Shown piece by piece: positions 1 to 64,000 of a DNA stretch of 64,000 bases. Position numbers and translations under genes: made by a program. The stretch is from Styela clava (taxonomy: Eukaryota > Chordata > Ascidiacea > Stolidobranchia > Styelidae), in NCBI RefSeq assembly GCF_964204865.1, contig NC_135262.1, forward strand, positions 7,378,001-7,442,000, given 5' to 3'. Positions within the stretch are counted from its first letter, which is position 1, and the number at the start of each line of letters is the position of its first letter. The notes under the pieces are model-generated. The model made no database searches and was not told where the DNA came from. It saw nothing but the letters and a program-made list of their open reading frames with translations.

Positions 1-755
1 CAGGTACACACACATACTATTTTCAGGTTGTGCGCCATCTTGGTACGCATACTTCGACATAATATCTGCTAATAACAAAATGAAACTCTAAATGAACACT
101 TCTTCAATTCATGTTTAGTTTTAATAAATGCCTACAGTAAGCTAATTTATACAAAATGGTAACTTTCTGTGGAAATCAAGGCAACTTATCAACCTGCGTC
201 CCTGATGGTATTCGTGGCTGTGTTCCCGTTATCATATTAAATACATAAAATGAGGAGGTGGGTGCATTACCAATATAATGATAAAGGTTAGGAATTCAAA
301 TTGGAAAATAAGCACTAAAAATCGTTTTATGTTATTGCTTTCATATCTTAGAATTTATAATGAATGGCGGAACTTAAATTATTTATGATATTTTAATTTT
401 CGAATTGCGGAAAAATAAATTATTCTAATAGTTTTCAATGTATCGATGAGCTGTGGGTAACAAGTTGGTGGCGATTTGAATTGTTTATTCGAGTCGAAAT
501 ACCCAACCCTAATGACTAGCCACCATATTCAAAAAATGAGAGGACACATCGCCACAAGGACAGTGCGGGATTGCGTTCAAATTCACTCCAACAGGATTTA
601 ATCGGCACACGGTAATCGAGATAAAGTTTCAATATTATGTTATCCACATTATCTAAAGGGGGAGGGAGGGGCGAGCCGCGGCCGTTAAGTCGAAGGCAAT
701 AGTTAACCCGTCATTCGGGTGCATGTAAAAGCTGCCAAATTTAGAATACTTTTCG

Positions 756-3126
756 CAGTGGCGGCGCGTCAATAGGGCCAACCGGGGCAATGCCCCGGTT
801 GTTTTTTCGGTATAATAAAAAATATTCGAAAAATACCTCAATATCGGTTGCACAGACTGTCTACACTAACCATATTCTCCCGACATGGTTCATTTTTCGC
901 TCGCAAAGCCTTCGCCGAACGTCGACGGGGCGACGCCGATTTTGCCCCGGTTGCTCATTGTATATCGTATTCTCTCTTTTATCTTCCACTCGCCGCGTTT
1001 GTCTCGTTTGTTTTCTGTTTCTTTTACCAAATCATCGGGGCTAGCCCCGAAATTATGACGACACAATGCCGACGTTTCTTACAACAACGTGTTGACATAT
1101 TCACGCATTCCTTCTCGTTCGTTGGTTGCTTGAAGAGTTGATAGTTTCCTCGCCTTCGTTTGTGTCGCTTGTTTCGCTATTTGAATCAGTTAGAGACCTT
1201 TAGTCCATTTGCTTTCGATTTTCCACATTCCTTTTGAGCTCCTCACTTCTTTCCGGCTTCGCATTTCTTAGCCTTAGACCTCATAATGAATAAGGTTGAT
1301 GCACTACTTCGCACTCCGTTTTCGCAGCTGCCGCTGGAACAAAAATTAGAGGTACAACGTCTTGGGCCTTATTAACCAAAAAATTGTTCACTGGAACAAT
1401 CCCATGACGGAGGAAAGCGTCGGCGTACATTCTGCGCAGAAACTTGGTATAAAAAACACGAATGGTTGTGTTACAGCGAGGACAAAAATGAACTTTTTTG
1501 TTTTTATTGCCTACTTTTTGCTACCGCTAAATTGATAGCTCAAACTTATGACGGCGCGGCAGTCATGAGTGGGTCGAAACATGGTGTTCAAGTTTATATA
1601 AAAGAAGATTTTCCTCATGCGCATTTTTTACATTGTTATGCACACCAATTTAACCTCGTTATTAAAAATATGTGTCTTGATACCCCTCTCGTCCGTATAT
1701 TTTTTGCAAATGTTTCGGGGTTTTCTTCATTTTTTTCCGTTTCGCCGAAGCGCTCTGACCTCCTTCGCCAGATATGTAGCCGCCGTCTCCCAGCTTGTGC
1801 ACCAACACGTTGGAACTTGCGATCACGCGTGGTGCAGGGCGTGTCCGAAATTAGGTCTGAGCTCATTGAGTGTTTCAATGGCATTCAGAGCTCTCCGGTT
1901 TGGGACGAACGCTCTGTGAGGTAGGCGGTAGGTCTAAAGCGTCTGCTAGAAGATGGTGAGTTTTCATTTTTTTTCACTTTTTTCTCCACAATATTCTATC
2001 ACGTGGATGTATTATACGGCGCATTGCAGTCAAGGCTAATGGATGGAGCGTCTGTGCAGTCGTGTATTTCAGACTTCTGCGATGCTGTACCTCGTATCCG
2101 GGAAACAATAAAATACGACGACACATGGAGTGCTTCTTTACGCCGCGGGCAAACAACGCAGCGTTTGATTTTGTCTGCAAAGGAATGCTGTGACATTCTG
2201 GTGAATCAAATAGGCGATCGTCTGCGCACTGAACACCTTGCCGCGTTCTCTTTGATGAACCCCAAAAAAATTTTCAAAATTTGCACGTCAATTTCCCATC
2301 CATTTGTTGGCTACTGTCTCCAAATTTTACCCCATGATAAACGTGGGTAAATTGGAAAATGAATTGCGATGTATATACACCAATCAAATTTTTTTGAACA
2401 TCACATCAACTTGCGCGCTCTATGGGTTCCTCATAGATAACACTCTAGTAACTACCTTTGCGGCGTCTGCAAAATTTCTGGACATCATTTTGACGACGCC
2501 TATTTCTTCCGCCGACGCAGAGCGAACATTCAGCACGCTGAAGCGTATTAAAACGTATCTCAGAAACACAATGAAGCAAGATAGATTAAATTCCTTGGCT
2601 GTTTTATCCATTCACAGAGACGTTATTTCTGGGATGCATGACTTTAATCAGCGCGTTATTGAGCATTTTGCTTCCAAGAAACCGCGGCGTGTTGCATATA
2701 TGTTCAAGCAGTAGAAGTCTAGCAGCATATATATCTATGAGTGAGCGACGCATGTCCTTATCTTTGCATTACCTTTCCTTTCCTCATAGTAACGTTTTAA
2801 ACCTTATTTTAGGTTTTGTCTGTCTTTCCCGAAGTTTCTGTTAATATGTCATTGTATTTATCTGGGAAAAGGCCTTTCCTTTTGAAAGAGGTTTCAAAAT
2901 AAACTATGTCTATATTTATTAATCCCTTGACTTGGACCGGTTTTGAGGACACTTTCTTATCGTTAAAAATGGTCGCTTTTGCCGATTGGTTGTTACCGAT
3001 GGAAAGGTTTTTATACTCATAAAATGATGGGAGAACTTATAGCGCTCATCCTGTCCCCGTAGATGGGGGTGACTTGGTCCCGCAGTAGCTTGCCCCGGTT
3101 GTCAAAATGACCACGCGCCGCCACTG
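756..3126 (+). mobile_element. hAT-family DNA transposon, copy 1 (inactive)
   Basis: The element is 2371 bp. It begins CAGTGGCGGCGCGT and ends with the reverse complement of that 14-mer, giving clean terminal inverted repeats. It is flanked by a perfect 8-bp target-site duplication, acttttcg, at 748-755 and 3127-3134. The 8-bp duplication and CAGTGGCG-type ends are diagnostic of hAT elements. A second, subterminal inverted motif (ccggggcaa near the left end, ttgccccgg near the right end) lies inside the TIRs. It contains a broken transposase gene. The same insertion with the same flanks is in the second duplication copy, so it inserted before the segment duplicated. Confidence 0.93.
1286..2714 (+). 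pseudogene. hAT transposase pseudogene (ZMYM1-like), copy 1
   Basis: An ATG at 1286 opens a frame that hits an in-frame TAA at 1373, then continues in the same frame with a WY...WL...FCFYC segment resembling the N-terminal TTF-type zinc finger of ZMYM1-like hAT transposases. The frame then jumps straight to the catalytic-region motif TYDGAAVMSG, so much of the middle seems to be missing. A G-to-T change makes a second stop (TAG at 1922-1924) that copy 2 lacks. A frameshift near 2340 separates the C-terminal hATC dimerisation domain (SSADAERTFSTLKRIKTYLR, then LAVLSIHRD), which ends at 2714. The breaks and missing middle make it non-functional. Confidence 0.88.
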
Positions 3127-3516
3127 ACTTTTCGCAATATTGAAACGCCACATAAAACTATTTCTGATAAACCATGGGAATATTTCATCTTATTGCATTT
3201 TATGTACGTGATGATACCTCGATTGACATTTTGTATAAAATATTAACCTCCCGCATTATAAATCACGAAGCAATATCGAACGGTTAATTAAAATTTCTGA
3301 TATCTGAGATAACTTTATCTTGTCGGTGGCATTGCGTTGGAAATATAAAAAATTCAATCGTAATACTGTACCCACATTTACCCAATACTAACAAAACACA
3401 TGTAATATGCGACAACATTTATTTCCAATCACCAAAACTAAGTTTCTAGTATTCTAGTTTAGACTATGATTTTCTAAAATTTCGATGTGTCGTCGTTATT
3501 AGCCGTCGCTGGCAAA
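2715..3516. other. 3' end of hAT element and intergenic DNA
   Basis: Positions 2715-3126 are the non-coding 3' part of the hAT element, including the right terminal inverted repeat. Positions 3135-3516 hold the 3' flank of the minus-strand secreted-protein gene, with a polyadenylation signal at 3418-3423. I see no other gene. The same sequence recurs at 14821-15623 with one added T near 15310. Confidence 0.6.
3418..3423 (-). terminator. Polyadenylation signal of secreted-protein gene, copy 1
   Basis: AATAAA on the minus strand, about 95 nt downstream of the stop codon at 3519-3517, is a plausible distance for the full-length mRNA. Confidence 0.5.
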
Positions 3517-6500
3517 TTACTTGCTCCAAATGTAACATCCACTTTTGTTCTGCTTGAGAACGTATCCATAGTAATGCCTGAAAATATGTGTAAGAATTAA
3601 TTACTAGTTGTTATTTTAATTACTTATGCCTCGACAGTCCGACCAGGTATGTTGAAGTATAGATCACACTGGCCATCGCTTGACAGTAGCTTGCTGGTTT
3701 GTTTGCTTCGCTATGATATTTTAAATTGAACTAAAAAGTATCTCACCTGTAATATTTCAGACTGAACTTATAGCTGCATGTGGTTGGATAAACAATCCTC
3801 CACTGGAACGACGAGCAATTCATAACAGGAAGAGTAAACTTGACAGCATAATTGCATTTGTATCCACAGGCGTAATGTTGTTCAAGTTTTGGAATCATAT
3901 CATTCCAGTATTGGTCGAACTCATCGAGAATTGCGAGATATTGACTGTTGACCTTGCTTTTGTATGCACCGAAGAGATCAGATACAGCTCCTTCAAACTC
4001 TTCACCAAAGTAGAAAGCCAACATCTTTTTGTATTGATTATTCTTCATTTTAGAAACCTGGATGTAAGACAATGTTTTTCGATAAATTGAGTAAATTCAG
4101 GAGAACTTAAAGGTTGCAGCATAACCATATAGGAAAGTCGGGATTTTTGTACTGATATTTTGTTTTGCCTTTTTCCTTGAAATAATCCGATTCATGTTTT
4201 TGATACAATAATTTGTTTAACTATTTTTGAAACTGTTGAAATTCGTATAAATGAGTGACTACAAGATTGAGTTAAAATTTCAGAACTCCGTCACATTGAT
4301 TAGTTATCTTAATTTTTAGTCTCAATTATATAATCACCTTGGCCAGACCATTCTTCAAAGCTTCTCTCAATTTGTCTTTCTTCTCATTCAAATTCTGAGT
4401 ATGTTTCTCAATTTTCTTCGTTCTTGTGTTGAGGCAAGCTTGATAACGAGCAGTTATTTTTTCAGCCAACTTTTTCAAATTGTTTTCGTATTTTTCTATC
4501 CTTTTGACGTAAACCTTTCCCGAAGTATTCAATCGATCGGCCAACATTTTTTCGTAACATTTGAGAGCTTTAGTTTTCTGACTTGCCAGTTTCATTGTGT
4601 ATGATTCGATTTTACATAATGCCATCTTGCAGAGGCGTCCTTGCCTAAAAGTAGTAAATAGTATTATTAGGCTTTTACCATTCGGTCGAAATACCCCAAC
4701 GGAAAGCGAAAAAAAAACAGAAATATTCAGGTGATAAGTCAAATTTGTAGTACATTGCCCGAGTTTTGAAACTTTATACCTGACGTAGTATGTTGCTTCC
4801 AAAGCCTTGATCAACCACTTATGTCTCTTTGTAACAATCGTTTGATATTCTTCATAATATTTCTTATGAAGTCCCGTCCATTTCAATTCCCATGCCTTGT
4901 ATGCTTCCTTCGCAACGCTGACTGCGGTTTTTACTTTCTTGGAAAGATCGAACTCGAATTCGGCGGAAGATTTGTTCACAGTTTCTGTGACGAAATAAGA
5001 TTTTGTTAGAATGAGTATGCTTGATAACTTAAGACCAAGGCTGAGTCGGTGTCTGTGTCTGTGTGTCATAGATTATGCTTTGTATCTTCAGAGCACATAG
5101 AATCATAGACGATAGATGGACTAACTCAAGACCAAGGCTGAGGAGTCGGTGTCTGTGTCTGTGTGAGGAGTCTGTGTCGGTATTTGGTATGTGTTTGTTG
5201 GAGTCGAAGCTGGAATCGAATTTTCAAACTTTCTGGATTCAAGATTTGGAGTCAGAGTCGAAATTTGAATTCTCCGAAGCCCGAATTTCAGACGTTTCGT
5301 AAGAACGAAAGAAATTAAAATTTTGTACAGTAATTTAAAAAAGTTATGTTCATTATGGCTGAGCGTTCCTGGCAATTTATTAAAGAATGATTGCATACGC
5401 CAAAGCTTTTAGCCTCAAAATCTGATTCCCCGAGTATTCGGAGCCGGAGTCAACTTTTTCAACTCAGATTCGGAGTCGATTGTTAATGTTCTCCGACTCT
5501 ACAGCTCTGGTTTGAATTGCATAGCTAACACGAAGAAAAGTATTGCATTTGACTATAGAATTTTAGTGTGCTTAAGATATCTAAATCTAAAATTAAATTT
5601 TCAATAAATACCGATATCGCAAGTTTTCAATTTCTTGAATTCAGGCTTCTTCCAGGCATAATATCTATAATTAGCAAACTTGAAGCAACTAATTTTCTTC
5701 GTGTATCGGAAAGTCCACCATGTTCCAAGTTTTTTGCTGAAATGAAATATTGTTTTTAATAAGTCTTCGACTTTGAATAAAACTCTTTTTACTTTTCTCA
5801 CAAGTAATTTGCCAAAGCATACTTACAAGGTATTGCTTGAAAGTGGGAAATCGGAAATTTTTCGCAAAGAACCACTAAGCTCTTAGACTAGCTGTCAGGG
5901 AAATTATACTCCTAGTATACTTAATATTGCAATACTAATATTAAATACTAATGAAGCTTGAGTTTGTGTTTATTTTGCTAAAATTCTGCTAGTTGATCAG
6001 CAGACAAAAATTGTGAGTCAACTTTAATAAATTTTCCTATCAAACTAACCAGAAAAGTGTTTCAAATTGGCATTAAATATTCTTTAAAACATTGACAAGT
6101 TTTACCATGAATTATAATACTTCTTCTTGAAAAAGTTCAAGCATCCAGTGTATGTTGTGCATTGATAAGAGCATGCATATCTTTGAACTATCACATCTTT
6201 GAAACCGTTAATTTTGTCCGCGTAGGAATTAAAAGTGACATCAAGTTTGTTTGATAATTTGGTTTTATATTCATTCACAACAGCGTCGACAATTTCTTTT
6301 TCCCAGGTTTTTGATCCTAAAAAATCAAAAATATTGTTAAAAATAATGTAAAATGTTAGCGAAACGTAGCGTTAATAATGTTAACTCACCATGCATCTTA
6401 TATAAAAGACAGCGATAAACTTTAACCTTTTTCTCGTTGAGTTTACTCATAACTTTCTTGAAATGAGCAAAATACTCTTTGATCCGTCCGGTAAGTGCCT

Positions 6501-7851
6501 TCTTGAATTGAGCAATTTTCTCAGATCGAGTTTGGAAGCATTTTAGTGCTCTGGTTTAATATATGAAGGAAAAGTTATTTCACGTGATTTTACCTTTGTT
6601 GTTTTTAAATGAATTTTTATTGTTGTTTAAATTAGCAGAACATACAGAAGTGGAAATTTTCTCAATATATTACAGAAAACATTACGTTGTATCAGTAAAG
6701 TTACTTAAAAAAAGCGTTAAATAATCGAGCTTACGCATTGACGATCCTTCCATGGAAAGCAATCAACTTGTTGTGTCTCTTCTGAATTGCATATTTGTAT
6801 TTAATAGCGGTGATAGAAGCCATTTTGTCAATTTTTGCTGTGAATGTGGATACAGCTTTATCCTTTTTCTCCGAAACAGCTGCTCTGCGCTCCTCAGGGA
6901 CGTATCTATATATATAAATACCGAAAAATAAATAGTTTCCTGAATAGAATTAGACGTTAAGAAATTTTCGATGCCAACAAGACTTGGCTTTTAGAATAAA
7001 AAAAAAATTTAATTCCATTTCTTAGTTTCGATTTTAATTTTAGTATTATTGCACTGAACCGATGTATGAAAGAAAATTAACATAAAAAATACTTCATAAA
7101 TTCTATTGTATATTCATTGACTCTATCGGCAAATTTAGTCTTGCAACTCTCCATTCTCAAGTTGAAATCAACAAGCCAAGTATCGTAATGTTCGTTCATC
7201 TCCTTCAATATTGCATCTGCCTTTGACTTCAGCTTCTTCTCAAGATTGGTCTTGAATTCGATTTTGGTCATTTCTGTGTTTTTGAGAAAGTAAAATAGAA
7301 ATGAAGTTACATTGAAAATCGATGGAGGTAATGGAAGGCAACAAATCTGAGAGAGAGAAAAAAAAGAAGGAAGGGAAGAGAGAAACAATGAAAAGAATAT
7401 GAGTGAGATTTTAAAAAGAAGAGAGTGGCGAACAGAGAGAACTTTTTAATAAAAACGAGAAAAGAGAAATCTATCGTTCTGAAATGCAAAGGTATTAATG
7501 TCTTGAAGAAATGAATAATTATTACCTTGAAAATCATCTGTTCCACATTTAGTTCCAGGATAAGAACTCATCACGGAAGAATAATATTTGGTAGTGAACC
7601 AGGAGGTGGAAAAATGAACACGAAACTTGAGACATGCCGAAGTAGGGAAGACGTAGAATCTCCTGATGGAATATTTAGTGTAACCACATGGATGTTGAAC
7701 ATAGGAGGCTGCGTTGGCAATCTGTATAAAGAAAATAGGTTGCGTGATATTATAGACTGTAGAGCAAAGATTTTACCAAATTCGAATTCAAATAGATATA
7801 GTAAAATAGACTTACCGCCAGGCAAGCCAGAAGTAAGATCAGGATCCTCAT
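3517..7851 (-). CDS. Predicted secreted modular Cys/helix protein, copy 1 (11 exons)
   Basis: The coding exons, read 5' to 3' on the minus strand, are 7851-7816, 7721-7526, 7273-7093, 6905-6735, 6550-6390, 6316-6106, 5736-5612, 4984-4780, 4644-4338, 4057-3747 and 3577-3517. All have GT/AG borders and phases that agree, giving 1965 nt and 654 residues. Residues 1-16 (MRILILLLACLAIANA) are a clear signal peptide with an A-N-A cleavage site. The mature chain alternates three Cys/Tyr-rich modules (about 17-77, 294-361 and 592-654; note YACSYQC and YACGYKC) with two Lys/Glu-rich helical, probably coiled-coil regions (78-293 and 362-591). The two helix-plus-Cys units resemble each other in sequence and exon phase, so the gene grew by internal duplication. 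I recognise no known family; a role as an extracellular structural or secreted humoral protein is inference. Retaining the intron after exon 6 or exon 10 would give immediate stops, so shorter isoforms are possible. Confidence 0.72.
5031..5512. repeat. GAGTCG-rich dispersed repeat in intron 7, copy 1
   Basis: Contains many GGAGTC / GAGTCG / GACTCC words typical of a repeat family scattered through the window. Within it, the segment starting AAGACCAAGGCTGAG and followed by TCGGTGTCTGTGTCTGTGTG occurs twice, at about 5031-5066 and 5128-5165, a small tandem duplication. It lies in the intron between exons 7 and 8 of the secreted-protein gene. Confidence 0.6.
5969..5974 (-). terminator. Possible internal polyadenylation signal (AATAAA), copy 1
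   Basis: AATAAA on the minus strand lies inside intron 6, about 130 nt past the stop codon (TAA, 6104-6102) that appears if the exon 6 donor is not used. It could support a short 319-residue secreted isoform. A lone hexamer in AT-rich DNA is weak evidence. The copy-2 equivalent is at 18076-18081. Confidence 0.3.
7345..7440. repeat. Purine-rich low-complexity tract in intron 2, copy 1
   Basis: The plus strand is almost pure A/G (gagagagag, aaaaaaaag, aaggaaggg). On the transcribed (minus) strand this is a long polypyrimidine stretch upstream of the exon 3 acceptor. It is repeated at 19452-19547. Confidence 0.6.
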
Positions 7852-7911
7852 TTTGTGTCTTGTTTCGAAGTTCTTCGAGTTGAGACTGATTCGATTCATG
7901 TTTCCGTGGCC

Positions 7912-7919
7912 TATTTATA
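7912..7919 (-). promoter_or_regulatory. TATA box of secreted-protein gene, copy 1
   Basis: The minus strand reads TATAAATA about 60 bp upstream of the ATG at 7851, which would place transcription start near 7885 and give a 5' leader of about 35 nt. The block from about 7800 to 7992 is almost unchanged between the two duplication copies, although the DNA on both sides has diverged. That supports it as a working promoter, unless gene conversion explains it. Confidence 0.65.
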
Positions 7920-7992
7920 CCCCGAAACAGAATATCTTGAACCGTACTGGCGCCGATAAAACACTCCTGGTTGCTATTTTGTCGTTCAAAAC

Positions 7993-9649
7993 ATGCATAA
8001 TCATCCTACTCGAATAAACTTATGGATTCCGTAATTTCGATATGTGTATATATTATGAGGCTTTCCCAGTGCAGTTTTGTTGAACGATCAAGTTTTGATA
8101 ACTCGAGACACGGGAAAGATAATCCATTTGCAGTTCAAACTTGCAATATTAAATCAGCAGATAAGATTCAGAAGTAGGCTTAATACATTTTGCATGGTGA
8201 TTTCATCTTCTTGTTTTTACAACCCGTTCTCGATTCCTTACTTTTTACATTATCAGTTTTCAATGTGTTCAATGAAACTTATCCTGTTACAATTTTTGTT
8301 TTAACTATGCTGTTTTCGAATTCAAACAAAAATCCGAGGAAGACATAAAAAACATTTTATAGCACGAATCCGTGTATTTTGCACCTATGGATTAATGCTT
8401 CGATATAGCGTTGAGAGATTTAAATCAGTATCATTATGTCATACTAATGCTGGATAGTAATTACAAGACATCGAAGTGTAGGATTAGATCCCAGACCTGG
8501 CGCCGTTTATCTAAATTATGTATGTGGTATCTAAGCAACTTCAGAACATCACATTTTGAAGTGATGCGGTGTGTTTTGAATCCAACTGTTTCGTTGCATT
8601 GTAATTGTTCATTCTTGGCATCTCGTTATTTGAATATACACAGAATATCATGCCGAAAAACCATGAAGCTAATGATATAGATATATTCAAATCGTTCAAT
8701 TCGTTCGTTTATTACTCCAGACCGCTGTGGTCCATATAAAAACAACACAACAAATAAACATAAGCAAAACAAAAATAACGCAATAAATACATAAAATACC
8801 TGATATGACAATCAGATTCACAGTAAGTCTCAAAAAAGAGTTATAATATAGCAATTCAAGAGACCAAAAGTGAGGTATAGAATCTAAGGTAGCCCGTGAC
8901 AAACAGTATCTGGGAATCAAATAATGATTGTGTAGATTTATATATATAGATATATATAGATTTCAAGACTCTTCATTTCGTTATATATTATAAATCTCTA
9001 TCCAGATATGAACTAGATATGGTGAATATGTCGAATATGTCGTTTGTGAATTTATTATACTTAATATCATCATTTAAAAGGTTTCACGAATGTTTTATGT
9101 GTACATAGCCATGGCTACATAAATGTTCTGTACGTACATGTGACGTATATATATTTAAAAATCCATATATCCCACAGCCATGAGCCGTTTAAAACTCCGT
9201 TTACTTTTTGCATCCTTTCAATGCATAGGAACATTAGGAACTTTTTCTCATCAATAATATATTCTGTAGAGTACATTGATATTTATCTATCTTTATCTAA
9301 TTATTTATCTAATTTATCTATGGAAATTCCCTTGACCCCGGACTCAGAAAAATACTGTCTATACTTCACCATGGCAAAAATAAATAAAGCAATTACCAGC
9401 TGGGGTACACATTTATAATCATCATTCAGATTCAAAATATTTAACTGCCCACAGTTTAACAGTCTCGTTCTATTTAATTAGTCTACCAAAAAAGGTTATT
9501 CAAAAAATCTTGTAATCTTAAGAGAGAAATTTTTGATTACTTTTACTTGAAATTTAACGCGAAATTATTTCACTTTATTTCATTCAATTCTATCATTGTT
9601 GCGATTGTGAAATTTTTCCCCCTGATTAACGATATAATTCAGACTACGT
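7993..9649. other. Non-coding DNA upstream of copy 1 gene
   Basis: From 7993 to about 9170 this aligns with diverged sequence at 20100-20975. An insertion of about 250 bp at 8680-8938, next to TATATATAGATATA repeats, is specific to this copy. From 9170 to 9649 I see no gene or clear repeat; the short open frames look random. Confidence 0.55.
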
Positions 9650-9671
9650 CTTATTTTCGGGGAAACACGGT
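9650..9671. mobile_element. Solo terminus of a TTATTTTCGGGGAAACACGGT-type MITE
   Basis: This segment matches the right terminus of the MITE at 31896-32273 (cttattttcggg...cacggt). No matching left terminus is visible nearby, so it is a fragment. Confidence 0.5.
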
Positions 9672-10721
9672 TGTCAAAGAAACGCCAAATGAATACGCAT
9701 TTTGTCACACAGACCAACTTACATTTTTTATTATATGAACAAAACATATTTTTCCGATTATCGTGTTACTATTATGGTACTGATGTGAAAAATTCTTTGT
9801 AAATTTTTTTTAGACGACTAATAATCACTGACAATCTGAGTATCGATTTGTATTGCCAGGATAAACTAGCAAAGAGTGCAAAATCTAGAAACATCTGATA
9901 CTTCTTTGTATTTGATACTTCTTACTTAATCAAACTGTTTCCGACAAGAATAGGAAACTCAAATTTACCAAATCAGAGGAGGTTCAGATGTCAATAAAAC
10001 AGGAGAGCAATACTCAAATATATGGAGACAAATACCAATCATGAGTACCAGTACGGTAGATTTGGAAGCACCAAGTTAGTAGAGATCGCCGGACAAACAA
10101 TACGGAGTCGGTCGAGTAATACGAAATAAAAAGTGTTCCCCTTTAGTTAAAATAAAAAGCAAAATATTTCGTAAAATATCGTGCACCATGAAACTCATAA
10201 CAAATTTCAATAAAGAATATGAAAGTGATACCCAGGCTTCAGCCATATTTGAAAGACTTAATTCGAAAACGATCGGCATATTAGTTCCCGACAAAAAATT
10301 TGCTCAACAACAAATATTATCCTCAAAACAAAAGTCATCAGCAAAAACACCAATATGTACATTTTTTTCCAATGAGCTATCATAAGTCTAGTTCGCTTTT
10401 GGTGTTTCCGTTATAAGCGTGTAATTCATTCCCGATGCAGATCTTGTTAACTCCTACTACGTGGTCAGCATCTGCATTTAAAGTGGATTTGGAAAGAAAT
10501 TGAAAATGAAGAGGAATTTGTGAAGGAGCGTGTAAGAAATTTGTGTGAAATATGTAAAAACTGACAAACTTGGTTTTAACAAAATATATGAAAAGGTAGA
10601 AAAGACAAGAAAGTTTATTGAACAGAGTAGTCTAACATAACGTGGACAAAAATAACTTGACCTATATTTTTTAATTTTGAGAACATTGATGTATGGGAAC
10701 ATTAAGTAGAGATATATTATA
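9672..10721. other. Intergenic DNA, no gene seen
   Basis: AT-rich sequence with only short open frames (72 codons or fewer) lacking recognisable motifs or splice structure. No repeat boundary identified. Confidence 0.5.
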
Positions 10722-11398
10722 ATATCGTCACGCTAATACCCGAATTGCGTAAGTCATTTTTTGGCGGTTTTGAGTTTTTCATAAAATAGGTATTTATGTA
10801 ATGCTGCGCACCTGTCTGTTAAGTCAGATTTTGTTTTAAGAATTCCGAAACCCATAAAAATAGAGATTTTGTATGATATGCAAATTTGTTCAATTGTTTC
10901 GTCATAATGAATTATCATTGATAACGCAGGACTATGACGTCACAGAGGCAAAATAACCTCGGCAAATGATTTTCGAGTTTTTGCATCTCAGATTCTAGCT
11001 TAGCGCTTATAAATTTCAATTTATACTACAGTATAGGAAGGCGTGCACTTGTGATATTCACTGTCTGAGTCCAATTCACCTTGGTTGGCTTTTATATAAG
11101 GGTACATTGCTGTTTTATTCTATATAGTTTGGTTTTCAGTACTGGTACATATAGTCAAGTTGCAAAATTGCGTGTGTCTCCAAGTCATTGACACATTTCT
11201 GCCTAAGTCACAGTGCACCATTATGACGTCACATGACTGCGTCATACAAATTAACTTAAATCCGGCTACGATCAAAAAATTGAACTTTGGCAAATTATTG
11301 ACTCTGAATGGCATGACAATATCATTAGGAAGTTTTTCACGTTTTTCTCAAAACTGCTAAAAATGACTTACGCGATTCGGTTATTAGCGTGACGATAT
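10722..11398. mobile_element. TIR element with about 55-bp terminal inverted repeats
   Basis: The left end begins atatcgtcacgctaata and runs on through ccgaat, gcgtaagtcattttt and gttttgag. The reverse complement of 11340-11398 gives the same words with a few mismatches, so the inverted repeats are about 55 bp. The element is 677 bp with no open frame of useful length, hence non-autonomous. Two TGACGTCA palindromes lie inside, at about 10935 and 11224. The target-site duplication is short or unclear (possibly ATA or TA), so I do not assign a superfamily. Confidence 0.8.
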
Positions 11399-11557
11399 AC
11401 TTGTGTAATTAGCTAGACAAATTTGAAAATTTAGCTATTTTTGGTATTTTTGATAGCTCAGGAAATGCTTTATAAATACCTGCTATCGGGGGACCTATAA
11501 CATGCCTAACTCGCGATCCACTGAACTTAAATAATGCGGTTTATTATTAAAAAATGT

Positions 11558-11778
11558 GGTGCTCCCGAAGTATGCGAACCAAGATGGCGGACATCGAAAC
11601 GTAACACGGGTAACAGGTTAGGGTTAGGCGATAATTTTTTTCCAATTTTCCTTATTTTAGTCCTATTATCAGAGAGCCTCCCGTAGTATTTATACCTAAA
11701 ATTATGGCCTAACCTTAACCTAGTACACATATTACATTCCGATGTCCGCCATCTTGGTTCGCATACTTCGGGAGCCCC
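11558..11778. mobile_element. Short hAT-like MITE with about 40-bp inverted repeats
   Basis: The left end GGTGCTCCCGAAGTATGCG continues with aaccaagatggcggacatcg, and the right end is its reverse complement with one mismatch in the first bases. It is 221 bp, flanked on both sides by aaaaatgt (11550-11557 and 11779-11786), an 8-bp target-site duplication that points to hAT transposase mobilisation. It has no coding capacity. Confidence 0.85.
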
Positions 11779-12058
11779 AAAAATGTATTGGGCAAATCCA
11801 TACTTGAATAAATCCTTCAATGTAAAATCAAATTGTGTTTTGAGGATTTGTAATTTTACGGAAACGCCGTGAGTCTAATGCATAGAAACCCTTTTCTCAT
11901 TTCATTAGGTTAAAAGTAAAGAGAAGAAAACATAGTATACATGCAATATACAATTATCAGTCATTCCCGAGACCATGGTAAAGAGGAGCAAGCATGAAGC
12001 ACATGATTATTTATCATTATCATTGGTTACAAAATATTGTCTGAATACATATTAATAG

Positions 12059-12166
12059 GTGCTCCAGAAGTAAGCGCACCAAGATGTCGCACTACCTGAA
12101 TCCCAACAGGTACACACACATACTATTTTCAGGTTGTGCGCAATCTTGGTACGCATACTTCGACAT
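12059..12166. mobile_element. Related GGTGCTCC MITE spanning the duplication junction
   Basis: The left end ggtgctccagaagtaagcgc, then accaagatg, is a diverged relative of the 11558-11778 terminus. The right half (caatcttggtacgcatacttcg) is the matching inverted arm, but the last GGAGCACC bases are missing. The start of copy 2 (12107) lies inside this element, and the window itself begins inside the equivalent right half in copy 1. Confidence 0.6.
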
Positions 12167-12861
12167 AATATCTGCTAATAACAAAATGAAACTCTAAATG
12201 AACACTTCTTCAATTCATGTTTAGTTTTAATAAATGCCTACAGTAAGCTAATTTATACAAAATGGTAACTTTCTGTGGAAATCAAGGCAACTTATCAACC
12301 TGCGTCCCTGATGGTATTCGTGGCTGTGTTCCCGTTATCATATTAAATACATAAAATGAGGAGGTGGGTGCATTACCAATATAATGATAAAGGTTAGGAA
12401 TTCAAATTGGAAAATAAGCACTAAAAATCGTTTTATGTTATTGCTTTCATATCTTAGAATTTATAATGAATGGCGGAACTTAAATTATTTATGATATTTT
12501 AATTTTCGAATTGCGGAAAAATAAATTATTCTAATAGTTTTCAATGTATCGATGAGCTGTGGGTAACAAGTTGGTGGCGATTTGAATTGTTTATTCGAGT
12601 CGAAATACCCAACCCTAATGACTAGCCACCATATTCAAAAAATGAGAGGACACATCGCCACAAGGACAGTGCGGGATTGCGTTCAAATTCACTCCAACAG
12701 GATTTAATCGGCACACGGTAATCGAGATAAAGTTTCAATATTATGTTATCCACATTATCTAAAGGGGGAGGGAGGGGCGAGCCGCGGCCGTTAAGTCGAA
12801 GGCAATAGTTAACCCGTCATTCGGGTGCATGTAAAAGCTGCCAAATTTAGAATACTTTTCG

Positions 12862-15232
12862 CAGTGGCGGCGCGTCAATAGGGCCAACCGGGGCAATGCC
12901 CCGGTTGTTTTTTCGGTATAATAAAAAATATTCGAAAAATACCTCAATATCGGTTGCACAGACTGTCTACACTAACCATATTCTCCCGACATGGTTCATT
13001 TTTCGCTCGCAAAGCCTTCGCCGAACGTCGACGGGGCGACGCCGATTTTGCCCCGGTTGCTCATTGTATATCGTATTCTCTCTTTTATCTTCCACTCGCC
13101 GCGTTTGTCTCGTTTGTTTTCTGTTTCTTTTACCAAATCATCGGGGCTAGCCCCGAAATTATGACGACACAATGCCGACGTTTCTTACAACAACGTGTTG
13201 ACATATTCACGCATTCCTTCTCGTTCGTTGGTTGCTTGAAGAGTTGATAGTTTCCTCGCCTTCGTTTGTGTCGCTTGTTTCGCTATTTGAATCAGTTAGA
13301 GACCTTTAGTCCATTTGCTTTCGATTTTCCACATTCCTTTTGAGCTCCTCACTTCTTTCCGGCTTCGCATTTCTTAGCCTTAGACCTCATAATGAATAAG
13401 GTTGATGCACTACTTCGCACTCCGTTTTCGCAGCTGCCGCTGGAACAAAAATTAGAGGTACAACGTCTTGGGCCTTATTAACCAAAAAATTGTTCACTGG
13501 AACAATCCCATGACGGAGGAAAGCGTCGGCGTACATTCTGCGCAGAAACTTGGTATAAAAAACACGAATGGTTGTGTTACAGCGAGGACAAAAATGAACT
13601 TTTTTGTTTTTATTGCCTACTTTTTGCTACCGCTAAATTGATAGCTCAAACTTATGACGGCGCGGCAGTCATGAGTGGGTCGAAACATGGTGTTCAAGTT
13701 TATATAAAAGAAGATTTTCCTCATGCGCATTTTTTACATTGTTATGCACACCAATTTAACCTCGTTATTAAAAATATGTGTCTTGATACCCCTCTCGTCC
13801 GTATATTTTTTGCAAATGTTTCGGGGTTTTCTTCATTTTTTTCCGTTTCGCCGAAGCGCTCTGACCTCCTTCGCCAGATATGTAGCCGCCGTCTCCCAGC
13901 TTGTGCACCAACACGTTGGAACTTGCGATCACGCGTGGTGCAGGGCGTGTCCGAAATTAGGTCTGAGCTCATTGAGTGTTTCAATGGCATTCAGAGCTCT
14001 CCGGTTTGGGACGAACGCTCTGTGAGGGAGGCGGTAGGTCTAAAGCGTCTGCTAGAAGATGGTGAGTTTTCATTTTTTTTCACTTTTTTCTCCACAATAT
14101 TCTATCACGTGGATGTATTATACGGCGCATTGCAGTCAAGGCTAATGGATGGAGCGTCTGTGCAGTCGTGTATTTCAGACTTCTGCGATGCTGTACCTCG
14201 TATCCGGGAAACAATAAAATACGACGACACATGGAGTGCTTCTTTACGCCGCGGGCAAACAACGCAGCGTTTGATTTTGTCTGCAAAGGAATGCTGTGAC
14301 ATTCTGGTGAATCAAATAGGCGATCGTCTGCGCACTGAACACCTTGCCGCGTTCTCTTTGATGAACCCCAAAAAAATTTTCAAAATTTGCACGTCAATTT
14401 CCCATCCATTTGTTGGCTACTGTCTCCAAATTTTACCCCATGATAAACGTGGGTAAATTGGAAAATGAATTGCGATGTATATACACCAATCAAATTTTTT
14501 TGAACATCACATCAACTTGCGCGCTCTATGGGTTCCTCATAGATAACACTCTAGTAACTACCTTTGCGGCGTCTGCAAAATTTCTGGACATCATTTTGAC
14601 GACGCCTATTTCTTCCGCCGACGCAGAGCGAACATTCAGCACGCTGAAGCGTATTAAAACGTATCTCAGAAACACAATGAAGCAAGATAGATTAAATTCC
14701 TTGGCTGTTTTATCCATTCACAGAGACGTTATTTCTGGGATGCATGACTTTAATCAGCGCGTTATTGAGCATTTTGCTTCCAAGAAACCGCGGCGTGTTG
14801 CATATATGTTCAAGCAGTAGAAGTCTAGCAGCAAATATATCTATGAGTGAGCGACGCATGTCCTTATCTTTGCATTACCTTTCCTTTCCTCATAGTAACG
14901 TTTTAAACCTTATTTTAGGTTTTGTCTGTCTTTCCCGAAGTTTCTGTTAATATGTCATTGTATTTATCTGGGAAAAGGCCTTTCCTTTTGAAAGAGGTTT
15001 CAAAATAAACTATGTCTATATTTATTAATCCCTTGACTTGGACCGGTTTTGAGGACACTTTCTTATCGTTAAAAATGGTCGCTTTTGCCGATTGGTTGTT
15101 ACCGATGGAAAGGTTTTTATACTCATAAAATGATGGGAGAACTTATAGCGCTCATCCTGTCCCCGTAGATGGGGGTGACTTGGTCCCGCAGTAGCTTGCC
15201 CCGGTTGTCAAAATGACCACGCGCCGCCACTG
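12862..15232 (+). mobile_element. hAT-family DNA transposon, copy 2 (inactive)
   Basis: Same 2371-bp element as at 756-3126, with the same terminal inverted repeats and the same target-site duplication, acttttcg, at 12854-12861 and 15233-15240. Identical flanks show it was copied as part of the segment rather than by a second transposition. Confidence 0.93.
13392..14820 (+). pseudogene. hAT transposase pseudogene (ZMYM1-like), copy 2
   Basis: Shares the early in-frame TAA (13479-13481), the missing middle and the frameshift before the hATC domain with copy 1. It keeps GAG where copy 1 has TAG, so the central frame (13572-14456) runs 294 codons. The inactivating lesions predate the duplication; the extra stop in copy 1 came later. 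The C-terminal hATC part is in a different frame (14410-14820). Confidence 0.88.
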
Positions 15233-15524
15233 ACTTTTCGCAATATTGAAACGCCACATAAAACTATTTCTGATAAACCATGGGAATATTTCATCTTATT
15301 GCATTTTATTGTACGTGATGATACCTCGATTGACATTTTGTATAAAATATTAACCTCCCGCATTATAAATCACGAAGCAATATCGAACGGTTAATTAAAA
15401 TTTCTGATATCTGAGATAACTTTATCTTGTCGGTGGCATTGCGTTGGAAATATAAAAAATTCAATCGTAATACTGTACCCACATTTACCCAATACTAACA
15501 AAACACATGTAATATGCGACAACA

Positions 15525-15530
15525 TTTATT
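15525..15530 (-). terminator. Polyadenylation signal of secreted-protein gene, copy 2
   Basis: AATAAA on the minus strand, about 95 nt past the stop codon at 15626-15624, matching the site in copy 1. Confidence 0.5.
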
Positions 15531-15623
15531 TCCAATCACCCAAACTAAGTTTCTAGTATTCTAGTTTAGACTATGATTTTCTAAAATTTCGATGTGTCGT
15601 CGTTATTAGCCGTCGCTGGCAAA

Positions 15624-18600
15624 TTACTTGCTCCAAATGTAACATCCACTTTTGTTCTGCTTGAGAACGTATCCATAGTAATGCCTGAAAATATGTGTAA
15701 GAATTAATTACTAGTTGTTATTTTAATTACTTATGCCTCGACAGTCCGACCAGGTATGTTGAAGTATAGATCACACTGGCCATCGCTTGACAGTAGCTTG
15801 CTGGTTTGTTTGCTTCGCTATGATATTTTAAATTGAACTAAAAAGTATCTCACCTGTAATATTTCAGACTGAACTTATAGCTGCATGTGGTTGGATAAAC
15901 AATCCTCCACTGGAACGACGAGCAATTCATAACAGGAAGAGTAAACTTGACAGCATAATTGCATTTGTATCCACAGGCGTAATGTTGTTCAAGTTTTGGA
16001 ATCATATCATTCCAGTATTGGTCGAACTCATCGAGAATTGCGAGATATTGACTGTTGACCTTGCTTTTGTATGCACCGAAGAGATCAGATACAGCTCCTT
16101 CAAACTCTTCACCAAAGTAGAAAGCCAACATCTTTTTGTATTGATTATTCTTCATTTTAGAAACCTGGATGTAAGACAATGTTTTTCGATAAATTGAGTA
16201 AATTCAGGAGAACTTAAAGGTTGCAGCATAACCATATAGGAAAGTCGGGATTTTTGTACTGATATTTTGTTTTGCCTTTTTCCTTAAAATAATCCGATTC
16301 ATGTTTTTGATACAATAATTTGTTTAACTATTTTTGAAACTGTTGAAATTCGTATAAATGAGTGACTACAAGATTGAGTTAAAATTTCAGAACTCCGTCA
16401 CATTGATTAGTTATCTTAATTTTTAGTCTCAATTATATAATCACCTTGGCCAGACCATTCTTCAAAGCTTCTCTCAATTTGTCTTTCTTCTCATTCAAAT
16501 TCTGAGTATGTTTCTCAATTTTCTTCGTTCTTGTGTTGAGGCAAGCTTGATAACGAGCAGTTATTTTTTCAGCCAACTTTTTCAAATTGTTTTCGTATTT
16601 TTCTATCCTTTTGACGTAAACCTTTCCCGAAGTATTCAATCGATCGGCCAACATTTTTTCGTAACATTTGAGAGCTTTAGTTTTCTGACTTGCCAGTTTC
16701 ATTGTGTATGATTCGATTTTACATAATGCCATCTTGCAGAGGCGTCCTTGCCTAAAAGTAGTAAATAGTATTATTAGGCTTTTACCATTCGGTCGAAATA
16801 CCCCAACGGAAAGCGAAAAAAAAACAGAAATATTCAGGTGATAAGTCAAATTTGTAGTACATTGCCCGAGTTTTGAAACTTTATACCTGACGTAGTATGT
16901 TGCTTCCAAAGCCTTGATCAACCACTTATGTCTCTTTGTAACAATCGTTTGATATTCTTCATAATATTTCTTATGAAGTCCCGTCCATTTCAATTCCCAT
17001 GCCTTGTATGCTTCCTTCGCAACGCTGACTGCGGTTTTTACTTTCTTGGAAAGATCGAACTCGAATTCGGCGGAAGATTTGTTCACAGTTTCTGTGACGA
17101 AATAAGATTTTGTTAGAATGAGTATGCTTGATAACTTAAGACCAAGGCTGAGTCGGTGTCTGTGTCTGTGTGTCATAGATTATGCTTTGTATCTTCAGAG
17201 CACATAGAATCATAGACGATAGATGGACTAACTCAAGACCAAGGCTGAGGAGTCGGTGTCTGTGTCTGTGTGAGGAGTCTGTGTCGGTATTTGGTATGTG
17301 TTTGTTGGAGTCGAAGCTGGAATCGAATTTTCAAACTTTCTGGATTCAAGATTTGGAGTCAGAGTCGAAATTTGAATTCTCCGAAGCCCGAATTTCAGAC
17401 GTTTCGTAAGAACGAAAGAAATTAAAATTTTGTACAGTAATTTAAAAAAGTTATGTTCATTATGGCTGAGCGTTCCTGGCAATTTATTAAAGAATGATTG
17501 CATACGCCAAAGCTTTTAGCCTCAAAATCTGATTCCCCGAGTATTCGGAGCCGGAGTCAACTTTTTCAACTCAGATTCGGAGTCGATTGTTAATGTTCTC
17601 CGACTCTACAGCTCTGGTTTGAATTGCATAGCTAACACGAAGAAAAGTATTGCATTTGACTATAGAATTTTAGTGTGCTTAAGATATCTAAATCTAAAAT
17701 TAAATTTTCAATAAATACCGATATCGCAAGTTTTCAATTTCTTGAATTCAGGCTTCTTCCAGGCATAATATCTATAATTAGCAAACTTGAAGCAACTAAT
17801 TTTCTTCGTGTATCGGAAAGTCCACCATGTTCCAAGTTTTTTGCTGAAATGAAATATTGTTTTTAATAAGTCTTCGACTTTGAATAAAACTCTTTTTACT
17901 TTTCTCACAAGTAATTTGCCAAAGCATACTTACAAGGTATTGCTTGAAAGTGGGAAATCGGAAATTTTTCGCAAAGAACCACTAAGCTCTTAGACTAGCT
18001 GTCAGGGAAATTATACTCCTAGTATACTTAATATTGCAATACTAATATTAAATACTAATGAAGCTTGAGTTTGTGTTTATTTTGCTAAAATTCTGCTAGT
18101 TGATCAGCAGACAAAAATTGTGAGTCAACTTTAATAAATTTTCCTATCAAACTAACCAGAAAAGTGTTTCAAATTGGCATTAAATATTCTTTAAAACATT
18201 GACAAGTTTTACCATGAATTATAATACTTCTTCTTGAAAAAGTTCAAGCATCCAGTGTATGTTGTGCATTGATAAGAGCATGCATATCTTTGAACTATCA
18301 CATCTTTGAAACCGTTAATTTTGTCCGCGTAGGAATTAAAAGTGACATCAAGTTTGTTTGATAATTTGGTTTTATATTCATTCACAACAGCGTCGACAAT
18401 TTCTTTTTCCCAGGTTTTTGATCCTAAAAAATCAAAAATATTGTTAAAAATAATGTAAAATGTTAGCGAAACGTAGCGTTAATAATGTTAACTCACCATG
18501 CATCTTATATAAAAGACAGCGATAAACTTTAACCTTTTTCTCGTTGAGTTTACTCATAACTTTCTTGAAATGAGCAAAATACTCTTTGATCCGTCCGGTA

Positions 18601-19958
18601 AGTGCCTTCTTGAATTGAGCAATTTTCTCAGATCGAGTTTGGAAGCATTTTAGTGCTCTGGTTTAATATATGAAGGAAAAGTTATTTCACGTGATTTTAC
18701 CTTTGTTGTTTTTAAATGAATTTTTATTGTTGTTTAAATTAGCAGAACATACAGAAGTGGAAATTTTCTCAATATATTACAGAAAACATTACGTTGTATC
18801 AGTAAAGTTACTTAAAAAAAGCGTTAAATAATCGAGCTTACGCATTGACGATCCTTCCATGGAAAGCAATCAACTTGTTGTGTCTCTTCTGAATTGCATA
18901 TTTGTATTTAATAGCGGTGATAGAAGCCATTTTGTCAATTTTTGCTGTGAATGTGGATACAGCTTTATCCTTTTTCTCCGAAACAGCTGCTCTGCGCTCC
19001 TCAGGGACGTATCTATATATATAAATACCGAAAAATAAATAGTTTCCTGAATAGAATTAGACGTTAAGAAATTTTCGATGCCAACAAGACTTGGCTTTTA
19101 GAATAAAAAAAAAATTTAATTCCATTTCTTAGTTTCGATTTTAATTTTAGTATTATTGCACTGAACCGATGTATGAAAGAAAATTAACATAAAAAATACT
19201 TCATAAATTCTATTGTATATTCATTGACTCTATCGGCAAATTTAGTCTTGCAACTCTCCATTCTCAAGTTGAAATCAACAAGCCAAGTATCGTAATGTTC
19301 GTTCATCTCCTTCAATATTGCATCTGCCTTTGACTTCAGCTTCTTCTCAAGATTGGTCTTGAATTCGATTTTGGTCATTTCTGTGTTTTTGAGAAAGTAA
19401 AATAGAAATGAAGTTACATTGAAAATCGATGGAGGTAATGGAAGGCAACAAATCTGAGAGAGAGAAAAAAAAGAAGGAAGGGAAGAGAGAAACAATGAAA
19501 AGAATATGAGTGAGATTTTAAAAAGAAGAGAGTGGCGAACAGAGAGAACTTTTTAATAAAAACGAGAAAAGAGAAATCTATCGTTCTGAAATGCAAAGGT
19601 ATTAATGTCTTGAAGAAATGAATAATTATTACCTTGAAAATCATCTGTTCCACATTTAGTTCCAGGATAAGAACTCATCACGGAAGAATAATATTTGGTA
19701 GTGAACCAGGAGGTGGAAAAATGAACACGAAACTTGAGACATGCCGAAGTAGGGAAGACGTAGAATCTCCTGATGGAATATTTAGTGTAACCACATGGAT
19801 GTTGAACATAGGAGGCTGCGTTGGCAATCTGTATAAAGAAAATAAGTTGCATGATATTATAGACTGTAGAGCAAATATTTCACCAAATTCGCATCCAACT
19901 AGATATAGTAAAATAGACTTACCGCCAGGCAAGCCAGAAGTAAGATCAGGATCCTCAT
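15624..19958 (-). CDS. Predicted secreted modular Cys/helix protein, copy 2 (11 exons)
   Basis: Exons are 19958-19923, 19828-19633, 19380-19200, 19012-18842, 18657-18497, 18423-18213, 17843-17719, 17091-16887, 16751-16445, 16164-15854 and 15684-15624. As far as I could compare, it encodes the same 654-residue protein as the 3517-7851 gene, with the same signal peptide, three Cys/Tyr modules and two helical regions. Intron 1 has a cluster of differences from copy 1 (19842-19905), and the leader has one C/T change. Both copies have intact splice sites and no stops, so both look functional. The promoter is conserved, but sequence further upstream (beyond 20100) has diverged, so the two genes could be regulated differently. 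Confidence 0.72.
17138..17619. repeat. GAGTCG-rich dispersed repeat in intron 7, copy 2
   Basis: Same repeat as 5031-5512, including the internal tandem duplication of the AAGACCAAGGCTGAG segment. Confidence 0.6.
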
Positions 19959-20018
19959 TTTGTGCCTTGTTTCGAAGTTCTTCGAGTTGAGACTGATTCG
20001 ATTCATGTTTCCGTGGCC

Positions 20019-20026
20019 TATTTATA
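20019..20026 (-). promoter_or_regulatory. TATA box of secreted-protein gene, copy 2
   Basis: TATAAATA on the minus strand, same spacing to the ATG (19958) as in copy 1. It lies in the conserved 19907-20099 block. Confidence 0.65.
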
Positions 20027-20977
20027 CCCCGAAACAGAATATCTTGAACCGTACTGGCGCCGATAAAACACTCCTGGTTGCTATTTTGTCGTTCAAAACA
20101 TTCATAAGCATTCTACTCGAAGGAGCTTATGGATTTTGAAATTTTCACATATGTATATATCATGCGATTTTTCCAGTGCAATTTCGTTAAGATAATCCAT
20201 ATGCAGTTTGTACTTGCATTATAAAATCAGCGTATAAGAATCAGAAGTAGGCTTAATATCTTTTGGATAGTGATTGTCTGGAGATATTATCTACTTGTTA
20301 TTGCAACGCGTTTCCGATCTCTATCTTTTTATATCATGATTAGTTTTCAATGTGTTTGAATGAAACTTATCCAGTTACAATTTTTGTTTTAACAGTGCTG
20401 TTTTCGATTCCAAACAAAAAATCTGAGAAAGACATATAATCCTTTTTACAACTCGAATCCGTGTATTTTGCACTGACGGTTTAATGCTTCAATACAGCGT
20501 TGAGAGATTTGAATTAGTATCATTATGTCATACTAATGCTGTGTTGTAATTACAGCACATCGAAATGTAGGATTAGATCCCAGACCTGACGCCGTTTAGT
20601 CAAATTATGTATGTGGTATCTAAGCAACTTCAGAACATCACATTTTAATGTGATGCGAGGTGTTTTCAACCCAACTATTTTGTTGCATTGTAATTGTTCA
20701 TTCTTGTCATCTCGTTATTTGAATATACACAGAATAGCGTGATGAAAAACCATTGAGATAGTGATACAGATATAGCTTTCAAGACTCTTCATTGCATTAT
20801 ATTTTATAAACTGCTATCCATATATGAACTAGATATAGTAATGTGCTTGGTGTTTTTAATATACATATTATTATCAAAAGGTTTCACAAATGTTCTATGT
20901 GCCTATAGCATTGACTACAAAAATGTTCTGTACTTACATGTGACATAAATTTAAAGAAACACATATTTACCCTGCAG

Positions 20978-21018
20978 CAGGGGTGCACAACCTGCGGCCG
21001 TGCTGGTGTGTGTGTGTG
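20978..21018 (+). mobile_element. hAT-like left terminus (CAGGGGTGCACAACCTGCGGCC) with GT run
   Basis: The sequence starts CAGGGGTG, the classic start of many hAT non-autonomous elements, followed by a short (GT)n run. No matching right end with CACCCCTG was found downstream, so the element is truncated or its other end has decayed. It sits exactly where homology to duplication copy 1 stops. Confidence 0.45.
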
Positions 21019-23283
21019 TTACTGCAAAATAATTTATGTTTTATGTTGGCGCTTGACTGTTACGGGAATCGTAGCAGGAAATAAATTATTATCAGTATCA
21101 TAAAAAAGTAACAGTTGTAAATTTTATTCCATATATCTAAAGCTGGATATCGTCTAAAGAGAAACAGGTCTTCAATTCCAGATGAAATTAGATTTATCTT
21201 CGTCGTTTATGTAAAGAAGTTACACTTGTTCGAAACCTGAAAATATTTAATCCACGACCGATACGAAAATTTAAAATGTTCTTTTATATTAATTTAATTG
21301 TGTTAGACGTAACTCTAGATTGCGTCGACCTACGACAAAATAAAACCATCTTTTCTACTCCATTTCTACTGTAAAATATCTGCGGACATTGAAATACGTG
21401 GTAATCCTGTCCGATCATCATACTCCTATATAAAAAATCCGAGTGCGGACGGTGGTTCAAGAATGGGTAAGAAGGTACAACGTGGGCATAAATAAATCGT
21501 TTAATATCGGTAATTGTGATATAGCTTCCAGCACAGCAATTTAATGGTTTTCCACATTTTTTTTTTATCTGTCGCGGAATCCTAAAACAAAAGTCACGGT
21601 AATAAAATTTTGTAACACCGTTTTCAGTTTTAGTATTTACTATCGTAGTTTCAGTCGAAAATTTTAGTTACAAATTCATTCTATTATTATCTTAATTATG
21701 TGTCTCGTCACCGATAATCGCAAAATAACGAGTTTTTCACACTGGACGGACAGGTCCGGGCGGAAAAAAACAATTATTGACGTCTTCAAGACACAAAACG
21801 TACTTGTGTAAGATAGGAGACTTGACTTGTGAGATGAAGAGAATTTCCGAAAATATTGTTTACAAACACAATATCGATGTTAACGGCCTAAATGACCACA
21901 TCAAGTTTACCAAAACAATCAGCGAACTGAATAAAAATAGTCCCACAAAATTATTGTCAAAAGTAAATTCTTTAATTATTCGTGAAAAGTCCTGTTTTCG
22001 ATGATCGCTTAGGAACTTTCGCGTTTGTCTGATTAAACGCACAGTTTTGCAAGAAATAAAAACATTTATTTCGATGTCCGCTGCAGCAAAATAATAAGTA
22101 ATACTTGTGAGATAGAGAGATTCTGTGGGAAGATATTAATCCAATGCCTGCAAAGTAATAAACGCTGACGAAAAATATCAGCAATTATAACGTAATAAGC
22201 GAAGTAAAATTTGGTGCGCTCTCAACGACTTTCTTGGCCCCACAGTACTTTCCAGTGGAAAAAAGTGTCGACCCTCGGTAAATACCAACCTCTAAAAAAA
22301 ATTATATTTTAGATTTGTTTAAATTTTATCATTTCATGAACGTTTTAGACGCAAGTCAATAACATATATATATCAATAAATACCAATCCTATAATTAATA
22401 AATATAGCTCATAAACGATATTCATCTCACTGGCGGCGGCAGACCTTTTACAAAAACGTTATGCGGTCGTCTAAACCAGGGTGGTCCAAGGTTGTCGGCC
22501 TCGCGGGCCACACTATCATTTTTGTATTGTTCGCGGGCCACAATAGTGTTAAGAATAGTAAACAATGCAATACAAACACTCATTGTCCAAACACATTGGT
22601 CATTATTTGTCCTTTATCAAGCTGAAACATGCAAAAAACGCCGAAAAAACTCACTTAAACGTGCAAAAGTTTTACTATATATATCTACATTTGATGTGAG
22701 ACTTCATAACTGAGAAAATGCCGTTTCAGTTATCATATTAAGCAAGCATTGTGATATTTTTCCTCCCATATCTAGTCAAAAATCTGTTTGAATTGGTCAG
22801 CTTTTATTTCAAACTCATGTTTAACGAACAAATAACTGCAGATTGATGGATTACCGAATTTTACCAAATTTGAGATACAGAAGGGTAATTACTAAATTTT
22901 CTGACACATAGACAGCATTTTTTGTAATACTGTTTAGGCTGGTTGCAAAAAAACACCCGGCAGGAATTATATTGGTCGGCCATTACATTAATATTTAGTT
23001 ATCAAGCATAGCCAACCTAGGCTAATAGATTCCTTATTCGATTTTTAGTTTTCTATATGAAGCCGATTTTGTTAGCATATAATCCCCACCGAAAATATAG
23101 AAACCAGGTAACAATTTGGACTTGCCAAGCACATAATTCAACTTCGCTAGATGCCTCAGCTAGCGATAACACCAGTCAATTCAATGACATTAGTGATGTA
23201 ACAATATGTCAGAATATTCTTTTGGTTATTTTTATGACGAAACAACACCAAATGCGAGTTTTATTTTAAAATCTTAATTTTAG
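21019..23283. other. Intergenic DNA with a hAT-like fragment
   Basis: No supported gene. At 22477 a CAGGGTGGTCCAAGGTTG word, followed by gcgggccac repeated at 22502 and 22533, looks like another hAT-derived terminus without a visible partner. The open frame at 21777-22004 (75 codons) has no recognisable motif. Confidence 0.4.
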
Positions 23284-24730
23284 GCACCGGGTGTATCTGA
23301 CAAAGAAGATGCTTTAACATTGCAAGTTTACGAAAAATCAACCGAATTTGAGAATGTGTGTTTTTCCTATATCCCTGAGAGACCAATTCTAAAGAATATT
23401 TCATTTAAAGTAAAACCTGGCCAAACCCTGGCATTGGTAAGTTTTGAATGTATCCCGGTAAATTATATTTTTATATAGTTGATCAACGTCAAAAAATGAT
23501 AAAACAACCCTAAATTTAACGCTTCCTACGTAAGGTTGGAAATTCTTGCTCCGGGGAAAGAACTATCATCAGACTTCTTTCACGTCTTTACGATATTCAA
23601 TCTGGTGATATCAGAGTTGACGGTAAGGACATATCTAAAGTTACACAAAAGTCGCTCCGTCGCCACTTTGGAGTCGTACCGCAGGATACAGTCCTATTTA
23701 ATGAAATTATCAGGTGAGTATAATGACACTGATATGATTTGTACGCAACCTATGTCTTTCCGAATTAAACAATAATTTTATTTTTTATGAGGTGCATTAC
23801 ACAGTATTATGACAACGGCTCTACGCAACCAGTCAATGATGTACAGTGAGTTAATATTTCATTAGGAAGACAGGAAACTTTTACAGTCAGCCCAATTGCC
23901 TTGTTTGAATCCTGCGATAATATATTTATAACAGTAAAAATCCTATTTAATAACAGAGAAAACATTAGATACGGTAAAGTTACTGCAAATAATTATGAAA
24001 TTGAGGAATCGGCTAAAGCAGCAAAGATTCATGACAAAATAAAGAAATTTCCAGATCAGTATGAAAATGTCGTTGGAGAACGTGGATTAAAACTCAGTGG
24101 TGGTGAAAAACAAAGGATAGCAATAGCAAAAACGATTTTGAAATCACCAGATATTGTGCTGCTTGATGAGGTATAATTATTGTTGCATGTGATAATGTTA
24201 GATATATATGTTTAATGCGAAGAATTTAGTAACCACGAATAGACCTATATGTACTGTTTTTCTAAATTCTTCTTGTTCTAAAGGTTGCACAATGCGTGTG
24301 AAATTGGAGGTTTGATTCAGTTATGTTTTGATAAAGATCACGGAGGGCAGCGTCGAATACATTTAACATTTTGAAATATACAATGAATTAGACTTACGTA
24401 AAAGGACACAATATATTAATGTGAGCCAACAACTGATGAAGTATGTAAATAAGGTTATGTTGGTGGTGTAAGAAATTTTTTTTTTAAATCTATAAAACTT
24501 AGATTTTAGTTTCAATTTGTATTGAAACGGAAAGTGACCAACATTTTTTTACATTAGCAGGCTTCAACACTAGATACAACAACAGAAGGAAAAAAGAAAT
24601 TTATGCACAGAATCAGTACAGGAAAACAACTGTTGTTGTCACACATCGACTGTCAACAATAATAAATGCTGATATTATCATCGTAATGCACGAATGCGAC
24701 ATCGTAAAAACGGGGAGGTATGAGGATTTT
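23284..24730 (+). pseudogene. ABCB6-like ABC transporter NBD pseudogene
   Basis: Exons 23284-23436, 23535-23713 and 23957-24170 join in phase, and a degraded part follows from 24561. The protein reads as the nucleotide-binding domain of an ABCB6 (heavy-metal-tolerance-like) half transporter: [27 protein letters not shown], an intact signature [19 protein letters not shown], Walker B IVLLDE and an H-loop THRLST. The Walker A loop reads GNSCSGERT where GxSGxGKST is expected, so the catalytic Lys is lost. After 24561 a deletion and one-base frameshift separate ASTLD from TVVVTHRLST. No transmembrane domain is found upstream. It is most likely a partial duplicate in decay. The ABCB6 assignment rests on remembered family motifs; ABCB7/HMT1 types are the alternatives. 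Confidence 0.8.
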
Positions 24731-24744
24731 GGTACTTATTTGAG

Positions 24745-25030
24745 ATGTATTAATACTCGAACGAGGATCTGGTATCTGGAGTTTTCTACTTCCAAATACT
24801 TTGGAAACCACTCCTGAACTACCATTTTTATCTCCTCCAGTACTCAGTATAAAATTTTGGCCGGCATTGAGCTATCAAAGCCCAAAAGCCACAGCTCCGG
24901 CAGTTCTTATAGTTTTTAGTTGTAACGACAAAATTTCGACTCCCGGCTAAAAGAATTCTGAAATTACGACTTCGGCAAGCTCAATATTTCATCTCCGACT
25001 CGAATTTGGGAAGTTTAAAAATGCGGCTTT
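24745..25030. repeat. Diverged GAGTCG-family repeat
   Basis: Contains ctggagttttc, atttcgactcccggc, cgacttcggcaagctc and ctccgactcg words resembling the dispersed repeat best seen at 34370-34685. It follows the end of the ABC pseudogene directly. Confidence 0.4.
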
Positions 25031-25964
25031 AGATGCCCAAGCTTAACACAACAGAATCCAGGAGGATGGTTGAGGAAGTCGTACTCTACCATAGGTTAAG
25101 TGAACCTCGTTCACTCGCACATTATTATCGCCCGCGCAAACCGGTGTGGCCGAGACTAAATTTGCCGGACTTGGAAGCTAGTGAGCGACGGCGATTCTCT
25201 CCCATGTGATTAAGCACAGATTACAAACTTAGTCGATTTATCGATACTGTTTAAAATATTATCACAGCCATGTAGAATTACGGATGAGAAAGGGAATTTG
25301 TGCAAATATGTGGGCCCAATAGCTCAGCGATATTTAGAAAAACAGACAACCTGAAAATATCAAGGAATCAAAAGCGTTCCGCAATCCCAAAAGAAATTGA
25401 ATTATATTATTTTTCTGTGTCTTATACTGTGAAAGTGTATAATGAAGCTTATAATAAATAAATTTTATGAAAAAACATCAAGCTAATTTGAATTTTTTAA
25501 ATTCAATATTCAGAAAGGAACAGGAATCATAAAGCCTTGAGCGATAATGCCAGTTTTATAGGACCTCCAAGTCCCTATGAATGGCGTATATAGGGTTTAC
25601 AGATTTTTTGCCGGTTAAAATGTGGTTTTATTTGTTGATGAATTTTCATATAAACTTTGAGAGTTTTGAATTACGACCCTGAATGCAATGAAAGCCTGTT
25701 CCGATTCCACAGCCCTGACAGAAGAGATTTCATTACGCATTGGTATAGTATAGATCAAAAGAAGTTCAGTATTTTGCCGGCGTTCAAAACTTTACGGACA
25801 TTGAAGTAGATAATTTCAGCATCGCAATACTGTAGCACTGCCATAATTTAAAACGACTTATTGCCTTTCCTCTTCTTCTGACAAGTATGAATATCATATC
25901 TTGCTACCCTATCTTTACCTGATTCCAATCAAGTATAAACGTATATTATAAAAATGAAATTTAA
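25031..25964. other. Intergenic DNA, no gene seen
   Basis: AT-rich sequence between the ABC pseudogene and the 3' end of the ICT1 gene. No open frame or repeat with clear edges. The ICT1 3' UTR must lie in its right part. Confidence 0.4.
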
Positions 25965-28900
25965 TTAATCAAAGTCTCTTCGCATTGATTTTGTATAACC
26001 CTTCATTCTTTTTCGCTGAAGTCGTTTTCTATGTGCTTCATGTATTCTGTGAATGAAAATTCCAGAGGTTAGTAACTTACAATTTATTTCTCATATTTCA
26101 CTTATAAGGTATAATGCACATATTTATATATTTTGAAGCATATATTACAACTTTATCATATCATCAAAGATTTCTATGCTCTCTCCAAACAGCGCTCTAC
26201 CATTCACTCATGAAGCTAAGGGATAGGAATGCACTCAGTGTCACATTGCTGATTACCTGAAGGTTACCAGTTTGATTTCTATAGCTTTCCCAACCAAATT
26301 TAATAATGGCGAGCTATTGCCTTACTAAACAAGGAGTGACAGTAACAATACCCATTCACACAAGTGCCCCTTTTAGCACACTTGCCCCACTTTATCCACT
26401 GTTCTCAGTTGGGGTAGATATAGCCTATATTAGGGGAAATGGTTAAAGTGAACATATGAAGTCTACAATTAATGGTAACAGATTTTTATGCATAAATTCT
26501 AATACTTGAACAATCTGTAATAATGTAGAAGCATACTTATTCATATCATGCAATTTCTCATGTTCCAAAATTTTTTTCGGATCTGGTGGTTTTTGCAATT
26601 CGAAAAGAACTCCTTTTATTTGGTCGAGACAATTTTTAACATTCACTGACTGATATCGACTTTCATCAGAGAAAACAATCAACTCTCCTGTGCTAGTGAT
26701 TCTTTTCTTGTACTGTAAGATAATTTAATTTAATTTGTAAGAAATTTTATTATCAGTAAAAAAAAAAAAAGATGAATAGATATAATAAAAGAGTTTTTAT
26801 GATGTTCACACCTTTGCTGTAATCAGATACACAATTAGGTTTGGAACATTAAAACCAATCTTGCCTCCAATTCTTAAATATTTGAAACAAGAGAGCGATG
26901 CTCAAATATATGGACACAAAGGCCAAAACAAAGTAGTATGAATATACAACAATATACTGTCACAGTGTTACTTCGCCCAAGCACCAGGAAAGAGTTCGAA
27001 AAATCAAAACGAAAGACAGCCGTCACGATGTCATAAAATCATGTTCTCATTAATAAAAAACAGCAGAATTTTAGAGGAAATATCAGATCTCATTTTAGGG
27101 AACAAATAAAATTTATAGCCTTCTAGCGACAACATTAATCTATAATCACTGAAAATTTCAAAGCAATTTGTCCAGTTATTAAAGAGTAAATCGTTTTTTT
27201 TACAAGAAAAGGAAAAATTCTGATAAATGGAACAACATACCGTAATATAATAACGAAAGCAGAACATGAGCGAAGGATTCACTGAGTACCAATCGCCATG
27301 ACTATACTAATTCGAATTGAAGTGACATTGATTTCTTCAATTCTTTGACTGTATTCATTTTTTTTTGCTTACACTAGTTGGCTTTTTTATTATTATTATT
27401 AAATGATCGAGTATGAAACGACTGGTGGAAACGTGTTGAGAGCAAGAATAAGTATTTTCATTGAAAAGCAATAAGTCAGGAAGTATTTGAAAGTGTGGGT
27501 AATCGGATCAAGAACCACTGTATTGGTAGTACCGGTATCTAAACACCATGAGCTAGTAAACTTAATAAACCTGAATCATTCTGGTTATTTATTATTTTTA
27601 TGCATGGTAGAATAATAGATTTATAAAAAAGCTACAAAAAATAATAAAAACCTTTTCCAAAATTTTAGGCTTCAAATCGTCAGGTATCCAATCTGCGGAT
27701 GATACATGAAATCGAACTTCCGCTTTACTGTTAACTAGAATATAAAGAAATATAAATTGGTACAAGTGATCTTCAGTACAGATACAGTATTGTCATAATA
27801 TAAATGAAGAATGAATAAATGATGAACTATTTCATTGTAATCAAAAATCACATTTTACAAATATGTGGCATGCTCGAGCATATATCATGAATATGGATGG
27901 CTATACTATATTCATTTCACGTTCTGTTCAATGCAAGCTCCCTCTTGCATAACATGATTTATTTCCTCCACCCAAGATCAATATGAAAGCCTTTTGTATA
28001 TGATTTCAGCAGTTGTACCTATCCGTAATCAGAACACACCACTGAATACTCCTCACCAACAAGCACTATACCTGTCTCTATCTTATATTAACGGGTCTGA
28101 TTTTTCTAAATCAATGACATGTACTGGGTAAGGTTAAACTGCTGAGATTGCAAACTAAATCAGCACCTCAAACCTTACGCCTGTAGGATGACATGATTGA
28201 AAATGTAAAGCAAAATATGTGATATTGCAAGAATGCAAAGGTGTTTCCTTTGCAGTAGTTTAAAATTTAATTAAATGTAATATTACCTTTATTTACATTT
28301 TGACCTCCAGGACCAGAAGATCTTGAATATTTTACAGAAAGTTTATCTAAAAACAAGACATAAATACTAATATTATATAAACTTTAACTCCCTTTATAAT
28401 CAACATATACATAGTGTTACATTCGCTAACAAATTTTCAAACTAATTTCTAGTCTTTTATTCATCCAGTTGAATTATTAAAAAATGTTAATAACATAAAA
28501 TAAAGAAACAGAAAAAAGCAAAACTGTAAATATTTATCAAGTTAGATGATTGATTACCTATTGGAATATTTCCTGTAAATTTATCTGGTGGCGAGGCAAT
28601 TGAAAAGTCCTGAAAGGGAAAAAACAATAAGCAGTCAAATATAGTTAAGTTGACTATTTTGAAAATTGATTTTTTAATTGTTTTGTAATTTTTATACCTT
28701 TATGTGGGCAACATAGTCTACCCTAGTTCTGTAGGCTATGTTACACACCCAATTTGCACATTAAAATGGCAATTTATCTGTGCATGGAACTATGTATGAC
28801 TAGCAGTACGATCTGTCTAATTTGTAATTGAATATCAGAACACAGAAATACAATTCTGGAATAAAATTCATAAATTCTCACCTGAGGTAGCCCACCATAG

Positions 28901-29016
28901 TTATATGGACTATTCGGATACAAATTTTCCAAATGATAAATACTTTTAAAGGTCCCTGCCCTGGTAGTAGTCCAATACGACCGATAAAGCAGCAAATTTC
29001 TAATGCATGGAAGCAT
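25965..29016 (-). CDS. MRPL58: Mitochondrial peptidyl-tRNA hydrolase ICT1 / mL62
   Basis: Six exons on the minus strand (29016-28882, 28609-28558, 28346-28287, 27734-27652, 26712-26537, 26046-25965) join in phase to give 195 residues, close to the usual length of about 206. This is a class I release-factor-like hydrolase that rescues stalled mitochondrial ribosomes and is part of the large mitoribosomal subunit. Residues 1-20 are basic and aromatic with no acids, fitting a mitochondrial presequence. FKSIYHLENLYP (about 23-34) matches the family N-terminus. The catalytic GGQ motif (76-78, in [20 protein letters not shown]) is intact, and the C-terminal Lys/Arg tail (HRKRLQRKRMKGYTKSMRR) is complete. 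The start ATG at 29016 was chosen because the family N-terminus follows it. Family recognition is from motifs seen directly in the translation. Confidence 0.92.
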
Positions 29017-29044
29017 TATGCAGCAGAAATAGCAAAACACAGAA

Positions 29045-29338
29045 CTAGCGAGAGACGAATAAATTCAACATGTCAAACAAATCAATGGATTGCTTCGACC
29101 TTTGACCCATCGGGGATTTCAAGTTGACCGAAAAGGTTGGAATTTTTGAGTCATATTTATCGCGAGGAATAAGAACGCCGATAAGACTCCTTGCATCAAG
29201 AGACAGCGAGACAACCTGCAAGAGAGAACTTGCATCAAGAGCATAAGAATGCGAAAGTTGAATTAAGATAGCGTACTGGGGACAATGTATATCCAAATCA
29301 CTAATCGGTAGTTTATTGTCCACCATACTAAAATACAC
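29045..29338 (-). CDS. Hypothetical 97-codon open frame upstream of ICT1
   Basis: Open frame on the minus strand ending just 28 bp upstream of the ICT1 start codon. An ATG 12 bp in (MVDNKLPISDLD...) is preceded by TTTTAGT. It holds two copies of CTCTTGATGCAAG. No family recognised and no splice partners found. It could be part of the ICT1 leader, a first exon of another transcript, or chance. Confidence 0.2.
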   Translation of the reverse strand: MYFSMVDNKLPISDLDIHCPQYAILIQLSHSYALDASSLLQVVSLSLDARSLIGVLIPRDKYDSKIPTFSVNLKSPMGQRSKQSIDLFDMLNLFVSR

Positions 29339-29838
29339 TTAATGAATAAACAATGCAAAAAAAGTAAAATGCTACTTCAGGGCGAATGGAAGTGGGAGAA
29401 CTAATACTGGTCATCAAGCAGCGACAAATTGTGCTCGAAGGTTTATATCACACTTGTAGGGACCTATTATTGTACGTATATGGGTGAAAAACAGTACGTG
29501 GAATAATTTTGGACTGTACCCATTCAACCTGCCATTCAATTTTTATTTGACATGTTAGTAAAAGCAATATCAGTTTTGCAAGTACATTAAAAGAAATCTT
29601 AGGAGATTGTCACAGAAGTCCCGGGCAATGTGTTTCGAATTTTATGGGCCAATGACATGTCATTGTATGGACCAGCTTGTGTTCAACGTCATGTATTTGC
29701 AATATCATAATGATTTATGGACTGTGCTACTGTAGCACTATGTTATAAACTGTGTAACATTTGCTGTTTTGTTTGAAACCTAAATATGTGTACACCACGT
29801 GACATGATCTTTCGCTTTAGTTTTGAAGACAATGTAGG
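29339..29838. other. Intergenic DNA, no gene seen
   Basis: No supported gene or repeat boundary. It borders the hAT element that begins at 29847. Confidence 0.4.
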
Positions 29839-29846
29839 ACCTAGAG

Positions 29847-30742
29847 CAGGGGTGGGCAACCCTTGGCACGCGAGCCCATTTATTCGACACGCGAGCGAGC
29901 CTCGGAAACGAGATCATTTTCTTTCAGATAAAAAGTTTCGAGGCTCTGATTTATCTGATGAAACTCGGTGTTTGTTTATTCATTATCGTTTGTTAACAAT
30001 CTGTTATTCAGTTAAAATTTTAAACTTTTTTGTCTTTTTATGACATATGGCTACAAAGAAATATATTATGGCGTAACAACTGAGTTAGCTCTTGACGAAT
30101 TGTGACGAGACACAGCATTCATTGGGGGTTCATTGTTACGTAATATATAGTCTGTGCCACCATTTTTCTTCATTTCTGATTGATTTATGAAGTTGTACAG
30201 CTTATGTTGGTGGGAGTTACTTGCTAACTTACTGAAATAAATTGATTTCGAAAGAAATATAAGCCATTATGGAAGGGAATACAAGAGAGAAGTGCAGAAA
30301 ACGAACCATCGCGTGATTGGGAAGCCATTCCCGAGAATTTTTTGTGTCTCAAAAACTTTGCAACTGCATGTTTTTATCTGCATATGCCTAAGACTTTCTG
30401 TTCTCAGTTATGAACTTTATTAAGTCTTGTAACAGGAGTAGCCTGAAAGATGAAACCAGTAGTTCGTAACTTTTTTCAATGTAAATCTCTATCAGCAGTA
30501 ATGCAGCAGCAGAAGTCTTACTTATATAGAATAAGAAAAGTAATCAAATCTATTTGTCGGACTGATATTTCCCCGAATAGTGAATCTGTCTGTAGCTTAC
30601 ATGTTTAGAAGATTTATTATTGTGTATTTTTGCTTTAAAAGTAACAAAGCATTGTTTTTAATTTTGGTCGGCACGCGGAAAAATTATGTCGTTAAATTTA
30701 GCCGATTTGGGCACGCGAGCCGAAAAAGGTTGCCCACCCCTG
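29847..30742. mobile_element. Non-autonomous hAT element, 896 bp
   Basis: Left end CAGGGGTGGGCAACCC, right end GGTTGCCCACCCCTG. Subterminal gcacgcgagcc occurs in both halves (about 29871 and 30710). Flanked by a perfect 8-bp target-site duplication, acctagag, at 29839-29846 and 30743-30750. It encodes no transposase. The perfect duplication suggests a fairly recent insertion. Its ends differ from the 756-3126 family, so a different hAT source must have moved it. Confidence 0.93.
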
Positions 30743-30750
30743 ACCTAGAG

Positions 30751-31895
30751 TGCCCAGGATAACACATTGTCCGCATTTTCACTTTGTTGTTTGTATTTCC
30801 AGTGCTCCCGAGTGTTTATCATTGGCATGTATTATCATATTACTCACAAGCTTATATCGTCACTTCGCGGCCAGCCACGTTGGATCTCAAAATTATCAAC
30901 GTATATGCTATGGTTTCTACAAGCAAACATATCAATACTTGTCAGCTATCAAATAGTTTAGTGCAGTGTCAAGAATCTGTCATTTCAAACGCGATCATAT
31001 CGCAATAAATTTTTTTTTTATTGTGCATACGGAAAACAAAGGTCAATTGGAGTCAATTTGAGAAAAACGCTCAACACCTCGATTTGGGCCCATATGCCTT
31101 GTGAACTCAATCCCCTTCAAAATTTCATCTCAATAGATTTCGACGCATACAGTATATAAGGTGGACTTTTTCAAAGATCAAAATTAAGAAATATCGCTTT
31201 TTGGCACCAACATTAAGCTTTGTAATTCATCTATTTACTAAATTGGATTTTTAATAACCGTATTTTCAGAAACCTGAACCACTCCTTTGCATTGATTCAT
31301 GCAAAACGCGTAACCGACGGAGTTAAAATCTGAGAAATACCCTCAAACCGAGAAAATACACCACCTGGGACAAGACAAAAACATCTTTCTGACCTTTTGT
31401 AACTTGAAAACTTGAATATATCGACCGACGAAGCCGTCGCACAAACCCGATAAAAAGAGAACCAAGGAGCACTGGTGTTGACAAACCTATTACATTTTTC
31501 ATTCGAAATTTTGGCTAAAGCTTCGAGAAGTCCGAAACCACTAAATTCGGATAGTAGAACTTTCCAATTTCAACGCCACGAAATAACACCCGATACTACA
31601 GCCGCAAACTCGTACATCAAAAATCGTGCGCGCAAGGATAAAACTCTCAAACTGAAGCTACGAAGGCAGACCCAGCTAAAAGGATTTAGTCGGAAACAAA
31701 AAACAATTGGTGGTGAAAGAATTTATATTTCTTCAATTATTTGAGAGAGAAAGGAACAAACAGTTTTGCGTCCTACAAAATTCGGTATTGATTCAACAAA
31801 AAAAAAATACGCCAATGCCTTGCTCTTGATGGAGTATTATACTTTGTGGCGTCATAAATAACTACGTCATGAGTTTGAGGTGATGATTATGATTA
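30751..31895. other. Intergenic DNA, no gene supported
   Basis: Includes an 89-codon Lys/Arg-rich open frame at 31475-31744 with no recognised motif or splice context. Otherwise no structure seen. Confidence 0.4.
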
Positions 31896-32273
31896 CCGTG
31901 CTTCCCCGAAAATAAGACCAAGCCTGAATTTTAAAATGATTTTAATATAAGCCCTGCTCTTAAAATAAGACCTAGTCAATGACGCGATTTTTTTTTTTGA
32001 CTTGTGACTTTTGAGTCGATAGCAAGAAATCTCTTCTTCCCCTTTTTTAAACGATTAATAGCCTCTGTTTTACAGTTATTTAAAAAAATGTTATTTATAA
32101 GTAAATGAATATCGGTTTTCGTATTTTGTAAATTTGAAAATCTCGTAATTCTCTACTTTGTAATTTTGTTTTTGATAAATGAAAATATAAGACATCCTCC
32201 GAAAATTAGCCCTAGTGTTATTCCTTGGAAGAAAATTGAAATAAGACCCAGACTTATTTTCGGGAAATCACGG
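31896..32273. mobile_element. MITE with CCGTG...CCCCGAAAATAAGACC termini and TA duplication
   Basis: The left end reads ccgtgcttccccgaaaataa then gacc, and the right end is its near reverse complement (cttattttcgggaaatcacgg). TA dinucleotides flank both sides, as expected for a TA target-site duplication. Internal copies of ATAAGACC / AATTAGCCC repeat the theme. The element is 378 bp and non-coding. The TA target suggests a Tc1/mariner-like or similar source, which I cannot confirm. Confidence 0.75.
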
Positions 32274-33551
32274 TATATAACACGGACGAATTGTTCTTCT
32301 CATTATTAGGTATCAACGTAAAAATATAGATATAACTAAAAAAAAATGAAACTAGTATGAAGATTTTTCGAGTAGTTTAAAATTGTTCGACCAATCAGCG
32401 ATTACAATATTATCACGTGATACAGAATGAAATCACAAATAACATTTCGGTTTTTGCATGCGGTATAAAATGAAACACTGTGTAAAAGATGACGAACGAA
32501 AAAATGAGATATCCGAATACACGAGTACATAAAAAATAATAATATAACAAACGACGATAATAAATTTTGTTACGCTTGGCCAACCATGATACATACACCC
32601 CTCGTTAGCCAATCATAACAAAGAACGCCAAGCCTAAATTTTGAGCAGTAACATAATACGTCCGGCCATACATGAAACTTTATCCGAAAAAGTTCAACTA
32701 TAGACCATGCATGTTCTTGATATTTAATTCGAATATGTATTTACATTTGGAAAAATTAAAATATGATAAGTGATAGGATGTAAGAATATAATAAATGGAT
32801 TGCCCTGGAATCCTTCCTAATGGCTATTCAGTGTACACGTCACAATTACGAATGGTTGAGTGGGAGATACACTGGCAGTTATTTCACTGAAATATCTGAT
32901 TGACAAATTTGTTTCTTTCTAGAGGACTATAACACAGCAATGAGAAGATGTGAGTAAAAAATTGAGTGATTATCGAAAAAATAAACGGAAGATTCTTTGA
33001 CTATGAAATGAAACAGGCAAATTTTTGAGAAGTTGGGATTTGTAACAGCTTCTATATACAGGCACAACAATCTCTACTTAGTATATACTTGAAGATTGAA
33101 GGCATTGCCTATCTTTGAATACTATTCAGAAATGATTCTTCAAGCGTCTACATCTGGGATGTGGAAGCAGAATTTAGCATATTTTCACTGGAGTTGAAGC
33201 CGGAGTAGTATTCTCTAACTCATCAGAGTTTTAGACTCTCAATGGTGACGAAGGAAAACATCAAAATTCTCCACAGAAACTCAAAACGCTTAAAAAACGC
33301 ATCCGAAGACTTCCAGCTGAATCAATGAACGAACAATCGACGATGGTGAAAATAAACATCCATTATGTGTAAATACGAGAATTAATATTAAACAATCCTT
33401 CGGATGTGAGAAATGTAAAAAACGTAAATTGAATTCGGACTATAAAGAAAAGAATATACATCATGATTCTGTTTTTTAGGGCGGAGCGGCCGGCCTGTCC
33501 ATTCAGTTCGTCAGCTTGAATATTCAAAGCCAACCAGAGGCAGCATTTTCT
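32274..33551. other. Septin 3' flank and a GAGTCG repeat fragment
   Basis: The right part must contain the septin 3' UTR; I did not find a convincing AATAAA there. Positions 33150-33330 contain a diverged copy of the dispersed repeat (tattttcactggagttgaag, ccggagtag, ctaactcatcagagtttt). Confidence 0.45.
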
Positions 33552-36500
33552 TCAAATTTTGCTTTCTGCTAGATGGTGCGAGCCGCCGTTTTTAGCTGAA
33601 TGTGCCATAGCGGCTTTAGCTTTAGCATTCATTTGTACGCTCTGGCCATTAGCGTTTGGCATGGCCTTATGAGGAGCTGAATTCGCAACAACGGGGGCCG
33701 TTTTTGAAGTATTATTAGCAGGAGACACTTTCGGGGTATGATTAGCGGGGGTAGCAGTTGCTTGACTTGATCTTGGACTCGCATTTGCCGTTTTTTGAAA
33801 TCGCAGACTTCCCACTGGTGAAGGAGTTGGTGTTACCATGTCGATGACTGTGCCGTTTGTCTCCTGTTTTGAGGGATCACTCTTGATAGTTTCAAGTCGA
33901 CGTTGCCTGTATGCTTCATAGTGAACCTGAGCTGTGACGTCTTTCAGGTCTTGTAGATGGGTTCTGTAAGTAATATTCATATTAATTTTGATAAAAGAGA
34001 CAAAGAGGGAAATTGTCTTACTCTTCTTAAATCTGGTTACATTCAAAATGTTATTATGAAGTCAGTTTTGAAATTCAGTCTCCATCAAACCCAAAAATTC
34101 CCATACCTAATAATCATATTTCGTAAATATGAAAACTCGCAATGGTTCTCATTCTCAACTTCAATCAATCCAAAATTTGTTTTTCTTCCAAGGACGTTTT
34201 TCCCGTTGACGTTATACGAATCAGTTGCGCCAACGACCGCAAAGGGAAGTTTCTTCTGTAGACGGAAAAGGGAAATATGTTGTTAACATGTATACCCGAC
34301 ACTAGGTGGAGATAATGAGACGGAAAACAAGCGAATGACGAGTAGCGAAAAAGGCGGGAAAAATTCAGAGTTCCTCAACCCAGGGATTATGAAGTCGGAG
34401 TTCGACATATTTTCACTGGAGTCGAAGCCGTAATTTCTAACTCCTCGGAGTCGTAATTTCGGGCGTGTAGTGGTGATAAAAGATGCCAAAATTTTCTACA
34501 AAAACTTGAAAAGCATTAAATTTACGGAACAAGACTTGTGTACGTCAAAGCTTTTGTTATCAAAATCCGATTTTCGCGGAGTTCGGAGTTGGAGTCAAAA
34601 TTTTTGTTTACCCGGAGTCGGACATAAAAATTTTCAAATCGGAGTCGATTTTAAATTTTCTTAATTCCACAAGTCCTGGTTAAGTCAAATGATTTTATTT
34701 TTGTTGGTGTTAGAGCAAGTCTGAATTTCGGAATTGTAAAAGTCGTGACTCAGAACCAAAATTTTATCCTCCAACGCCAAGGTTTGACAGTCAAAAAGTT
34801 ATTAAGATGTCGGGAGCCAGGTTTTTGAATGATCAGGAATCGAACGAAACTTATGTGTGATTCTCCGAAAAAGTTTGAGATAAATATTGAAAAATTACCC
34901 TGAGCCATTTGTTATTTTCTGCTTCTTCGTCGTCTAAGTCTTCATGTTGGTCGTTTGGAAATACCTCAATGTTGTTTTGTTTCAACTCATCTTGAATCTA
35001 AAATAAGATGAAACATAATTATCAAATGGATTCAGCTAGTGATAATATATAGTACAGTACTATAACAGAGTCTCAGCTAAAATTAAAGTCAATGATAGGC
35101 GTAGGCAAAGCCAATAAAATAACAATAATATGAAAATCGATCTCTCGGAAATGCGGATTTTGGAGGCGGGGCGTAGGCGTGGCCAATTTTTTTTTCTTCG
35201 TTATATTTCCTCACTTCAGATGACGAAATTCAAGGTCTTCACAATCGTACTCTATCTTTAACCATATATAATGAATACTTTCGCGAGATTAGGCAGTATA
35301 TTAAATGCTTATAGGGCGGAAGCAGTCGGCGTTTCCTTTTATTTCCGGTCTGCACAATGCAATGTGGTAACTATAAAATATCCCACGCGCATAATAAAGT
35401 GTTCCCAAACATGTAAACTAGATTTGACGCCAGGTTCTAATATATCAAATATTTAGTCAAAAGCAGTGAGGAACATTGAAATACTTGCGTAGGACCTATC
35501 AAAATAACTCGAAGATTAAAAATCCACAGGAACCTTGAATTTACTCAAAATGTTTTTAGTTAGTAATTGACTAATCTATTTATGATGAGCTCTGAATAGC
35601 GCAATTTCGAGGCTTTATGGAACTCATTTGACTATGGACAAAGCAAAAATCATAGTTCAAGTATGGTCATATATAAATGCGTTCTATTTATTCATGTACC
35701 ATATCTGTCAATGTAGTAACATATTGAGAATGATAGAATTTCAATGGTGCGTTTTCAGTTACAAAATCCCACTTAACATTTTGACGAAATCTCTTCTATT
35801 TTGTCCAAATTCTTATTGAAAACAATTCCAGTGGTTTATAGTTACAAAACAAACTCGTCGTTCTGACCAAAATAAAGGTGGTTGTAATTTTTGTCATTTT
35901 ATTATTGTACCCGGGTGGATTATACTTGAAAGGATTACTGTACGACTATAGAAATACGATACTACACCTATACTGTGTATATACAACCACGAAAAATTTT
36001 TAGAATCAGAACTTTTCATTATATTACATGTCAATTCCCATTTAAACGATAAAAAAAACTGTACAAATTCAATCAATTTTAATTTAAAGTTCGAGCATAG
36101 CTCACCATTATTTGAAGATTTTCATTCATAATTTTGAAAAGTAAATTACTGATTGAACGCGATTGAGCTATTATTGCGGTAGAACTACTGTTATATCTGT
36201 CTTCATTAGCGATATTTTGAGGTTTAAATGGGGAAAGATTGTGCAAAATTTTTCAGGAGAACGGTGATTTGTTTTGCCTAATTTGTGCTTTAAATAGAGA
36301 ACCGATTAAGTACCCAATGCAGGAGAGAATATGACATCATAGAAACACGTTTTTCGAAACAACACGATTATTACAAAACAATGACATACGATTTTATCAA
36401 ATCGATGTGCGCACAAATTACAAGTCAACCATGGAAGTAACTATCAGACCAGATTTTTTTTAATAAAATATTCTTTAATAAACGATCCCATGGATTATTA

Positions 36501-39500
36501 CCGCATATTGAATTGGTCGAAACGGGTCAAAATAATTTGTGATTATATTTTACGAACGATTACGAGTTGATAAATATTTTCACCAAAGCTGAAAACTGAG
36601 GCTTTTATATATGCACGCTTTCTTCAATTGTATGTTGAGAATGTCTAGTCAGCTTTGTTCTTCAGTTTATGTCGGGAATTCTGGCCGAAGAAAATAAACT
36701 TTTCATGCCAATAAAAACATAAGAACTAGGACTAGATGTGCAGAATCTTGTACGGAGAACGCCTTTTTAAAAAACGATTCATGGCATCAACTATCAACCA
36801 ATTTATTTTTCAATACGCAAACCATACCACGCTATGCAAAACGAAATACAACACTCTGCATTTGCAGCACCTGACGGCAATTGTGCACTTTAAAGTTTAA
36901 ATTAGCATCTTTCGTGTTTGCGGAATATTTTCAAAACCCTCATGTGTACTTTTGATGGCCTCGATAGTGCAAAATGCGGGTCAATGGTACTCGAAATCTT
37001 GTACGAGTAGCAATAGTACCAGTGGAAACAACAATGCGTTTACCGTGTTTGATCGTGTTGTTTTAGAACTGATTTAATCCGAGTTTGTTATCATTTTCGC
37101 TCGGACAAGTATAGATGTGCCTTGCACTAAAAACGCATAGGCTATATGTGCCACTAACGGCCCATTTTCGTCCCTTTAAGATACATTATGCTCGGTTCAA
37201 GCATGGCCATTACAAAAATCCTAATAAATCAAATAGGTGAAAAAAATTTAATTTATTATGATAACCAAATGACGATCAAAGTGAGATAGACAGTATCAAA
37301 TTTCAATTCGAAATTAAATTTAAATTGCTTAATACCTTGTGTTATAAATTACTGAATGCGACATAATTTGAGTATGCCCCAGAGATAAAATCGACATATT
37401 CCAAGTCTATTTTTATCAGATTTTGAAGACAATAATTCGATTAGAATAATGACATAAACCTATTGAGACTCCCTAATTCTTCCAAAATAAGCCAATTTCA
37501 TAATTCTTACAAAAATTTCAAAACTGCAGAATCGCGCACAGATTTTAAAAATCATTCCACGCGGAAAAATATCATAATGGTATTAAAAACAAATTGGACA
37601 ACCCTGATTCACCGAAAAAATAAAGCTAATTCAAAATTTCTTACAAAGAATATACCATTGTAGAAACAAGAACATTGTAATTCAAAAATGATTCCACGGG
37701 AAAAAATTCCATACGTATAAAATATTATATAATTTACTGCGTTCTACTAACTGTATTAAACCATTTTCTTCGCCGTCTGTCGTGAGCGTGTTCAATGATG
37801 TAATACACAAAAGGTTTGCGGGTTTGGAACGCTCATTGATTGATTATGGAACCGGTATCGCGGACGCTCATTGTGACAATGGTAATGCATTTGTGTTAAA
37901 GCAAATAGAAACCTTTGTGACAAATATATAAGAGGATAATTCTTTTGTGAGCAATCAAAAGTCGATTATTTTCTAATCAAATAATGGATTTCTAAATCAA
38001 ATCACTATGGTAAATCAATCATGTTCATAACTTAGTTTAATCATAATTTTAAAATGCAAGAAGTTCACATTCAAAATAAGGATCGATAAATTTACTGTTT
38101 TAAGTAAGTTTTGCCATTATCTCGTCAAAATTTAGATTTACATGAAATTTTACGATAATTGTTAGATAACGGACAACTTAGACTTACTTAGAACATCGAT
38201 ATGGAAATAAGTTACGAAGAAAGTTTTAGAATTCCCATCGTTTAGATGTGCAAAACCATGTATCATATATAAATTTTGGTTCTCATAATCATGTTAACCA
38301 TTATAATGTATTATTATAGTAATCTAATTAAGCATTCTTTGGTAAATACTTTTTCGAAAAACTCGTCAAATATTTAAAAAATAGTCCCACCCATTGTTTT
38401 CTTGTGTTAGAAGTCTAAGCAGCTTTAATTAATAATATACATTCGTTGACGAATACCATTGTCACGTGTCCCTAGAGCAGAGAAATACATGCCCCAGGGA
38501 CAATTGCGAACAAGTTGTATTTTAATATATCGCTTTCTTTATGTGTATATAGTATATAGTATATACATATTCTATAGGCAAATGTAAATCCTATATTCAA
38601 TATTAGATATATCTTTAACGCATAAACTAATGCATGTAATTTGATATTTTGTTGGATGAAAATAGACTAAACGAACATTGGTTTTATCAGTTTGTAAAAG
38701 AGGTCACAAAACACTAATACAATATAGTAAACGGTATAATCTGTCAAAAAATCACACTGATATAGTAATTCTTGTGAATGCCTCGTGGCGGAATACAATC
38801 GTCGTATTAATAAAATCTGGTGAAGGCGTCAAAAAATTCAGATTTACGAATTTCAAAAAATTGATATTTTCAAATGCCAGTTTGCACATTTTCTAAAAGT
38901 ATTGCAGAAATTGAACGTAACGTATACCATCCACACTGAAACACACATTTATTTTATATAATTGGGTAATTTTGAGCATTCATTTCAATAGTATCAACAA
39001 TGCGTATGGTTTTCACTGTCCAGTTATTTAAATATTGGATAATTTAGTGTCTTGTAATTCGGATATGTCAAAAAAATCTAATTTTGTCATTTTAGTTGTT
39101 CTTGATATAATGTATAGTGTCTGCACGTTAAAATGTGATTGTCCAGAATGTTTGAGATAGACATTGTTTCGAATAAATATTCTCGTTTTATGAAGTAATT
39201 AAACTAAGTTTATTTTTGTTTAACAATCAGATGTAGAATTTTCAATATGACAAATTCTCAATGAAAATATCCGAAATCATTCCTAAAATTAAAGTTCAAC
39301 TTAATCCAAACCAAATTAGAACGTTTAGAACGAAAAATCATTCATTTACTACAGTTTAGCGAACTCCCGAGGCATTTATTGCAATATGGAATAATTTATA
39401 TTTCCGATTTCTTTAAATTTAACTTAAATTACTAAATTTTATACACCAAACTAACAAATGTACAAATACTACACCATAAGAATCACACAACACATCACAT

Positions 39501-42500
39501 CAACATTTAAATCTAAAACAGGTTTAACCTTCGCATGTGTGCAGTGCCATCGAAACAAATAATCCGAGAATTTGTTACAAAGGCATATCTTTACGAAACA
39601 CGGATTACGGAGGATTATCTCGCTGCCTAGTTCGCAATTTCAAAGACGATTATGAAATGGAAATGCTTGAATTTGAAAAACGTGATTCGTACAGTATAAA
39701 CAGTATGTTATTGATGATAGACAAGAAATGGCGAAAGGCGAATGAGATCTTCCAATATAGCCATTGAAATCTCATTGGAAAATAACATTTTCAAACTGTC
39801 AACTCTTATACAATGGGCATTGCGATGTGCAATTATTTTGGCTTGCGGGCCACATTGTCGTCGTAGAAGTTAGCTGAGGACATTATTTTGTTGCGAGTGC
39901 ATTGATATATTATTCTGATCAATTTGCGATTAAAATTCGCTATAATATTAAAAATCAACAGCTGTCAGTCAAAATTTATTGCACCTTATTATTTCCACAA
40001 TTTTTTAATAATCAGAAGTCATATTGCTTGATGATATTTCAATTTGATTCAAATTTTCAATGGCAGGAAGCACTCCCAAATTTTTAAATTGATAAAAAAG
40101 GCCCTATCACAAAATATTAGTAGTTGTAAAAATGCTAAATTTTTCAGTACGGTAAACCCCAATACGAAATTCGTAGAGTAAAGAACATGTGATATATATT
40201 CCAATAAAAGAAAGCACTCCTGAATTTGAAATTCTCAAATTGACAAGAAAACCTCTTTACAAATGAAATCGTAGTTGTAATAATGCTAAATTTTTCAATA
40301 CTGTTTTACAAACACCGTAAAACAAGAATAATATTATATTATTACAATAAAATCCCATAATTCCAACATTCGAAATTATACTCCAACCAAGCATGGGCAA
40401 ATGATGGATCGTCGAGGCGCGGTCCATCATTTGCCATGCTTGGTAAACTTCAATAATACGAAAAGTCGACTTACTCATAGTCTCTAATTCTCTTGAGGGA
40501 GTCTTATCCCCCCACGAGAATAGTATATCTATAATCAGTTTACGTTCAGTATTCTTTGCATGACTTAATGGCTACAGCATAAACTAGTATTTATTGTCCA
40601 CTTAAGCGCCGACAGTGCGTGACATCTGACCTCCGAAACATGTTTACTTTTATCTTACAGACATCGTCTTATGTAAACCATAACATCCGAAAAATAGTAT
40701 ACAGGTAAATACAATACAGGAAAGCAAGCACATACTTTTCAACAGTCTAATTCTTAATTCTGAGACGAGGCCAAAGTTGTAGTGCTCGGAGTCGTATTTT
40801 TAAACTCACCAGAGTTAGGAGTCGGGAATCGAAACTCCAGACTTTCAATAGCAATAAAATAAGTCAAAACTTGATGCTATTACTCCAAAAGCATCAATTT
40901 TATCAATCGTTTTTAAGTATTTTATAGAACGCTTGCGTGGACCGAAGTTTTGGTTATCTAAATCGAAAAACTAGATCGAAAGCTTCATATATGTACATCC
41001 ATATAGTCACATCTTGAACGAAATATGAAAACACTGTTCCATGACCCTGTGAAACCGGATGTAAATGACTACAAAAAGTAAAGTGTAAAGAATTGAGGGA
41101 CTCACAATTCTCTTAAATTTGTCTCTTTCTTCCAACGTCAAAGAATCTGCTTTAGCAATAACTGGAATCACGTTGACCACTTTTACGAGACGTTTCATCG
41201 CTTCGATGTCAATTGGTCGCAATCTAAATTTTGAATGAGAATGAGTTATGGTGCATTTTTCAGTCATCAGTTAATCAAAAGGCAACATAACTTTACAGTA
41301 AATCACAATTAAACTTCGCAGTACTGCAGTTTCACTGGAGTCAGTGCCGCGGTATTTTTCTTTATAGAAATTCGAAAACAAATGAAGATAACGATAGATT
41401 CCAAAAGTTTATTAAAGAAAATTGGCATACGCTAAGATGTTTATTATTAAAACTTGAATTTTCAGAGATTCATAAGATAAAGTTGGTATTTCTATCAACA
41501 GGAGTCGGAGTCGGAAGGTCGACTGTAAATTTTACTCAAATCCACAGCCTACCCTACTAACTACTCCGGAAATGTTTTGAATTCAATGCTCACTTTTTTT
41601 CTCAAATTTGAATTTCCAAATATACACCTGCGCGAGTGTTTCATATACAAACATAACATATTAATGGGGCAATACACAATTTGGTCTCCTAGTCATCGGT
41701 CACCCACTAACAAGAAAAAAATCGCTTTCGCTTGTATGTGCATCGTACATAACAAACCATATCCATCCACCGAGTGCCACATCCTTCCTAGCAAAAGGGT
41801 CAGATTTCTTTTCATATTAAATTTTGATGGAATGACGCATTCCGGATTGCTGGCTTTCATTCAACCTTCAATCGGTCTAATCTTAGAAATCGATACTAAT
41901 GTCTGGTGGGTAGGATATATATAGCAGTAAAATTCGTGTGTCAGCCATGCTTTAATTACAACTGCAGCATGGAACAAAAATTGCAGTTGATTTAACAAAT
42001 AGGGCGGAATAAAATAGAACATTTTTTTTTTATTTGAATCAAATGCTGTTGTTTATTCAATCGAACCGAATAAACGAATATTATTGCATGCTTGCTTGAT
42101 GAAAAACGATTATCGGCGATGGTGATAGAAATTTTTTCCGTCGTATATGTTTTGTATTACTACGGTTCGATTATTTGAAAATTATCGGCAAAACGATTTG
42201 AATAATTAATTTGCGATTCGATTTCATTTCGAATATCCGACTCCCCTAGTAACAAATTCATTTCAAGAATCGCCTGAAAACACCTATAAGTAGTACGCAT
42301 CAATCATAACAGGTTACAATTGCGCAATTTTTTTGTACGGATAAATTCATGAAACATTCGAAATATTTATCATCTATAATAATTCAACGAGTCCATACGC
42401 AAATAGTCAAAAACTTCGTGCATTTCGTAAACGCCCACGGATTCTTTCACATCAATTTGGTTTGAATATTTAAATTTGAACCTAAAATTGAAATTCCAGT

Positions 42501-45500
42501 AGTTTTGATGCCTATTTTGTGGCTTTAATACATCATAATTACAATAGAAATTTGTAAGTGAGCATCATACATCTAAATTAACGTACATTCCTGATATGCA
42601 GACTTACGGCTAGACATTGAAATTCGAGATTGAAGTAAAAGTATGAATGGCCAAGTGATGAATCTCACCAAAAAGCAAGAATTCGACGAAATAACTTGAA
42701 GGCAATTTTTATGGTAAAGCGTGAAATTGAAGGCGGTTTAATAACAATGAAAAAAATAGAGTACTAACAAATAAAATATGACTGACGCTAAATTCAATAT
42801 GGAAATTATTTTAACATTTTCTAAAAGTAAAAAAAAAAACTATAATTTAAATGTCACAATGTCTTTGGATCGACAGCGTGAGGATAAGTGGACCATTGAA
42901 TGGCAGGTTGCAATTGACGTCAAATATGACTCCACAACAAGGCTATAATGTAAAACGCATGTTTCGGAATTATCGAATTGGCACAATTATAGAATCTCGA
43001 CAATTCGCGAACTTTTTTTCGTATTTATATAAAACTTAGATATTCATAGAGGATATTGCTTGCACTAAGTGATTATTTTTATCACTATTATCAAAGTTAT
43101 AAAAAATGCATCGCGGACAGCGAATTACTCTATATAAAAAAAGTCTGATTGGAATCGTAAAAAAGCAGCGAAGCGAATTGGTTAGCTAACACACAAGCCA
43201 CGCCAGGTGCAAACTAATTTGAATACCACAAGTTGTTGAAAGTAGTGAGTGACCACATCAAAATATCACTTGAAAAATGTTTATTCACCCAACTCAATGC
43301 TATAGCAAAATATCGATTTAGCGGAAGAAATCGCAACTGAAAATATCCGATTTTAACACTGTTTTGGGTTGTTACGATTTTTCTAGATTACTCAATGTAA
43401 CACCAAATCTTTGTTCTAATTCTAGTCTAAACAAACAAGGAATCAAAATCCCCACAATGTTGCGTCCAGACACTCGTTGTTTCCATTAGGATTTTGAAGG
43501 GGAAACGGGTCGTTGATAGTAAATGTGATTGTGGTATTTTGTCTGAATTCCGAGCCATAACCGTCATTTCTTACACTTGATTTTCATTGAACTTTTTCGT
43601 GTATAACAGCGGAACAAAAATTCACAAACAATGAGGTCTGGTTGAAATTTAGCTTTACTGTCTAGGATTAGGCCTAGTTTTGTGTGAATAAATATGTAAC
43701 AAAGACATTCAACGTTTTCACATCTGGAATGAGTAGCTTTTATCTTCATATCCCTAATGGATTATTCGGACGAGAAGCCGTGGATTGCCAGTTGATTTAG
43801 AGGCTGTTATGTTTTCCTGGGCCCAAGGATGAATATTTACATTTCAAAATCTGAAAACGGAAGTGACGGTAAATATGGAAATCCTTGATAAGCTACAATC
43901 AATGAATCAATGAAGCTCAGAGAGATTGGAAACCGAAATTCCCTACCGTTCCAACTCCCAGTAACGGTCAATAATTGTCGCCATTAGACCATGTGACAAA
44001 AAATAAGATCCATACGGGCTCGTATTTTACTTTCAAATTGCTCGAAATAAATTGAGTAGCTATCTTTTATCGTTATGTGGGACGTGACCATTGAATAAGC
44101 CTTTGCCGGAGACATCACTCAACGAATGAGAATCGTCAACCTCCCACACTATATGGCCATGTATTTAGCGTAGATTTCACAATAAGCGACGACAGAACTT
44201 ATTATCAAGTTTAATTCCACATAAGGGCGTAATAAGTTCTTTTGAACAGTCATTTAAAGGGAAAGTGGTACTTCATTGTTGGCAATCGCGTTGCTTTGGT
44301 ATGTGTATGTTACAAACGACAATAATAAGAAATAATGCACATTCTATCGCGTCCAAATAGGGCCGAAGTAAAACCCTAGCTGGGACCAAACATCGAATAT
44401 TATAACTGTTCGTTGAGATTCCCTACTTTTCGATACGGGTGCTTTCAACCCATTTAAGATTAAAATTTGGAACGTGGTATGACGCATCAAAAACAGGCAG
44501 TCAGTAGCGATGTGATACAACATACAAATACTACTAATTACTGGTATTCAAATACAGAACACCCTTATCAAATATTGAATTAGATATATTAAATAGCAAC
44601 ACGCTTCATATTGTTGGAAGTAATTTATGCACACGGTGCTATTAGCATTCATTCACCACTCTGAAATGATTATATTTATGGTGAATACGACAGGCGTCGC
44701 TTTAAGATTTGTGAGCTTACGGGGCTTAAGAAGTGTAATCGGCTGTTAAATTGTCACTCGCGTCACCTATTATTGGTTAGTGTGTCGAATATGCGAGCAA
44801 TTTCCGTTTCGTTACAAACTACTGGCCGATTGTAAGCGAGGATACAAAAATGCCTTCTAAACAGTGTTTATTGCATGATATATTTTCGGAATTCTACGCA
44901 TAAAGTTTGGCAGTCACATACGCAAGCTTGTCACCTAGTTGACCTACATCGTCTACAATTGCAGACGACAGCAAAGAGTGATACATGTCACGTGGTATTA
45001 CGTCACATCACGAGTTTCCGGTAACGAACCAATGGAATCGCAGAGTTGAAGTTGGTGCAAATGAATAATACACATTTTTGAACGTCCACAATGGCGAAAT
45101 TTATAGTGGAATGTTTGAACCTCTAACTAGTTAATGGTAATTATAAGAATAGGAAATAGGATGCAAACTCGGGTATTGTTTTCAATACATATTACGTCAA
45201 TAATATTCTGTATTATTACAGACAGAATTATAAATATGGTATTAAATTACTCCAGACAGAGATAGCGGAAAACACCTCTTCCGTAATGCAAAATATTGAA
45301 TTATTCATGAAAATTTTCTTTTCAATCCTTAGTCGATTCATTTCAGTTACATTTCAAATCAAGGAAACCAGGAAAAAGATTTAATGACATTGAACAATGA
45401 AATCTGTTCCGAAAGCTGACAAATTGTTCAACAGTCAATACAACGAATTTCATCTACATATATGAATTGGGGAGTCAAATGCGTTCATCTGATAATTATT

Positions 45501-48500
45501 AATATCCAAAACACACAACTTTTCAAAAATAAATCCTAAATTGCAGCAAAAATATATATATTAATATCAAATGTATATCATGATCTTAATGGGTTCCAAA
45601 TATTGATTTTGAACAGAGTGATAATTTGCAAAAATGTTTCGAAATTTTGATAATTTCATGTATGGTATTTTTAATGAGAAAATTTTTGAATTGATTTCCA
45701 ATCCCGCCAATGGTGAGTACTACTTCAAATGTTATTTCATCTACCGGTATTTGTCAAAATTTATCCTAATAATCTATCCTAATTCCAGTAGATTAAATTT
45801 CAATTTATTTCTGAACACTATGTTTCGAATCGAACCGAACTCGCAATAGGTTTACATGCAAAAGTACTTCCATAGTCTTTTAAATTTCATCTGGAGTATA
45901 TGCAGTTGTAAAATAAAAGATCAGTTTTTCTTTCCGACTTTATTCCTAAGTAACCAATTTACATACGATTGCATTACGGCATACCAATTTCATGTGTAGT
46001 GTACTAAACACCCTCGGGTTGCATTCAATTTTCTACGATATTTCGTTAAATATACGCCAGTGAAAAACTTCCGTAGTATGGTGCGAATTATCGTTGACCC
46101 ATGTCTATTATCGATCTATTACGCATCGATAAAATCAATTTCACGGTCATTACCCGCTAATATAACGAGCACTCTTTGAAGGTAACTTGTGAATACCGTG
46201 TAATTATGGCGCATTTTGCCTGAGCGATAACATACGCAGCTGATGAAATAATAACGTTATTTTCGGTTTTGACGTATTATTGAATAAAATCTACCTTTGA
46301 TGTATAGATTAACCTAATTTTGAAAGTTGGGAGTGGAAGTCTCATTACAATGTTTTGCAGTCCCAATTGTGTGTAAAATTGTACTCGAGACTTATACAAA
46401 GCAAGAAAAAAAAATTCTCCTAGAAAACAAAGCATTGAGAATATGTGATAGTTTATTCAGACCAGACACAAAATAGGTTTGTGATAATCTGTAGCAAGAC
46501 TCCTACCTAAAACACTAAACTATACTTACAATGTTATAATGTTGGGGAAAATATCCATTTCTGACAAGCGAACAATGCTAGAATGGCGAATCTACTATTC
46601 AATTCATGTCCTCTCCGCGAGGAGGCCATTTGAATGTCGATTGGGGCCATATTATAGCCATTCCTACACCTAACTAGGGCTTTTTCCTTAATACACTTAA
46701 ATACATCAGGACCACATTAGACAGCACTGAATGTTGCGTGATGGACATGATATTATTCATGTTTTCCGTCATTTTCTTGTGTCGATTTCGTTATATAAGA
46801 TTCATTAAAAATAGGTGTACTGGGTTTTCGTGCACATTAGTTTTGAGGCCTCAAGAAATTGTCACCTCCAATTCCAACCACCTTTTTCGTATCCCGCTAT
46901 ATTAGCTTTTGAAAATGCCACACAGAGCTACATTTCTACACAACACCTATTTACTACGTTTTTACTCCGAAAATTTTCCGCCAAATATAACACAATCATA
47001 CCGTGACCGCCAAACGCTTTAACGACAACACTAAACAATCCATATAAGCAAATGTCGCCCGCGAATTGAAATGTATGTGTGGCCATTCACGGAATGCCAA
47101 TGGAGATTCACAGGTAAAACCTCTTCAAAGTGATTTATGTATGATTCAAACTTGGATCGTGGTAGTCATTTTATTCACTTACGAGTGTCCAGTTGGGGCA
47201 ATGAAGTATAGGCAGCAGTGCACTCTTGTATCTGGAATTCTCTTTCTTCTCTTGATCGAGATTTCCTCGTTTAGATATGTTTCGTATTGCTCGTTGATGT
47301 ACTTCGTAATTGGGGTCCAGCTGTCGAAAATAAAATCATTGTTAGGGAGAAGTTTCAACGAAAACGAACATTATATCTAGTGTTTCTCAAACCCCCAGGG
47401 GCCATAGAACTGTAGGGGGGTTCACACGGAACCACTCTACGATGACTATATTTATTTGAAGTAAATAGACTGTGCTTTGTTTAATTCTTTAACTGTAATG
47501 CCAAGGGCCTGTAAGGGGGCCACAAGTGTTTGTAGTCTTTGAAGACCACTAGTCATGTCTATTTTATTAGTCTCATCAAACCATGATACCTACACCAGGC
47601 TAATGTGAAAAATAACTTATTGGATTACACTGAAATAATGTCGAAACCTCATGTCTACCACAATGACGTTATATTACGGTATCATTAAATTTGACGTGCC
47701 GATATGATAGCGTGAATTCCATACATTAGAATTATTTAATAACCATAATAATGAATAACCAAACAATATTATCAATTTTATTTACAAAATTAATTGTCCA
47801 TTTATGTTTATTATACAACAGAAACTAAATTAAAAAATTTACACAATTTTAATCGATATTATATTAAGAAATAATTATGTCGTCTCCCGTCTTCATTATA
47901 TGATTGTTGGGATTTCCAGACTGATTTATTAATGACAACGCGGAATTGGTTTCAATATCTGCTGCCAAAACAGTGCTAGACGAGACTACAGAAGTTTTGT
48001 ACTCTACCTTGGCAGCATGTTCAATCAACGAATCAAGCTAGGCCGAACAAAAAATGACGTACCGAAAAGACTGTTATATGCTCAATAAATGGGAACAATT
48101 GAATATGACATCGTACTAAAGTGTTTGATAAATGGGAACAAATGAATATGGCATCGTACTAATCAACTGACTGCACGATATTATAACACTCAGACAGGGT
48201 TCAATGCATGAAATTGAACGAACGTAATATGAAGTCATTTCTCTGAAAGAACCGGATGGACAAATGTACAGTACACGAATTGGTGGATGTAATAGGTTCA
48301 ATGGGGATTGAGACATTGGGACTTTCGATATGAAAACATAACTCGATTCATGACGCAGACTGAAAAATCCTAATTTCGCTACATTTTTGGAGTAAAAGTT
48401 GATACTTATATCAGTCAATGCAGATATAAAATATATCCGAAATAATTCAAAAACCCAGGAAGTTCATTTTAAAAATTTTACAACACGAATCGACGTAAAT

Positions 48501-51500
48501 AATAACATAAATCACGGAGGAATTCTATGTAAATCAACTTACCAGTTATTATTATTTATATGGTCTCCAAACCCCGGCGTGTCTGTGACTGTTAACTTTA
48601 AACGAATACCTTTCTCTTCGATATCTATCAATGAAAAAATATTTTATTATAATAATACAGGAATGGAACGTTACATATCATACTCATCAGAACAAGTGAC
48701 CAAAAAAAAACAGAATCCCAATCATTTGAAACATATTATAGGGAGAATTTAAAATTCGTGTGAAGCGTCAAAGACAAAAGTCCAAGTGTTAAATGAATTT
48801 TCTTCATTTGAGTAAAACTAATAGATATACCAGTCCTACATGAATTGTATAGATATATTCGCTTACCGTGACTTATTGATTTGATTTCAATAGTTTTTGG
48901 ACAGAAATAATCTTCTTTATTAAAAGTTCGTCGACTAACTTTTGACTGGAACAAGGTGTTGATCATCGTTGACTTTCCCAAGCCAGATTGACCTAAAAAT
49001 AAGATTCTGTTTACATAGCGGAAAGATTATGCACAAATAAATTGTGGAACTACATGTTCAATTCTGACTGAATAAATCAGGGCTGTGTATCAGGAATTGG
49101 GCATGTTTTTTGTCTGGAGTCGAAAGTCGTATTTTCAGACTCCTCATACTCATAAGTCGGAGTCGGGAGTATGATTTCTCCGGGGTTGAGCGTCGAAATT
49201 TCAGGCTTTCGGAGGTGATAAAATAGTCAGAATTTACAAAGAAACTCCTGTGCTTGTACAGTACTGCATTCTTCCTGTTTTAAAACACACAACAGGCGCT
49301 GCATGAAACTGGCTAATGGCAATTTTTGGGGTATTTCATTGAATTCACTTAAAATCAGACGCGATCGACTACGGGAGATGTGGCGATCGACCGGTCGAAC
49401 GCGATCGACGTGTTGGCCACCCCTGTTATATTGAATAGCCTACACAAGATACAATACAAGACGACAAATCGGGATGTTGACGGATGTTTGGTCAGATTGT
49501 AAGAACCAAGTGTTTACAGATAGGCCACCCAATTGCAAATGACGTAATTTATGTTCCATACAAACAATCATCAGTAATGTACCAATTTGTCAAGATTATG
49601 GTCTGAAAACACGCAAACGAAAATGATGAATGGGTGGTCACGTGATTTGTTGCGGATGAATACGCGGGCAGCAAATATTTTTTTTGCTCCTAATAATCAT
49701 TACTAACGCAAATGGAACATGAAGACACTCTGTAATAAATATGGTTTATAATTTTAACTACGAAACAACAGAATAGTAAATACTCCGAATGTGTCGTCAT
49801 TAATTTGTAGCTTACTAAAAATACGATGACGTGAATACACGGTTTTCACGGTGTTCAAATTAGTTGGGGATTTTCTCGCTCTATCTACGCCGGCGGCGAT
49901 TTTTTCGAGTTATTTGTCTTAGTGATGTGATATTGTATATTTTATTTCTAATAAGGATTTATTGAAATTTAGCAAAGGACGTCCAATTATGTGTAAAAAC
50001 CCACTCATGGCCTGGATGAAATGAAATAGAAAATTTGAAATATATTTTCGTCTGTGATTAATCAATTTTGTTTTCGTGCTTAAACGTATTTCAATGCGAC
50101 GTTAATGTGTTATAAAAAAAAGAAAATTTAAGGAAAAGGTCATAATCACATTACTGAAAAACGCACTGTGATTAGCCAAATTATGGTATATTTATTGTTG
50201 AATTACCCTAATCAAAGCATTCCCTGGGAACAATCAAGACTGTTTACTCTAACATTATTCTTTAGTTTTTGTTGACTGCAATTTCAGCCGGAAATCGCGA
50301 CTTGAGGTAAAACGTTTAATTGCGACTTTGGTGCACGGGTAATAGGTAGTTTCAGGTGTACATTTAACACAAGATAGGAAGTGATATTCATCAAATGCAT
50401 GATAGGAATCCCAAATTTACATTCAGTTTAACCACGCTATAATATGGAATTTAGAAATTTGACTTTGACTCGGGGGTGTTCATAAAAACACCACTCCGGA
50501 TCCGAGACGTTTGTAAATACGACTCCGGTCTCGACTCCAGTTATATCATGCCAAACCCCCTGCTTATTCGGATGAGCTTCGTACTAATTGTCTTCATCGT
50601 CACGACGGAAATTTGGCGGGGGCGGCCAAATGAAATACGAACCCATTAGTATGAATGTTAAAAATGTAAATCATTCAGCACTTTAAGTTTAGCGCGCCAC
50701 GGTTCCAAAGTCAACCTCAAAGCGTCAAAAATACATTTAGTTGATTTTTTGACCCGAGAACGTGGCTTATCAGGTGAAATTGTTGTCAAAACACGTTTTA
50801 GGGGATTTGCTAATATTTTCGTCTGTTATCAGAGTGTTGCTGAAACTCGACACTAGCAAATATGCAGCACATATGAACTTATCAAAAATGGTCGGACATA
50901 TCACCATTACAAGCACGGTAGATATTCTTTCAATATACAAGTTTAGAAAGTTTAAAATGGCCTTTAGATAGTCACGTACAAATTTGTTTAAAATAGAACT
51001 GGAGCGTTTTGTCGGATGTTTCTGTCTACGCTATGGTTGTGATATTCGAATGAGAAATGGTTGACACTTTAGGACCGATAAAAGGGCAATTATGTAGTCA
51101 ACTACGACCTTGTTATTGGCATTTTTGTGATAGTGAATTGGAGTAATACCCATCTTCGCCTGAAATAAAAAAAAATGCTATGGCTATCAGAATAATATCG
51201 AGCCATTTCAGGATAAACGAATTGTTTCCTAGAAAATACTACTGCATAACATTGAATTTTTTGCTTTTTTAATGGTCATTTACTGTTCATTTTCCTTCAT
51301 AATCAATACTCAATAGTATGACTATGTGTCAATTCGCGACGGTACATGCAAGGCAAATGATCAATTTACAAAAATCAAGTTACGGTACATCTCCGTGTGT
51401 TCGCAAGATGCGTGTAGTCATATTAGTTTCCTGTGTTAATATACTGCATCCAAGGTGAAAATCGAGATAAAACGAATATAGTATATCCCTCCACTATCAC

Positions 51501-52494
51501 AGACCATGGAAAAAAATGAAAACGAAATAGTACAGGTAGGACAGGTTCTGCAGTTGGTACCAATCGGGCTATTTCAGAAACTAAGAAGACGTGTATAACA
51601 GTGTTTGACGAGAAACACTTTTTTGACGAAAAATACATTCGTAACCATTACAAAGCAGAGAACATGTCAAAAAGGTATCTGCTAATGTGGATAGAAGAGA
51701 TTCACAAAGTTCATTTTCGGTGTGTATTTTACGGCCGGATAAATTTTTCCACGCTTGACTAAAAAGATGGTTTCAACTGGATAATTATGAGAGAATCACG
51801 ACCATACCAAACCATGCTCGATCCATAATCATATATATTATGTTACTGTAAATAGTTTTGCCAAAATCCTCTCAGTATCATTTTTTCACTGCGCAAGTAT
51901 CCGACTGTCCCGTGGGAACGAGTGAAGACGTCTACCGTCTCTAAGACTAATAAACACTTGAATAAAATAACATCGCCAAATTGCGGTATACCCGTTGGAG
52001 TGAAATGACGAAGCACCACCACCACATTCGAAATGTAAAGCCTAACTGAGTATATTAATATTTTTTTTTATCATAAAATAGGACCGTGCCAATTTGCTAT
52101 GTTACTGGTTTATTGTCTGGGAATAGGATTTAATTGGACAGGTTTAACAATAATGATTGGGACATATAATTTTTTTTCTCAACAATATGCCCCACGTAGT
52201 CTAAATCGACTTGCCAACAGACTTGTTTAGAGCAGAGCAAGTACAATTGAGCACGTTGGCTTTATAAGATTTTTTTGCTATCCGACCAAGGCGACCATAT
52301 TATACAGGTTAGCCGAAAGATTACTTTTTTACTCCGTGGTGAAATAAAATGTAGTAAACAGTCATGATTTTTGATAATGCATAAGCTTACTTACCTACAA
52401 CCATGACGTTAAACTCAAATCCTTGTCTGAGAGCTTTCTTACGAATTTGCTCCGTTAATGTATCGATTCCTATGTATCCTTCAAGCAGTGTCAT
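33552..52494 (-). CDS. Septin, 3/9/12 subgroup, complete in eight coding exons
   Basis: Exons are 52494-52395, 48992-48867, 48624-48543, 47320-47183, 41223-41106, 34997-34899, 34255-34107 and 33963-33552. All splice borders and phases agree, giving 407 residues. Septins are GTP-binding proteins that assemble into membrane-associated filaments for cytokinesis and cortical organisation. Visible motifs: G1 GQSGLGKST (34-42), G3 DTPGFG (90-95), G4 AKAD (172-175), [14 protein letters not shown], and the septin unique element around LPFAVVG...[19 protein letters not shown]. The N-terminus ([16 protein letters not shown]) and SISHDIEEKG match the septin 3/9/12 group. As usual for that group there is no C-terminal coiled coil; instead residues about 296-407 form a Ser/Thr/Pro/Asn/Ala-rich disordered tail. 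Introns 4 and 5 are about 6 kb each. The ATG at 52494 has a good context (GCCAAGATGA), but an upstream alternative first exon, common in SEPT9 genes, cannot be excluded. Confidence 0.94.
34370..34685. repeat. GAGTCG-family dispersed repeat (best copy)
   Basis: In septin intron 6. Dense GGAGTC / AGTCGGAGT words: gaagtcggagttcgac, ttttcactggagtcgaagcc, aactcctcggagtcg, gttcggagttggagtc, acccggagtcggac, aaatcggagtcgatttt. Similar arrangements recur at 5410-5512, 33150-33330, 40755-40870, 41327-41560 and 49083-49245, so this is one interspersed family. No inverted termini or target duplications were identified. Confidence 0.65.
34998..40385. other. Septin intron 5, left part: no gene seen
   Basis: About 5.4 kb of AT-rich intron. 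A hAT-like gcttgcgggccacattgtcg word at 39841 resembles the 22502 fragment. Open frames (76 codons or fewer) look random. Confidence 0.4.
40386..40444. repeat. Compact near-perfect inverted repeat (hairpin)
   Basis: Arm accaagcatgggcaaatgat plus ggatcg is followed, after a loop of about 8 nt, by cggtccatcatttgccatgcttggt. Only one mismatch and one single-base gap interrupt arms of about 25 bp. It lies in septin intron 5. It could be a miniature TIR element or a foldback; no target-site duplication was identified. Confidence 0.75.
40755..41560. repeat. GAGTCG-family repeats around septin exon 5
   Basis: Two blocks, 40755-40870 (gtgctcggagtcgtattttt, actcaccagagttaggagtcgg) and 41327-41560 (tttcactggagtcagtgcc, ggagtcggagtcggaagg), flank septin exon 5 (41106-41223), which is intact between them. 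Confidence 0.55.
41561..47182. other. Septin intron 4, main part: no gene seen
   Basis: About 5.6 kb of intron. The longest open frame (41577-41924, 115 codons, plus strand) has no recognisable motif or splice context. No bounded repeat found by eye. Confidence 0.4.
47377..47552. mobile_element. Possible degenerate hAT-like MITE
   Basis: Starts ctagtgtttctcaaaccccc and ends gtctttgaagaccactag, whose reverse complement (ctagtggtcttcaaagac) partly matches the start. The interior is rich in GGGGG/CCCCC blocks, as in many hAT MITEs. No clear 8-bp target-site duplication. Located in septin intron 3, just upstream of exon 4. Confidence 0.4.
49083..49425. repeat. GAGTCG repeat plus hAT-like right terminus
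   Basis: Positions 49083-49245 contain gtctggagtcgaaagtcg and ataagtcggagtcgggagt words of the dispersed family. The segment ending at 49425 (gcgatcgacgtgttggccac then ccctg) looks like the right terminus of a hAT element of the CAGGGGTGGCCAACACGTCGATCGCG type. No left partner was found. Located in septin intron 1. Confidence 0.45.
49426..52394. other. Septin intron 1, remainder: no gene seen
   Basis: About 3 kb of AT-rich intron. A weak GAGTCG-family trace (cactccggatccgagacg, ctccggtctcgactccag) lies at 50490-50540. Nothing else supported. Confidence 0.4.
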
Positions 52495-55400
52495 CTTGGC
52501 AATTCTGTTTATATTCCGTACTGTACGGTACCGTATCCTTTCTAGGTAAATTCAAGGCGTACTGCTTCAGCCAAGCCAACTTATATCCAACACAGATCGC
52601 CCCCCACACGATATAAAACGTAATTTCACTGTAATCCAATAATAAAAATTCTCTAATTTTATTCTCAGATACCAGAAAATTACAATACAGAACGTTACAA
52701 CACCGCTATCAGAACAAGCTTTAATCCCGCCAAACTCCGCAGCTGCAAAGGGAGCAAGAGAGAAATGTATTATTACACGTATGTTAGTAGACGATTATTA
52801 CGTCATCATTTTTAAATTTACATCTCCAACTATATGTAAAATTGATAACTAATAATTTGATATGAACATATCCCTGCTGTTGTTTTTTTGTAAAATTCAG
52901 CTTTGTCACTACTAAAATACACTGCGGATTCGCTTCATATACTTTCAGCACCTAAATTTCGACCTTCACGAGTGAACCAAGGAAAAGGGCTGTAACGTGT
53001 TCTTCTCACTCATTCAATATTTGCTTTTCCGAGTCAAATACCCCACATCAGTAAATTTTCAAATTTCGACACTTAAATTATAATAAATCACTAATGCTAC
53101 GTTAGTTTGTATCAAGTTTCTTACCTGCTACACTACGCAGATTATATTGTATTATGCAAACTTTGCCTGATTCCAGATCACTCGCCGATTAAAACCAGAA
53201 ACAAATACTTTAGCAGTTTGTAACGGACTGAAAGAAAACAAATAAACATCTAACCGGTTGGTCTGCCTCGAAGCTGTCAGATACTGCAAACTGATTTTCA
53301 ATATCCTGGCAGCCGTTCTTGTTGATGCATTGTTTTGCATACTAGTTCTGACTAATATGCAGCGCGTATTTTCACTTACAACTGTTTGTAGCCTACATAG
53401 CAAAAAAAAATGCCGTATGCAACGCTTGCTCACAAGGCTGAAGCGTACATGTCGATTCTGGATCATTCACCAATAACTTGTAATAAACCTAATGACTAAT
53501 GATAGCCTAATGATTATTCAGCATGCGTCACGCTTTCGAAAGTAGTGCGTAAAACTGCAATCGTGCAATGTTTACTACCTGCCTGAGCTGTGTTGGTAAA
53601 ATATCCAAAATGCGTACCATGTTGGCTGAAAAGAAGTGTTCTCAATGACGTGGTATGAAATAAAATAGTGTGATTATAAGGTTATCGTCGAGTGTGTATT
53701 TATAATGCATCTAGTATGCACAAAGTTAGTATCAAGCATTAAATGATCATCTTACAAAATCATAAAAGTGGGCATACTACATCGATTAACGACGAAACAG
53801 GACATGAGTTCTTTTCTATTGCAAAACAAACAAAGCAATTGAATGAACGAGTTGTTATGACTCAAAAGTGATGGCTTGAATTGCAAGGTTTATAAATAAC
53901 TCAAGCACCAATCAGAGTTTAACCAAAAGTTATTGATCCCACTGTCATTTAGCATTTTATTTTAGAAGTTGCTACGGTCAATTTCGTGCAGCATAGACAA
54001 AATGTGTCGTCCATCATATTTGCAAGGTTCTGTACCCAAAATGTCATTAGGCATACGAACACAAAAATATAATAAGCAACTTCAGCTCAAATTTCACGAT
54101 TGAAGGAATATGCAAATACTTCACAACATAAATTCAACACATTAATATTGTACTCACTTTAAACAATCTGAAATGAACTAACATTTCCCCTACTATGGCG
54201 TGATTACATTGCATGGCACCAACTAAAAGCGAGTGAAACGACAGCTATTCGTTAGGCTTTAATCAGGGATTGCTATTACCAAATGCGAGGAAATTAATTT
54301 TCTATTGCGAATATTTGCAAATGTTTATACACAATGCGTCTGCGTGTGGATATTTACAATTCGGCAATATTTCCAATTTATTTCACACGGGCCGGTATAA
54401 CTAACCAATAAAACTGAAATCGAACGCAATGCTTTCAATGTTATGAGAAAACAACCACATACGGCGTCGTTAATAAAGTTTACTTTTGTTCAATTTAACC
54501 ACTAAATTGTACACAAGGCCACCCGAGTGTATTGTGACTATACCATTAATATTGTAAGAAATTTGTAACATTTATTTGCATCTTTGGGTATAATATTGAA
54601 AAAGCACTTTTGCGAGAAAAACTTGGGATAAATAGGAATAGGATATAGTGATATGTTCTATAATAGGATAGAAAGTCGAATTCGTGGTAAATAGCTGTTT
54701 CCGGCTAGGAACAGAGACCCAATAATACTGTCAACATTGTCGTGTGAGCGTGTCACAATTACTTTAACAATTCTGCACTTTCGGTTTTCCAAATGAATTT
54801 GTACTTGTCTGTAAAATAATGCATTTACAACCAAACACAAACATCACAATATGCTTCGAAACTCTCATTGTATAGACTTGGTGGTGTCTTTTAAAAAACA
54901 ATATATAAAAGTTGTCGATTCGGAGCAATAAAAGTCGTTTACCCAATACGACTGCTGTAAAAAGAAAAAGTAATTCACGATACGTGCTGGATGACAACAT
55001 ATACGAATTAGTTTTTATTACTTTACTATCAGCGGATTTACCAATGTGAAATTATTAAAACATTTCTCTCGATTTGCTATAATATTTCCGAAAGCAAATA
55101 TTAAAAACCTATCAAAACTCAAACACTGTAACGATATCAAATAGCAATAAAATAAAAAAAATTCCTAGCAGCGATATATAAACCTCGTCTTAAATATCAG
55201 ACTTGCAAGTGAGCTGCCAAGATAATCTTCCATATGAAAACTTTCTTTTTAAAGATAGTCACGTTTACTGGTTGTTGGCTAACAGGACGCAGATACGATT
55301 GAGTCACTTCTATCCGCTATTAAATTAGTAAGACCACTATTATATACTTAAAATACCGACTTGACATCATACTTCGTCTATACTTCGCCCAGAGATAACT

Positions 55401-58400
55401 CATCAATTTCAGATTTGCCTTTTATATGGCCCAAACGTGAAACGAACTGAGGTATGACTAAGACATGTAATGTTTACCGTTTTGTTCCAAAACGCTTGCT
55501 TGCTGAAGATAGCCATATACGAATGGACGCGTATACAGCATGGGTATTCTATTAGGGTTTCACAAAGTCTTATTAAGTAGAATAGGAATGCTTCAAAACT
55601 ACAGGAACGGTAAGACCATGCAAAGAGGTAGATTGCATGTTAGATTTTACATATCCCAATATCTGGCTAATTTATTGATTTCGATTAGATAGCTATATCG
55701 TCATAAACAACACTTTACCAAATTCTTAAAATCTTGACTTTCAATCATGGTATAATCACTGAACAGCCCTAAAAAAGTATCCTACAACAAAATCTCGTGA
55801 AAATAATATATTTGCATCCGTTTTAGTGTCAATAAATTCGCAGCATCACCAAAACAAAATAAGCTTGAAACAACTTATAACGCAAAACATTCAAATCAAA
55901 CTCCCATGTCAATCTCCTGTACGGAAAATACTTCAACAAATTCCTGATACTTATGACACCTACCAAACACACAAGCACAACACTTACATCGACGACTATG
56001 TTACTATAATTTCGACCTAACTAGGAAAGTAATCGACTGTACAAGCGTTCCTACCCAGTAATTAAATGCCAATTAGCATTTTGAAACTATGTTTTATATC
56101 TTGGCAGAAACCCGCCAGTTACCGGTGGTAACGTTGTCAAATATTTTTCGGGAACCAGAATTTTTATAGTCGTTTTTTAAACCTAGAAATATGGTTTCAA
56201 CTAAAATCGGCAACATTTCGTGACAGTGGCCAAACCACCATTTTATTCATCGTTATGAGATGAAAAGTTGCACAAAAATAGGCCTTTTTGTCGAGGACAA
56301 TGACAAATCAACTTTTTAGCACAATCAATGAAAAAAAGTAAGTTTGACATTTACACCGGTTATGTCTATGGCGATGGAAATTTGCTACCCACCCAAGCGT
56401 GGAACGCAGATAATAATCAATAAAATAAAATAAACAACCATCAATAGGATTTATTATTGGCATTGGCACATATATGGACAAGTATAATACAAAATATCAA
56501 AGCAGAAATCCCCAAATGTTTAATCCAAAGTCCGAACACTAAAATTAATCTTTTCCAAATGGTGTTCCACGAAATAACTGACAAACACAATTTGTGCAAT
56601 CCGTATTGATTAGCTTTCTACCAAAACAAAGATACTGACAAATCTATGCATTATTTAACGTAGTTGATTTCAGCGCTCTATTTTAAACCTGTTTAATAGT
56701 TAATAGCATAAGGGAAATGAAAATCTATACTATCCTTAGAAGGCGTTTTAAATTCCATCTTTAAATTCCATTTTTGGTTATTTTTTTAACCTTCGAAATA
56801 ATGCATGCTCATGATATCATCGTCACAAGATTTTGTACGTTCTTCAGGCAAAAAAATCAATTTAAAAAAATTTCAATTCGCAGCCATAATTCACTTTTAA
56901 CTAATTATGAATTTTTCTTATAAAATAACAAATACGTACGATTAGTTTCTAAAAAGAAATGTGGCCACAATATCATATTGTTTTTATAATTCCTGAGACA
57001 CTGTCGCTAAAATACTCAATGTAACATTACACCACTAGTAACTGTTGCAAAGAATACTAGCGCATATAATGTTTCAAGAAAACGACTTACTCTGTGAAAA
57101 TCCCAACACAATATAAAATACGAGCAAGTATGCTGACATCTATATTATTTCAAAACAACTGTTGTTGGTATACTCGTGAATTCAACAGCGCAAGGCAACG
57201 TGTTCTTCTTATACAAATGATAAAGTTTTATCTCTAATATTTGTCCCCGACGTTTATGTCTCAATATACTCACAATTCGGCATAAAACAGCAACAAATTT
57301 TTTGAAGTAATTATCTCTTAATGTTTATTCTGTGACGTCATCAAATATCATGTCATGTATTTATCTCCTCCTCAAAATAAAATCCTTGATTCAAAAACGC
57401 GATTGGTGGGAATTATGAACGATTTTGTCTCGACACTTCAATTTTGCACCTTGTAAACTTCCCATCAACTTATCATATCCATCCGTGCACAATTCTAACT
57501 TGGAGCACCTGATCGATCTCTCACGCACTCCCAACGTACCAGCAAACTAATAAATCTTCCGAGATAGTATGACATTCCATTTTTAACGATTGACATATCG
57601 ACACTTGGTACAATCGTAAAATTAATTCTGACAAATTATTATTACCAACGTTTTAAATTTAATTTCTATAGTAAATGATATGACGTCGAAAACAGGGATA
57701 ACCGGTAATTAGAAACATCATTTTTCAATCGGTCATTAATGTCTTTACAGTAGTAAATTTGTGAAATCAATAATGAAGTTTGCTTTGAAGTGGAAAGTGT
57801 ATTCATGTAGGTGTTATTAATAACATCGATTCAATTTTCAAGCAACATTAGTTGGATTATTGCAGTCGTGAAGGATGGGTTCTCGCCATGTCAATACTAA
57901 TAAGTCGTTTTTGTCGACTATGCAGTGAAGTGTATCCCTGACCGGAAAGTTTACTGTCCTCCCACAGTAGGTCCAATTCTTTGACTTGAAATGATAGTAC
58001 TCATACAGTGGCTCTGTAACAGGGACATTGACATTAAACTATTGATAATACCTTTAAACAATCACCTATAGTTACTTAATCTTTTCAAATATGCCACACA
58101 TACCATAATAATTCTGTATATTACACGGTATATAATATTACCATTGAGATTCAATGTATACTGAAATGCTAACATAACACACATAACGGTATGACAGTCA
58201 CGACTTTAACGACATATTGCTTCCAGGAATAGAGAAATTTACGACTGTTGTGCATTCATCACTATAATGGAATCGTCTAAACATGGGATATGAATAAAGA
58301 GAGCCTTACAAGTGAATTTAATTCGGGCCATCATCGGTTATTTTATCGACTAAATGGCACTCTATTATGCGCTTATAATAGTGAATCTTAATTTGTTATT

Positions 58401-61400
58401 TGCGTTTAGTAAAAGTCCTGTATTTGGCTAAGGTGTAGCAAGTACTGGACACGACAGTAAAAGTAAACAAGAGTTTTTTGTAAAGCTACAATGTAACACC
58501 GTTTTCGAGATATAGTGTCCGTTTTCGCACTTTTAATATAAAGGAAAAATGACATAAAATCAACTCTTTTACAAAAAACGGACCTATATGACAAGAATGT
58601 GGAAATTTTTTAGTTTATGTGGAATGGTACAATGTTTTATGTCTTCTGCCGAATATTCTATTCTTTTCTTCTATCGTGTTTCAAGTCTTTTACTTGGCCC
58701 AAGAATCTAGATAAATCTATATCATATTATCATTATTGTCTTGAGGTGCGAATATGTTTTGGAAATATTGTAACGTGGATCCATATTCTAAACAGCAAGG
58801 TTGTTGTTATCATTAATTTTCAACTCATGATCGCGCCCATAGACGGTTGTCATATACATACTACAGTAAATTTCGTTTCAAAGCAAGACTATATAACCTA
58901 TTCAACTATACCTTCAACTCGATACAATAACTATCACCATGATTTGAAAACAGAAAAAAAAATCCTTCCAGACGATTTGTCTGGCCCAAGATCTATACCA
59001 ATATGCGACACCAAAAATCTAATAACTCTCAACTAAATGTACCAACGCTATAAAATTGTTTATCTGAACGTCAATGATATATGTTATCGCGTTTACTGCA
59101 ATTGGACTCCGATTCCAATTATGTCTACCACTGAATATTGCCACATACAAATTGAATAAAAAAAAAAGTTTTTGACAACTACGTGCAACGCTTAAAATTA
59201 ATTGACAAATTTAAACCTATTTTCTGTTTATGAAATTGACTGATCGCATCGTGATGGAGAATTTTGCCAGAAACGTATTTTTCGACCTGGTTTTGTTGAG
59301 ACGCGATGTCATTAGCAATCGATACAAAAACTACCGCTTAACTCGGATCAATCGTTTGTTCAATGGTAGAAACTCACAGAATTCCAGCATTTCAAGACAA
59401 ATTGAAATGATGATAGGTGGACACGCGAAGGCTCAGACGGGCACGATTAACTTCAATTTAATGGATAATATATATAGAGTGATTCCAAAGGAAATAGAAC
59501 AAATTTCTTCTTCTGCGAAAATTTAACACTTGAACTTCTTTTTGTGCATGATTGTACCCAAACGTTGCAGTAATCTAGGACGATTCGTACAAAAGTTTTG
59601 TTCTCTTTAGAATATGTTCCAATTGATTTGAATTCTTTTTCTGGCGAGGGGGTATTTTAGCCTAACTATCAGAGAGTATGTATATCTGTATTTTCAACTA
59701 CGCCCCCTTAGAACAAAGTATATGAACTACAACGCAACTCTTACGCAAGTCTTAAAGTGCACCTATACTTAAGGAATTTGCAAACTATATTTTATTACGC
59801 AGACAGAGAATGAAATAACGGCTTTCGATACAGTTTAATACGAATATGCGGTCAAGGCGAAGACGCCAACACGACCACCCAAGAATATTCAGCGCCGTGA
59901 CGACGAATTTATACTGGTTAAGTTGAATCAAGTTTTGATACATTTGTATCTGTACTGTAGTATTCAAAGTATATGACAAATCATACTCATACAAATACAT
60001 TTACACCGGGGTATAGGCAATTTTTTTTCCTTAACCGAAATCGAATTCTTTAACCGAAATGCAAATTACGACAATTAGACGTCAATTTATTCTATAATCT
60101 ATAGTGTTCGACAAATATCAACATCACACCAATGCAGACTTTGATAATATCTGAAGCACCAATTGAGGCTATTCAATCGGGTATGACAGACAAATAAATC
60201 CGGCTTGAATTCTCACTATATACGAGACCATGCTTGATCACAGACAATGCCAATAATAGATAACCATCTAGGTTACGTGTTGTTTTCCAAGCACTCGGTG
60301 TTGATCTGAATAATTGATAGTAAGCATATGTACTGTGTCGACAAATGCCATATGCTAGGAATGTTTTATGCCCGGGCCAATCACGGTAGGAACTCAAGAG
60401 ATGCAAATAAAGTAAAAGCACTTGTTGAAAATCGACATAACAAAATTACACTACAAAAGTGAGGTAAGGGTTCGCCAAATGGATTTAGTGTCATTGTAAC
60501 AAATTCTGTCAATTTTGCCCTTTTCACAAGCTTACTTCGAAATAGTATCTTAAATTGTACAAGAATACATACAAAAAATCCCATTCACCTACAATAATAC
60601 AATGCTTCAAGTATTGTGCCAACCGATGCAAAATTGCAATCACCAACCCAAGCCGTACAAAGCACATAATTAGGCTTTAGCTCAATCATGTATTACGATA
60701 GGAACAGTATGTAAATAAGGATAACAACTAGGCCTCGCTGGTCGATATCGGGACCTGAATTAGGCGCATATATTGGTAATCTAGGTAACGCCTCGTCAAA
60801 TAATCCAGAACGCTAATTAACATCTTCAACCGTTTCTACGTTCTACCAATAAAACGATCCGAAAACCCTTGTTGCTCATACATCGTAGCCTTTCTGATCA
60901 TACGGAACTAGTAAACCTTCCTTTGAGACGAACATACACAAACGTGTATACTGATATAGACGCTGAACTTGTATATACATGACTTTGTGGTATCAGATTT
61001 CTTTGTCTATATTTTTGTCACGGAATTAACTAATCTTAGATTTGCAAGCGATATAAACAAAACGCTGCCTGCGTACAACGCTCCATACACGAGCTACACG
61101 CCTTATGCCAAGCGCTCTCACTAACAGGTGCTCATTCTCTCGGCAGAAAAGTGGGCACGGACTAAGATAATAAAGAGACGAAAATAGAAAATGGAGAGCG
61201 TGAATAGTGTGCGTAAGATCACGTCGTATTAACCACTTGACGCAAAATTTGTGACAGATTATGGCGCTCACATTGACAACATGAAAAAAGGTGTTATTAG
61301 GTTTATACTTCTATTTAAATTCTTCTGCCTATGGGATTGAAAAAATACAAATAAAACGATGAAGTTGCTGAAGTACGGCAATATTATATGAGTATTTTAA

Positions 61401-62721
61401 AAGTAAACAACAGCCCGAAAGTTTATTACATTCGCGTATTTTTGTGTGTTTATTTCTTGCCCAAGCCTTGTTTAACAAAGTTTGTGTTTTTTTTTTGTGA
61501 ATGCGTGTTGGTGAGCGGGCACATGATACTCATCTTGTTTTAAACTTTTCTAAAGGTTTTGCTCGCTTTCCAGAATTCTTCATTTTTTATTTGTTTGTAT
61601 TGTCATATTATTGTGGAGTTTTCAAAATAAACTATCTATCTATTACCGGTACTCCAAATGAACATGATACCAATCGTTCGTCGTTTTAAACGTATGGACT
61701 TGGATGAGTTGGTGTCACAAACCAACGGTCAAGTGAAGGACCCAGGCAGCAACCACGAAACCATTACCCATGATTCGGAATTGCGTACCATAGGACATGC
61801 GAAGGTGTGATCCAAAAGCTCACAAGCCTATGATGCGCAATCTGATGCAGTATAGGGTTTTTGAACTCCAAAACATTCCATCCAAAACAGAGAAATCCAG
61901 AGCAGATGCTTCTCACTACTAGGATAGGATTTACATATCTATCATAAAGGAGAGGAAATTCGATAATGGGGCTTAATCATATGGTGATCACGGCCTCTTG
62001 TGCGGATACCAGTTCATGTCGGGTCAGTTAGCCAGTTGTTTTCAGGTACATACAGTTCTAAATTGCGCCAATATGAGACAGCGCTTCCAATGAACGATTA
62101 AGCCTTACAATTTGTTTGAAAACAATATCCAACCTAGCAAAGCTGTGAAAGAACAAACAGGCATTAAATGCCAAGTTAGAGCAACTTTCCCGAATTTATG
62201 TCCTATATGTTGGCATTTTTTATCCATTGGAATTAAATTCCTGGAGCCTGAAATAAATTCTCATCCCGACCTAAATTAAATAACACTTTTACATTGTTAC
62301 GAGACATTTAATTAAGACAAAAGTACTGTTGAATATCCATATATGTATAAATATATATTTGCAGGCTACAATTAATAATACATCAGGTATCTTCAACTTA
62401 CATATGCAAAAACTGCAAACGAAAACGTCCTAACGGCGAAGAACAAGCTTGCGGAAAGCGAAAAAAGTAAAGAGCAAATTAGTACGTTTTAAAGTAGGCC
62501 AACATTCTTGAGTAGCAAATTCAATAGAATAAAGAACACATCAATTGCACATTATAAGTAAAAATAGCATGCCGACAACAATTGACGTTAACAAAGCGAT
62601 CATTTTGAAAATGCCTCTTACATGGGGAAAAACAAAAGAATAAGAATCAAGTCATCGGGATGTGATTAAGACACCAAGCGTTGTAAGAGCAGCATATACA
62701 GGAAATGATAATAAAGTGATT
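52495..62721. other. About 10 kb upstream of septin without recognisable genes
   Basis: Must contain the septin promoter and any 5' untranslated exons, which I cannot place. Longest open frames are 58617-59036 (139 codons, aromatic-rich start) and 59230-59526 (98 codons, Asn/Arg-rich), both plus strand; neither shows a known motif or splice support, and both sit in AT-rich DNA where chance frames of this size are expected. No tRNA or TIR element with both ends was found. Confidence 0.45.
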
Positions 62722-62727
62722 TTTATT
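62722..62727 (-). terminator. Polyadenylation signal of the adaptor-like gene
   Basis: AATAAA on the minus strand, 28 nt past the stop codon at 62755. This short spacing implies a very short 3' UTR. Confidence 0.5.
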
Positions 62728-62754
62728 AACAATTTACATTATGAATAATACAAT

Positions 62755-63737
62755 TTATTTTCTCAGTGTCCACAGTGGGTCCAACCCACTAAGTGGGTCC
62801 GCTGGGTCTTTTTCTGACGCTAACCCAGAATTGGTTTTAAAAAAGTCATCTTTTGTCACTTTACGCTTCCGATGGACTTCCTCGTCTTCACTGTTGAGCG
62901 TGAATGATTCAGGATTCAAAGACTCGATAAGAGTAACATGCGAAGAGGGATTGTTCTCATCATGAGGGGCTTTCGATATTTCAAAGTCAACTTGACTGTT
63001 GCAGCTTTCAACAATATCAGGTTTCGAAGTTACAGTTTGGATTGGGGCACTATCGGCTTTTACCAAAGGGGGTTCGGGCTGTACCGGAGCTGTCATCGTA
63101 CCCTGGACAAGATCACTTAGACTACCCATGACGTTCTGGCTAGGATTTTGATCTTGGTAACCAAATTCGTTTACTGGTTGAGGTGCCTGATATGGGATGA
63201 AAATTTCCGATGTGTTTGGTCGAACTTGGTTCTCATATTGTACATAACCATCTTGTGAGCTGGGTATGTCACTGCATGATTTGCTGTTGAAATTTGGTGG
63301 AGCAAAATTGTTACCTTCCATCTGTAATAGAAATAATCGTTTGGTAATTATAGGAATATAATCTACTACACTATCTAAGCAAGTATCATACTTGTACTAA
63401 TATTGAAGAATTCTTAAAACATGCAAGGGGTATTACCATCAAAAATAAAAGGCAAACATGGCAAAGTTACGTTATTCTGGCATCATAAATACTCTTTGAA
63501 TCCAGAGTTGTGAGTTGGAGTAGGGTAAAATTCAACTCAACAGCCTGAAACAATATATGACTCATGTGCCAAGCTAATGAAGATATGTGGTGTTTATGCT
63601 ATTCAACTTACCTTTTCTGGGCCTGGTTTTATTGTCATCTTTTCTACTGTGGCTTGAATAGAAGATAGAGCAGACTGATTAGAAAAAATATCAAATTGTC
63701 CTGATGTTTGAGCTGGATTCGCTGGGCGTTGATGAAC
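62755..63737 (-). CDS. C-terminal exons of an acidic, disordered adaptor-like protein (partial)
   Basis: Two exons, 63737-63612 (42 codons) and 63321-62755 (188 codons plus stop), have consensus splice borders and join in phase 0. The gene continues to the right of the window. The 230 visible residues are rich in Pro, Gln, Asn, Ser and acidic residues and predicted disordered. They start VHQRPANPAQTSGQFDIF and contain QATVEKMTIKPGPEK, NPSQN and a basic RKRK patch before the terminal DPLSGLDPLWTLRK. Repeated DP-L and F/W-rich short motifs in a disordered tail are typical of endocytic or clathrin-adaptor accessory proteins, but that role is inference and I do not recognise the family. Confidence 0.65.
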
Positions 63738-64000
63738 CTGAATACCAACACAACTTCATTTTTTATGACACAGATTAACGAAATTATGTTTTATGAATTA
63801 CTCGATAATCATAAAAATAAGGAAAGTAACTAAACAAATAGCTGTGACAACTCTGCTTTGAGTTAAACAAGACATTATATATACATATTGCATAGCCATG
63901 TGATTATTATGTTGTTGAATGAAGAAATGATTAATACTGTTCAAATATAGAAAAAAGGTAATGTATGCAACATATGACATAATAAAAGAATGCTCTATGC

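What the first reader, a model, noticed from the sequence alone, without database searches (positions are those of the whole stretch)
3517..19958. Tandem pair of genes for an unrecognised secreted protein built from alternating Cys/Tyr and helical modules
The spliced model gives a 654-residue secreted protein with the pattern Cys module, helix region, Cys module, helix region, Cys module. Both helix-plus-Cys units have matching exon phases and similar motifs (YACSYQC and YACGYKC; KRHNKLI and KRHKWLI), so the gene arose by internal duplication and was then duplicated whole. I know no family with this layout. All 11 exons of both copies stay open, which argues for function.
Basis: partly seen in the sequence, partly recalled or inferred. 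Interest (0 to 1): 0.72.

Follow-up and report, generated by a model that had tools for sequence, protein, structure and literature searches.

The report
Tandem orphan secreted protein genes, tunicate-like
This stretch of an animal genome, probably a sea squirt's, carries two side-by-side copies, identical in coding sequence, of a gene for a large secreted protein that matches no catalogued family searched; it is a credible but fairly ordinary lineage-specific gene, and the two copies being intact proves nothing because they have not yet diverged.

Summary
The 11-exon gene model passes every sequence check made: two minus-strand copies (7851..3517 and 19958..15624), GT-AG introns, one continuous frame, 654 residues, a signal-peptide-like start, a TATA box upstream and AATAAA 93 nt after the stop. 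The protein is basic (pI 9.7; 16% Lys, 8% Tyr, 3% Cys) and alternates three Cys/Tyr modules with two helix-rich regions. No Pfam-A family reaches its cut-off and no PDB chain matches significantly, so 'unrecognised' holds within those libraries. The coding sequences are identical (0 of 1965 differences), so open exons in both copies are one observation, not two. Internal duplication is moderately supported (last helix plus YAC-x-Y-x-C; phase-2 introns just after KYY in modules 2 and 3), but some phases do not match and the helical parts do not pair convincingly. The pair looks old: upstream flanks differ by 14.5%, while the bodies differ at 6 positions in 7.7 kb, so the bodies were recently homogenised, freshly copied or mis-assembled. 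Septin matches point to a tunicate. My mechanism, a cross-linked extracellular structural protein, is inference. Structure predictions were uninformative.

The parts
3517..7851 (-). Gene copy 1, start codon to stop codon, 11 exons, 654 aa
15624..19958 (-). Gene copy 2, start codon to stop codon, 11 exons, identical coding sequence
7816..7851 (-). copy 1 exon 1 (signal peptide start; phase out 0)
7526..7721 (-). copy 1 exon 2 (end of signal peptide, Cys module 1; phase out 1)
7093..7273 (-). copy 1 exon 3 (helical; phase out 2)
6735..6905 (-). copy 1 exon 4 (helical, KRHNKLI; phase out 2)
6390..6550 (-). copy 1 exon 5 (helical; phase out 1)
6106..6316 (-). copy 1 exon 6 (helix then YACSYQC, first part of Cys module 2; phase out 2)
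5612..5736 (-). copy 1 exon 7 (rest of Cys module 2; phase out 1)
4780..4984 (-). copy 1 exon 8 (helical, KRHKWLI; phase out 2)
4338..4644 (-). copy 1 exon 9 (long helical exon; phase out 0)
3747..4057 (-). copy 1 exon 10 (helix then YACGYKC, first part of Cys module 3; phase out 2)
3517..3577 (-). copy 1 exon 11 (end of Cys module 3 and stop)
19923..19958 (-). copy 2 exon 1
19633..19828 (-). copy 2 exon 2
19200..19380 (-). copy 2 exon 3
18842..19012 (-). copy 2 exon 4
18497..18657 (-). copy 2 exon 5
18213..18423 (-). copy 2 exon 6
17719..17843 (-). copy 2 exon 7
16887..17091 (-). copy 2 exon 8
16445..16751 (-). copy 2 exon 9
15854..16164 (-). copy 2 exon 10
15624..15684 (-). copy 2 exon 11
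7793..7993 (-). Proximal promoter (TATAAATA at 7919), 5' UTR, exon 1 and start of intron 1 of copy 1: 1 mismatch in 201 against copy 2, between more diverged stretches
3418..3423 (-). AATAAA polyadenylation signal, 93 nt after the stop of copy 1
15525..15530 (-). AATAAA polyadenylation signal, 93 nt after the stop of copy 2
1..8685 (.). Repeat unit copy 1 (runs off the left end of the window); 6 differences in 1..7737, then divergence
12107..20774 (.). Repeat unit copy 2

Best explanation
Two adjacent copies of one real protein-coding gene of an animal, most likely a tunicate. The product is secreted and basic: three Cys/Tyr-rich modules joined by two Lys-rich helical regions of about 220 residues. 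The last helix plus the start of the Cys module arose by internal duplication. I infer that it is an extracellular structural protein: the helical regions act as spacers, the Cys/Tyr modules as knobs held by disulphides and able to be cross-linked through Tyr and Lys (tunic, egg coat or adhesive secretion). An older tandem pair, whose upstream flanks have drifted apart by 14.5%, has had its gene bodies made identical recently by gene conversion or unequal exchange. Shown: gene structure, layout, identity pattern. Inferred: secretion (from the N-terminus), host group, fold, cross-linking, tissue, function and the cause of the homogenisation.
For: Exons, splice sites, frame and identical CDS; coding composition; pI 9.7, K 16.0%, Y 8.3%, C 3.3%, and 20-22% Tyr+Phe in each Cys module; by a crude propensity count, 20 of 25 windows between the modules favour helix and 9 of 10 windows in them favour strand; unit A/B similarity and exon 6/exon 10 as the best of 45 exon pairs, 0 of 400 shuffles; phase-2 introns in the third codon after KYY in module 2 and the first in module 3; TATA box and AATAAA. 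Body 6 differences in 7737, upstream 89 mismatches in 613, promoter/exon-1 block 1 in 201. Septin exons score best against PDB 9bhw_B in 3 of 3 searches, two of them overlapping.
Against: No transcript, no homologue in another species and no confident structure: AlphaFold mean pLDDT 45.7 for exon 10 and 41.0 for module 1. Only modules 1 and 3 resemble each other more than usual, and weakly (133 of 5000 shuffles reach it); 2-3 and 1-2 do not (733 and 2030 of 5000). Helical sub-units do not pair in order, and without the YAC motif the helical parts score 79 against 67 reversed. Module 1 has no intron after its KYY. A review says DOPA-forming enzymes could not be localised to ascidian adhesive organs and that phenol tanning was considered unlikely there (PMC4275875, passages), which counts against the adhesive version. 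Tyr 8% is far below the best-known DOPA glues (recalled). Near-identity of the bodies could be an assembly error.
Confidence: 0.35

Rival explanations
1. The second copy, or the identity of the two gene bodies, is an assembly artefact: one locus or two alleles laid in tandem.
For: 6 differences in 7.7 kb including a whole hAT insertion with the same target-site duplication, and 0 of 1965 in the coding sequence.
Against: The upstream flanks are 14.5% diverged and then lose similarity, intron 1 differs at 7 of 55 positions, and the window has no N. Simple doubling of one locus does not give that.
Confidence: 0.25
2. A secreted lipid- or membrane-active protein: the basic amphipathic helices bind lipid or microbial membranes (exchangeable-apolipoprotein-like or defence protein) and the Cys modules are stabilising caps.
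For: Weak, below-cut-off match mostly in exon 9 to Pfam Apolipoprotein (E 0.016; 15.3 bits against a cut-off of 90); 8 of 35 windows of 18 residues have a helical moment above 0.4, with no control run.
Against: Equally weak matches to DUF725, Spectrin_3, TINF2_N and others look like a generic helical signal; the many aromatic residues in the Cys modules are not explained.
Confidence: 0.2
3. A member of a described secreted family that has diverged beyond sequence recognition.
For: DUF725 (E 0.0015, 18.9 bits against a cut-off of 22) for the second helical region alone; only sequence methods gave usable results.
Against: Below cut-off, 55 residues only; no Cys module reaches any cut-off (best 13.8 bits against 27) and their joint profile finds no PDB chain.
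Confidence: 0.2
4. A decaying or non-expressed duplicate whose open frames are a relic.
For: Identical copies give no independent evidence of constraint.
Against: All 10 introns per copy keep GT-AG and frame; promoter/exon-1 block 1 mismatch in 201 where the flank rate predicts about 29 (binomial 7e-13, block limits chosen after seeing the alignment), though conversion could also produce that.
Confidence: 0.05

Closest known systems
Exchangeable apolipoproteins (Pfam PF01442 Apolipoprotein A1/A4/E)
   Same: secreted, Lys/Glu-rich helices; sub-threshold score mostly in exon 9
   Different: far below the cut-off (15.3 against 90 bits); apolipoproteins have no Cys/Tyr modules (recalled)
DUF725 (Pfam PF05267)
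   Same: weak match over 55 residues of the second helical region
   Different: below cut-off; not listed for the Cys modules or the first helical region
Cross-linked structural proteins of invertebrates (DOPA/Tyr glues, tanned matrix proteins)
   Same: secreted, basic, rich in Lys, Tyr and Cys; an ascidian protein related to phenol oxidases is proposed to act in tunic formation (PMC9395347, passages)
   Different: 8% Tyr only, no tandem-repeat array in the gene's DNA, long helical regions; no evidence of modification

Membership tests
Apolipoprotein A1/A4/E (PF01442) | score above Pfam gathering cut-off | tested here: not met
   15.3 bits against 90; 13.8 for the region alone
DUF725 (PF05267) | score above Pfam gathering cut-off | tested here: not met
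   16.6 (whole protein) and 18.9 (helical region alone) against 22
Spectrin-like repeat (PF21019) | score above Pfam gathering cut-off | tested here: not met
   15.3 and 18.9 against 24.4
Any family with a solved structure | sequence match to a PDB chain | tested here: not met
   only hit at E up to 10 is KIF20A, E 0.67; profile of the three Cys modules: none at E up to 10
Secreted extracellular matrix or adhesive protein | cleaved signal peptide | tested here: inconclusive
   N-terminus MRILILLLACLAIANA-A reads as one by eye; no predictor was run
Secreted extracellular matrix or adhesive protein | localisation in matrix and covalent cross-links | not testable with these tools
   needs tissue and protein chemistry
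Internal duplication within the gene | units A and B more alike than shuffled or reversed controls | tested here: met
   111 against a maximum of 90 in 1000 full shuffles; 1 of 1000 block-15 shuffles reaches it; reversed B gives 67, but A against its own reverse gives 90
Internal duplication within the gene | same intron positions and phases in both units | tested here: inconclusive
   three junctions agree in phase, one disagrees, one has no partner

The most novel reading that the evidence does not exclude
A tunicate-restricted family of structural secreted proteins whose Cys/Tyr module (C-x-Y ... Y ... C-x-x-F ... F-x-x-K-Y-Y) is a fold not yet described, kept in identical tandem copies by gene conversion for high output.
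Probability: 0.2. Interest if true: 0.5.

Novelty: new variant of a known kind. Interest (0 to 1): 0.3.

Why it matters
If the protein is a lineage-specific structural secretion, it adds a candidate building block for tissues special to the animal (if a tunicate: tunic, egg coat or attachment glue), and the homogenised pair would be a neat case of gene conversion sparing the upstream flank and a stretch of intron 1. As it stands it is one more unclassified secreted animal protein.

Tried and rejected
Rejected: 'both copies open argues for function', because the copies are identical in coding sequence and 99.9% over 1..7737. Rejected: KRHNKLI/KRHKWLI as corresponding positions, because the best local alignment does not place them together. 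Not supported: in-order pairing of helical sub-units with exon 9 read as two fused exons (rank 5 of 24). No third copy in the window: beyond the two copies tblastn gave only chance-level matches, the best outside them at E 2.0. Led nowhere: relatives in IMG/VR with exon 10 and exon 2 (7 and 3 pattern stretches, no relative) and in GTDB genomes with exon 9 (103 stretches, none); these are viral and prokaryotic collections, so the absence was expected and says nothing about other animals. AlphaFold of exon 10 alone and of module 1 with a three-row alignment gave pLDDT 45.7 and 41.0; I ran no fold search with them. Pfam scan of five pieces reached no cut-off and a PDB search with a profile of the three modules found nothing. 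Six paper searches on themes (one search returned none) and one on Ciona septins found no paper that I could tie to this protein; they were word searches, not sequence searches, so I do not claim it is unpublished.

Papers: passages only of PMC4275875, PMC9395347 and PMC8704543; others only as search listings.

Full report
What is there. The region 3517-19958 holds two minus-strand copies of the same gene. Reading the reverse strand of copy 1 in three frames and splicing both copies by script gives 11 exons in each, copy 1 at 7851..3517 and copy 2 at 19958..15624. I picked exon limits by eye and the script asked for GT after each exon; the 10 introns of each copy all begin GT and end AG, phases run 0,1,2,2,1,2,1,2,0,2, and the product is 654 residues ending in a stop. 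Introns of copy 1 are 73-627 nt and 31% GC, while codon position 3 is 43% GC; at the stop rate of the introns, 654 open codons have a naive probability of 5e-18, which overstates the case because exon limits were chosen. A TATA box (TATAAATAG at 7919) stands 68 nt before the ATG at 7851, and AATAAA lies 93 nt after the stop in both copies. An in-frame ATG at 7899 lies only 20 nt after the TATA box, so the ATG at 7851 is the likelier start (by eye).

The protein. After a hydrophobic N-terminus that reads as a signal peptide (no predictor was run), the mature chain, taken to start at residue 18, is about 75.6 kDa with pI 9.7, 16.0% Lys, 8.3% Tyr and 3.3% Cys; NxS/T sites lie at residues 364, 468, 611 and 645. 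Cys module 1 lies in exon 2, module 2 in exons 6-7 and module 3 in exons 10-11. In windows of 18 residues a crude propensity count favours helix in 20 of 25 windows between the modules and strand in 9 of 10 windows in them. A three-row alignment shows shared C-x-Y, Y, C-x-x-F and F-x-x-K-Y-Y positions, but an aligner would bring out such matches anyway; in shuffle tests only module 1 against 3 stands out, at 133 of 5000, against 733 for 2-3 and 2030 for 1-2.

Internal duplication. Unit A (exons 3-7) against unit B (exons 8-11) scores 111; no full shuffle of 1000 and no 40-residue-block shuffle of 1000 reaches this, 1 of 1000 does with 15-residue blocks; with whole-length alignment the numbers are 0, 1 and 2 of 1000. 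A against reversed B gives 67, but A against its own reverse gives 90, which shows how far helical composition alone can go; without the YAC motif the helical parts score 79 against 67 reversed. Of 45 exon pairs, exon 6 with exon 10 is the best (z 5.25, 0 of 400) and 5 with 9 the second, 3 with 8 is eighth, non-corresponding pairs such as 4 with 6 follow closely, and 4-8 and 7-11 are not in the 14 listed. When the helical parts are cut into four sub-units each, pairing them in order ranks 5th of 24. Exon phases agree at entry to each unit (1), at the end of its first exon (2) and in the third or first codon after KYY (2); they disagree at exon 5/6 and 9/10 (1 and 0); the exon 4/5 intron has no partner; module 1 has no intron after KYY. 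I conclude that the last helix and the start of the Cys module were duplicated, with the rest plausible but unproved.

The tandem pair. The coding sequences show 0 differences of 1965, and the tract 1..7737 differs from its copy at 6 positions, one an indel, so the second copy carries no independent information. Upstream the picture changes: 7 of 55 positions differ in intron 1 (7738-7792), 1 of 201 in the block with the proximal promoter, 5' UTR, exon 1 and start of intron 1 (7793-7993), and 89 of 613 aligned positions, 14.5%, plus 50 gap columns in 7994-8640. Beyond that similarity falls away, with one 75% match at 8954-9170. This is what an older tandem duplication would leave if the gene bodies and downstream DNA were later made identical by conversion or unequal exchange. 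The conserved 201-base block is either under selection or a second conversion patch; at the flank rate about 29 differences were expected (binomial 7e-13; block limits were set after seeing the alignment). Assembly error is not excluded. The identical tract runs off the left end of the window, so its full length is unknown.

Host. Three PDB searches with pieces of a septin gene at about 33.5-49 kb all rank 9bhw_B first, 'Neuronal-specific septin-3', from an entry that also holds 'CiSeptin-7' (the first two queries overlap). That Ci stands for the sea squirt Ciona is recalled. Other septin-3 chains (4z51, 3sop; human, recalled) score a little lower (149.2 against 151.7 bits, 101.0 against 111.3, 80.9 against 82.7), so a tunicate is likely, not shown. 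GC content of 31-40% is compatible with tunicates, reported at 43% or less (PMC8704543, passage). The window's own genome could not be searched; the service did not complete.

Is it known? No Pfam-A family reaches its cut-off with the whole protein or any of five pieces. The strongest weak matches (DUF725, Apolipoprotein, TINF2_N, Spectrin_3) all overlap exon 9, TINF2_N running into exon 10; HTH_62 falls on exon 5; modules 1 and 3 give 13.0 and 13.8 bits against cut-offs of 27, module 2 nothing. These look like generic signal. In the PDB the whole protein finds only KIF20A at E 0.67 and the module profile nothing. AlphaFold models of exon 10 and of module 1 are of no use (pLDDT 45.7 and 41.0), though the first puts helices in residues 6-63 and none after, as the composition suggests. 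No collection of animal genomes or proteomes was available, so orthologues may well exist and be named elsewhere.

Mechanism. Composition and layout suit an extracellular structural protein: helical spacers between disulphide-held, Tyr-rich knobs that could be oxidatively cross-linked to Lys. In ascidians a protein related to phenol oxidases is proposed to act in tunic formation (PMC9395347, passages). Against an adhesive role, a review says that DOPA-forming enzymes could not be localised to ascidian adhesive organs and that phenol tanning was considered unlikely, sulphydryl-containing proteins being seen instead (PMC4275875, passages); Cys-rich modules would still fit that last point. This is inference; I give the combined statement 0.35.

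Noticed in passing
756-3126 and 12862-15232: A hAT transposon with CAGTGGCGG termini and an 8-bp target-site duplication ACTTTTCG, inserted at the same site in both copies about 390 bp after the gene's stop; the hAT dimerisation domain was tested in copy 2 and the same ORF is listed in copy 1; the longer ORF before it is interrupted in copy 1 and not in copy 2.
   Followed up: partly
33-55, 11567-11769, 12067-12161: MITE-like elements with arms GAAGTATGCGNACCAAGATGGCG: 5 matches in the window (two inverted pairs and one single arm cut by the window's left end), none in 100 shuffles, the pattern having been drawn from the window itself; one pair overlaps the left edge of repeat unit 2, a possible recombination site.
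   Followed up: no
33555-49026: A septin gene of the SEPT3/9 group on the minus strand, in several exons.
   Followed up: partly
23520-24173: Plus-strand stretches of an ABC transporter nucleotide-binding domain in two open frames.
   Followed up: no
62758-63396: Minus-strand open frame of 213 residues ending in SGLDPLWTLRK with no Pfam match at E up to 10.
   Followed up: no
7793-7993: Promoter and exon-1 block with 1 mismatch in 201 between copies, flanked on both sides by stretches at 13-15% divergence.
   Followed up: yes
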